DNA of 38,285 bases from a virus, in IMG/VR virus record IMGVR_UViG_3300027295_000063, positions 1 through 38,285 of that record; one strand, written 5' to 3'. Position 1 is the first letter of the stretch, and every line of letters starts with the position of its first letter. Shown here in pieces: positions 1-38,285 of this stretch. The notes beneath the pieces are model-generated. The model searched no databases, was not told where the DNA came from, and saw only the letters and a list, made by a program, of their open reading frames with translations. The translations under genes were made by a program, and so were the position numbers.

Positions 1-141
1 CCAGAAGACTTTTATAATCGGACTGTGCATTCCGGTAACATCGGAATAGTGGGTATCAATGCAATCTCCTATTACGTGGACATCGCACTCACCCTTCCCA
101 AATTGAATGACACGTTAGGAGAAGAAATCTATGCCACCTAA
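1..141 (+). CDS. C-terminal end of a phage structural protein (partial)
   Basis: The first 46 codons are open in frame 1 and end in TAA at 139-141; the start lies outside the window. The tail reads ...YYVDIALTLPKLNDTLGEEIYAT. The stop region overlaps the next gene by 11 bases (ATG at 131), which is normal for tightly packed phage late genes and supports real coding. I do not recognise the family from so short a piece. In N4-type phages the genes just upstream of the internal virion proteins encode tail and head structural proteins, so a structural role is likely by position only. Confidence 0.6.
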   Translation, partial: PEDFYNRTVHSGNIGIVGINAISYYVDIALTLPKLNDTLGEEIYAT

Positions 142-703
142 TTACATGAGCATGTCTGGCTATGGCCAGGGCTATCAACCTTTGGCCCCATTTGCCTTGA
201 CGCAACCTCAAGCGCTTCCTTTGACCCAACCAGGTGGCTTTCCCAGCTGGATGCCTGAGCCTGTTGCACCCGTTCAGCGGTCTTTTGCTACCGCTGCAGC
301 AGTTGCTCCGGCGTTTAACTACGAGACGGACATGGCTGGCTTGATGCCTACGTCAACGCCTTTGGGTGGTACTGATCTGAGCAACGCTCAAATACTGCAG
401 TCTGTAAATGCTCCCGGAAGCGGAAGCATGTGGGACAGGTTCTTTAACACTCGAGACCAACAGGGTTGGGGTGGACTGGCTTTGCAGGGTGCCTCGTCTT
501 TGGCCAACCTGTACATGGGCATGAAGCAGTACGGCCTTGCCAAAGATCAGTTGGCCTTCCAGAAGGACTCGTTCAACAAGCAGTACGACGCCAACAAGTC
601 TTTGACTAACTCCCGGCTGGAAGATCGTCAAGCACGCCGTGTGCTTGAAAATCCAAACGCTACGGGCGTGGCTGACTACATGGCAAAGTGGGGAGTCAAG
701 TAA
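131..703 (+). CDS. small internal virion (ejection) protein, candidate
   Basis: 190 residues. Residues 1-95 are rich in Pro, Gln, Ala and Gly and look disordered. Residues 105-190 look helical, and the stretch from about residue 135 (LAKDQLAFQKDSFNKQYDAN, then SLTNSRLEDRQARR) resembles the small internal virion proteins of short-tailed phages such as T7 gp14. It has no cysteine. The start overlaps the end of the preceding gene, with GTTAGGAGAAG just upstream as ribosome binding site. Its TAA overlaps the ATG of the next gene (TAATG), so the two are probably translationally coupled. Position upstream of the giant RNA polymerase suggests an N4 gp51/gp52-like virion protein. The function is inferred from composition and context; no catalytic motif is seen. 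Confidence 0.55.
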   Translation: MPPNYMSMSGYGQGYQPLAPFALTQPQALPLTQPGGFPSWMPEPVAPVQRSFATAAAVAPAFNYETDMAGLMPTSTPLGGTDLSNAQILQSVNAPGSGSMWDRFFNTRDQQGWGGLALQGASSLANLYMGMKQYGLAKDQLAFQKDSFNKQYDANKSLTNSRLEDRQARRVLENPNATGVADYMAKWGVK

Positions 704-1980
704 TGGCCCAACCCATCACATGGCAGACCATCAACGCACCCAGCTTCGGTGAAGCCAACCGCCTTATGGGCTTGGCCCAGCAGTCGATTCTGGGTGCTTT
801 TGATAATGGCAAGACTGCGTTGGCAGATGCACAGGCCTTTGACAAAGAGCTGTGGAAGCGTCAGGACCAGCAAGCAACCCAAGATGTTCTGGGCAAAATC
901 TATCAGGCTCAGACCGTTGATCAGATGAATGCCTTGAACCAGTCAGGAGTACTGGATCAAGCAACTGCTGCCAATGGTGCTGTGATTGATCGTGCTGCTG
1001 TCAACGCTATCCGAGACGGCCGACCTGAATTGCTTCAGACCCGTGCAAAGCAAGCAGGTGAGTTTACCGACTGGACCACGACCCGTGAGCAACGTCCAAT
1101 CGTCAACGGGATCATGACGGACATCTACAGCGGAAAGACAGATCAAGCGCAAGCAGCGCTTGCTGCCAATCCCAACCTGATGAATGCACCGGAGATCCAA
1201 AAGGCCCTGACTGACTACAAGCGAAAGCTTGTGACCCAAGGTTATGAAGACACCCGATTTACGTGGGACGACCAGGCTCAAAAGTGGAAAGCCGCTGACG
1301 CTGCACAGAAAGAGGTCATGCGTCCGTTTGAACCACTGAAAGCACAAAGTGAGCTGGATACAGCCGCACAACAACGTGAAGCGTCAAAGGCTCAAGCAGA
1401 TCTGGCAAGAGCTCAAGCAAATAAGATTGATGCAGACGCCAAAGCAGCTGCCAATGCCAACACACCTGGAAGCCTGATCGATTCCCGCTACAAAGAGCTG
1501 GTTGCCAACGGGCCATGGGACAAAGGCACGCTCGATACTGCAGAAGGCAAGAACGCTTTTCTGGACGGGCTCAAAAAAATGGGCCTGCCCTCTGCTGCAG
1601 TCGATGACGTTGTTGCTCAGGTATACAAGTACTACGGCAAAGGTGCTGTAGTTGGCTTTGATGAAAAAGGCCAGCCGATCCGTGCACCTCTGGGTGTATC
1701 GACTGCGTTGCAAGCAGTGGGTGAGGCTGGTAGCAACACAATGGTTGACAGTCTCTTTGGCTGGAGTCGTCGGGGCGATCAGACTGCCAATGCGTTGGAC
1801 AAGATGTTTGGTGTCTACTCGACTGGCGAAAAGAACCCTGGATGGCAAGCCACGAAGGACAACGAACTGATCCAGAAGATGCAGGCCACTCTTGCCTTGC
1901 GCAATCAGCGTGAAAAAGTGCTGGCTACTCCTCCTGAGCAAGTCAATTACAACGGCAAGAACCCAAAAAAGCAGAAGTGA
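703..1980 (+). CDS. helical internal virion protein, candidate
   Basis: 425 residues from ATG 703. A GTG at 688 in the same frame would add five residues, but ATG 703 overlaps the upstream stop (TAATG) and has GGGGAG at 690-695, so I prefer it. The protein is mostly helical. A heptad-like, Ala/Gln/Lys-rich coiled-coil segment runs from about residue 205 to 250 (AAQQREASKAQADLARAQAN). There are no cysteines, signal peptide or membrane segments. The C-terminus is basic (NGKNPKKQK). It lies between the small virion protein and the nuclease, directly upstream of the vRNAP, where N4 keeps its virion-internal proteins. Likely a structural or ejected protein; the family is not firmly recognised. Confidence 0.5.
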   Translation: MAQPITWQTINAPSFGEANRLMGLAQQSILGAFDNGKTALADAQAFDKELWKRQDQQATQDVLGKIYQAQTVDQMNALNQSGVLDQATAANGAVIDRAAVNAIRDGRPELLQTRAKQAGEFTDWTTTREQRPIVNGIMTDIYSGKTDQAQAALAANPNLMNAPEIQKALTDYKRKLVTQGYEDTRFTWDDQAQKWKAADAAQKEVMRPFEPLKAQSELDTAAQQREASKAQADLARAQANKIDADAKAAANANTPGSLIDSRYKELVANGPWDKGTLDTAEGKNAFLDGLKKMGLPSAAVDDVVAQVYKYYGKGAVVGFDEKGQPIRAPLGVSTALQAVGEAGSNTMVDSLFGWSRRGDQTANALDKMFGVYSTGEKNPGWQATKDNELIQKMQATLALRNQREKVLATPPEQVNYNGKNPKKQK

Positions 1981-2696
1981 CGGCACAACCACCGGCCCCA
2001 GTTGAGTCTGGGGCGGTGCCGTCAACTCAGGTGAACGGTGCTCCTGCGCCCATCAAGCCAATTGCACAGACACCAGAAGGCACCTTTGTTACTTCGAAGG
2101 GTGCTCCTGTCAAAGCCAATGCCACGTTGGCAATCGATGGTTCAAGCGGTGCTCCAGTCGGTGTGACTCGGAACCTTCAAGTTCCGAAGGAACTGAGCAA
2201 CGGCAAGCCAACCACCTTGGTTCAAGCCGATCCGAAGAACCTGAAGAGTGGTGATGCGTTCAAAGCCACGATGACTTGGGTCAAAGACGGAGACACGCTG
2301 GATCTGTCGAATGGTGTGGTTTGCCGAGTCAATGGCATCGATGCTCCAGAGACAGCCAAGCCCAATAAAGGTCAGCCTGCTCAGGCGTACTCCGCTGAAG
2401 CAACAAAGACACTTGAGCAAATGGTTCGAAACAAGGAACTGACAATTCGCATTGTTGAACCCCCAAGCGGCAAGAACTACGATCGTGCCTCTTGCATCAT
2501 TGAAGTCGAAGGCAAAGACGTTAACGTCGCCATGCTTCAACAGGGAGCTGCTTGGTTCTGGGGTTCGTTTGTCAAAGACTCGTTTCAGTACCAGAAAATG
2601 CAGGCTGCAGAATCGAAAGCGAAAAAGAACAAGGTTGGTTTGTGGAAAGATCCAAATCCGGTCTTTCCAAACACTTTTCAACGACAATACCGGTAA
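1977..2696 (+). CDS. staphylococcal nuclease-like (SNase/thermonuclease) endonuclease
   Basis: 239 residues with GTG start overlapping the previous stop (GTGA). Residues 1-90 are a Pro/Ala-rich, probably disordered extension. The SNase fold occupies about 95-230. Visible catalytic and Ca2+-binding residues: DGDT at 104-107 (D106 equals S. aureus nuclease D21), R117, D122 and E125 in CRVNGIDAPE (equal to R35, D40, E43), and R170 in YDR (equal to R87). The later VNVAMLQQGAAW and GLW elements also fit. All active-site residues are present, so a Ca2+-dependent, low-specificity DNA/RNA endonuclease is likely. There is no signal peptide. It is the last gene before an intrinsic terminator and sits in the ejection-protein cluster, so it may be packaged. 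That role is inference. Confidence 0.85.
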   Translation: MTAQPPAPVESGAVPSTQVNGAPAPIKPIAQTPEGTFVTSKGAPVKANATLAIDGSSGAPVGVTRNLQVPKELSNGKPTTLVQADPKNLKSGDAFKATMTWVKDGDTLDLSNGVVCRVNGIDAPETAKPNKGQPAQAYSAEATKTLEQMVRNKELTIRIVEPPSGKNYDRASCIIEVEGKDVNVAMLQQGAAWFWGSFVKDSFQYQKMQAAESKAKKNKVGLWKDPNPVFPNTFQRQYR

Positions 2697-2710
2697 CGGT
2701 ACACATCAAG

Positions 2711-2740
2711 AAAGCCGGGGTAACTCCCGGCTTTTTCTTT
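2711..2740 (+). terminator. intrinsic terminator between nuclease and vRNAP genes
   Basis: Perfect 9-bp stem AAAGCCGGG (2711-2719) and CCCGGCTTT (2726-2734) with a 6-base loop, running into CTTTTTCTTT. It starts 15 bases after the nuclease stop, so it should end the virion-protein transcript and separate it from the vRNAP. A TAGAAT at 2740-2745 could be a -10 element for the next gene, but no -35 is visible. Confidence 0.85.
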
Positions 2741-2774
2741 AGAATAGTCGCAATCCCCCAGACAGAAAGTCAAT

Positions 2775-5700
2775 ATGGCTGAATTCGACCTCAATAGCTA
2801 TTTCTCCAAGCGCCAACAACTGTTTGGGCAAGACAAGGTAGATGCTTTGCAGAAGGCATCTGCAGAGAAAGTTCAAGCTCTCCAAGAAAGCCGAGCCCGA
2901 GATCAGGCTTACCTAAACAGCCCTCAAGCACAGATTGATCGAGCTGTTGCGGAAGGCCGTACCTGGGGCGAGTTTGGTCAAGACGTTGGTTTGTCTGCCA
3001 TTCAAGGCGTTGATGCCTTGGCCAAGTTGCCGGCAATGGTCTACGACAAAGCCACGGAAGGAAACTTCTATGGCACCGAGACTCAGAAGATCAGTGCGAT
3101 GTCCGATGAGCGTGAAAAGCTCAAGTCGGCATTTGCACAGGCCAACAACAAGCAAAAAGCTGATGCGGCCAAAGCTGCTGGTGAAGCAGCCAAAGAGTAC
3201 TTTGGTGACGGTGCCCTTGGAACTGGTGCACAGGTTGCTGCCGAGTTCGGTAGTGCTTTCTGGGAAGCTGCCAAGGATCCAGGCAGCATTCCTGAGTTCT
3301 TGGCTCAACAAGCTGCTCAGCTGGGCGTCATGGGCAAGGTTGGCCGAGCATCGGAGCTCGCAGCTAAAGCTGCTGTCAAAGCAGCTCCAGTCCTTGCGGC
3401 TACAAAGGCTGGCCAAGCCGCAGTGAACCGTGTCGGTACGGCCGGTGCAGTAGGCACTGGTGCTGTGCTTCAGGGCACAGACGTTGGTTCGGACACCATG
3501 ACTCGCCTCATGGAGCTTCCACAGGCAGTCTGGGATCAAAACCCTCAGTACAAAGTCCGAGCCTCTGAAATCGGTGCGGATGCTGCCAAGCAGGAGATTG
3601 CATCTCGTTTGGCTTCGGAAGCTACGGTGCAAGGTGCTGCGACTTCGTTGCTGTCCGCTGCCTTGCCTGGCGGTTCGTCTGTTGAGAAGGCCCTGGTCGG
3701 CAAGTCTCTGGGAGGCTTCAAAGCTGTTCCCAAAGCCTTTGTCGGAGAGTCGGGTCAGGAAGGTATCGAAGAGGGTACTGGCAAGTTCTTTGGCAATGCC
3801 GGGGTCAAGCAGATCGACCCAACTCAGTCACTGTCTGAGGATGTGGGTGCTGCAGCTGGCCAAGGCGCTTACATGGGTGGCTTGCTAGGTGCTGGTATCA
3901 GCGGTGTGCAGACAGCCGGAAACGCTGCTGCCATTGCTGCCGCTGAACGTGCGGCCAAGGTTCAGGAGGAAGTGGCCAAGAAGCAGGATCTGAGCGCTGC
4001 AATTGCCTCAGGTGATGTCTCGGCTTACCTGGATCCCAAGAGCCCTTCCTTTGCCCCTGAGAAGGCCGTGCAAGGACTGTTTGGCAACAGCCAAAAGGAA
4101 GACACGACACCGGAAGCCAAACAGACCAACTTCGTCAAAGCCGAATCGATCGTTGCTGACCTAAAGAGCGAACGAGAAAAGCTTCGGCTTGAGCTTGATT
4201 GGACCAATCCAGACAAGCTTCAAGCGCGTCTTGATGCTGGCAGGGACGGCTTCAGTCCTGAGCTTATTGCAGCGACAGAAGAAGCTATTGCAACGCTTCG
4301 TGCTACTCCTGCTGATCCGAATGAGGTTGCAGCGCTTGAAGCCAAAGCAAAAAGCATGGATCGAAAGATCCAGCTGTCCGAAACCATTCTCAAAGACTTC
4401 AACAGGGAAGGCCAAAACCAGCAAGTTGATGTTGAGGCTGAAGTAGCCAAGCTGAAGGACGCTGATCCTGTGGTGTCACAGGGTGCGGCCGACAACATCA
4501 TCAACCTGTCCATGAAGTCCCCAGAGCTCGTGGATCGAAAGCTGGCTGCATCACTGGTCAGAGACACCACGAACAACCTGACGGACTCTCAGAGGGATTA
4601 CCTGCGTGCGTTCTCCGAGGCTCGAGTTGCTGAAAACACCCTGAAGACCATGGGTGACGTTTCCAAAGAGATCTTCTTTGGATCGGCCAAAGACAAGCAA
4701 GGAATCAAGTACACCGGTCTGGCCGAGTACCGAGCCAATGTAGCTGTGACGCTGGCTGCTGGAAACCAGAAGTCTGCTGACCGTGAACTGGGTTTGCTGA
4801 CCAATTTTGAAACAAGCCATCAAGCCAAAGCAAAAGCTGCTTCTGAGGCCTATGCAGCATTCCTGAAAGATGGAATCGAACGTCGTGTCGTCAGAAACAA
4901 AGACGGCAGTTGGAAAGTTGAACAGGGTTTGTTTGAAAGCCCTGCTGCTCGTGTTGAAAACGGTGGCATGGATATTAAGGAGAATTCTCCAAAGATCGTC
5001 GCTGAAACTAAAACAGAAGCAGATGCAATTTCCAAGACTGCTGCCGAATTGAAGGCTGCTTATGCAGTAAAGTTTGGTTCAGGTAATACCGGTGGAGCCA
5101 GTAATGTCCAGAACGTACCGCAAGCACTCGAAGGAATTCAAAGCGCCGAAACGCAGCTTCGATCCGAAGCCTCGACGCAAGATGGAGCCGCTGAAGGAAC
5201 TGCAGCTACCGGAGGAGGAGCCGCTGCCGACGTTCAAGCCGATGCAACAGCTGGAACTGATGCTGTAGCTCCTGCAGCTGACGTTGCTCAGGAGGCTCCG
5301 TCCTCTGCTGCGAGCACTGACAACACTGCGACAGCTCCTTCAGTTGAAGGTCAACTGCAGTCTGGTGAACAGGCTACAACGACCCCTTCTGCAACCGTTC
5401 CAGATCCTGCTGTTCAGGCCGAGCCTGCTCAAAAAGCGGAACAAGAGGTCGCTGCAAAGGAGTCTGGAAAGCTCTTCGCCAACCATCAAGCATCCCCGGA
5501 GGGGACTCCTCTCAGCCAGCGCCTGAACGCGATTGCAGACTTCTTCACCCAGAGTGCTGGACGTGAAGATGTGGGATCACAGCGTCCATTGGTTGCAGTC
5601 AAGAACCTGCTGAGCAAGCTAATCTCGAAAGAGGTCAGCCCTGCAGATTTTCTCAAGAGCACCGATCCTCTGACTGCTCGTCAAGACAGTGTTCTGTCTT

Positions 5701-8700
5701 TGTTCCAGAAAGCTGCTCAACGGTGGGATCCCATCATTCGTACTGGTTTGAAACGCCAGGCCAATCCTGCTTTCAACTACAAGCATTTGATGACGTACTT
5801 CCAGTTTGAGAACTCGGAAGATGGAAAGTTGGATGTCGATGAGAATTTGAAGACTGCCATGTCTGCAGCCGTCTTTCAATTTATTGCTGACAACGCAAAC
5901 GGCAAGGGCTACTCGACACCGGAGCAGATCAACAAGTTTTTGGGAAACCCTGAAGGCTCTGAGATTGACCCGAAAGTTTGGGGATTGATTGGCCAAGGCA
6001 TTCCTCAAGCTTCAATGATTGAGGAATTGGGAAACAGCATCTATGACATGCTTGGTTTTAGGCCAAGTCTACAGGCACCCAAGGATTTCGAGCCCCGATT
6101 AAAATCAGTGCTGGGTACGCAAGCGCTTCGTCTGATGCTTAGCACTCCTGGTTTGCTCAAACGCAAGACAGTCAATGCAGAAGACCTGTCGTTCAGTGAA
6201 AAGACAACCACCAAGAGCGAGAACACCCAGTTGTTTTTCTACACCTTTGTGCGTGACGAAAAAACAAAAGAGCTGAATGCCTTTGCAAAGCGTGTAGTGG
6301 ATACGAACAAAGGAACTGGGACGCTCCTGAACAAGCTGTTTGGTGTCGAAAGCTCGATCACTTTCCCTTCGCTGACTCCTGGTGCTTACGATCAGAAGAA
6401 AGCCGCCAACAGTCAGATGGGTGTGCCGGTTGAGCTGTATGACGCATTGAAACATTCCAGCGAGCTTCCCTACGAAGTGCATCAAGGGATGTGGAACCTC
6501 TACAGCAAGCTGGGCTACGAATGGTTCAGTAAAGTCATTGGTTTGCCGGAAGGCGATGTTGATACTGTGCACATCTCACAGCGTCCAGCTCATGAAGCCA
6601 AGACAGACAACACGTTTAGAGTCATCGACAACTTCATTACGTTTGTTGAAGATGTGCTGAGTCCTTCAGAGAATGGCGTAGATACACTGTTCTACTTTGT
6701 GCCTGCAGCATGGAAAAACCAACGCTCTGGTCTGACATCTAATGGGGTCAACCCCAACGCGCATAAGCAGCATCGCTACTTGGTGACTCAGACAGCTTGG
6801 AAGAACAAGGTTGATCTGACCAACCCCGATGCAGTGAACAAGCTGTATTTCCATCTAGGTGAAGCACTTGGTTTGAAAGGCACCGACCAGCAAATCATCG
6901 AGCTCTTGAACGGCGTCGATGGTCAGGGAGGTTTGCGTCAAGAGCCTGCATTCCAAGCAGCACTAGCTGCAATGGAAAAAGCCCGTCAAGGCGAAGAGCT
7001 GACTGATGCGGACAAGGCCGCAATAGTTGACGGCCAAGACATGCAAGGCTTGAACGCCATGCTGGCCATGCTCGAGGTCACTATTGCTGAGCGAGATGGC
7101 TTGGATTCAGTTGAGGTTCAACTACCAGCAGGTGTGGATGGTGTCAGTAACGGAGTGATCAAAGGCCACTTGATTCTTGGAGCAGCCAACTCGTCGGACG
7201 AGATGCTTAAGGTAATGAATCAAGGGGGCATCTACGAGGTGGGTAGTGCTTATTCTGACTTTGCCCAATGGCATGACCAGCCTGGCAACCTCGATGTGTA
7301 CGAGCGAGCCACGGCCGAAATGAACGATCGTATGGCCAACATGGTCGAGTACATGCCTGAAGTCGTGAATGCGTTGTGGGCAGTGACCCGTCCTTTAATG
7401 GATGGCGACAAAGTTACTTCAGACGGCCGTAAGTTTGCCAAGGGCGTTGTGCCTCCAATCATCTTTGGATCGTCGTTTGAGAATGCCGTCATGCGACTGC
7501 AAGAGAACTTTGCCGAGAGCGTTCTCAATGGCTTCACGAAATATGCCAATAAACCCGCAGAGCTAGATGCGTATGTCAAGGCGCTCAACACTCTGATTGC
7601 TGAAGGCGATCTTAGTGCTCCTTTGATTCCAGAAGGTAAGGACGGTGAGTACCACTTGAAGCGCAACTTGCTGCCGGCTCAGAACTCTGCCATTGCCTCG
7701 GTCTTTGACCAGACCTTGGGTATGTCGATGCAGGATGCGGTTGAAACTACCTATGGCCCATTGCGTCGTCAGCAAACTGCGTTGATCGATACAGCCAACC
7801 TGACGTTCAATTTGTACAACGCTGTGCTGGATGGTGAGCGTGAAGCTGCCTTGCAAAATGAAGACGTAGAAAAAAACAAAGTCGGAGAGCCAATTCACGA
7901 CATCACTAAAGAAGCTGATGGTCAGATCAAGAAAAAGCTGAAAGGCATCTTGCCTGTCATTCACAGCTTGATGTCAAAGCGTGATGGCCGAATCGGTACT
8001 GGCATGCTGATGTCACGATCCAGACTGGTTGAGCGAGACAGTCCTTTGTACAAGAACGAAGTGCAATTTGGCATTCCGGTGCCGGGAGTCGTCAGTACGA
8101 TTACATGGAAACCTGTTTCCAGCATCAACAGTACTTCTCGGGTTACTGGAGACGTTGTTCCTGGTGCTGCCATGGGAACGATGGTTGTCCACTCGACTGA
8201 CAGCGCTGATTCTCACAATGTTCAGATGAAGCACAGCACGTTGAACAACCACGATGAATTGGTGACTGGCGTTAATGACATTGGTTCAGTGGCTCAGGAC
8301 TTGAACAAGGCGTTTTTCCAGACTTCACTGGAATACTCCCCTCTTGAAGAGGTGTATCACTCGTTGCGTCGTACCGTTGAAGGCATGGCTAGACTAACCA
8401 AATCCGAAGGCGGTTTGTCGATCCAAGCCCAAGACAACCTGGTGGACATGCTTGCAAAGAAAGCCTGGGCAATGCGATCAGGAAACGATGTGCCGAGTAT
8501 TGGCAGCGTTCTGGTCATGCTGCTCAAAGACGCTAAGGTCATTGCGTTTCAGGCTGACAACATTCGTCTGGAAACCTTGAGCAAGATTGCCACGGTGAAT
8601 CAGTTTGCTTACGAGGGTCAAGGCTATGTTGTTACTGATGCTGACCGAGCAAAAGCGTTGAAGATGAAAGCTGAGCTGACACCTGAAGTACCCGCTTCTG

Positions 8701-11700
8701 TGGTGGCTCTTGCAACTGAACTCACTGATTCATTGAAGGCGGCTGAGCAACGTCGGATCAAACGCCTGTCGGATGCAAAGAAAGCCAAAAAGGCTCAAGT
8801 TCAACAAGTTCTTGCTGAGGCTGAATTTGACTTGTCTGCAGTAGAAGAACAAGCCCCTGCCTTTAGTCCGTTTGGCTTGTTTGGAAAACCAAGAGTCGAG
8901 AGCGACAAGGACTTGGTGAAATTCTTCAAGTCCAATCCTGCAGCTACAGCGCAGCAAGTCATCGATCTTCTTAGTGCACAAGGTCGTCTTAGTCCAGTAA
9001 ATCAAAAACTGCTCATGCTGGTGAGCAAAGTTGTAAGTCCTGATTTGGCAATTAATTTGATTACTAAGGAGACTGATAAAAATGGAGTTCTGGAAGAACC
9101 AACTCAACCGTCTCGTGCTTGGTTTGTATCGAAGGGGGACCAGCAAGCAATCTATGTGCTGAGCACAGAGTTTGTGAATTCTGGTTTGACGGCCGAGTCC
9201 TTGCTGCACGAACTGATCCACGCTGCGGTAGCTCAAGTTATTCAGAACCCTACTGGTGATGCAGCTGCTCTGGTTGCTGAGCTGGAAGCTTTGAGAGTCA
9301 AAGCCCAGGAGTTTGCTAAGCAAAACGGCTTGACTCAGTACACAGCAGCATTGGCCGATGTACAAGAGTTTGTGGCTTGGGGCATGAGCAATCTTGGTTT
9401 GCAGCGTGATGTGCTGACCAAGATTACGATGGCATCGAAGACTGGCAGCAACCGGTTGGTTACCGGCATGCAGAAATTTATTTCTGCACTGACGGGTCTT
9501 CTGTTTGAGAAGCCCGATGCAAACCTCGACAACGGCCTGTCGGTGCTAGTGTCGAACGTCTCCGGTCTGTTCTACCAGGCATCTCAAAGCAAGCCAAAAA
9601 CTGGCGACCTGAGTCTGTCCATGGCAGCAATGAATGCCGTGAATTCATACACGACGTTGGAAATCCACAACGCATTGGATAGCGGCTCCGTAAGCCCCCT
9701 GTTTCAGTCTCAGCTGGCCAATCTCCTCACCGGCATCGTTGACGCGCTCCACGGCCCGTTTGGTGCGTTTGCGCAGGCATTGCGTGAGACCGAAGCCAAG
9801 ACGCCGGTCGATGCTTGGGCCAAGGCCAAGGAACTGGGTGCTGCTCCCTTTGGTTCGAGCGTGCTCAGCCACATGGCAGCAAGCGAGCAGGAAGCCTTTG
9901 CCATCGAGCAGGTTGAGGCTACGGTCAAAGCAGCCTTGGATGGTAAGGGCGCACAGGCCACAACTCAGTACCGCGAGCTCTACAACCTATACACAGAAAT
10001 AGAAAACAAGTTCAGCAAGGACGGTTCGGACTTCTTCAAGGGTGACTGGGCCATGGCCACACCTTCGGAGAAAGCTCATGCCAAGAGCCAGTATGACTTT
10101 GTGTTCAATCTGAAGAGTGACAAGAGCGGTCGTTCGGACTACTTGGCTCGTTTTGCTGCTTTAGGTTTGGCCCATCAAGGGTTCAACCAGATGCTTCAGG
10201 TGGCAACGGAAGGCAACGTCAAAAAGGTTCGTGGACAAGAATCGTTTGAGCAACGCCTGCGTCGCTGGTTCTCCAACGTGTTGGGAATGTTCCGTGAGCG
10301 TGTGACCAAGACTTACGCCGGTCAGTTTGCAGACAACAAGCTGCAGAGTCTGGTTGGGCAGCTGGTGGACATCGAAGCTAAGAAGCGCTCGTTGCTGCAA
10401 GCCAAGAAAGGTTTGATCAACACCGACATGGTGGAAGACGGTGCTCGGGCAGTGACTGAAGGCATCCGGACCAAGATCGCTCAAGCGGCCGACTCGGAGT
10501 TTCTGCGTAAGCAGAAGAACACGGCAGTGCAGGTGGTTCGCAGTGCAGTAAGCACGGTCACTAACGATCGTACCGAGAAGTACATCGAGGGCATGCAGAA
10601 GTTCTACGAGCGCAACGTCCAGTCTCAGGGCAGCGTGTTTGTCAGTCTTCTGAAGGAACTTACTGGCCACAAGGAAAAGCTGCAAGCGGCGTTTCGTGCC
10701 GTGAAAAAGTTCGAAGGTGATCGTCAGGATCAGATTGCTGGCTGGGCCAAGGATGCTCGCAAGGCATTCAGCAAGAAGCTTTCAAAGGACAGCAGCGCCA
10801 GCATCACTTCAGTAGTGATGCGGACTGGCTTGCATTACCTGACCGACACAATGTCGTTGGCTGAAATTGAGCGCCTGGTCGACAACCCGGTTGCTCAGAA
10901 CCGGGCCATTGCTGAACTGGAAGCCAAGCTGGGCCACATGAAAGCCGAGTACGTTACTCAGATCAAAGGACTGGGCTACTACAAGGCAACGGAGCTGGTG
11001 ACGGTTGAAGTGCTGATGATGAACTCGCACTTGATCTCCAAGCTGGCTGGTACGGTTTACGAGAAGCAGATCACTGACGCGCAAGCCAAGGCAGCAGACC
11101 CGATCATCAAGCAGCTGGTGTCGCTTTATGCACTGAAATACACCTCACGCACTGAGCAAGGTTTGGCCAAGCAGGTGTTCCGTGACGAGAATGCTCGTGG
11201 CGGGTCTGTCGGCAACGGCATCGACTTTGTGATGAGAGCGCAGAAGGCACTGGAAGCAGAAGCCTTCGAGCGTCAGTTCAGGAACAACCCTGCACTGATG
11301 ATCCATGGCTTCACGCCTGAGATCTTGAATCCTCACACTGAGTTTGTGGTGGCAACTGAGGCGGAAGGACAGGCTTTGATCGACTTTGGCTACAAGCAAG
11401 GAGCCAAGGTATCCAAGGATGGTGCTGATCCGGACCAAAGCCAGAAGTACATCTACGTGCTCAAAGGCGCTGGTTTGGCCCCTCATGTCTCAGGTGCACT
11501 GCAGTTCCAGTCGGACACTGCCAAGGGCACCAAGGCACATAGTGGCTATCTGAACGTCAACACCCAAGACGGCCTAGAGAACGCACAGACACAAGCCAGG
11601 TTTGATCAGAAGCTTGGTTCTAAGATCAATACAGACCCCAACTGGGATCCTTCTCAGGAAAAGAAGAACTACACAGCGCCTCTCTACAACGAGAACGGCA

Positions 11701-13181
11701 AGGTGGTGAACTGGCGTTACATGATGAACAAGCAGACAAAGGATGATCTGCTGCAACGAAACAATAGCTTTGATCGAGTGCTGGGTGTGTTGGGCGGTAC
11801 GGTGTTCAGCAAGCCCAAGATCAAGGAGCAGAACCGTGCTGTGCTGGAAGCCTTGAAGGACATTTACAAGGACGACTACGCACTCAATGCCGAGTCGTAT
11901 GTCGAGGTGGGTCCGAAGAGCAACGATCCCGAGCTCCGAAGCTTCTGGGAGCGTTTGCCTGACCAGACCAAGGAAGATGTTCGTGCAGTCTGGGGTGGTG
12001 ACAGCATGAAGGTCACGGCCGACAGCCTGGATGTGGTGTTTGGTTACCGGAAGCTTTCACTGGCAGATCCGATCCGCCAAAGCCAAAAGAATAAGGCCAA
12101 GTTGGAAGCTGGCGGTGCACTGTCTGAGGCTGACAAGCAAGGGTTGATTGCTCAGAACTTTGTGCTGTCAGTCGAGTGGGCCTTGAGCACCTATGCTCGA
12201 ATCAAGCTGGGCAAGTCTCAGGATGAAGCCGAGCGCTATGCCAAGCGAGCTGCAGCTTATTTGACTCGTGGTGAGCGTGCATGGCAGGAGATCGTGCGTG
12301 AGATCAAGACGATCTACGTGATCAAGGGTGTGACCTCGATGATCAACAACAACAAGAGCAACTTGACTCAGTTGTTGGCTTCAGGGGTGACGCTGAAAGC
12401 GATCCGTGAGCACATGCCTGATGCTTTGAAGAGTGCCATGGCCTACCAAGCTGACAGCGATGAGCTGCGTGAGCTGGAGAACCTGCTTGAGACCGGCTAC
12501 ACCCAAGGCAACGAGGCAGAGATTGAACGCAGGATTGTTCGCTTGCGAAATGAGATTGCAATCAACCCAGCACGAGAGTTGATTGAAGCTGGCTTGATGC
12601 CTTCTATTGTGGAAGACGTTGGTGAAGCGGACGATCCGTTTTCGTACAAGACGGAGTTTGCACAGAAGACAGAACGCTTTACAGACAAGCTGAACCCGAA
12701 GGTCAAAGAGGCAGCGAAGTTTGTCTACATGACCCGAGACGGCAAGCTGTATAAGGCGTTGCACCAGGCCACACAGGTGAGTGACTTCGTGGCTCGATAC
12801 GTGATGTACCAACACCTGATCAGCCGGGAGCAGAACCCGTTAAGCAAGGCAGCAGCAATTCAAGAAGCTGCTGATGCGTTCGTGAATTACGACATAGCCA
12901 TGCACCGGAACATTCAGTTCTTGGATGACATGGGGTTCATGATGTTCACGAAGTACTTCTTGCGGATGCAAAAGGTGCTGTTAAAGATAGGTCGTGAGAA
13001 TCCTGCAAGAGTGTTGGCTTTGGCAGCAGCAGACAACTATCTGGACTTAGGATCCATCGTTCTGGACAGCTCAGCATTGGCCAAGATCGGCAACAACCCG
13101 TTTGGTATTGGTGCTCTTGGCTTCCCAGGTGCACTGGATGACCTGGCTACGGTGAAGGCAGCAATGGCCTTGGTGAAGTAA
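2775..13181 (+). CDS. giant virion-encapsidated RNA polymerase, N4 gp50-like
   Basis: 3,468 residues, close to N4 gp50 (about 3,500). A central domain carries the single-subunit RNAP motifs. These are a T/DxxGR-like element ending at R1317 (WKNQR); motif A D1455 (PAGVDGVSNG); motif B R1552-x3-K1556-x7-F1564-G1565 (RKFAKGVVPPIIFGSS); and motif C H1826-D1827 (NNHDEL). As I recall the N4 mini-vRNAP positions (R424, D559, R666/K670/Y678, D951), the spacings of 138, 97 and 271 residues match closely. Motif B has Phe in place of the usual Tyr. Residues 1-1000 are Ala/Gln-rich and helical, with a low-complexity Ala/Thr/Pro linker around 800-890. The C-terminal region has a zincin-like HELIH (2145-2149) with E2198 in VQEFVAW. 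No cysteine occurs in the whole protein. Role by analogy: packaged in the capsid, ejected with the DNA, transcribes early genes from hairpin promoters. It was first read as a generic 'large polyvalent protein'; the motif order argues for RNAP. Confidence 0.88.
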   Translation: MAEFDLNSYFSKRQQLFGQDKVDALQKASAEKVQALQESRARDQAYLNSPQAQIDRAVAEGRTWGEFGQDVGLSAIQGVDALAKLPAMVYDKATEGNFYGTETQKISAMSDEREKLKSAFAQANNKQKADAAKAAGEAAKEYFGDGALGTGAQVAAEFGSAFWEAAKDPGSIPEFLAQQAAQLGVMGKVGRASELAAKAAVKAAPVLAATKAGQAAVNRVGTAGAVGTGAVLQGTDVGSDTMTRLMELPQAVWDQNPQYKVRASEIGADAAKQEIASRLASEATVQGAATSLLSAALPGGSSVEKALVGKSLGGFKAVPKAFVGESGQEGIEEGTGKFFGNAGVKQIDPTQSLSEDVGAAAGQGAYMGGLLGAGISGVQTAGNAAAIAAAERAAKVQEEVAKKQDLSAAIASGDVSAYLDPKSPSFAPEKAVQGLFGNSQKEDTTPEAKQTNFVKAESIVADLKSEREKLRLELDWTNPDKLQARLDAGRDGFSPELIAATEEAIATLRATPADPNEVAALEAKAKSMDRKIQLSETILKDFNREGQNQQVDVEAEVAKLKDADPVVSQGAADNIINLSMKSPELVDRKLAASLVRDTTNNLTDSQRDYLRAFSEARVAENTLKTMGDVSKEIFFGSAKDKQGIKYTGLAEYRANVAVTLAAGNQKSADRELGLLTNFETSHQAKAKAASEAYAAFLKDGIERRVVRNKDGSWKVEQGLFESPAARVENGGMDIKENSPKIVAETKTEADAISKTAAELKAAYAVKFGSGNTGGASNVQNVPQALEGIQSAETQLRSEASTQDGAAEGTAATGGGAAADVQADATAGTDAVAPAADVAQEAPSSAASTDNTATAPSVEGQLQSGEQATTTPSATVPDPAVQAEPAQKAEQEVAAKESGKLFANHQASPEGTPLSQRLNAIADFFTQSAGREDVGSQRPLVAVKNLLSKLISKEVSPADFLKSTDPLTARQDSVLSLFQKAAQRWDPIIRTGLKRQANPAFNYKHLMTYFQFENSEDGKLDVDENLKTAMSAAVFQFIADNANGKGYSTPEQINKFLGNPEGSEIDPKVWGLIGQGIPQASMIEELGNSIYDMLGFRPSLQAPKDFEPRLKSVLGTQALRLMLSTPGLLKRKTVNAEDLSFSEKTTTKSENTQLFFYTFVRDEKTKELNAFAKRVVDTNKGTGTLLNKLFGVESSITFPSLTPGAYDQKKAANSQMGVPVELYDALKHSSELPYEVHQGMWNLYSKLGYEWFSKVIGLPEGDVDTVHISQRPAHEAKTDNTFRVIDNFITFVEDVLSPSENGVDTLFYFVPAAWKNQRSGLTSNGVNPNAHKQHRYLVTQTAWKNKVDLTNPDAVNKLYFHLGEALGLKGTDQQIIELLNGVDGQGGLRQEPAFQAALAAMEKARQGEELTDADKAAIVDGQDMQGLNAMLAMLEVTIAERDGLDSVEVQLPAGVDGVSNGVIKGHLILGAANSSDEMLKVMNQGGIYEVGSAYSDFAQWHDQPGNLDVYERATAEMNDRMANMVEYMPEVVNALWAVTRPLMDGDKVTSDGRKFAKGVVPPIIFGSSFENAVMRLQENFAESVLNGFTKYANKPAELDAYVKALNTLIAEGDLSAPLIPEGKDGEYHLKRNLLPAQNSAIASVFDQTLGMSMQDAVETTYGPLRRQQTALIDTANLTFNLYNAVLDGEREAALQNEDVEKNKVGEPIHDITKEADGQIKKKLKGILPVIHSLMSKRDGRIGTGMLMSRSRLVERDSPLYKNEVQFGIPVPGVVSTITWKPVSSINSTSRVTGDVVPGAAMGTMVVHSTDSADSHNVQMKHSTLNNHDELVTGVNDIGSVAQDLNKAFFQTSLEYSPLEEVYHSLRRTVEGMARLTKSEGGLSIQAQDNLVDMLAKKAWAMRSGNDVPSIGSVLVMLLKDAKVIAFQADNIRLETLSKIATVNQFAYEGQGYVVTDADRAKALKMKAELTPEVPASVVALATELTDSLKAAEQRRIKRLSDAKKAKKAQVQQVLAEAEFDLSAVEEQAPAFSPFGLFGKPRVESDKDLVKFFKSNPAATAQQVIDLLSAQGRLSPVNQKLLMLVSKVVSPDLAINLITKETDKNGVLEEPTQPSRAWFVSKGDQQAIYVLSTEFVNSGLTAESLLHELIHAAVAQVIQNPTGDAAALVAELEALRVKAQEFAKQNGLTQYTAALADVQEFVAWGMSNLGLQRDVLTKITMASKTGSNRLVTGMQKFISALTGLLFEKPDANLDNGLSVLVSNVSGLFYQASQSKPKTGDLSLSMAAMNAVNSYTTLEIHNALDSGSVSPLFQSQLANLLTGIVDALHGPFGAFAQALRETEAKTPVDAWAKAKELGAAPFGSSVLSHMAASEQEAFAIEQVEATVKAALDGKGAQATTQYRELYNLYTEIENKFSKDGSDFFKGDWAMATPSEKAHAKSQYDFVFNLKSDKSGRSDYLARFAALGLAHQGFNQMLQVATEGNVKKVRGQESFEQRLRRWFSNVLGMFRERVTKTYAGQFADNKLQSLVGQLVDIEAKKRSLLQAKKGLINTDMVEDGARAVTEGIRTKIAQAADSEFLRKQKNTAVQVVRSAVSTVTNDRTEKYIEGMQKFYERNVQSQGSVFVSLLKELTGHKEKLQAAFRAVKKFEGDRQDQIAGWAKDARKAFSKKLSKDSSASITSVVMRTGLHYLTDTMSLAEIERLVDNPVAQNRAIAELEAKLGHMKAEYVTQIKGLGYYKATELVTVEVLMMNSHLISKLAGTVYEKQITDAQAKAADPIIKQLVSLYALKYTSRTEQGLAKQVFRDENARGGSVGNGIDFVMRAQKALEAEAFERQFRNNPALMIHGFTPEILNPHTEFVVATEAEGQALIDFGYKQGAKVSKDGADPDQSQKYIYVLKGAGLAPHVSGALQFQSDTAKGTKAHSGYLNVNTQDGLENAQTQARFDQKLGSKINTDPNWDPSQEKKNYTAPLYNENGKVVNWRYMMNKQTKDDLLQRNNSFDRVLGVLGGTVFSKPKIKEQNRAVLEALKDIYKDDYALNAESYVEVGPKSNDPELRSFWERLPDQTKEDVRAVWGGDSMKVTADSLDVVFGYRKLSLADPIRQSQKNKAKLEAGGALSEADKQGLIAQNFVLSVEWALSTYARIKLGKSQDEAERYAKRAAAYLTRGERAWQEIVREIKTIYVIKGVTSMINNNKSNLTQLLASGVTLKAIREHMPDALKSAMAYQADSDELRELENLLETGYTQGNEAEIERRIVRLRNEIAINPARELIEAGLMPSIVEDVGEADDPFSYKTEFAQKTERFTDKLNPKVKEAAKFVYMTRDGKLYKALHQATQVSDFVARYVMYQHLISREQNPLSKAAAIQEAADAFVNYDIAMHRNIQFLDDMGFMMFTKYFLRMQKVLLKIGRENPARVLALAAADNYLDLGSIVLDSSALAKIGNNPFGIGALGFPGALDDLATVKAAMALVK

Positions 13182-13184
13182 CGC

Positions 13185-13239
13185 TTAAGGGTGGGGACTG
13201 CAAAGTCTTCACTCTTAAGAGTCATCCCTTACGGGGATG
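13185..13239. terminator. convergent-junction hairpins, candidate bidirectional terminator
   Basis: The 107-base gap between the ends of the vRNAP gene and the minus-strand operon holds two inverted repeats. The first pairs TTAAGGGTGGGGACT (13185-13199) with AGTCTTCACTCTTAA (13204-13218). As plus-strand RNA it forms 15 consecutive pairs including three G-U wobbles, closed by a GCAA (GNRA) tetraloop. The second pairs CATCCC (13223-13228) with GGGATG (13234-13239). Neither is followed by a U-tract on either strand, so it is not a textbook intrinsic terminator. It may stop phage polymerases or protect 3' ends. Confidence 0.5.
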
Positions 13240-13288
13240 AGTCGGTCTGCCGGATTTTATAGCCCTCCTGCAGACACTGCCGGGCTTG

Positions 13289-13594
13289 TTACTTGATGAG
13301 GATTTCCTCAAGCTTTCCACCCTTCGCCAGGTGTGCTTCAACCCATTTGGGTTTACGTCCTCGACCGGACCAGAAGTTGGTGCCGGATTGATACTTCATA
13401 GCCACCTTTGCTCGACCAGTAGCAGTGACCTTGACTGGCTCACCGAAGTTCAAGTCTCGTACACGAATGCCGTAGAACTTGATCTTTTCGTTGATGTCTT
13501 CGATCGCAGCAGATCTTTCTTTTGAAAGAAGAGCGTCTCTTTCTTTCTGGAGAGTTTCGATCTGTTTTTGCAGATCATCGAGCTTGTTGGCCAT
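13289..13594 (-). CDS. H-NS family nucleoid-associated protein
   Basis: 101 residues from ATG 13594, preceded by AAAGGAA. An upstream in-frame ATG (13726) would overlap the neighbouring gene and lacks H-NS-like sequence, so I rejected it. Residues 1-40 form a charged coiled coil (LQKQIETLQKERDALLSKER), the usual oligomerisation part. Residues 66-100 are the H-NS C-terminal DNA-binding domain: MKYQSGTNFWSGRGRKPKW, then a helical tail. W75 and the SGRGRKP loop (76-82) form the AT-hook-like minor-groove reader, written in the form common in Burkholderiales H-NS. The length is slightly short of typical H-NS (about 135). It is the last gene of the middle operon. It may silence host or phage promoters, or form mixed oligomers with host H-NS; the role is inferred. 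Confidence 0.85.
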   Translation of the reverse strand: MANKLDDLQKQIETLQKERDALLSKERSAAIEDINEKIKFYGIRVRDLNFGEPVKVTATGRAKVAMKYQSGTNFWSGRGRKPKWVEAHLAKGGKLEEILIK

Positions 13595-13634
13595 CGGTAT
13601 TCCTTTCGATTTGGGCGGTTCGTGGAAGAGGTTT

Positions 13635-13865
13635 TCAAGAGCCTTCTTGGGTTCCTCTTCCTTCGCCTTTTGACGGGCGAGATGGTACTGATTCGTGCTC
13701 ACAGTATTCCTTGATACAGAGGGCAATGATCGCTATGACAGCTGCGCCCAACAGGACTGCTCCTGCTACGGCAACGAGTGCTGAAATGAGCGCACCTCCA
13801 ACCAATAGTACAGTGAGAACGAGGATTGCGGCTAGGGTATAGCCAATCCCTTTGAGTACGCCCAT
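13635..13865 (-). CDS. small two-helix membrane protein
   Basis: 76 residues. Two hydrophobic segments lie at about residues 8-30 (TLAAILVLTVLLVGGALISA) and 31-52, joined by a very short turn, followed by a polar, charged tail (CEHESVPSRPSKGEGRG). There is no cleavable signal. It starts 12 bases after the previous stop and ends 40 bases before H-NS, so it belongs to the same transcript. The ribosome binding site is poor (AGGTCGTAGG close to the ATG). The family is unknown. An inner-membrane role early or midway in infection, such as host-membrane interference or exclusion, is possible but unsupported. Confidence 0.6.
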   Translation of the reverse strand: MGVLKGIGYTLAAILVLTVLLVGGALISALVAVAGAVLLGAAVIAIIALCIKEYCEHESVPSRPSKGEGRGTQEGS

Positions 13866-13877
13866 TCCTACGACCTG

Positions 13878-14213
13878 TTAGTTGAACAGGCTAGTAGGTG
13901 TCTTTGCAACAGCAGGTTCGTCCGTAGCAAACGGAGGTTCTTCAACCGCAGGAGCTTGTTCTTCAGCTGCTTTGGCTTCAGGAGGTGTAGGCACCACAGT
14001 CAGGACAGGCTTGACTGCATCTTCAGGGCTGTCTTCGAAACCAGGAATCGGCTGACCAGCATCTTCGATCGAGATGTCGGCAGTGATGCCAGACTCTTTG
14101 CGGCCGGCAGTGAACGAGATGTCCACGGACTTGCCGCTCAAGCTGATGCCTTGAGTGGTGATGTACTGCTTCAGTGCAGCAATGATCTCAGTCTGTTTGA
14201 GCTGAATTTGCAT
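13878..14213 (-). CDS. small replication-operon protein with SSB-like C-terminal tail
   Basis: 111 residues from ATG 14213, with the leader AACCAAGAAAGAAACCA directly upstream. An N-terminal extension to 14330 lies inside the RuvC-like gene and is rejected. Residues 1-52 look folded (TEIIAALKQYITTQGISLSG, then a beta-rich part with TAGRKESGITADISIED). Residues 55-100 are a Pro/Ala/Glu-rich disordered linker. The end is AKTPTSLFN. The SSB candidate of this operon ends AKKPTTSLFA, so the two share a C-terminal P-T-(T)-S-L-F tail. The start overlaps the resolvase end by 26 bases. The N-terminal part resembles small conserved phage proteins of unknown function; no enzymatic motif is visible. Confidence 0.7.
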   Translation of the reverse strand: MQIQLKQTEIIAALKQYITTQGISLSGKSVDISFTAGRKESGITADISIEDAGQPIPGFEDSPEDAVKPVLTVVPTPPEAKAAEEQAPAVEEPPFATDEPAVAKTPTSLFN

Positions 14214-14811
14214 TGGTTTCTTTCTTGGTTTGTGCCTTGATGAAAGGCAGCATTTGTTGAAAAGCGTTGCAGGATATGCCCGCATAGATGGCAGCAACAG
14301 CATCGGCCATGTGCTCGGCTTTTGCCTCACTCACGACGCTTGCACCGTTCTGCTTGTACATGGGCCAATTGGCTTCGGGATGCTTGGCCATGGCCCATCG
14401 AATCATGTCTTGCTTTGAGGCTGTCTTGTTGCCTACAGAAGCAAGCTTTACTTCGTTTGGGGTCACTTCGAAGAAGGGGATACCGTTCGCTCTCAACGCC
14501 CCGAGGACGCCCACACAGACTCCATAGGAAGCCATTGCCCGAGCCGACTGGCTACCGACAGGAACTTCTACAAAGACTGCGTGAGCGCCCTCTGCTGCGG
14601 TGACGGCACCTTTGTACAGCTGGAATGCTGACTCGAGATCGGTGCTGTTCTGACGAACTTGCTTGCCGGTAGGCAGAACAGGATTGGTCAGGTTCAGCAG
14701 CTCGATTGTGAGCTTTCTGGTTTCCAGGTTCAAGGTGCCGACCGCCAGACCCCAGTTACGGAGGCTGGGATCTTGGCCCACAACCTTGATGATGTCAGTG
14801 GACTGGCTCAT
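14188..14811 (-). CDS. RuvC-like Holliday junction resolvase
   Basis: 207 residues from ATG 14811 (MSQSTD...), which overlaps the end of the upstream gene by 17 bases. The RNase H-like fold shows D14 in VVGQDPSLRNWG, E82 in AVFVEVP, and a C-terminal acidic motif EHMADA with D170 (E166 and H167 nearby). This is the order expected for RuvC-type resolvases; a fourth acid cannot be placed with certainty. The middle part (SYGVCVGVLGALRANGIPFF and VTPNEVKLASVGNKTASKQD) matches the helix-strand region of phage and bacterial RuvC proteins. Likely role: resolving branched DNA during replication or before packaging. It lies among replication genes, as expected. Confidence 0.8.
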   Translation of the reverse strand: MSQSTDIIKVVGQDPSLRNWGLAVGTLNLETRKLTIELLNLTNPVLPTGKQVRQNSTDLESAFQLYKGAVTAAEGAHAVFVEVPVGSQSARAMASYGVCVGVLGALRANGIPFFEVTPNEVKLASVGNKTASKQDMIRWAMAKHPEANWPMYKQNGASVVSEAKAEHMADAVAAIYAGISCNAFQQMLPFIKAQTKKETNANSAQTD

Positions 14812-15076
14812 CAGGTGCTGCGGGTGAATCGTCAATCTCCACACCAAAGGGCAGAGTACCCAGCTCCATCAAGGCCAGTGACAGACCCATCAGGAAGCCC
14901 TTGTGCAGATCGCCCGACAGGATTTGCGTGGCTTCGTTGTTGAAGGTGACTTCGACGCCTTCAGGCATGGACAGGAAATGTTCCAGTGTCTTGACCTTGC
15001 TTTCATGCCAGCCACTCAACAGCTGGATGAACTGGTCAATGTCTGCAACGACTACGGTTTCAGCGTTCTTGTTCAT
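14795..15076 (-). CDS. hypothetical protein of the replication operon
   Basis: 93 residues. The ATG overlaps the upstream stop (ATGA), and its own end overlaps the resolvase start, so it is firmly inside the operon. The N-terminal half is helical (VVVADIDQFIQLLSGWHES). The middle is mixed with TFNNEATQILSGDLHKGFLM, and the C-terminus is acidic (VEIDDSPAAPDEPVH). No cysteine, membrane segment or catalytic motif is visible. I do not recognise the family. Its reality rests on the overlaps, the lack of a competing frame, and protein-like composition. Confidence 0.7.
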   Translation of the reverse strand: MNKNAETVVVADIDQFIQLLSGWHESKVKTLEHFLSMPEGVEVTFNNEATQILSGDLHKGFLMGLSLALMELGTLPFGVEIDDSPAAPDEPVH

Positions 15077-15360
15077 GCCAACCCCGCTTCAAAGCGACGC
15101 TGCTTGAGCAGGTAGCCTTCCAGATCCCAGAGCTTCTCGAATGCGTTGTCATACGCAATCTTCTCGCCAATGGCTTGGTTGAAGTTGGCTGGGTCAACGC
15201 AAGCGCTGGTGCCAACCAAGGTGTAGCCGTTTTCCAGAGTGATCTGGCAAACGGTTGTAGTGCTGTCAGGCAAGCGTGTGTAGGTAGAGGATTTCACCTT
15301 GGCTTGCATGTCGGCAACAGTGATCCGGTTAGGGATCACGTTCTCTTGGTTCTCAGTCAT
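15073..15360 (-). CDS. Gp49/Gp66-like small phage protein
   Basis: 95 residues, ATG 15360 preceded by CAAGAAAGA. The sequence TTTVCQITLENGYTLVGTSA followed by CVDPANFN and a stretch with GEKIAYDNAFEKLWDLEGYL fits the phage Gp49/66 family of small conserved proteins found in many tailed phages, including temperate mycobacterial and proteobacterial ones. The family's function is not known to me; it usually lies near replication or recombination genes, as here. It overlaps the next gene by four bases. Confidence 0.7.
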   Translation of the reverse strand: MTENQENVIPNRITVADMQAKVKSSTYTRLPDSTTTVCQITLENGYTLVGTSACVDPANFNQAIGEKIAYDNAFEKLWDLEGYLLKQRRFEAGLA

Positions 15361-15378
15361 GTGATCTTTCTTGACTGA

Positions 15379-15573
15379 TTACTCAGCAGCAGGAGCAGGC
15401 TCTTGTGCAACGGGGGCTTCAGCAGGCTGCAGTTGTGGAGCAGCTTGTTGCTGGATAGCACCGATGAGGCCGGCAACCTTGTCATAGGGCTGAGCGCTCA
15501 GAGCACCCAGAATGATGTTGGTCGCCTCGACGTTCAGCGTCAGAGTGATGGGAGTTTGTGGATTGATTTGCAT
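15379..15573 (-). CDS. small hypothetical protein with Pro/Ala/Glu tail
   Basis: 64 residues from ATG 15573, preceded by CCAGGAAAGAAA. A longer version to 15657 would run through a terminator hairpin and is rejected. Residues 1-45 look folded (LTLNVEATNIILGALSAQPY, then KVAGLIGAIQQQA). Residues 46-64 are Pro/Ala/Glu-rich (PQLQPAEAPVAQEPAPAAE). Very similar short proteins, beta strand then PY and a helix ending in Q-rich sequence, are common in phage replication clusters. The function is unknown. It is separated from the SSB candidate by a terminator-like hairpin, so its expression may be lower or independent. Confidence 0.65.
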   Translation of the reverse strand: MQINPQTPITLTLNVEATNIILGALSAQPYDKVAGLIGAIQQQAAPQLQPAEAPVAQEPAPAAE

Positions 15574-15594
15574 TTTCTTTCCTGGTGGTTGATG

Positions 15595-15632
15595 AAAAAA
15601 TGAGCCCGTCTGAAGAATGTTCAAAACGGGCT
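15595..15632 (-). terminator. intrinsic terminator downstream of SSB candidate
   Basis: On the minus strand AGCCCGT (15632-15626) pairs with ACGGGCT (15609-15603). An inner TGAA/TTCA stem lies inside the loop, and a run of six T (15600-15595) follows after two bases. It sits 22 bases after the SSB stop and just before the ribosome binding site of the next gene. It probably reduces read-through, keeping SSB abundant relative to downstream genes. Confidence 0.7.
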
Positions 15633-15653
15633 TGGGCCTACCTCCTGCAGGAG

Positions 15654-16388
15654 TCAAGCAAACAGGCTGGTCGTAGGCTTCTTGGCTGCAGCTGCAGGAG
15701 CACCTGCGGCTTTGGGTGCACCAGGCGTGCCGGAAGCGCCCTTGGCCTTCATCTTCACGGTGCCGCTGTGCTTGGCATCCCAGGTGTCGATGAAACCAGC
15801 AGTCTCGGCTTGAGCACGGATCTCGGCAGTCGTCATGCGATCTTTCGCACGGAACAGCTTGTCGATCTCGTTCTCGTCACGAGTCTCACCAGTGGGCTCG
15901 TACACACCGGCATCGTTCTTCTTGGTCTTGTCGACCGTCTGACGAAGCACGCCGACGATGATTTCCTTGCCCAGCAAGTCCATCAGCATCTCGACCTTGG
16001 TCGGCACTTCAGACTTGGCTTCGGCCGAGTACACGTTGACCACCTTGGTTTCGGTGTCGAGCTCGGAGATCTCCTTGCCGCAAGTCAACAGAGCCAAGCT
16101 GTTGGCATGGTTGAAGCCAGGCAGGTAGAACTTCTCGCCGTCCTTCTCGTAGTAGTTCTTGCCGCCCTTGGCAGTACCGGAGGTCATCCAGAGGGTTTGA
16201 CGGAGCTCACGACCAGCTTCGGTCTTGAGGTTCAGCACCAGACCCATGGCACCACCAGCGGACTTGGTGACGTAAGCCAGGGCTACGGTGGATTTGTACA
16301 GACCGGAGTCCAGAGGACCGCTGGAGCCTACCGAGTCTTTTTCTTCGGTGACGGACGCATCGGTCGAAAGGTTTGAGAGCAGAGACAT
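15654..16388 (-). CDS. single-stranded DNA-binding protein candidate, N4 gp45-like
   Basis: 244 residues, close to the N4 SSB (265). The N-terminal two-thirds are mixed alpha/beta with many Gly, Tyr and Lys (LDSGLYKSTVALAYVTKSAG, VLNLKTEAGR, KNYYEKDGEKFYLPG). The last 45 residues are Ala/Lys/Gly/Pro-rich and disordered, ending AKKPTTSLFA. It follows the helicase/primase and RecA-like ATPase and precedes small genes and the resolvase, exactly where N4 keeps its SSB. There is no bacterial SSB acidic DDDIPF tip. In N4 the SSB C-terminus activates host RNA polymerase at late promoters, so this tail matters. The leader has three AACCAA copies. Identification rests on position, size and architecture, not on a visible OB-fold signature. 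Confidence 0.6.
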   Translation of the reverse strand: MSLLSNLSTDASVTEEKDSVGSSGPLDSGLYKSTVALAYVTKSAGGAMGLVLNLKTEAGRELRQTLWMTSGTAKGGKNYYEKDGEKFYLPGFNHANSLALLTCGKEISELDTETKVVNVYSAEAKSEVPTKVEMLMDLLGKEIIVGVLRQTVDKTKKNDAGVYEPTGETRDENEIDKLFRAKDRMTTAEIRAQAETAGFIDTWDAKHSGTVKMKAKGASGTPGAPKAAGAPAAAAKKPTTSLFA

Positions 16389-16437
16389 GATGTTTTCTTT
16401 CAGGATTGGTTAAAGGTTGGTTTTGGTTTTACTGTGC
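16389..16437 (-). promoter_or_regulatory. SSB leader with three AACCAA repeats
   Basis: Read on the minus strand, this 49-base spacer holds AACCAA three times (16428-16423, 16422-16417, 16411-16406) and then GAAAGAAAA as ribosome binding site before the ATG at 16388. The same AACCAA plus AAAGRA arrangement precedes at least six other genes of the operon, usually once or twice. It may be a translation enhancer or protein-binding leader; no function is proven. Confidence 0.4.
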
Positions 16438-17163
16438 TCACGCATAGTATTCTTTCAGCCGGTCCAAGACCAACTGGATATTGTTGTCGATAAAAGTCTC
16501 CTTTGTATCGAACAACCCGAGTGGACCACGAAGACGTTCATTGACCGTCTCTTTGGTGATCTTGGTTTGGAAGACATACTTGAATCCAAGTGCTTCCTCT
16601 TCAGGAGTAATGGTCAGCATGTCTGAGCCATAGTCCTTCAGCGCTTTGAGTGCCACTTTCTTGCTGGCAATGACAACGGTGAAGTAGGACTCCAGACCGT
16701 TGTTCTTCAAGGAGCCCTTCACAGGAACCTTGGTCTCCATCAGCATCTCCGATTCGTTCAGCGTGTCAGAGGTGTGCGCAGTGAAGATGATTCGCTTGGT
16801 AGAGCGAGCCACATACTGCTGCATCAGCGCTTTGAAGTACTGAGCAAACTGACCCCAGGCCTGCATGCCGTTGCTGGAATTCAGCACGTACAGGCTCTCG
16901 TACATGTCGAGCAGGTACGTCAGGGAGTCGATGATGATGGTGTGGATCTGAGGTTGAGTCTCAGCCCAGTCGAATGCCTCGTTGATCTGAAGCGGATCGG
17001 TGACCGTCTTCTGGATGAACTTGGCTCTGAATGGAAGCCGCTTGCCGGCCTCACAGTTCAGGTACAGAACGCCTTCAGGATCTTTGAGACCCATCAGCGA
17101 GGATGATTTGCCGGTGGCTGACTTACCACACAGCAGGACCAAATGGTCGTTGGTGTCGGACAT
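16438..17163 (-). CDS. RecA/Sak4-like AAA ATPase
   Basis: 241 residues. Walker A is GKSATGKS at 13-20 (K19). Walker B is IHTIIIDS with D79. TAHTSD further on fits the sensor/L1 region of RecA-core ATPases. There is no separate DNA-binding N-terminal domain, so it looks like the minimal RecA core seen in phage Sak4 or AAA_24 proteins. The likely role is an ATPase for single-strand annealing, recombination-dependent replication or replication restart, working with the SSB encoded next to it. It lies 50 bases downstream of the primase gene, with a hairpin and an AACCAA leader between them. Expected to be cytoplasmic. The exact substrate cannot be told from sequence. Confidence 0.8.
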   Translation of the reverse strand: MSDTNDHLVLLCGKSATGKSSSLMGLKDPEGVLYLNCEAGKRLPFRAKFIQKTVTDPLQINEAFDWAETQPQIHTIIIDSLTYLLDMYESLYVLNSSNGMQAWGQFAQYFKALMQQYVARSTKRIIFTAHTSDTLNESEMLMETKVPVKGSLKNNGLESYFTVVIASKKVALKALKDYGSDMLTITPEEEALGFKYVFQTKITKETVNERLRGPLGLFDTKETFIDNNIQLVLDRLKEYYA

Positions 17164-17188
17164 GGTTTTCCTTGTTTGGTTTACCGCA

Positions 17189-17208
17189 GGAGCGCCGGAG
17201 AGCGCTTC
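17189..17208 (-). other. intergenic hairpin between primase and ATPase genes
   Basis: AGCGC (17191-17195) pairs with GCGCT (17202-17206), extended by G190 with T207 (wobble) and G189 with C208. It gives 7 bp with a 6-base loop and no T-run. It lies between the primase stop and the AACCAA leader of the ATPase gene. It is more likely an RNA stability or processing element than a terminator. Confidence 0.35.
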
Positions 17209-17213
17209 CCGAG

Positions 17214-19355
17214 TTAGCGTTTGGAGATGGTCTTGGCCACTGTGATCATGATGGTGCTCATGACCTCGGCTTCGTCCAGCTTGTCTGCGATCTTGTTGTT
17301 CAGAGTCATGACTCGCTGGCGGATGTTTTCGAAGTCGAAACCACCATCCAAGAGAATCATTGCGTAGCGCAACAGCATGTTGTTGCGGTTGCCGTCACCG
17401 ATGTTGTTGATCACCCAGCGCTCCAGGTTGTCCATGGATTGCTGTGAGTTCATCAGCTCCTTGCGCTCTTCGTTCTTGCTGGTCTTCGGAATGAAGGGCA
17501 GGGCGTCGAGCACTTCACCTTCGTTGTACTCATAGGTGCCGTCATGAGACAGCCACTTGCGTGCACGTTGGTTGGTTGCTGTGTCCACTTCGAATGGAAG
17601 CCACTCGTAGATGTTGGACATGAACTCTTTGTAGTCCTTGGCATCCATGGCCAACTCGTAGTTGATTGGCAGGATGATGCGGAACCGGTTCTCTTCTTCA
17701 GTGTGACGCTTGGTCGTGTAGATCAGGAACTTGTAGTTCTTCATCAACAACTTGACCGTGCTCATGCTGACACCGCCGTCAACGTCGATCACCACCAGGT
17801 TGAAGCCTGGAATGCAGTTGTCTTCGTTGCGATAGCCGCCATTCAAGTGGTGCGCCACCCAATGCAAGCCAGGGGCTTGAGTGAGTTGGTGCAGCTTCTC
17901 GAAAGGTGCGTGCTCGTTGCGGTAGTCAGTCGTGATGTCGGTGCTGTAGCTCAACACCATCTTGGAGAGATCAGTCGCTTTCAGCGTCTCGCCCCGAAGG
18001 AACTCGATGCCGTCAGAGAAGGACTTCTTGATGATGATGTTGTTTTTGTAGCCATAGGCAATGGCCAGAGACAGCATCTCCGACTTTTGACCTGTGGCTC
18101 CACGGTAGAACGGCAAGTCCTCGACCAGATCAGCCTGGGTCACATCACGCTTGCAAGTAGCGATGTACTTGGCCAGCTTGACGTAAGGACGATCACGGGT
18201 CAGCAGCTTGTTGAAAGCGTTGCCTGACTCCTCGGCCAGCTTGATGGCTTGGTACAGATGCTCCTGGGTCAACTCGGGAGAGTCGTCAATGAAGGCATAG
18301 GCACCGGCCAACTTCAGGGCCTTGAAGTAGCGGTGAGAGATCTCGGCTTTCTTGATCTCCTCGTGCTCTGGGTAGAGCTCGGCTTCACGCTCACACTTCA
18401 AGCGGTACTCGATCAACAGCAGACTGGTTTCCTTGCTGACGATCAGACGCTTGTTGACGTTGATGATGTCGGCCAGCGCTTCCAGCTTGTCCGACAGCTC
18501 GTCCAGGTAGGTGTTGCTGTCCTGGTTTGTCAGTTGGACGTACACCTCTTCAGGTGTCATCTCAGTGGACTTGTTGGACGCTCGGCTGTAACCGAAGAAG
18601 CAGCGGCGTGCGTAACCGGTCTCGAGCATGGAGTACAGCTCTTCCTCGGTCTTGCTACCGTTGAGCAGTTTGGCTGGGGTGCCAAACAGCATCATGTTGG
18701 TTGGAGTGCGGCCAACGATCTCTTCGTTGCGAACGCTGTCAGCGGTGTTCTTGATCAGCTTCTGCTTGACCAGGCCTACGTCGTACAGCTCCAGGAACGT
18801 GTTCAAAATCTCGACGTTGCCAACCAGGTTGGAACCAATCTCATCGATCTGCAGGTTCATCGAACCCGCATCAGCCATGAGCAGCTTGTGGCGCATCTGC
18901 TTGACCGCAGGTGCAGTACCTGAGTCGAAGCTGAACATCAGCGAGCCAAGGCTGTCGAATTCCTTCTGCACGCGCACCAGCTCTTCATCGGGGTCAGTGC
19001 TCTTGCGGTTGGCTCGTTTGAGTGCCAGCTTTGGCAGGTTGTTTTCAGCCAGGATTGGGAACGTCTCTTCGAGGAAGCGTCCACGGAACTGGTTGATCAC
19101 CTGGTTCTCCATGATGTTGGTGGAGAAGCCCTTGCCGGAACCTGATGTGCTCAGGTTCAAGGCATACATGTTCACAGGGATGTCCCCACGATCATGGGTG
19201 GCAATCGTGGTTCGCATCATCGAAGCCACCAGGCTGAAGTAGTAGCCCACCAGCACACGGAAGAACAACGGGTTGCTGTTCTGGGTCTTGCTGCACAGGA
19301 TCTGCACCAGTTTTTCTGAGGCTGGGTGGTACTCCATCTCGTCAAAGGTTTTCAT
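17214..19355 (-). CDS. replicative helicase-like ATPase fused to AEP-type primase, N4 gp43-like
   Basis: 713 residues from ATG 19355 (AAGAAAGAAACTC upstream). The N-terminal half has a P-loop variant STSGSGKGFS with K75; the residue after Lys is Gly, not Ser/Thr. A Walker B-like MNLQIDEIG follows around residue 180-190. The middle is helical. The C-terminal part carries an archaeo-eukaryotic primase signature: VVIDVDGG with D524 and D526, then YTTKRHTEEE, then RFRIILPI with R557 and R559. These are the metal-binding and nucleotide-contact elements of AEP/prim-pol enzymes. N4 gp43 is a primase in the same place. The likely job is to unwind and prime phage DNA, with the SSB and ATPase encoded downstream. 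Helicase activity is inferred; primase is better supported. Confidence 0.78.
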   Translation of the reverse strand: MKTFDEMEYHPASEKLVQILCSKTQNSNPLFFRVLVGYYFSLVASMMRTTIATHDRGDIPVNMYALNLSTSGSGKGFSTNIMENQVINQFRGRFLEETFPILAENNLPKLALKRANRKSTDPDEELVRVQKEFDSLGSLMFSFDSGTAPAVKQMRHKLLMADAGSMNLQIDEIGSNLVGNVEILNTFLELYDVGLVKQKLIKNTADSVRNEEIVGRTPTNMMLFGTPAKLLNGSKTEEELYSMLETGYARRCFFGYSRASNKSTEMTPEEVYVQLTNQDSNTYLDELSDKLEALADIINVNKRLIVSKETSLLLIEYRLKCEREAELYPEHEEIKKAEISHRYFKALKLAGAYAFIDDSPELTQEHLYQAIKLAEESGNAFNKLLTRDRPYVKLAKYIATCKRDVTQADLVEDLPFYRGATGQKSEMLSLAIAYGYKNNIIIKKSFSDGIEFLRGETLKATDLSKMVLSYSTDITTDYRNEHAPFEKLHQLTQAPGLHWVAHHLNGGYRNEDNCIPGFNLVVIDVDGGVSMSTVKLLMKNYKFLIYTTKRHTEEENRFRIILPINYELAMDAKDYKEFMSNIYEWLPFEVDTATNQRARKWLSHDGTYEYNEGEVLDALPFIPKTSKNEERKELMNSQQSMDNLERWVINNIGDGNRNNMLLRYAMILLDGGFDFENIRQRVMTLNNKIADKLDEAEVMSTIMITVAKTISKR

Positions 19356-19371
19356 GAGTTTCTTTCTTGGT

Positions 19372-20373
19372 TCAAAGGATGAGATCACCCGCTGCAATCA
19401 GTTGATCTTTTTGGGTGCACGCTGCAAATGCAGGGCAGTACTTGCATGCAGTGACTTGGCCAGGAACCTCTTTGACGATGCCGACGTTGCCGTCTTCTGA
19501 AAGACGGATGATTGCGTCTTGCATCGTGTCGAAGTTCTTGGTGCTGCGAGCAGTCTTGTCAGGGTTCTTGTAGTACTTGAAGACCGGCTCACTGCGCCAC
19601 AGCTCTGAGTCATCACATTGAGGAATCTCTTCTTCAGGTGCATCCCAGTACTGTTCGATCAAAGCCAGCTTCTTGCGGATGTAGGCTTCGGTCTCGTTGA
19701 GTGACAGCAGATCAAATGACTGCTTGTGGAACCGACGAGGTGGATAGCCTGGATCGGTTTTGACCATTGCACCTTTCCAGTCGGTGAAGATGTAATGAAT
19801 GTCCATCTGATCCTGGTGGATCTTCTTGGGATCAAGCCAGCGGTAGATGCTGCCTTGCAGTGGAAACTTGTCAGCACCGGTTTGGTTCTTGTAGGTGAAC
19901 ACTGAGGTGGACTTGAAGTCCTGCACTCGGCCTTCACCAATGAAGTCAAACTTGCCGGTGATTTTCCACTTGCCCAGTTGGCGGCTGAGTCGCTGTTCCA
20001 GGTAAATTGGAATTGACTCGACGCCATCGGCTGCAAGGTCTTGCAACTGTTCGTCAGTTGGGTTGATTCGGATCTTGTCGATGACTCGCTGAGGCAAGCC
20101 AATGTTTTGCATGGCTTGCTTGTAGTTCGACATCCACGCACGTTCGATGCCGTCGTGAATGGCAGTACCCATCCGGCTGTTCATCATGTCGGCCAGGTTG
20201 ACCAGGCCTTCACCTGGAGGAACTCGAGTCGGCAGAATGATTTGTCGGAGTGGTTTCAGCAGTGTAGTTGCGCTGATGGTATTGGGATCATTGTCATGAT
20301 CGTAGTGATCGGTGGCCAGGAATACTGCTAAGGCCAAAGGAACTTCGGATACGTTTGCGTAAATGGCGGACAT
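19372..20373 (-). CDS. Cas4-like PD-(D/E)XK exonuclease
   Basis: 333 residues. The nuclease core shows H73 in GTAIHDGIE, D143 in TGKFDFIG, D152-x-K154 in RVQDFKST, and Q173 in LQGSIYRWL, the RecB/Cas4 order. Four cysteines, C253 (PQCDDSE), C310, C313 and C319 (ACKYCPAFAAC), are placed like the ligands of the Cas4/AddB iron-sulphur cluster, the first being unusually close to the others. A 5'-3' single-strand exonuclease or end-processing role in replication-recombination is likely. N4-type phages carry a similar gene beside the primase. It ends 16 bases before the primase ATG, and the AACCAA leader of the primase overlaps its stop. Confidence 0.82.
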   Translation of the reverse strand: MSAIYANVSEVPLALAVFLATDHYDHDNDPNTISATTLLKPLRQIILPTRVPPGEGLVNLADMMNSRMGTAIHDGIERAWMSNYKQAMQNIGLPQRVIDKIRINPTDEQLQDLAADGVESIPIYLEQRLSRQLGKWKITGKFDFIGEGRVQDFKSTSVFTYKNQTGADKFPLQGSIYRWLDPKKIHQDQMDIHYIFTDWKGAMVKTDPGYPPRRFHKQSFDLLSLNETEAYIRKKLALIEQYWDAPEEEIPQCDDSELWRSEPVFKYYKNPDKTARSTKNFDTMQDAIIRLSEDGNVGIVKEVPGQVTACKYCPAFAACTQKDQLIAAGDLIL

Positions 20374-20401
20374 GGTTTGCCTTTGTTGGTTTATCGAAGA
20401 A

Positions 20402-20415
20402 GCGGACGGAGCCGC
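20402..20415 (-). other. short intergenic hairpin before exonuclease gene
   Basis: GCGG (20402-20405) and CCGC (20412-20415) enclose a 6-base loop; on the minus strand TTCTTCG follows. It is short and weak on its own. I list it because a hairpin also lies in the spacers upstream of four other genes of this operon. Confidence 0.25.
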
Positions 20416-20423
20416 GTGCTTGC

Positions 20424-20789
20424 TTACGGGGCAGACTCGTGAAGTTGGATGTAGCGGGTAAGCGTGTCCCGCGCTTCCTTGATGTCTTTGAGAGCTGACT
20501 TGCCACCAGTGCGAACACCGGAGAGCAACAGCTTCTTGCTGGCATGCTGGATGCAGCCAGATGGGTCTTGGATGTCGAAGAGGTGGTGCACCGCATAGAC
20601 ATCGATCTCTTTGAGATCACCGACTGGCTTGTAGTACTGAGGATATTTCTGAGCCATGCTTGGCTCATTGGCACTGATAGTCTTGGTTCCGAGTACCGTT
20701 TGAAGTTGCAGCTGGCAGTGGTTACAGAAGTCGGTTCCTTTGGTTGCGTGGTTTTGGCAACCGACCGATCTACAGGTTTCGCGCTCCAT
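20424..20789 (-). CDS. small zinc-ribbon-like protein, DUF3310-like C-terminal part
   Basis: 121 residues, ATG 20789 with AAGAAAGGAAAA upstream. The N-terminus has C6-x4-C11 and C22-x2-C25 (ETCRSVGCQNHATKGTDFCN), a likely zinc-binding finger. The C-terminal half (IDVYAVHHLFDIQDP, then CIQHASKKLLLSGVRTGGK and DIKEARDTLTRYI) recalls the DUF3310 type of phage protein, where an Asp/His-rich start leads to a K-x-D-x2-K/E-A-x3-L-x-R helix. This likeness is by eye and weak. It sits between ribonucleotide reductase and exonuclease, so a nucleotide- or DNA-related role is plausible. Confidence 0.7.
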   Translation of the reverse strand: MERETCRSVGCQNHATKGTDFCNHCQLQLQTVLGTKTISANEPSMAQKYPQYYKPVGDLKEIDVYAVHHLFDIQDPSGCIQHASKKLLLSGVRTGGKSALKDIKEARDTLTRYIQLHESAP

Positions 20790-20812
20790 GTTTTTTCCTT
20801 TCTTGTAAAGAA

Positions 20813-20858
20813 GAAGAGCCCCAGGATTTGGGGCTCTTCACATAACCCCCGGAGGGGT
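20813..20858 (-). terminator. double hairpin with terminator character after RNR gene
   Basis: GAAGAGCCCC (20813-20822) pairs perfectly with GGGGCTCTTC (20830-20839) over a 7-base loop. Downstream on the minus strand comes TTCTTT. A second hairpin, ACCCC (20845-20849) with GGGGT (20854-20858), lies between it and the RNR stop. The T-run is interrupted, so partial termination is more likely than complete. Confidence 0.6.
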
Positions 20859-20868
20859 CTGACGCTGC

Positions 20869-22809
20869 TTACAGAATCTCGCAGACGCCAGCCGTACAGG
20901 CCAGCTCTTTGGTATTCACAGTGGCATCGTCTTTCTCGAACTGAGCCAGTTGGCTCCAGTCGAGAGCAGGCATGCGTGCCAGCAATGCTTCGTACTCTGC
21001 TTTGGTGCATTCGGTGTACGGAGCCTGTTGGTACGTGTGATCGCTGTGAGGCAGGAAGCTCACACCAGCCAGCTGGTCGAAGTTCTGATACACCCAATCA
21101 CCCACACCCATCCACTCGTGATCCTTGACGTAGACCGTCACGGACACGTTGTGCTCAGTCCATTCGGTCTGCAGCATCAAGTAGTGATCCAGCTGCTCAA
21201 GGGCAGTGCGATCGTTTCTGAACACTGCATGGCTTGGGCCTTGCACTGGGAAGCTGAAGATGTCTGTGCTGTCTGGCTTCATCACGCAGTCCTCGACTGG
21301 GAAGCCCTGTGCACGCATCAGCAATGCGAGTGGGTCTTTCTTGTCTGCACGGACTGTGCGGATGTAGTACTCAGAGTAGCGAGGGTGAATGCCGGATGCA
21401 GAGTCCACCAGTTGGCTGACTGTTCCGCTTGGCTTCACGGTGGTAATGGCCACCGATTGGTTGATGCCCAGCTTCTCAGCCCATTCCTTGTTGGTGGCAA
21501 TCGCGGCTTTCTTCATCTGGCGCAACCAGTCACGCGATGTCTCACTGGTGTGGCTCAGGACTGGGTGATCCATGATGCCGGTCAGTGACACACCCAGCAG
21601 ACGCTCTTCGATCTGGTTTTCTTTCCAGATGTCACGCACGTAGCGGAACTCGGTCAGCAAGGACTGGTAAGTCCCGATGATGGTGGCAACCTGAACCTTG
21701 TCGATCAGGTCTTTCAGTGTGTCTTCCTTGCGGATCACCACTTCAGACAGGTTGCAGACACCAGCGCTGCGAAGCGTGATCTCTGCACAAGGGTTGACAC
21801 CCACGATCTTGGAAGGATCACGACGGCCTGAGTCGATGGCTTTTTTAATGGCCGCTTCACGGTTGAAGATGCCACGCTCACCTGACTTGGATTCGATCAG
21901 GCTCAGCCATTCCTTCATGAAGAGCTCCATGGCTGGACGCTCTGTGTAGGCTGCTGAGTTGTTGGCCAGAGCACGCTGAGGCTCGATTGCCCACCACTGA
22001 CCGCTCTTGGCGCTACGCATGCGGTCGTCAGACAGGTTGCTCAGAGAAATCAGAGCACTGCGACGAACACCGCCTACAACCACGATGTCAGCGATCTTGC
22101 ACACCAGGTCATGGCATTCGATCGATGTCAGCTTGCGACCGGCTGCACCCTTAAAGGTCTGGACGGCGAACTTGAAGAGATCGATCAGAGGCTGGGGACC
22201 ACTGGCTCGGCCACCGAAGACCTTGAGCTTGGCTCCAGCTGGACGAACCAGGCTGGTGTCCCAGTTGGGGATGTAGCCTGCGTAGAGGTAGGTCAGCAGC
22301 TCACGGAAAGCTGAAGCCCAACCACGCTTGCTGTCCTGAACCACAATCGTGTGATCGACTGGAGTCAGGTGATCCACGGTTTGAATGTGCAGCTTGCCTT
22401 CTGAATCCATCATTGCTTGAGCACCGATGATCGGCAACTTGGCAATGAATTGACGTTCAACAGAGAATCCCATGCCAGTGCCGCACATCAGGATGTACAG
22501 GATCTCGTCAAAAGCTCGGGGGTCTTCAATTGCGACGAATGCGCAGTTGTAGCCAGCCATTGGATCACGTTCAAGTGCAGGGCCAGCTGTCATCAAGGCA
22601 CGCATGGAAGGCATGGTGCGCAGACTCAGAATGCTGTTGAAGATCTGGTCTTTGGGGTAATGAGGAAACTTCTCAGCAAAGTAGTTGACGTACCGTTTGA
22701 CGGTTTCATCCCAGTTTTCACGGCGCTGTTCAGCGTCGATCCACCGGGCATACCGACTTTTGTGCACGTATTCTTGAAGCGGGGTAGGGAGTTGGTTTGC
22801 TGGTTGCAT
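20869..22809 (-). CDS. nrdJ: class II (adenosylcobalamin-dependent) ribonucleotide reductase
   Basis: 646 residues from ATG 22809 (CCAGAAAGACCCA upstream; a longer TTG-started form is rejected). C89 in GYNCAF and C352 in VCNLSE form the redox pair. The NPCAE motif gives thiyl-radical C341 and E343. The KPSGTVSQLVDSASGIHPR segment is the phosphate-binding loop of the monomeric reductases. The last residues, ELACTAGVCEIL, carry the C-terminal shuttle pair C638 and C643. No small subunit gene is present, and the sequence resembles Lactobacillus leichmannii RTPR, so a B12-dependent, oxygen-independent enzyme is likely. It makes dNTPs for phage replication, and ThyX is just upstream. It lies between two terminator-like hairpins. 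Confidence 0.9.
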   Translation of the reverse strand: MQPANQLPTPLQEYVHKSRYARWIDAEQRRENWDETVKRYVNYFAEKFPHYPKDQIFNSILSLRTMPSMRALMTAGPALERDPMAGYNCAFVAIEDPRAFDEILYILMCGTGMGFSVERQFIAKLPIIGAQAMMDSEGKLHIQTVDHLTPVDHTIVVQDSKRGWASAFRELLTYLYAGYIPNWDTSLVRPAGAKLKVFGGRASGPQPLIDLFKFAVQTFKGAAGRKLTSIECHDLVCKIADIVVVGGVRRSALISLSNLSDDRMRSAKSGQWWAIEPQRALANNSAAYTERPAMELFMKEWLSLIESKSGERGIFNREAAIKKAIDSGRRDPSKIVGVNPCAEITLRSAGVCNLSEVVIRKEDTLKDLIDKVQVATIIGTYQSLLTEFRYVRDIWKENQIEERLLGVSLTGIMDHPVLSHTSETSRDWLRQMKKAAIATNKEWAEKLGINQSVAITTVKPSGTVSQLVDSASGIHPRYSEYYIRTVRADKKDPLALLMRAQGFPVEDCVMKPDSTDIFSFPVQGPSHAVFRNDRTALEQLDHYLMLQTEWTEHNVSVTVYVKDHEWMGVGDWVYQNFDQLAGVSFLPHSDHTYQQAPYTECTKAEYEALLARMPALDWSQLAQFEKDDATVNTKELACTAGVCEIL

Positions 22810-22833
22810 TGGGTCTTTCTGGTTCCTGGAATG

Positions 22834-22877
22834 AAAAAGAGCCAAAGTCTCCCCAGGAAAACTGGAAACCTTGGCCC
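22834..22877 (-). terminator. intrinsic terminator between thyX and RNR genes
   Basis: On the minus strand GGGCCAAGGTTTCC (22877-22864) pairs with GGAGACTTTGGCTC (22852-22839) over 14 positions with three G-U wobbles. The loop is 11 bases, and TTTTT (22838-22834) follows. It lies 37 bases after the ThyX stop and ends 24 bases before the RNR ATG. Confidence 0.75.
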
Positions 22878-22913
22878 TTTGATTGGGGGATCTAAGTTTA
22901 CTGGTTTTGGGTC

Positions 22914-23654
22914 TCAGTAGTTACCCTGAGTCAAAGCCGACCAAGAAACCGGGAATAGAGGTTGAATGATTTGGTTCACTTGTTCAGCCAGATCCTGGAT
23001 TTCCTTTTGGGCATGGGAATCGGATCGCTGGTTGTAGAAGTTCGCATAGGCGTACAGGGAGCCTGTCCAGACCCAGTTGACCTCTACCCCTTGGGGCAGC
23101 ATAAAACGGGCTTGCTCGGGGCATACGCCGTCGTCAATGGCCTTCTCGTAGCGGCGGATCAGGTGCTCGCAGTCTTCCCGGTACACATGGAGCCACATTT
23201 CACTGCGAGGATGCTTGCCGGCACTGCCTTGTTTCACTGATGCGGCCGACTCCCGGAAGTGATCCGGCAGGTAGAACTGGGGCTTGGTCGAGATGTACCG
23301 GCGAGACTCTTCCGACTCTACAAAACCGATCTTGTGCTTGAAGCACTGGACTCGGATGGGAATGGGAGCCTGCATCCGGAGAGTGATCTGGGGATGGCCA
23401 AACGGCACCCAGTGGCAAGGAATGCTTCTGAGGTAGGTGGCTTGGCGCTTGACCTCTTCGGTGCTCATGCCTTCGGCACCCAGCTCCTTGATCAGCTTTT
23501 CCCAGTCTCCAGAGGCCATGCCTCGAGCCAGGAACCTGACCAGGTTGTTGTTCTGGGCTTCGGTGAACTTGTCAGCCAGGGTGGCAAAGGATTGCCTGGC
23601 GTAATTGGCTACATCCCTGTCTGTCAGGTAATGATTTTCGTAAACAGCTTTCAT
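22914..23654 (-). CDS. thyX: flavin-dependent thymidylate synthase ThyX
   Basis: 246 residues from ATG 23654, preceded by AACCAACTGAAAGAA. A longer frame to 23792 would overlap the divergent fibre gene and is rejected. The ThyX motif region reads FKHKIGFVESEESRRY (105-120), a KHK version of RHR-x7-8-S-x-R-Y, with S117 and Y120. Upstream HWVPFGHPQITLRMQAPI (81-98) and downstream ARFMLPQG and QRSDSHAQKEI also match ThyX, including the R-x-x-LP and R-x3-HAQ-x-E elements. It makes dTMP from dUMP using FAD and methylene-tetrahydrofolate. It is the first gene of the minus-strand block visible here and works with the downstream ribonucleotide reductase. Confidence 0.9.
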   Translation of the reverse strand: MKAVYENHYLTDRDVANYARQSFATLADKFTEAQNNNLVRFLARGMASGDWEKLIKELGAEGMSTEEVKRQATYLRSIPCHWVPFGHPQITLRMQAPIPIRVQCFKHKIGFVESEESRRYISTKPQFYLPDHFRESAASVKQGSAGKHPRSEMWLHVYREDCEHLIRRYEKAIDDGVCPEQARFMLPQGVEVNWVWTGSLYAYANFYNQRSDSHAQKEIQDLAEQVNQIIQPLFPVSWSALTQGNY

Positions 23655-23718
23655 TGGTTCTTTCAGTTGGTTTAAGGGGAATGGAGGATAATCGATCGCA
23701 TTTATCGGAGATGTCTCT
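23655..23718. promoter_or_regulatory. divergent intergenic region between thyX and fibre gene
   Basis: These 64 bases must hold the start signals for both directions, unless the transcripts begin further in. Seen: two AACCAA copies on the thyX side, CGGAG (23706-23710) as ribosome binding site for the fibre gene, and GATAAT (23687-23692), which could be a -10 element reading right. No -35 at proper spacing is visible. A promoter here is inferred from the divergent layout. Confidence 0.35.
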
Positions 23719-26700
23719 ATGACAGCTTGCTCAACAAATACGTGTGGGGTCGGTGGCTGGGGTGGTCCCCTGCCTGGAGATCCGGACAACAACTCTGTCC
23801 TGACGGCAACTCCCGCTTTTGGCGGGATTGATGTGTCTTGGTCTTACCCTGCAGTCAATCCTTTTGCAGTGGCTCACACCCTGTTGTTCAGGGGTTTGAC
23901 CGATGACTTTAATTCTGCTTTGCAGATTGCCGTGGTATCGGGAAGCCAATACTACGACAAGACAGAAAACAATCAGCTGATCGAGTATTTCTACTGGATC
24001 AAGATTGTTTCTGTGAATGGGACTGTGGGTGAATTGATTGGCCCAGCTTCTGCTGTTGCCAGACCAACCATCGATCAGATGATCGAATTGTTGAGTGGCA
24101 GGATCAATGCAGGTGTTTTGGCTCAGGCTTTGAGAACAGACATCGACCGTATTCAGTTGGTCAGTGCTGAGCTGCAAGCGGAAATTGACAGTCGTGACTT
24201 AGCCAACGCTGCAAACAACCAGCTGTTGGCTGAGATGCAGGCAGAGATCAATGCTAGCTTAGGCATCATCACTGACGAGATCACCGGTCGCCAGGAAGGC
24301 GAGTCAGCACTGTTGGCAGAAGTCAATGCAGCGGCAGCAGCCATCGCTCTGGAGTCTACGACCCGAGCAGCGGCAATCCAGAACGAAGCAGATGCAAGAG
24401 CAACGGCTCTTTTGAATGAGGCTTCTGCCAGGTCTTCTGGTTTGTCTGCTTTGCAGACTCAGATCAACACGCTTCAGGCTGCGTCTTCTGGAGACTTTTC
24501 AGAGCTGCTGTCTGTGCTGCAGACAGAGCAGACAGCACGTATTGCTGGAGATCTTGCTGAATCGACATCCAGAGAGACTCTGGCTGTTCAGTTGCGTGGC
24601 GACTATCTAGGAAACAACCCAGCCGAGTTGTCGACAGGTTTGTTGTTTGCTGAGCGCCAGGCTCGCATCGCGGCAGATGAAGTGGTGGTGAGTTCAATCA
24701 CTGCGCTGAGTGCCACGGTCAGCACCAACGCTGCTGCACTGACTACGGAATCGACTACTCGAGCCAACGCTGATACGGCGCTTTCGAACCAGTTCACTAC
24801 TCTGAGTGCACAGGTCAACAACGCTACGACTGGTCTGCCTGCCACTCGAGCTACGCTGCTGAACAGCTACTACACCAAAACAGCGACCGACTCTGCGATC
24901 TCTGCTGCCACATTGAACTTGGTTTCCAGCACTGGTTTGGCTACGGTTCTGGCCAGCTATCCGACCACAGCTTCGTTGACCCAGAACTACTACACCAAGT
25001 CTGCGACCGATGCTGCCATCAGCAGTGCAACGACAACGCTGACAAGCACCTTCAATACAAGCCTTGGTTTGTATGTGCCAACGGCGACACTGACGAACAA
25101 CTACTACACGAAGACGGCAACGGATCTGGCTATCTCGACAGCCTCGACTACGTTGTCTTCCGCGTTTGATGTGAAGCTTGGGCTGTACACGCCGACGGCA
25201 ACGCTGACGAACCTGTACTACACCAAGACTCAGGCCGACAGTGCGATCAGTGCAGCAACCCAGAACCTTGTTTCGACAACTGCTCTGAACACTGCGTTGA
25301 CGGGCTACACGACAACTGCTGTTCTCAACACCAACTACTACACCAAGACTGCTGCAAACAGTGCGATCTCTGCAGCTGTTCAGAACTTGGTTTCGACTAC
25401 GGCGTTGAACACTGCGCTCAGCAGCTATCCAACGACTGCCACGCTGACCACGAACTACTACACCAAGACGGCTGTAGATTCAGCGATCAGCTCTGCGACT
25501 CAGAGCCTGGTCTCGAACGCCGGTTTGGCAACCACGCTGGCTGCGTACCCTACGACAGCGACGCTGACCAACAGCTACTTCACCCAGGCGCAGACCAACT
25601 CTGCGATCAGTCTGGCAACCCAGAACCTGGTGTCGAACACAGGACTGGCTACGACTTTGGGCGGGTATGTCACCAACGCCACGTTGACGACGAACCACTA
25701 CACAAAGACCCAGACCGATTCTGCGATCAGCAGTGCGACAACTACCTTGGTGTCGAACGCTGGCTTAAACACAGCCTTGGGTGCGTACACGACAACCTCT
25801 GCGCTGCAGACAAACTACTACACCAAGGCCCAAGCCAACACAGCAATCAGTGCTGCGATCACGACTTCCCAAACAACGCTGAACGGGAACATCGCTTCGG
25901 CTCAGTCCACGCTGCAGACCAACATCAACACGGTCGATGGCAAGGTCACTTCGATCGGTGCTCGATACACAGCGGTGGTGTCAGCCAACGGTTTGGTTGG
26001 TGGCTTCGGGGTCTACAACAACGGCACCGTGATTCAGGCTGGTTTTGATGTCAATGAGTTCTGGGTAGGCTCAAGCCAATCGAACAAGCGCAAGCCGTTC
26101 ATCATCAGTGATGGCATCACCTACATCGATGACGCTGCGATCAACAAGCTGACCTTCACCAAGCTGCGGGATGAGTCTGGCTCTGTGCTGATCGAGAACG
26201 GCAAGATCAAAGCCAACTACTTGCAGGTTACTTCGATCAGCGGAGGTAACTACACTGGGTACGCTTGGCCTTCCAGCGGCACAGGCTTTCATCTTGGTCC
26301 TAGTGGTTTGCTATTGGGCAGGTACTCTGCAACCGATCCGACCAGCGGGTACTTCCAGTTCGACACCGCCACCAAAGCCATTTACATGAATGGTATGAGT
26401 ATTGTGAACGGCCAGATTGCTTTCTCTGGCACGGTGATCAATACCGACAACATCAACAACGAGTCGGTCAACATCTTCAAGTTGGCTCGTGGTGCTGCGC
26501 TTCCGGATTACGTACGTACCTACAAAGGAGGCTCAACTCCTGGAGTGACTGTCAATGGTTGGTTGCCTTTGCAGTTGGATGCAGCAGCTTTGAACAACAA
26601 ATTAGGTGCGGTTGATTACGACGCCTATCGTATTTTGTTACCTGCAGGCACTTACTTTTACGAGCTGTCAGTCCCAGTAAAGTGTGATGGTAGTGATACC

Positions 26701-27051
26701 AATGATGCTGCTTACACTGCCATCCTAGTAAATCCGCCAGGAACATCTGCTGGTTCTACGCAAACTGTGTGCGGTGAGGTAAATGTGGGAGGATGGAAAG
26801 ACCCTCAGTATGTGTACACATGCTGGGAGGAATACACCCCAACAAACTTTACTGTCCTCAGTACTGCAGGCGTAAACGTATTAGGTGACTGGCAAACTGG
26901 AACTATTTTTGGTGTCGGTCGATTTACAGTCAACGGGTCGACTTACATTTCTGCTGCTGTAAAAACTACGGACGGCGGTCCTGCACTTCGAGTTGTGGCT
27001 CGAAACGGGTATTCGACTACGATTCTTCGTATCTGGCGTGACGCTACATAA
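23719..27051 (+). CDS. gpJ-like tail fibre / host-specificity protein with tandem repeats
   Basis: 1,110 residues, ATG 23719 with CGGAG eight bases before it. The N-terminus has C4 and C9, then a fibronectin III-like domain (about 28-112: GGIDVSWSYPAVNPFAVAHT, YDKTEN, YFYWIKIVSVNG). Helical segments follow to about residue 380. Residues 382-714 hold nine repeats of about 40 residues starting N-x-YYTK. About 740-860 resemble the gpJ C-terminal (DUF1983-like) part: RYTAVVSANGLVGGFGVYNN, AGFDVNEFWV, then INKLTFTKLR. A beta-rich tip of about 200 residues probably binds the receptor. The central fibre form is known from lambda; here it is in an N4-type genome, where it should sit on the tail appendage. 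The tip differs in composition and may be the variable part. Confidence 0.75.
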   Translation: MTACSTNTCGVGGWGGPLPGDPDNNSVLTATPAFGGIDVSWSYPAVNPFAVAHTLLFRGLTDDFNSALQIAVVSGSQYYDKTENNQLIEYFYWIKIVSVNGTVGELIGPASAVARPTIDQMIELLSGRINAGVLAQALRTDIDRIQLVSAELQAEIDSRDLANAANNQLLAEMQAEINASLGIITDEITGRQEGESALLAEVNAAAAAIALESTTRAAAIQNEADARATALLNEASARSSGLSALQTQINTLQAASSGDFSELLSVLQTEQTARIAGDLAESTSRETLAVQLRGDYLGNNPAELSTGLLFAERQARIAADEVVVSSITALSATVSTNAAALTTESTTRANADTALSNQFTTLSAQVNNATTGLPATRATLLNSYYTKTATDSAISAATLNLVSSTGLATVLASYPTTASLTQNYYTKSATDAAISSATTTLTSTFNTSLGLYVPTATLTNNYYTKTATDLAISTASTTLSSAFDVKLGLYTPTATLTNLYYTKTQADSAISAATQNLVSTTALNTALTGYTTTAVLNTNYYTKTAANSAISAAVQNLVSTTALNTALSSYPTTATLTTNYYTKTAVDSAISSATQSLVSNAGLATTLAAYPTTATLTNSYFTQAQTNSAISLATQNLVSNTGLATTLGGYVTNATLTTNHYTKTQTDSAISSATTTLVSNAGLNTALGAYTTTSALQTNYYTKAQANTAISAAITTSQTTLNGNIASAQSTLQTNINTVDGKVTSIGARYTAVVSANGLVGGFGVYNNGTVIQAGFDVNEFWVGSSQSNKRKPFIISDGITYIDDAAINKLTFTKLRDESGSVLIENGKIKANYLQVTSISGGNYTGYAWPSSGTGFHLGPSGLLLGRYSATDPTSGYFQFDTATKAIYMNGMSIVNGQIAFSGTVINTDNINNESVNIFKLARGAALPDYVRTYKGGSTPGVTVNGWLPLQLDAAALNNKLGAVDYDAYRILLPAGTYFYELSVPVKCDGSDTNDAAYTAILVNPPGTSAGSTQTVCGEVNVGGWKDPQYVYTCWEEYTPTNFTVLSTAGVNVLGDWQTGTIFGVGRFTVNGSTYISAAVKTTDGGPALRVVARNGYSTTILRIWRDAT
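24862..25860 (+). repeat. nine tandem repeats of about 120 bp in fibre gene
   Basis: Each unit encodes 38-40 residues beginning N-x-Y-[YF]-T-[KQ], then ...AIS.AT..LVS...L.T.L..Y.TTA.L. The second and third units are slightly different, with TSTFNTSLGLYVP and SSAFDVKLGLYTP. Units are diverged but in register at DNA level (for example CTACTACACCAAGAC recurs). They probably form a trimeric helical or beta shaft; copy number could change by recombination. Confidence 0.85.
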
Positions 27052-27060
27052 GGACTTGCA

Positions 27061-27486
27061 ATGTTTTCAATCTACGATTTGTTTACGGGAGAGATCAAAA
27101 GGGTCTCTGAAACAGCCAACCCAAGCCACGGAGAAGGCTTTGTTGAGGGGGAATACAGTTCAGCAACGCACTACGTCAAAAAAGGTGTGGTGCTTGAATT
27201 GCCTGCAAAGCTTGCCAATGAGCCTGTCTTTGACTACTTACTAGAACGATGGGTAGAGGTTGCAAACTTGGACACCCGCAGATTGTTGATGCAGCGGGGG
27301 AAGCTCTTGTCTGATTCCGACTGGACTCAGATGCCAGATGTCAATTTGGCAAACAAAGCAGAGTGGGCTGCATACAGGCAAGCCTTGAGAGACATGACGT
27401 TGCAGCCTGGCTACCCAGTGAACGTGGTTTGGCCTGTCAAGCCTGAACCAATAAGGTCTCAGGTCTTTGATGTGGGGAGCATGTAA
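27061..27486 (+). CDS. tail fibre assembly chaperone-like protein (Phage_tail_APC type)
   Basis: 141 residues, nine bases after the fibre gene. The C-terminal part is typical of the family that follows fibre genes: LLSDSDWTQMPDVNL, EWAAYRQALRDM, QPGYPVNVVWPVKP (about residues 85-131). These proteins are small, soluble and thought to help fold or attach the fibre encoded just before them. The N-terminal 60 residues (MFSIYDLFTGEIKRV, then a turn-rich strand region) may bind the fibre. Its stop overlaps the next ATG (TAATG). Confidence 0.75.
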   Translation: MFSIYDLFTGEIKRVSETANPSHGEGFVEGEYSSATHYVKKGVVLELPAKLANEPVFDYLLERWVEVANLDTRRLLMQRGKLLSDSDWTQMPDVNLANKAEWAAYRQALRDMTLQPGYPVNVVWPVKPEPIRSQVFDVGSM

Positions 27487-27956
27487 TGTACTCGTTTGAA
27501 AAACAAGACCTGAATGGCTTTGTAATACATAAGTCTTACCAGCAGATGGGTGACAAACACCACAAGAGGTTTGGGGTTGGTGTAACTCCTTTGAACCAAG
27601 GCACCTTGAACGTGTATATCCAAGGACAGTTCAAACTCAAATGTGCTGGCTTTGAGCAAGTGCTCAATGCTGGCCAGACAAGTTTGGAAGTTGCTTTGGA
27701 AACTTATCCTGCAGGTCAGGTGTTTGAAGAAGAGGTGCTGAGTGATACTGGCACCCGCTTTTGCATTGGTTGCAAGCAAAAGGGAACTTGGTACAGAGCC
27801 AAGATTGATGTGACACCAGAAACCCCTGTGACAGGTCCAGGCTTGATGGTGGTTTTGTCTGGGGAAATCGGGGGACAAGGTGTTGGAAGCTGCTTTGTCT
27901 TGAATGAAAACGAAGTGGGTATTGGCACTGGCACGGTAATTCGCTGCTGGGTATAA
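27486..27956 (+). CDS. hypothetical protein following fibre chaperone
   Basis: 156 residues, start coupled to the previous stop. Predicted mostly beta strand, with Gly-rich C-terminus (GLMVVLSGEIGGQGVGSCFV, then NEVGIGTGTVIRCWV). Four cysteines, no signal peptide and no membrane segment. The strand pattern fits a small adhesin or fibre-tip domain encoded separately, but I do not recognise a family. It ends the first fibre cluster; a 111-base non-coding gap follows. Confidence 0.6.
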   Translation: MYSFEKQDLNGFVIHKSYQQMGDKHHKRFGVGVTPLNQGTLNVYIQGQFKLKCAGFEQVLNAGQTSLEVALETYPAGQVFEEEVLSDTGTRFCIGCKQKGTWYRAKIDVTPETPVTGPGLMVVLSGEIGGQGVGSCFVLNENEVGIGTGTVIRCWV

Positions 27957-28067
27957 CCAAGTTTCCTATGGTCTAATACGGACCTATCAACGGATGTCTG
28001 ACTGAAGCAGGAACTTCCGACACGCAAATCTTGGATGCTATGCATCCATAGTCGGAGATCCTGCAAG
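27957..28067 (+). promoter_or_regulatory. intergenic region with 7-bp hairpin and TAATACG element
   Basis: The longest non-coding gap within the plus-strand right half. It contains TAATACG (27974-27980), flanked by GGTC and GACC, and a perfect hairpin TGGATGC-TAT-GCATCCA (28032-28048). CGGAG (28053-28057) precedes the next ATG. A 5-7 bp stem with a three-base loop is the general form of N4 vRNAP promoters, but here it lies before a tail gene. No T-run is present. It may be a promoter or a translational switch; unproven. Confidence 0.35.
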
Positions 28068-28403
28068 ATGACTGAACGAATCAAGCTGGTTCGAGGCGAT
28101 ACAGCTCCACAAATTCGCCTCACGCTGACTGATGAAGTCAGCACCACCCCCATCAATTTAACGGGCGCTACGGTCACTCTGCACTTCCGTGCAGTCGGTG
28201 CTGACACCGTGCTGTTCTCCCGTCCGGCATTCATCAACCAGGACATTGCTGCCACAGGTGTCTGTGTCATCTCCTGGGAAGAGGATGACTTGGATGTGGA
28301 GGCGGGTGATTACGAGGGCGAGATCGAGATCGTCAGGGCTGGTGGTGGCCGTGAAACGATCTACGACATCCTCAAGTTCCGAGTGCGAGAAGACTTCGCA
28401 TGA
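28068..28403 (+). CDS. BppU-like baseplate/tail N-terminal domain protein
   Basis: 111 residues from ATG 28068, with CGGAG ten bases before. An in-frame ATG at 28035 lies within the hairpin arm and has no ribosome binding site, so I rejected it. The sequence (IKLVRGDTAPQIRLTLTDE, PINLTGATVTLHFRAVG, DDLDVEAGDYEGEIEI) fits the small beta-sandwich domain at the start of BppU-type baseplate upper proteins, often encoded alone in podophages. Its stop overlaps the next ATG (ATGA), so the pair are coupled. It probably links tail parts. Confidence 0.65.
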   Translation: MTERIKLVRGDTAPQIRLTLTDEVSTTPINLTGATVTLHFRAVGADTVLFSRPAFINQDIAATGVCVISWEEDDLDVEAGDYEGEIEIVRAGGGRETIYDILKFRVREDFA

Positions 28404-29533
28404 GCTTTCGAGGGGTAGCCAATGCCGTCCGCGTCGCAGCCGTCAGGCTGAGCGCGGATGTTTCAGTTCGTCCTCTGAGTACCGTTCTGGTAGCTCGAGA
28501 CGAACGCATTGCTGCCTCTTACACCGCCAGCAACATCCTGGCTGGGATTGTCCCGGCACACACCCATGCAGCGATTTCCGTATCGGCCGCTCAGCTGGCC
28601 TACGACCTGGGCGTCTGGCTGACTCACCTGAGGTATCAAGACAGCTTTGGTGCCATGGACAAGGCACTGTTCTCGTTCTTCAAGACCAAGACTGAAAACC
28701 TGCAGCTGGCTGAGGATGTCACGGCCCAGTTCTACAAGAACCTCAGTGAAACCCTTGGCTTGACGGACAAGCAGATCTTCTTGGTCTTCAAGAAGCTGGT
28801 TGATGAGGCTGGTGTTGAAGAGCTGTACCAGATGCGTTTTGCACGCAGCCGCTTTGAGCAGGCTGGTGCCACGGATGCCTATCAGCACATCCTGAACAAA
28901 CAACCAAAAGAGACTGCCGGTGTACGAGATCTCCAAGGGTTTACCCTATACAAAGGCTTCAGTGAAGCCGGAGCAGTAGCTGAGAGCTCGCTCAGGGTTT
29001 TCACCAAGAACAACAACGACTTTGCAAGATTGCTTGATCAACGACAGAAAAGCTTTTCAAAGTCGCTCAAAGACTTTTTGAATGCTACTGATGACGTTGA
29101 CGGTGCTGCTTCAATCTTAGATGACCAGGAAATTCAGTTCATCAAACAGCGTACCGATCTTGGTTCGGTATCTGATTTGTTTGCGTTTGCAATGTCCTAC
29201 GTCCGTGCCTATGAGGACAGCTACAAAGCTCTGGACAAGATCATCTTTGGTTTTGGAAAGACGTTGCTCGAGACGAGCAGGTTTTCTGATTCAAAGAGCT
29301 TTGTATTCAGCAAGAAGCTGGCTGATTCATTTGGTTCAAGGGATGTGTTGGCCAAGGCAATGGCTCGACCTATAACCGATAATGCGCGTGCTGTGGATCT
29401 GAAGGCATTTGCCCTCAGTAAAGCACGAACGGATGCGGCCACATTGTCCGACAGTGGTTCGTTGAGAAGTCAAGGTTACTGTGATTTCTCTTACTTCTCA
29501 GAAGATTACGTCGGCACCTTCAGAACTTTCTAA
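28400..29533 (+). CDS. virion structural protein with repeated helical segments
   Basis: 377 residues. After a basic N-terminus (MSFRGVANAVRVAAVRLSAD), the protein is built from repeated amphipathic units of about 20 residues with the form F-x-K-x-L-x-D-x-(F/A) (for example SFSKSLKDFLNATD and FVFSKKLADSFGS). It ends GYCDFSYFSEDYVGTFRTF. This architecture and the EDYVG-x-x-R-x-F end are common in tail-associated structural proteins of podophages. No enzyme motif is seen. It lies between the BppU-like gene and a small tail protein. The precise position in the virion is unknown. Confidence 0.6.
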   Translation: MSFRGVANAVRVAAVRLSADVSVRPLSTVLVARDERIAASYTASNILAGIVPAHTHAAISVSAAQLAYDLGVWLTHLRYQDSFGAMDKALFSFFKTKTENLQLAEDVTAQFYKNLSETLGLTDKQIFLVFKKLVDEAGVEELYQMRFARSRFEQAGATDAYQHILNKQPKETAGVRDLQGFTLYKGFSEAGAVAESSLRVFTKNNNDFARLLDQRQKSFSKSLKDFLNATDDVDGAASILDDQEIQFIKQRTDLGSVSDLFAFAMSYVRAYEDSYKALDKIIFGFGKTLLETSRFSDSKSFVFSKKLADSFGSRDVLAKAMARPITDNARAVDLKAFALSKARTDAATLSDSGSLRSQGYCDFSYFSEDYVGTFRTF

Positions 29534-29545
29534 AAGGAAAACATC

Positions 29546-30004
29546 ATGATCAATGACAACCTCAAACTCTCTGGTGCCTTGAGCATCGTTTTGACTGACA
29601 AGGACGGCAACGTCAAGGATTCCCGCGAGGTGAAAAACCTGGTGGTGAATGCTGGCTTGGCCTACATCATCAGCCGCATGGTTGGTACAGCCAAAGCTGT
29701 GGTGAGCCACATGGCTCTTGGTGCTGGTACGAGTGCTGCAGCGGCTTCTCAGACCGATTTGGTGTCGATGCTGGGCTCCCGTGAGCCATTGGACAGCACC
29801 ACGATCACAGGCACCAACCTGGAGAAGGTCCAGTACATCTCGACCTTTGAACCAGGTGATGCCACAGGTGCTGTGACTGAAGCAGGTTTGTTTAACGCTG
29901 CTTCGGGTGGCGACATGCTGTGCCGCACGGTGTTCCCTGTCGTGAACAAGGCTGCTGACGATCAAATGGCCATCACTTGGACCATCACTCTGAGCGCTAT
30001 TTAA
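29546..30004 (+). CDS. small tail-associated structural protein
   Basis: 152 residues, with AAAAGGAAAAC before the ATG. Residues 1-45 (LKLSGALSIVLTDKDGNVKD, then REVKNLVVNAGLAYIISRMV) match the start of a common phage family found just before fibre genes: beta strand, 'KNLVVNAG', then HMALGAGTSAA. The rest is beta-rich. Such proteins are thought to be part of the tail tip or fibre adaptor, but the family function is not established. It directly precedes the second fibre gene. Confidence 0.6.
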   Translation: MINDNLKLSGALSIVLTDKDGNVKDSREVKNLVVNAGLAYIISRMVGTAKAVVSHMALGAGTSAAAASQTDLVSMLGSREPLDSTTITGTNLEKVQYISTFEPGDATGAVTEAGLFNAASGGDMLCRTVFPVVNKAADDQMAITWTITLSAI

Positions 30005-30016
30005 TAAGGAGCTCAA

Positions 30017-33000
30017 ATGGTGGCGATTACTCTTCGCGCCGACCTTACTCGTGGTCTGACTAACGAGGAGATCGACGCCAATATGACAAACCTCAAGGCG
30101 GCAGCGGAAGCTGCTGCTTTGACGGCTTCTTGGGCAGGTGTCACTGGCAAGCCAGCAACGCTGGCTGGCTATGGCATTACTGATGCTCAGCCTGTCGATG
30201 CTGATCTGACTGCCATTGCAGCCCTTGCTGGTACGTCTGGCTTTTTGAAGAAGACTGCCGCCAACACTTGGGCTTTGGATACCAGTACCTATTTGACTGG
30301 CATCACATCAGGTCAGGTGACTACGGCTCTGGGCTTTACCCCGTACAACGCTACGAACCCGAACGGGTACATCACAAGCAGCGCCAGCATCTCCGGCACG
30401 TCGGCTGCGGTGAACTACACAGACACTAGAACGATTTCTCCCTCATCGCATGGAGCAAACAGGCTCACGTTTGGCTTCACAAGCTGGAGCAACAACAACA
30501 CTTCGCCTTGGGCTGACTACCTGCATCTGCGCGGCTACACGGACGCCACGGGTGGAAGTGACAACCTGCTGATGTTCCGCAAGGATGGGCTTGGCATTCG
30601 CGTATGGCAGCAATCCTTTGGCTCCGCAACGGCCTACTCCACGTTTAAAGATGTTGCGTGGACTGATGGCACGAACGCCTCCGGTACGTGGGGTATCAAC
30701 GTCACCGGCTCGGCGGCCACACTGACCACGGGCCGCACTATCGCTATGACTGGCGATGTGACCTACACCAGCGGCAGCTTCAATGGCTCAGCGAACGTCA
30801 CAGGTACTGCAACGCTGGCAGCATCTGGGGTCACAGCAGGAACCTACGGCAGCTCGACAAACATTCCTCAGTTGACTGTTGATGCAAAAGGCCGAGTAAC
30901 TGCGGTTTCCAACGTCGCAGTCAGCATCCCATCGGGATCGCTGACATTTACTGGAGACGTTACTGGCACGGGCACCACTGGTTCAAGTACAGCCTTGACT
31001 CTGGCGAACTCTGGAGTGACCGCAGGAACCTACACCAAGGTGACGGTCGATGCCAAAGGCCGGGTGACCACTGGTGCTGCTCTTGCGGCTGGCGATGTGC
31101 CCACCCTGAACCAGAGCACCACCGGTAATGCAGGGAGCGTTACCAACGGTGTTTACACAACTGGTGAACAAACAATTACTGCCCGCAAGATCTTTTCTAC
31201 GACCAACAGTGCTATTGCAAGTGCAAGTGGAGATCTTTCAACCTTAGAAGTACGCTCTACCAGCACCGGGGCGGCTTTTATGGCCTTCCATCGCCCCACT
31301 CTTTATGCGGCTTACTTTGGCCTCGACAGTGACAACGTGTGGAAGGTGGGCGGCTGGTCGATGGGGGCCAACTCTTACCCGATTCTCCACTCCAACAACT
31401 ACAACACCTACGCACCAACGCTGACAGGCACAGGTGCATCTGGTACATGGAGCATCAACGTCACCGGAAATGCTGGGTCGGCGACGACTGCTGCGAGAGC
31501 AAGCGCAACCACTGTTCCTGCATCAACTGCTTTTACTAAATGGTTGTTTGCTACCACGAGCACTTCTGGGACTCTGGACTGGAACCACGTATCCAATACA
31601 AACCCTGGGGTTGGGGAAACGCTTCTGCTTGGGACGGCTACTAACGGACCTGGCGGAAGCAATTATTACCACCCATTCAACATTGAGTATTCAGGAATCA
31701 GTGGTGTCGGTAACGTCACTCAGATGGCGGTCGCTTACGGCAACGTCGGCAATGAGTTGTACATGCGTGGCCGATTTGGCGGCACATGGACGGGGTGGTC
31801 TCGGTATCTGAATAGCAGCAACTACAACTCGTACAGCCCAACTCTTACCGGCACTGGTGCTTCGGGGACTTGGGGTATCTCAGTCAGTGGAAGCGCTGGC
31901 TCAGTCTCTGGCGGTGCGGTAAGCGCAAGCTCCGTTTACAACTCGGGCATGTGGTACACATTCCCGGACGCCAATCGAGACGCCAACAACGCCGTCTGGT
32001 CTCCAAGCGCCGTTACTCGTGGCGTGGCTTACTTCTTTGGCACCGCATCGAGCGTCGGCACAGGTGGCAACTACGCCGGTGTGATGCAGTTCAACCCTTG
32101 GATTGGTACAACAGCAAGCACCGGTGATGCTTCATATCAACTGGCTTTTGGTAGCACAGCGGCCAACGGCGGGGGCGTGCCTCAACTCAGGATTCGCAAG
32201 GGTATCGACACCACCTGGAACAGCTGGTACGACCTTCTGACATCGGCCAACTACAGCACCTACGCACTGCCATTGACTGGCGGCGCTCTCAGTGGGGTGC
32301 TTACCATCAACAGCACCAGCGATAATCAGTTGCTGCTCCAGTCTACGGACTCGTGGACTGGTATTGGTTTCAATGACTCGGCTGTTTTAAACACAGAATA
32401 CATCTGGCACAACGGAACTAATGGTACGTTTGCGATTGGTGGAGGTGGCGCAAACGTCGCTGGTAAGAAGTTGCACGTTCATGGCGGCATGACAGTTGGA
32501 GCAGGATACGCCACAACTGGCAATCCGACCAACGGCTTGAACGTCGAAGGTGCGATTCAGCAAGCTGGCAATCAAGTCCTTCACGCTGGCAACCACACAA
32601 GCTACAGCCCATCTCTCACTGGTACTGGTGCAAGCGGGTCTTGGGGCATAAGCGTCACTGGTTCTGCTGCGACACTGACCACAGCTCGCACGATCAACGG
32701 CGTGAGCTTCAACGGCAGTGCCAACATCACAGTCGCCGATTCGACCAAGCTGCCTCTTGCTGGTGGAACGCTGACAGGCGCTCTCACGATCCAGTCAGCA
32801 GCACCGATCCTGAACTTCTTCGAGAGCGATCAGACTCTCCCCGCTGGTCGTCGCCGATTTGTGCAGGACGGAAACGCGTTCTCACTGCGCCGGAATACTG
32901 CGGCAGGTGGCGATTTTTCCACCGAGGTTTACGACCTCAACGTGGATGCCTCCGGGAACTTCACTGCACTCGGCAACGTCACAGCCTACTCCGATGAGCG

Positions 33001-33295
33001 CCTGAAGCGGGACTGGGCTCCAGTTGCTTCTGACTTCGTTGCTCGCCTGGCAACCCTCAAGAGCGGAACCTACACCCGTATTGACAGCGGAGAGCGTCAA
33101 GCGGGTTCGTCTGCTCAAGACTGGCAGAAGCTCTTGCCTGAGGTGGTAGCCAGCAAAGACGAAACAGGCATCCTTGGTTTGGCCTATGGCAACGCAGCCC
33201 TTGTCTCAGCCATCGAGCTGGCCAAAGACAATCTCGAGCTGCGTGCTCGCATCGAGCGCCTCGAAGCTGCACTGAGCAAGCTGATCGGAGACTGA
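30017..33295 (+). CDS. tail fibre with C-terminal S74 intramolecular chaperone
   Basis: 1,092 residues, strong AAGGAG six bases before ATG 30017. Residues 1-60 (RADLTRGLTNEEIDANMTNL, then GVTGKPATLAGYGI) are a common fibre attachment region. The shaft is Gly/Ser/Thr-rich beta structure with four copies of an ASG(T/S)W(G/S)I(N/S)V-type unit. The C-terminus is a peptidase S74 domain: S992-D-E-R-L-K997, with DWQKLLPEVV and LAYGNAALVSAIELAKD downstream and a final coiled coil (ELRARIERLEAAL). In the family, the chaperone helps trimerise the fibre and cuts itself off before the Ser; S992 and K997 are present, so about 101 residues would be released. This is a second receptor-binding fibre. Confidence 0.88.
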   Translation: MVAITLRADLTRGLTNEEIDANMTNLKAAAEAAALTASWAGVTGKPATLAGYGITDAQPVDADLTAIAALAGTSGFLKKTAANTWALDTSTYLTGITSGQVTTALGFTPYNATNPNGYITSSASISGTSAAVNYTDTRTISPSSHGANRLTFGFTSWSNNNTSPWADYLHLRGYTDATGGSDNLLMFRKDGLGIRVWQQSFGSATAYSTFKDVAWTDGTNASGTWGINVTGSAATLTTGRTIAMTGDVTYTSGSFNGSANVTGTATLAASGVTAGTYGSSTNIPQLTVDAKGRVTAVSNVAVSIPSGSLTFTGDVTGTGTTGSSTALTLANSGVTAGTYTKVTVDAKGRVTTGAALAAGDVPTLNQSTTGNAGSVTNGVYTTGEQTITARKIFSTTNSAIASASGDLSTLEVRSTSTGAAFMAFHRPTLYAAYFGLDSDNVWKVGGWSMGANSYPILHSNNYNTYAPTLTGTGASGTWSINVTGNAGSATTAARASATTVPASTAFTKWLFATTSTSGTLDWNHVSNTNPGVGETLLLGTATNGPGGSNYYHPFNIEYSGISGVGNVTQMAVAYGNVGNELYMRGRFGGTWTGWSRYLNSSNYNSYSPTLTGTGASGTWGISVSGSAGSVSGGAVSASSVYNSGMWYTFPDANRDANNAVWSPSAVTRGVAYFFGTASSVGTGGNYAGVMQFNPWIGTTASTGDASYQLAFGSTAANGGGVPQLRIRKGIDTTWNSWYDLLTSANYSTYALPLTGGALSGVLTINSTSDNQLLLQSTDSWTGIGFNDSAVLNTEYIWHNGTNGTFAIGGGGANVAGKKLHVHGGMTVGAGYATTGNPTNGLNVEGAIQQAGNQVLHAGNHTSYSPSLTGTGASGSWGISVTGSAATLTTARTINGVSFNGSANITVADSTKLPLAGGTLTGALTIQSAAPILNFFESDQTLPAGRRRFVQDGNAFSLRRNTAAGGDFSTEVYDLNVDASGNFTALGNVTAYSDERLKRDWAPVASDFVARLATLKSGTYTRIDSGERQAGSSAQDWQKLLPEVVASKDETGILGLAYGNAALVSAIELAKDNLELRARIERLEAALSKLIGD
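30674..32700 (+). repeat. dispersed repeats in second fibre gene
   Basis: A unit encoding (T)GASGTWGINVTGSA or close variants occurs four times, near 30676, 31430, 31850 and 32625. The second to fourth are preceded by TLTGTG or SLTGTG. The first and last are followed by ATLTT-x-RTI and a NGSAN segment. They are spaced about 400-770 bases apart and probably mark shaft modules or past recombination points. Confidence 0.65.
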
Positions 33296-33296
33296 G

Positions 33297-33701
33297 ATGG
33301 CACTACCAGCAACAGGTGCCATTTCAATGTCTCAGATCAACACTGAGCTTGGCAGGTCTGCAACTGCAGCTCTGAGCATGAACGACGTTCAGTGCCGAAG
33401 CCTTGCAGGCAACGGCACCACGATTGCCTCAGGTGCAAGCTGGAGCCTTGGAACAATTCGTGGTCGGCAGTGGAAAAGGTACAGCTTGGTTAGCACGATC
33501 TTTTACTGGGTTGAGTTTGGCTCAGGAGGCGGTCAAGTTGTATATGACGGCGCAACGCGAGGGTCTTTTGTGGGCGCTGCTCCTTCTAGCTTCACCACTG
33601 GTGGCTACACATATTACAGGGGGAATTTTATGTATACCGAGACTGTAACTGTGGGCTACTACAGCGACACCAACTCTTATTATGAAATCTCTCGAGCTTG
33701 A
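33297..33701 (+). CDS. small tail fibre-associated adhesin-like protein
   Basis: 134 residues, ATG one base after the fibre stop. The start (MALPATGAISMSQINTELGR, then SATAALSMNDVQCRSLAGNG) matches a family of short phage proteins that begin 'LP..G.ISMSQIN.ELG' and usually follow fibre genes. The C-terminal 70 residues are beta-rich and aromatic (TTGGYTYYRGNFMYTETVTV), suitable for a carbohydrate- or receptor-binding domain. The function is inferred from position; no enzymatic motif. Confidence 0.65.
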   Translation: MALPATGAISMSQINTELGRSATAALSMNDVQCRSLAGNGTTIASGASWSLGTIRGRQWKRYSLVSTIFYWVEFGSGGGQVVYDGATRGSFVGAAPSSFTTGGYTYYRGNFMYTETVTVGYYSDTNSYYEISRA

Positions 33702-33712
33702 AAGACAAACCA

Positions 33713-34159
33713 ATGATTACAAAGTTCAACATCAAAAGTGTCAAAGTCTTCGATAAGATCGGGGATGCGATTAACGTAATTGGCATGGTCGAATGGGTTG
33801 TTCGTATTTCAAACGAAGAGACTTCGATTCTGGGTATGGGTGAAACATTCATCCCAATTGGTGACCTTACAAACTTCACTGCTGTCGAAGATTTAGACGA
33901 GCAAACAGTGATGTCGTGGGTCATTGCCGCAGAAGGCGGAGATGAGTTTGTTCAGCGACTGATTGATGCACACAGGCCAATGCTTGAGCGCAAAGCCATC
34001 GAGTCCAGGATGACCGTCTTAAAGGTTCCGTTTGCGGGAGCTGATCCAAACAGACAAATCTTCCCAACCGCTTCTTCTGGGACAATCCCGTCGGCAGGTC
34101 AAATGGGCTTGCAGGCAATGAACCCAAGCCGACCAGCCAATACTCTTCAATCAGTTTAA
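33713..34159 (+). CDS. small phage protein, paralogue-like to the gene at 35124
   Basis: 148 residues from ATG 33713 (GAAAGACAAACC upstream; a TTG five codons earlier is rejected). Residues 8-80 (VKVFDKIGDAINVIGMVEWV, then IGDLTNFTAVEDLDEQTVMS and WV) form a beta-rich domain. The second small protein at 35124 has the same plan: KRVEFTVKG..., FVPLAQVTEANVVQWV. Both may belong to one conserved phage family of unknown function (DUF7936-like, by eye). The C-terminal 50 residues here are Pro/Ser/Gln-rich and flexible. Likely tail-associated by location. Confidence 0.55.
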   Translation: MITKFNIKSVKVFDKIGDAINVIGMVEWVVRISNEETSILGMGETFIPIGDLTNFTAVEDLDEQTVMSWVIAAEGGDEFVQRLIDAHRPMLERKAIESRMTVLKVPFAGADPNRQIFPTASSGTIPSAGQMGLQAMNPSRPANTLQSV

Positions 34160-34167
34160 GGATTGCC

Positions 34168-34524
34168 ATGACCGCACCAATCATCAACGTAGGCCTTGTA
34201 TCAAACGTCTTTGTTCGGCAAATGCACTTTGCTGCAGTGGGCGACTCAGAAGTGGGGCACAAGCATCGCTACGACCACATGACGCTGCTCGCCAAAGGTC
34301 AGCTCAGGGTCACCGTCAACGGCCAAGCAACCGACTACACAGCGCCGATGATGATCTTTATTCGTGCCAACCTGGTGCATGAGCTCGAGTGCCTCTCTGA
34401 GAACACGGTGGCTTACTGCATCCACGGACTGCGTGATGCCGACAAGTCAGACGACATTGTTTCGCCAGACATGGTTCCTCGTGGTGTTGTACTTCGCTCA
34501 ATGATTGCTCAGGTCATCGAGTAA
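34168..34524 (+). CDS. cupin-domain protein 1
   Basis: 118 residues, one cupin barrel. Motif 1 is GHKHRYDHMTLLAKGQLRV (H-x-H with Asp where Glu is usual, then G). Motif 2 region is YTAPMMIFIRANLVHELE. A metal site of three His is plausible (HKH plus VHEL). There is no signal peptide. It ends directly before the next ATG (TAA ATG), which starts a second cupin, so they are probably co-translated. Cupins in phages can be structural, sugar-isomerising or oxygenase-like; sequence alone does not decide. The catalytic Glu replacement weakens an enzymatic reading. Confidence 0.7.
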   Translation: MTAPIINVGLVSNVFVRQMHFAAVGDSEVGHKHRYDHMTLLAKGQLRVTVNGQATDYTAPMMIFIRANLVHELECLSENTVAYCIHGLRDADKSDDIVSPDMVPRGVVLRSMIAQVIE

Positions 34525-35106
34525 ATGACTGCGGTTAACCGATTTCATTCCTCAGAGTTTTTTGGGGGCGCACCCATTCCTGACGAATGGGAAGATGCCC
34601 GTGCGTTCATGAATTGGTACATGACGAACGGAATGCCGTGGATGATTCCATGGGGAGCGGAAGTGATTTGCTCTGACGATGCAACTGCTATTGCTCTGTT
34701 TCGTAAGGGACGTTGGCTTGCTGAACTTTACTTGGTTCATCCGAATCTGCCTGTGCCGGTTCATTCGCATCCAGACGTTGAGTCGATCATCGTGTACTTA
34801 GGCGGTGGTGAGCAGGAGCAAGAGGATGAATTCGGTATGTCCACCAAGTGGGGCGTGATTGCTCCTCTCTTAAAGAGCGGCGAAACCCATGGCGGAAGAC
34901 CTTTTGGTCAGTCTGCAAAAGGGTATGCCATGATCAATTTTCAGCACTGGCCCGAAGGCGTTGAAGTAACCTCTGCAGCTGTTCGCTGGCAAGGTGACAC
35001 AGCCGGCCCAAAACAAGATGCACTGATTGCCAGGTATTTCCCGGCAGCAGTTCCTGTACCTGGCTTTGCAGATATAACTGCTTGTGCTCCAACTCCAATT
35101 CTTTAA
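34525..35106 (+). CDS. cupin-domain protein 2
   Basis: 193 residues, ATG immediately after the previous stop, with CAGGTCATCGAG upstream. The cupin core is ELYLVHPNLPVPVHSHPDVE followed by SIIVYLGGG: H-x-H-x4-E, a complete motif 1. A later GETHGGRPFG segment could supply the motif 2 His. About 60 residues before the barrel (EWEDARAFMNWYMTNGMPWM) are aromatic and may form a substrate or partner lid. With the first cupin it makes a tandem pair between fibre and lysis genes. A virion or glycan-related role is inferred from place only. Confidence 0.7.
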   Translation: MTAVNRFHSSEFFGGAPIPDEWEDARAFMNWYMTNGMPWMIPWGAEVICSDDATAIALFRKGRWLAELYLVHPNLPVPVHSHPDVESIIVYLGGGEQEQEDEFGMSTKWGVIAPLLKSGETHGGRPFGQSAKGYAMINFQHWPEGVEVTSAAVRWQGDTAGPKQDALIARYFPAAVPVPGFADITACAPTPIL

Positions 35107-35123
35107 CCAACCAAGGAACCACC

Positions 35124-35468
35124 ATGTCCGCAACCTTTGAAACCAAAATCAATGCCATCCGCACCGGTACCGTGGGCGAGCTCACAAACGTCGTCAAGCG
35201 CGTCGAATTCACCGTGAAGGGTACTGAGCAAGGCCAGAGCTTTGAGCTGCCTCAGAACGTCGATTTGGCCGATCCACAGAGCGAGGCCTTCGTGCCCTTG
35301 GCTCAAGTGACTGAAGCCAACGTGGTTCAGTGGGTGAACGAGAACTTCACCAACATGAGTGCTGTTCAAGAGCATATCCAATACGTGCTGAACCAAGAGG
35401 TAGCCAAGGTTGCTCTGGCTGAAGCTCCTCTTCCTTGGGCTCCAGCTCCTGAGCCTGTTACTCCCTGA
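35124..35468 (+). CDS. small phage protein, related in plan to the gene at 33713
   Basis: 114 residues from ATG 35124, with AACCAACCAAGGAACCACC just upstream, the same leader type as the minus-strand operon. The sequence VVKRVEFTVKGTEQGQSFEL and AFVPLAQVTEANVVQWVNEN matches the 148-residue protein upstream of the cupins in order and spacing. The C-terminus is Pro/Ala-rich (APLPWAPAPEPVTP). No known catalytic motif. It lies between cupin 2 and the lysis genes. Confidence 0.6.
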   Translation: MSATFETKINAIRTGTVGELTNVVKRVEFTVKGTEQGQSFELPQNVDLADPQSEAFVPLAQVTEANVVQWVNENFTNMSAVQEHIQYVLNQEVAKVALAEAPLPWAPAPEPVTP

Positions 35469-35487
35469 TCCATAGAAAGCTGTACTC

Positions 35488-35718
35488 ATGGAACAGATGG
35501 ACGTATCCCACCGGGAGATCTATGACCGCTTGATAGCGGTCGAAGCAAAGGTCGACAAGATCGACAAGGCCACTACTGATGTGGTGGCTGCATTCGGTGC
35601 CGCTCAAGGCGCTTTCGTTGTTCTCGAATGGTTCGGCAAGATTGCAAAACCAATCCTTTGGGTTGGCGCATCAATCACCGCGATCGGAGTCATATGGCAA
35701 AACATCCGCATTAAGTAA
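35488..35718 (+). CDS. XhlA-like small membrane protein, holin-related candidate
   Basis: 76 residues. An N-terminal charged coiled coil (REIYDRLIAVEAKVDKIDKA) is followed by one hydrophobic segment (about 52-70: AKPILWVGASITAIGVIWQN) and a basic end. The layout is that of XhlA/haemolysin-type phage membrane proteins that cooperate with a holin. It is the first gene of the lysis region, 19 bases after the previous stop. Confidence 0.55.
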   Translation: MEQMDVSHREIYDRLIAVEAKVDKIDKATTDVVAAFGAAQGAFVVLEWFGKIAKPILWVGASITAIGVIWQNIRIK

Positions 35719-35732
35719 GAAAGGGGGTTTCT

Positions 35733-36215
35733 ATGGAACCCATCACCATGGCCCTGACTGCCATGGCTGCTGTTCAAAAGACAGTATCCATGATCAAGCA
35801 GGCATCTAAAACCGCTGATGATGTGAGAAGTCTTGGCCCCTTGTTGGGCAGGTACTTCGAGCAGAAACATGAAGTCTCCAAGGCGCTGAACCAAGCTAAA
35901 AGCAAGGGCGGCTCCAACATGGGCAAGGCGGTCCAGATTGAACTGGATCTAAAAGCCCAACGTGACTTCGAAGAACAGGTCAAAGGCCTCTTCTTCCCTA
36001 ACAACATGGATGTCTGGAACTCCATCATGGTCCGAGTGGCTGAGATGGACAAGCAGGACAAGATTGATCAGCAGATAGCTCGAGACCGTCAACGTCGAGC
36101 CAAGCAGGATCAAGAAGAAATGATAGAGATCCTGATCGTTGTCGGTGGCGTCATCGTTATTTTTCTCTTGGTTGGCTTCGGTGCCTACCTCGTTATGTTC
36201 GAGATGAAGCGATGA
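35733..36215 (+). CDS. C-tail-anchored helical protein of the lysis region
   Basis: 160 residues, ATG 35733 with AAGAAAGGGGG upstream. Residues 1-120 are helical and charged (DDVRSLGPLLGRYFEQKHEV, KIDQQIARDRQRRAKQDQEE). One membrane segment lies near the C-terminus (IEILIVVGGVIVIFLLVGFG) followed by YLVMFEMKR. Its last codons overlap the next ATG (ATGA). Similar proteins occur in lysis clusters of short-tailed marine and freshwater phages; function not known to me. Confidence 0.6.
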   Translation: MEPITMALTAMAAVQKTVSMIKQASKTADDVRSLGPLLGRYFEQKHEVSKALNQAKSKGGSNMGKAVQIELDLKAQRDFEEQVKGLFFPNNMDVWNSIMVRVAEMDKQDKIDQQIARDRQRRAKQDQEEMIEILIVVGGVIVIFLLVGFGAYLVMFEMKR

Positions 36216-36427
36216 AATATCTGATCTTCCTCTGTTTGGGACTCTTCACAGGTTGTGAAGAGCAATACCGCTATTACTGTCAGAACCCAGACAACTTCCA
36301 TGCAGAACGCTGCCAGAAGCCAAAGTGTCAATTCACTCAGACTTGTCCGGAGTATCTAGTCGCCCCAGTTTTGGAGAAACAAATTGAACAAACAAGACCT
36401 GCCTCTGCGCCAACCCCTGTCCGCTGA
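36212..36427 (+). CDS. cysteine-rich phage lipoprotein
   Basis: 71 residues. Signal peptide with lipobox LFTGC, so C15 would be acylated. The mature part has C23, C34, C39 and C45 (YYCQNPDNFH, ERCQKPKC, TCPEYLV), enough for two disulphides in the periplasm. The pattern YRYYCQ-P-x-N-(F/W)...C..P.C...TCPE recurs in lysis clusters of T7-like cyanophages and pelagiphages, as I recall. It may help lysis or block superinfection. Coupled to the previous gene by ATGA. Confidence 0.7.
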   Translation: MKYLIFLCLGLFTGCEEQYRYYCQNPDNFHAERCQKPKCQFTQTCPEYLVAPVLEKQIEQTRPASAPTPVR

Positions 36428-36917
36428 AGAGGCGGTCATGATCATGGAGGTCCGAGTATGGGCCTTCGTTGTTGTGGCTGTGACCATCATCTTGTTTGGC
36501 ATTGTGGTGGCTCTTCTGTACTCCGTGACTTTCGTAACGCAGCCGATCAAGTCAATGGCTCCCATTGACCAGGCCTACACGAAGATGCTGAATGACATCG
36601 TGCTGCTGATCGTGGGTGGTATTGGTGGTGTGATTGGTAAGCGTGCTGTATCGACAGCAGCCAAAGCATTCTCACCACAGCCCCCACAGCAGCCGATGTG
36701 CCAACCAATGATGGGTGGCTACAACCAGAACAGTTACGCCCCTCCACAGTCTGCGTATGGCTTGCCATCACAGCCGTTTGGTGCAATGTCTGTCTGGAAG
36801 AACCCAGAGCTCGATGAGAGCTGGACACCAGGTCCGCCTCCCACGACACCGCCTGAATATCAAGAGCCTGACGAAGACCGCGCAGAGATTGCTGCAGCAC
36901 GGAAGGAAGAAGAATGA
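36384..36917 (+). CDS. holin candidate with possible dual start
   Basis: 177 residues from TTG 36384 (GGAG at 36372-36375, 8-base spacing), overlapping the lipoprotein by 44 bases. A second start at ATG 36438 has AAGAGG close before it and would give 159 residues. Two membrane segments: about 26-47 (VWAFVVVAVTIILFGIVVAL) and 71-86 (DIVLLIVGGIGGVIGK). The C-terminal half is Pro/Gln/Gly-rich and then acidic, cytoplasmic if the holin model holds. The longer form adds charged residues before the first helix, as in holin/antiholin pairs. Which start is used is undecided. Confidence 0.6.
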   Translation: MNKQDLPLRQPLSAEEAVMIMEVRVWAFVVVAVTIILFGIVVALLYSVTFVTQPIKSMAPIDQAYTKMLNDIVLLIVGGIGGVIGKRAVSTAAKAFSPQPPQQPMCQPMMGGYNQNSYAPPQSAYGLPSQPFGAMSVWKNPELDESWTPGPPPTTPPEYQEPDEDRAEIAAARKEEE

Positions 36918-37417
36918 ATCCGCTAACCCTTTACCCAGCGATTGCGCTTGTTGCACTCCTTGCCATAGGTGGCTTCTACAAGTACGGCTACAGCAACGGT
37001 TGGGATGATCGGGATACCGAGACTCAAATAGAGATTGCTCGCAAGAACGAAGAAGCTCGAGTCAAAGAGCAAGAGATGGCAGCAGTTGTTTCTGCCAAGG
37101 AAGCTGAACTTAGAAAGGCCAACGATGTTGTCAACAAAAAGCAAACTGATCTTAATCGCCTCATTGCTACTGGCAGGGTGCGCCTCCCCGCCGCCAGTTG
37201 TCCACAAGCCAGCGTCAATCCCGCCACTCCCTCAGGAGATCGGGACAAAGCGCCAAGCCAACCTGACCCAGCGACTGACGGACCTTCTGATTCCGAGCGA
37301 GAAACCCTCCAGCTTATCGCCCAAATCGCCGCAGACGGAGACCGGGCAATCAATCAGCTCAACGCCTGCATTGACGCCTACGAAGAAGTAAGGAGAACAG
37401 CAAATGCTAACCGCTGA
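36914..37417 (+). CDS. inner-membrane spanin (Rz-like)
   Basis: 167 residues, ATGA overlap with the holin candidate. One N-terminal membrane segment (LYPAIALVALLAIGGFYKYG) without cleavage site. Then comes a periplasmic coiled coil rich in Glu/Lys/Ala (about 38-85: IARKNEEARVKEQEMAAVVS and EAELRKANDVVNKK). The C-terminal part is Pro-rich and then helical. It is the i-spanin form: it should join the outer-membrane lipoprotein encoded inside it to fuse both membranes in the last step of lysis. Confidence 0.8.
   Translation: MNPLTLYPAIALVALLAIGGFYKYGYSNGWDDRDTETQIEIARKNEEARVKEQEMAAVVSAKEAELRKANDVVNKKQTDLNRLIATGRVRLPAASCPQASVNPATPSGDRDKAPSQPDPATDGPSDSERETLQLIAQIAADGDRAINQLNACIDAYEEVRRTANANR
37125..37391 (+). 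CDS. outer-membrane spanin lipoprotein (Rz1-like), nested in i-spanin gene
   Basis: 88 residues in another frame, wholly inside the i-spanin gene, ATG 37125 with AGAAAGG seven bases before. A longer frame back to 37035 has no ribosome binding site and lacks a signal. Signal peptide MLSTKSKLILIASLLLAGC gives a lipobox LAGC with C19. The mature protein is Pro-rich (CASPPPVVHKPASIPPLP), then polar with Ser/Thr/Lys. The complete nesting is the same as lambda Rz/Rz1. Confidence 0.82.
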   Translation: MLSTKSKLILIASLLLAGCASPPPVVHKPASIPPLPQEIGTKRQANLTQRLTDLLIPSEKPSSLSPKSPQTETGQSISSTPALTPTKK

Positions 37418-38033
37418 ACAATTACAACGACTGCACATTGCTCCTCAATGGGCCGATGCACTGAACGCTACCTTTGAGCGGTTCAACATCCTGACGCCTC
37501 GTCAGCAAGCAGCCTTCATTGGCCAGTGTGGCCATGAGAGCGGAAACTTCCGTGTGCTTGAAGAGAACCTCAACTACCGTGCTGCCACGTTGCTGAAACT
37601 CTTTCCAAGAACACCAAAGAGAACTTGGGGATTCACGCCTGAGGAAGCTGCTGCCTACGAGAAGCAGCCGCGCAAGATCGCCAACCGGATCTACGGCAAC
37701 CGCATGGGCAATCGGGATGAAGCTTCAGGAGACGGCTACCGGTTCCGAGGTCGTGGCTGCATTCAGCTCACTGGTTCAGCCAACTACTTCCATGCAGGCC
37801 AAGCCCTGGGTGTGGACTTCATCATGGAACCTGATCTGGTTTCCACGCCTCAGTACGCTGCGTTGACTGCTGGTTGGTTCTGGAACACCCAGAAGCTCAA
37901 TGCTCTGGCAGAAGCGAGTAACACGCTTGCACTGACCAAGAAGATCAATGGTGGAACGATTGGGTTGGAAGACCGAATCAAACACACCAACATGGCGCTG
38001 GCGCTTCTGGGGCAGCAATCACAGATGGCTTAA
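37404..38033 (+). CDS. GH19 family endolysin (chitinase-like muramidase)
   Basis: 209 residues, ATG 37404 with AAGGAGAAC before it; it overlaps the end of the i-spanin gene by 14 bases. Catalytic Glu pair: E45 in GQCGHESGNF and E53/E54 in VLEENLNY. The family motif GRGCIQLTGSANY lies around 110-122. GH19 enzymes of phages cut peptidoglycan glycan strands. There is no signal peptide or SAR anchor, so release depends on a holin. It ends the lysis cassette. Its stop codon lies in the palindrome TTAA shared with the opposite gene. Confidence 0.88.
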   Translation: MLTAEQLQRLHIAPQWADALNATFERFNILTPRQQAAFIGQCGHESGNFRVLEENLNYRAATLLKLFPRTPKRTWGFTPEEAAAYEKQPRKIANRIYGNRMGNRDEASGDGYRFRGRGCIQLTGSANYFHAGQALGVDFIMEPDLVSTPQYAALTAGWFWNTQKLNALAEASNTLALTKKINGGTIGLEDRIKHTNMALALLGQQSQMA

Positions 38034-38206
38034 ATCTCGGATAGAGACAAGCGTCGGAACTTTTCGCTCAGCGTCGCCTCTGATTTGGGAATCAGGGTGA
38101 CAAGGGAGTTTCTAGGAGGCTGGTTTAATACCGGCCTCTTGTACGTCCGGTCTTGGTGATCGATCTTGACCTGAGGCACGTAGTCTTTGCTGAATGGATT
38201 GGTCAT
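38030..38206 (-). CDS. small hypothetical protein at convergent end
   Basis: 58 residues, from ATG 38206 to TAA 38030-38032, too short for many gene callers. The sequence begins MTNPFSKDYVPQVKIDHQ and ends SEKFRRLSLSEI; it is basic and soluble. Its ATG overlaps the stop of the upstream partial gene (ATGA), a strong sign of an operon. It ends in the TTAA that also stops the endolysin gene. No known domain. Confidence 0.55.
   Translation of the reverse strand: MTNPFSKDYVPQVKIDHQDRTYKRPVLNQPPRNSLVTLIPKSEATLSEKFRRLSLSEI
38114..38140. terminator. hairpin downstream of lysis cassette
   Basis: GAGGCTGGT (38116-38124) pairs with ACCGGCCTC (38130-38138) with one wobble and a TTAAT loop; two more pairs (38114-38115 with 38139-38140) extend it. 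A short CTTGT follows on the plus strand. It lies about 80 bases after the endolysin stop, inside the opposite 58-residue gene. It may end the lysis transcript; the T-run is weak. Confidence 0.35.
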
Positions 38207-38285
38207 GGGATTTGGTTTCCGTGGTACTTCATGGGTTGAGGGATGAGCTTGTCGGCCGACACAGTAAAGATGTTGCTGAGCCAGG
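38203..38285 (-). CDS. C-terminal end of a minus-strand gene (partial)
   Basis: The last 26 codons of a gene that starts beyond the window. The residues visible end in SADKLIPQPMKYHGNQIP, then TGA at 38203-38205, which overlaps the next ATG. Codon use and the ATGA overlap support coding. By N4 gene order it could be a replication or late gene, but the piece is too short to tell. Confidence 0.5.
   Translation of the reverse strand, partial: WLSNIFTVSADKLIPQPMKYHGNQIP

Follow-up and report, generated by a model that had tools for sequence, protein, structure and literature searches.

A natural phenylalanine at the ribose-sensing position of a phage virion RNA polymerase, its partner histidine, and an apparent exchange of the polymerase core

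Introduction

The textbook example of a sugar sensor is Tyr639 of T7 RNA polymerase, whose replacement by Phe (Y639F) is a standard laboratory tool. In the same enzyme H784 hydrogen-bonds the 2'-OH of the incoming nucleotide, and H784 and G542 share ribose discrimination with Y639 (PMC11617373, PMC13286181), while another account sees the chief role of H784 in reading base pairing from the minor groove (PMC4551944). The virion RNA polymerase (vRNAP) of phage N4 carries Tyr678 at the position of Y639, and two marine N4-like phages have been described in which Y678 is kept (PMC2784036). A natural 'Y678F' in N4-like viruses was given in 2010 in the legend of Supplementary Figure S2 of a paper covering LUZ7, LIT1 and PEV2 (PMC3715699); the main text cites this figure when discussing the other, heterodimeric polymerase, and the assignment to the vRNAP gene rests on the N4 mini-vRNAP numbering used in the legend. 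For N4 itself, a segment of the O helix is known to switch between a loop and the O helix upon promoter binding (PMC4496689), and an HExxH motif has been described in the C1 domain (PMC12633501).

Here, we analysed a 38,285-base IMG/VR record, hereafter the window, meaning the whole stretch of DNA at its full length. An initial annotation had singled out its vRNAP for a Phe in place of the ribose-discriminating Tyr of motif B.

Results and Discussion

An intact virion RNA polymerase gene in an N4-like setting

The polymerase is encoded by a single reading frame.

2775-13181, + strand: vRNAP gene, uninterrupted open reading frame of 3468 codons (3468 aa, 0 Cys)
9207-9221, + strand: HELIH, residues 2145-2149, the HExxH motif of the C1 domain

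Its length lies in the range of about 2800-3800 aa expected for these giant proteins. This frame matches PHROG 2206 'virion RNA polymerase' (E = 0) across residues 28-3464, and full-length N4 gp50 in the PDB is a sequence match, while a Pfam search of the vRNAP gave no match. The absence of Cys, likewise seen in the vRNAPs of LIT1 and N4, is consistent with a protein that is packaged in the virion and ejected. Neighbouring genes encode an N4-type SSB, a Sak4-like annealing protein, a primase, an exonuclease, a class II ribonucleotide reductase and ThyX, along with tail fibres, a spanin and an endolysin, and these surroundings fit a Schitoviridae-type phage. Judged from its sequence, the frame is an intact N4-type vRNAP within the large Phe-type branch described below. 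No near DNA relatives of the window were found by megablast of the phage collection, and a single-protein IMG/VR scan with the window core revealed no close copy visible to such a scan.

Several neighbours deserve mention in their own right. Directly upstream of the vRNAP gene, in the place of the ejection-protein operon, lies an SNase-like protein (1977-2696, + strand; Pfam E=9e-19), which may be an ejected nuclease; relatives stand upstream of the vRNAP in six related contigs (L056, L039, L053, L032, L088 and L070). Just downstream of the vRNAP gene and convergent to it, 13289-13726 (- strand) encodes a small protein whose C-terminal, DNA-binding domain is of the H-NS type, possibly a phage-borne silencer or anti-silencer. 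The class II (B12-type) ribonucleotide reductase (20869-22845, - strand) and the ThyX thymidylate synthase (22914-23792, - strand) adjoin each other.

F1564 occupies the position of N4 Y678 and T7 Y639

The catalytic elements were located in the central part of the protein.

5424-8753, + strand: modelled polymerase domain, residues 884-1993
6723-6725, + strand: R1317 of the T/DxxGR motif (N4 R424, T7 R425)
7137-7154, + strand: motif A, D1455-G-V-S-N-G1460 (T7 D537...G542), with invariant D, G and G columns, aligned to T7 motif A
7293-7301, + strand: D1507-x-Y1509 (N4 D610/Y612, T7 D569/Y571), kept in all vRNAPs
7428-7472, + strand: motif B (O helix), R1552-K1556-F1564-G1565-S1566, reading RKFAKGVVPPIIFGS
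7464-7466, + strand: F1564, codon TTT, position of N4 Y678 / T7 Y639
8250-8255, + strand: motif C, H1826-D1827 (N4 D951, T7 D812)

The annotated reading of motif B is exact: the codons of 7428-7472 are CGT AAG TTT GCC AAG GGC GTT GTG CCT CCA ATC ATC TTT GGA TCG, translated as R1552-KFA-K1556-GVVPPII-F1564-G1565-S1566, within the uninterrupted frame. In a MAFFT alignment with N4 gp50 and 14 other diverse Schitoviridae-type vRNAPs, F1564 falls in the column of N4 mini-vRNAP Y678, and R1317, D1455, R1552, K1556 and D1827 pair with N4 R424, D559, R666, K670 and D951. A profile-profile comparison of 36 vRNAPs with nine T7-like polymerases places F1564 on T7 Y639 over motifs A and B (P = 2.5e-4), whole-domain hhalign against T7 alone being too weak and usable only with the nine T7-like sequences. 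The AlphaFold2 model of residues 884-1993 (pLDDT 89.2, pTM 0.89) is closest to the N4 mini-vRNAP (2po4; Z 27.9, rmsd 4.2 over 946 residues), followed by T7 RNA polymerase (1s76; Z 18.7).

The alternative that another Tyr or another group fills the site, or that motif B lies elsewhere, so that the Phe is not the discriminating residue, gains something from the sequences of T7 and the vRNAPs being barely alike overall, with no significant whole-domain match. It seems highly improbable, since the motif B Arg and Lys stand at the right spacing and are invariant in 178/178 vRNAPs, the profiles match T7 over motifs A-B, and the predicted fold is that of the N4 mini-vRNAP and T7 RNA polymerase. Moreover, no Tyr occurs within 25 residues on either side of F1564, the nearest being Y1526 and Y1590. 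A neighbouring Tyr standing in for F1564 was rejected; the conserved Y1509 is also present in the Tyr-type enzymes.

Phe is shared across a large clade

The proposed alignment with N4 gp50 and count of Phe at this column was carried out on 178 distinct vRNAPs from IMG/VR and isolate phages, for which the IMG/VR scan patterns were placed in motif A and other stretches and not in the Phe column; 69 carry Phe and 109 Tyr. On a tree of 126 representatives only four changes are needed to explain the Phe, compared with a mean of 37 after shuffling. The Phe enzymes mostly fall in one deep clade, which includes Litunavirus LIT1 and Littlefix and has small Tyr pockets inside. The window vRNAP is placed inside this Phe-type clade with Litunavirus, on a long branch, and has the clade's Phe and His; its motif B ends in Phe-Gly and not in the Tyr-Gly of the Tyr-type N4 branch. 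Judging by this alignment, Tyr at the Y678 column is a mark of the N4 branch and not of the whole vRNAP family.

The view of the Phe as exceptional or singular must thus be given up: it is the standing state of a clade that includes the LIT1/PEV2-type Pseudomonas phages, and a shared, previously noted property of a large phage group. What is new to print is not the Phe. As a separate observation, the 'Photobacterium' phage TEMp-D2 (L004, PP852688.1, marked unverified) has a motif B with flanks identical to those of Pseudomonas LIT1, and its host or sample label may be mistaken.

A histidine accompanies the Phe

A column-by-column comparison of Phe-type and Tyr-type enzymes brought out one further residue, H1806, located 21 residues before the motif C Asp1827.

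8190-8204, + strand: H1806-S-T-D1809-S1810, position of T7 H784-S-Q-D-G

An hhalign comparison around motif C, between Phe-type vRNAPs and T7-like enzymes, put H1806 on T7 H784 and Asp1827 on D812 (P = 6.4e-5), an alignment that works only with the Phe-type profile, as the N4-type profile does not align to T7 there. Between the two vRNAP branches, the alignment spans the entire domain (E=8e-31). All 63 readable vRNAPs with Phe also have the His, as do 45/45 in the first 126 representatives. In an enlarged set of 95 representatives, Phe occurs with His in 49 and without it in 0, and the 46 Tyr rows carry Gly (21), Gln (15), His (8) or Ser (2) at this position. The combination of Tyr and Gly belongs to the N4 branch, and Gln, Ser or His beside Tyr are found elsewhere. 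Even inside the Phe clade, members without His occur only in the Tyr pockets, where they have Gln (L074, L079, L087, L092, L394 and L397). G1460, the counterpart of T7 G542, is invariant across the vRNAPs aligned.

In T7-like enzymes, Y639 (80/80), H784 (80/80) and G542 (82/82) are all kept, and all 80 sequences covering both of the first two positions have Tyr and His. This suggests that the His is an ancestral residue that was retained, not one gained as compensation, and that it was lost in the N4 lineage. The suggestion that a compensating change might be found elsewhere in the enzyme thus holds in so far as the His goes with Phe in 49/49 representatives, and fails in that the His seems to have been there beforehand. 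As Tyr and His coexist in 8 of the 95 rows, neither residue forces the loss of the other. As far as our searches show, the rule that Phe comes with His is undescribed and looks new.

Two labels met in this survey are recorded here. A vRNAP-like coding region with Tyr and His (L423, NZ_AUAZ01000052.1) lies in a contig of Marinobacterium litorale DSM 23545 and is possibly a provirus or a phage contaminant. Gene 1.0 of phage K1F (NC_007456.1), annotated as 'N4-like RNA polymerase', is 63% identical to T7 RNA polymerase, and its label looks wrong.

Strength of the coupling between Phe and His

Residue identities, conservation and the coupling were read directly from the alignment and from one tree. 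In the enlarged 95-row tree, Phe is found in three separated places (the main clade, L415 and L416), each time with His. A model in which loss of His and gain of Phe depend on each other is better than independence (2*dlnL = 25.5, compared with a maximum of 12.0 in 60 null simulations), although the coupling rests on few independent changes, such rate models can be driven by a single clade, and the tree was built quickly and contains long branches, including those of L415, L416 and the window. A stricter paired-lineage test, run on the first tree, could draw on only 2-4 pairs and was without power. Of the 663 columns, only 17 show no variation among the Phe rows; of these, leaving aside the Phe column, H1806 varies most in the Tyr rows. 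N1824, three residues before the motif C Asp, is also invariant in the Phe rows, and given this residue the Phe-His pattern may in part reflect inheritance within the clade.

A neutral history would go further: an ancestor that had the His acquired Phe and passed it on, and the link with His reflects common descent and not function. Most Phe sequences do sit in one clade with few independent events, N1824 shows a pattern similar to that of H1806 but weaker, and the Tyr hydroxyl could be dispensable since the vRNAP makes only few early transcripts. However, the separate Phe cases L415 and L416 stand beside relatives with Tyr and Gln, and both have His; simulations of independence with similar totals gave zero Phe-without-His tips in only 0 to 2 of 400 runs; and the column that ranks highest apart from the Phe is precisely the one already known from T7. 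We therefore regard a purely neutral history as unlikely.

A proposed division of ribose selection

In single-subunit RNA polymerases, two side chains touch the 2'-OH of the incoming nucleotide, namely the Tyr that closes the O helix (T7 Y639) and the His before motif C (T7 H784), and the Gly of motif A (T7 G542) gives the 2'-OH room. T7-like enzymes retain both readers; the N4 branch would have kept the Tyr and lost the His (mostly to Gly), and the branch of the window would have kept the His and changed Tyr to Phe. Ribose selection by the window enzyme would proceed mainly through H1806 and G1460, while the ring of F1564 would keep its stacking and translocation role with the hydroxyl gone, and the enzyme would still be expected to make RNA. 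The 2'-OH contacts in the window enzyme, and the His as carrier of selectivity, are what we infer here. On balance, we lean towards the reading that ribose is selected by way of the His in Phe-type vRNAPs and of the Tyr in N4-type ones.

Relaxed sugar discrimination offers a different account, in which Phe-type enzymes take dNTPs appreciably, like T7 Y639F, and the phages tolerate or use this (as deoxy residues in early transcripts, or in priming). T7 Y639F and Syn5 Y564F both relax selection against 2'-substituted substrates (PMC4538805), and the B12-type ribonucleotide reductase and ThyX of the window phage could raise dNTP pools. Yet the His, the other residue known from T7 to contact the 2'-OH, accompanies Phe without exception, as if the choice of ribose were still under selection, and the vRNAP acts at the start of infection, ahead of the phage enzymes of dNTP supply. 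This account is accordingly considered improbable.

A large natural family lives with the state known from the laboratory mutant, under the simple rule that Phe occurs only where His is kept. This rule would amount to nature's test of the two-residue model built from T7 mutants. As a natural set of enzymes, the Phe-type vRNAPs could also be screened for the ability to make 2'-modified RNA.

The unusual residue of motif B is a proline

The truly odd residue of motif B in the window is P1560 rather than F1564.

7452-7457, + strand: P1560-P1561 in the O helix

Counting from the motif B Lys (K1556), Pro at K+4 (P1560) occurs in the window only (1/178), the usual residue being Thr (162/178) or Met (13), together 175. 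At K+5, where Ile, Ala or Val is usual, Pro is found in 4/178, namely the window, L005, L006 and L014. These four are without the usual K+2 Pro present in 171/178, so that the O-helix Pro seems, from the alignment, to move. The two prolines had been annotated as replacing Met-Thr; this is correct when compared with T7 but does not apply within the vRNAPs, given their usual K+4 and K+5 residues. The model of the window splits the O helix into two parts, 1549-1556 and 1559-1563, and has the prolines in the first turn of the second part, whereas the control model of L032 (KTPLTAMVF) has a single unbroken 15-residue helix at the same place. It is a speculation from these models that a broken O helix might matter for the switch between loop and O helix. 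As far as our searches show, P1560 is undescribed.

An apparent exchange of the whole polymerase core

The contig L056 (IMG/VR contig 3300047292_000147) is collinear with the window, with replication genes 94-97% identical, and departs from it within the vRNAP gene.

5277-9650 (end approximate), + strand: core segment differing from L056, with DNA on both sides 86-96% identical

The DNA is 96% identical over 1390-5276, and protein identity between the two vRNAPs is 98% for the N-terminal domain (residues up to about 835), 28% for the core, 49% for C1 and 85% for C2. The core identity expected for this pair is 0.92 against an observed 0.28, a gap of ten standard deviations that is not approached by any other pair among 67 full-length vRNAPs. 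The first junction lies in an Ala-rich linker, and the reading frame continues through both ends. Ordinary divergence is an unlikely cause, as DNA identity goes from 96% to no alignment at all at a single position in the Ala-rich linker. Replacement of the whole core by recombination is the simplest reading and a likely one from these comparisons; a chimeric assembly is a conceivable alternative source of the difference. Both cores have Phe and His, and the motif B of L056 is the ordinary TKNPLTTLMFGS, unlike the PP version of the window. The core tree groups the window and L056 at 96% support, although both are long branches, whose grouping is a known artefact. Searching for additional relatives with the C2 domain gave no matches; as L056 exists, this is no proof of absence.

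Beside the vRNAP gene, 1022-1390, in the middle of a 430-aa upstream ORF (likely an ejection protein), also diverges from L056 between flanks of 85-96% DNA identity and is a candidate second exchanged segment. A study of recombination in Litunavirus located it chiefly in the tail fibre gene and recorded additional events in the core genome (PMC9786124). The apparent core exchange is, as far as our searches show, undescribed; occurring within one gene, it suggests that vRNAP domains are interchangeable modules. The wider proposal, that the residues reading the 2'-OH trade off in nature (Tyr alone or His alone) and that the core carrying the choice can be swapped as one cassette within the vRNAP gene of near-identical phages, is put forward tentatively, as somewhat short of an even chance.

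Comparison with known systems

The closest described relatives are LIT1, PEV2 and their kin (Litunavirus, Migulavirinae) and Littlefix, which share with the window the Phe at the Y678/Y639 position, the His at the H784 position and the full vRNAP architecture. Over the core the window is about 29% identical to these Phe-type vRNAPs. It differs in that its core forms a long separate branch relative to those of LIT1, PEV2 and Littlefix. Where those enzymes have T-A at K+4/K+5 and the usual Pro at K+2, the window has PP and is without the K+2 Pro.

N4 gp50 (the mini-vRNAP) is the same gene, with the same fold and catalytic residues, and carries Tyr678 and Gly926 at the positions of F1564 and H1806. 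The window enzyme is unlike T7 RNA polymerase in its natural Phe, in being a 3468-residue virion protein, and in its little sequence similarity. Compared with Autographiviridae-type enzymes, which have both Tyr639 and His784, it has the His and replaces the Tyr by Phe. At F1564 its state equals that of the T7 Y639F laboratory mutant, and like that mutant it keeps the H784-type His and the G542-type Gly.
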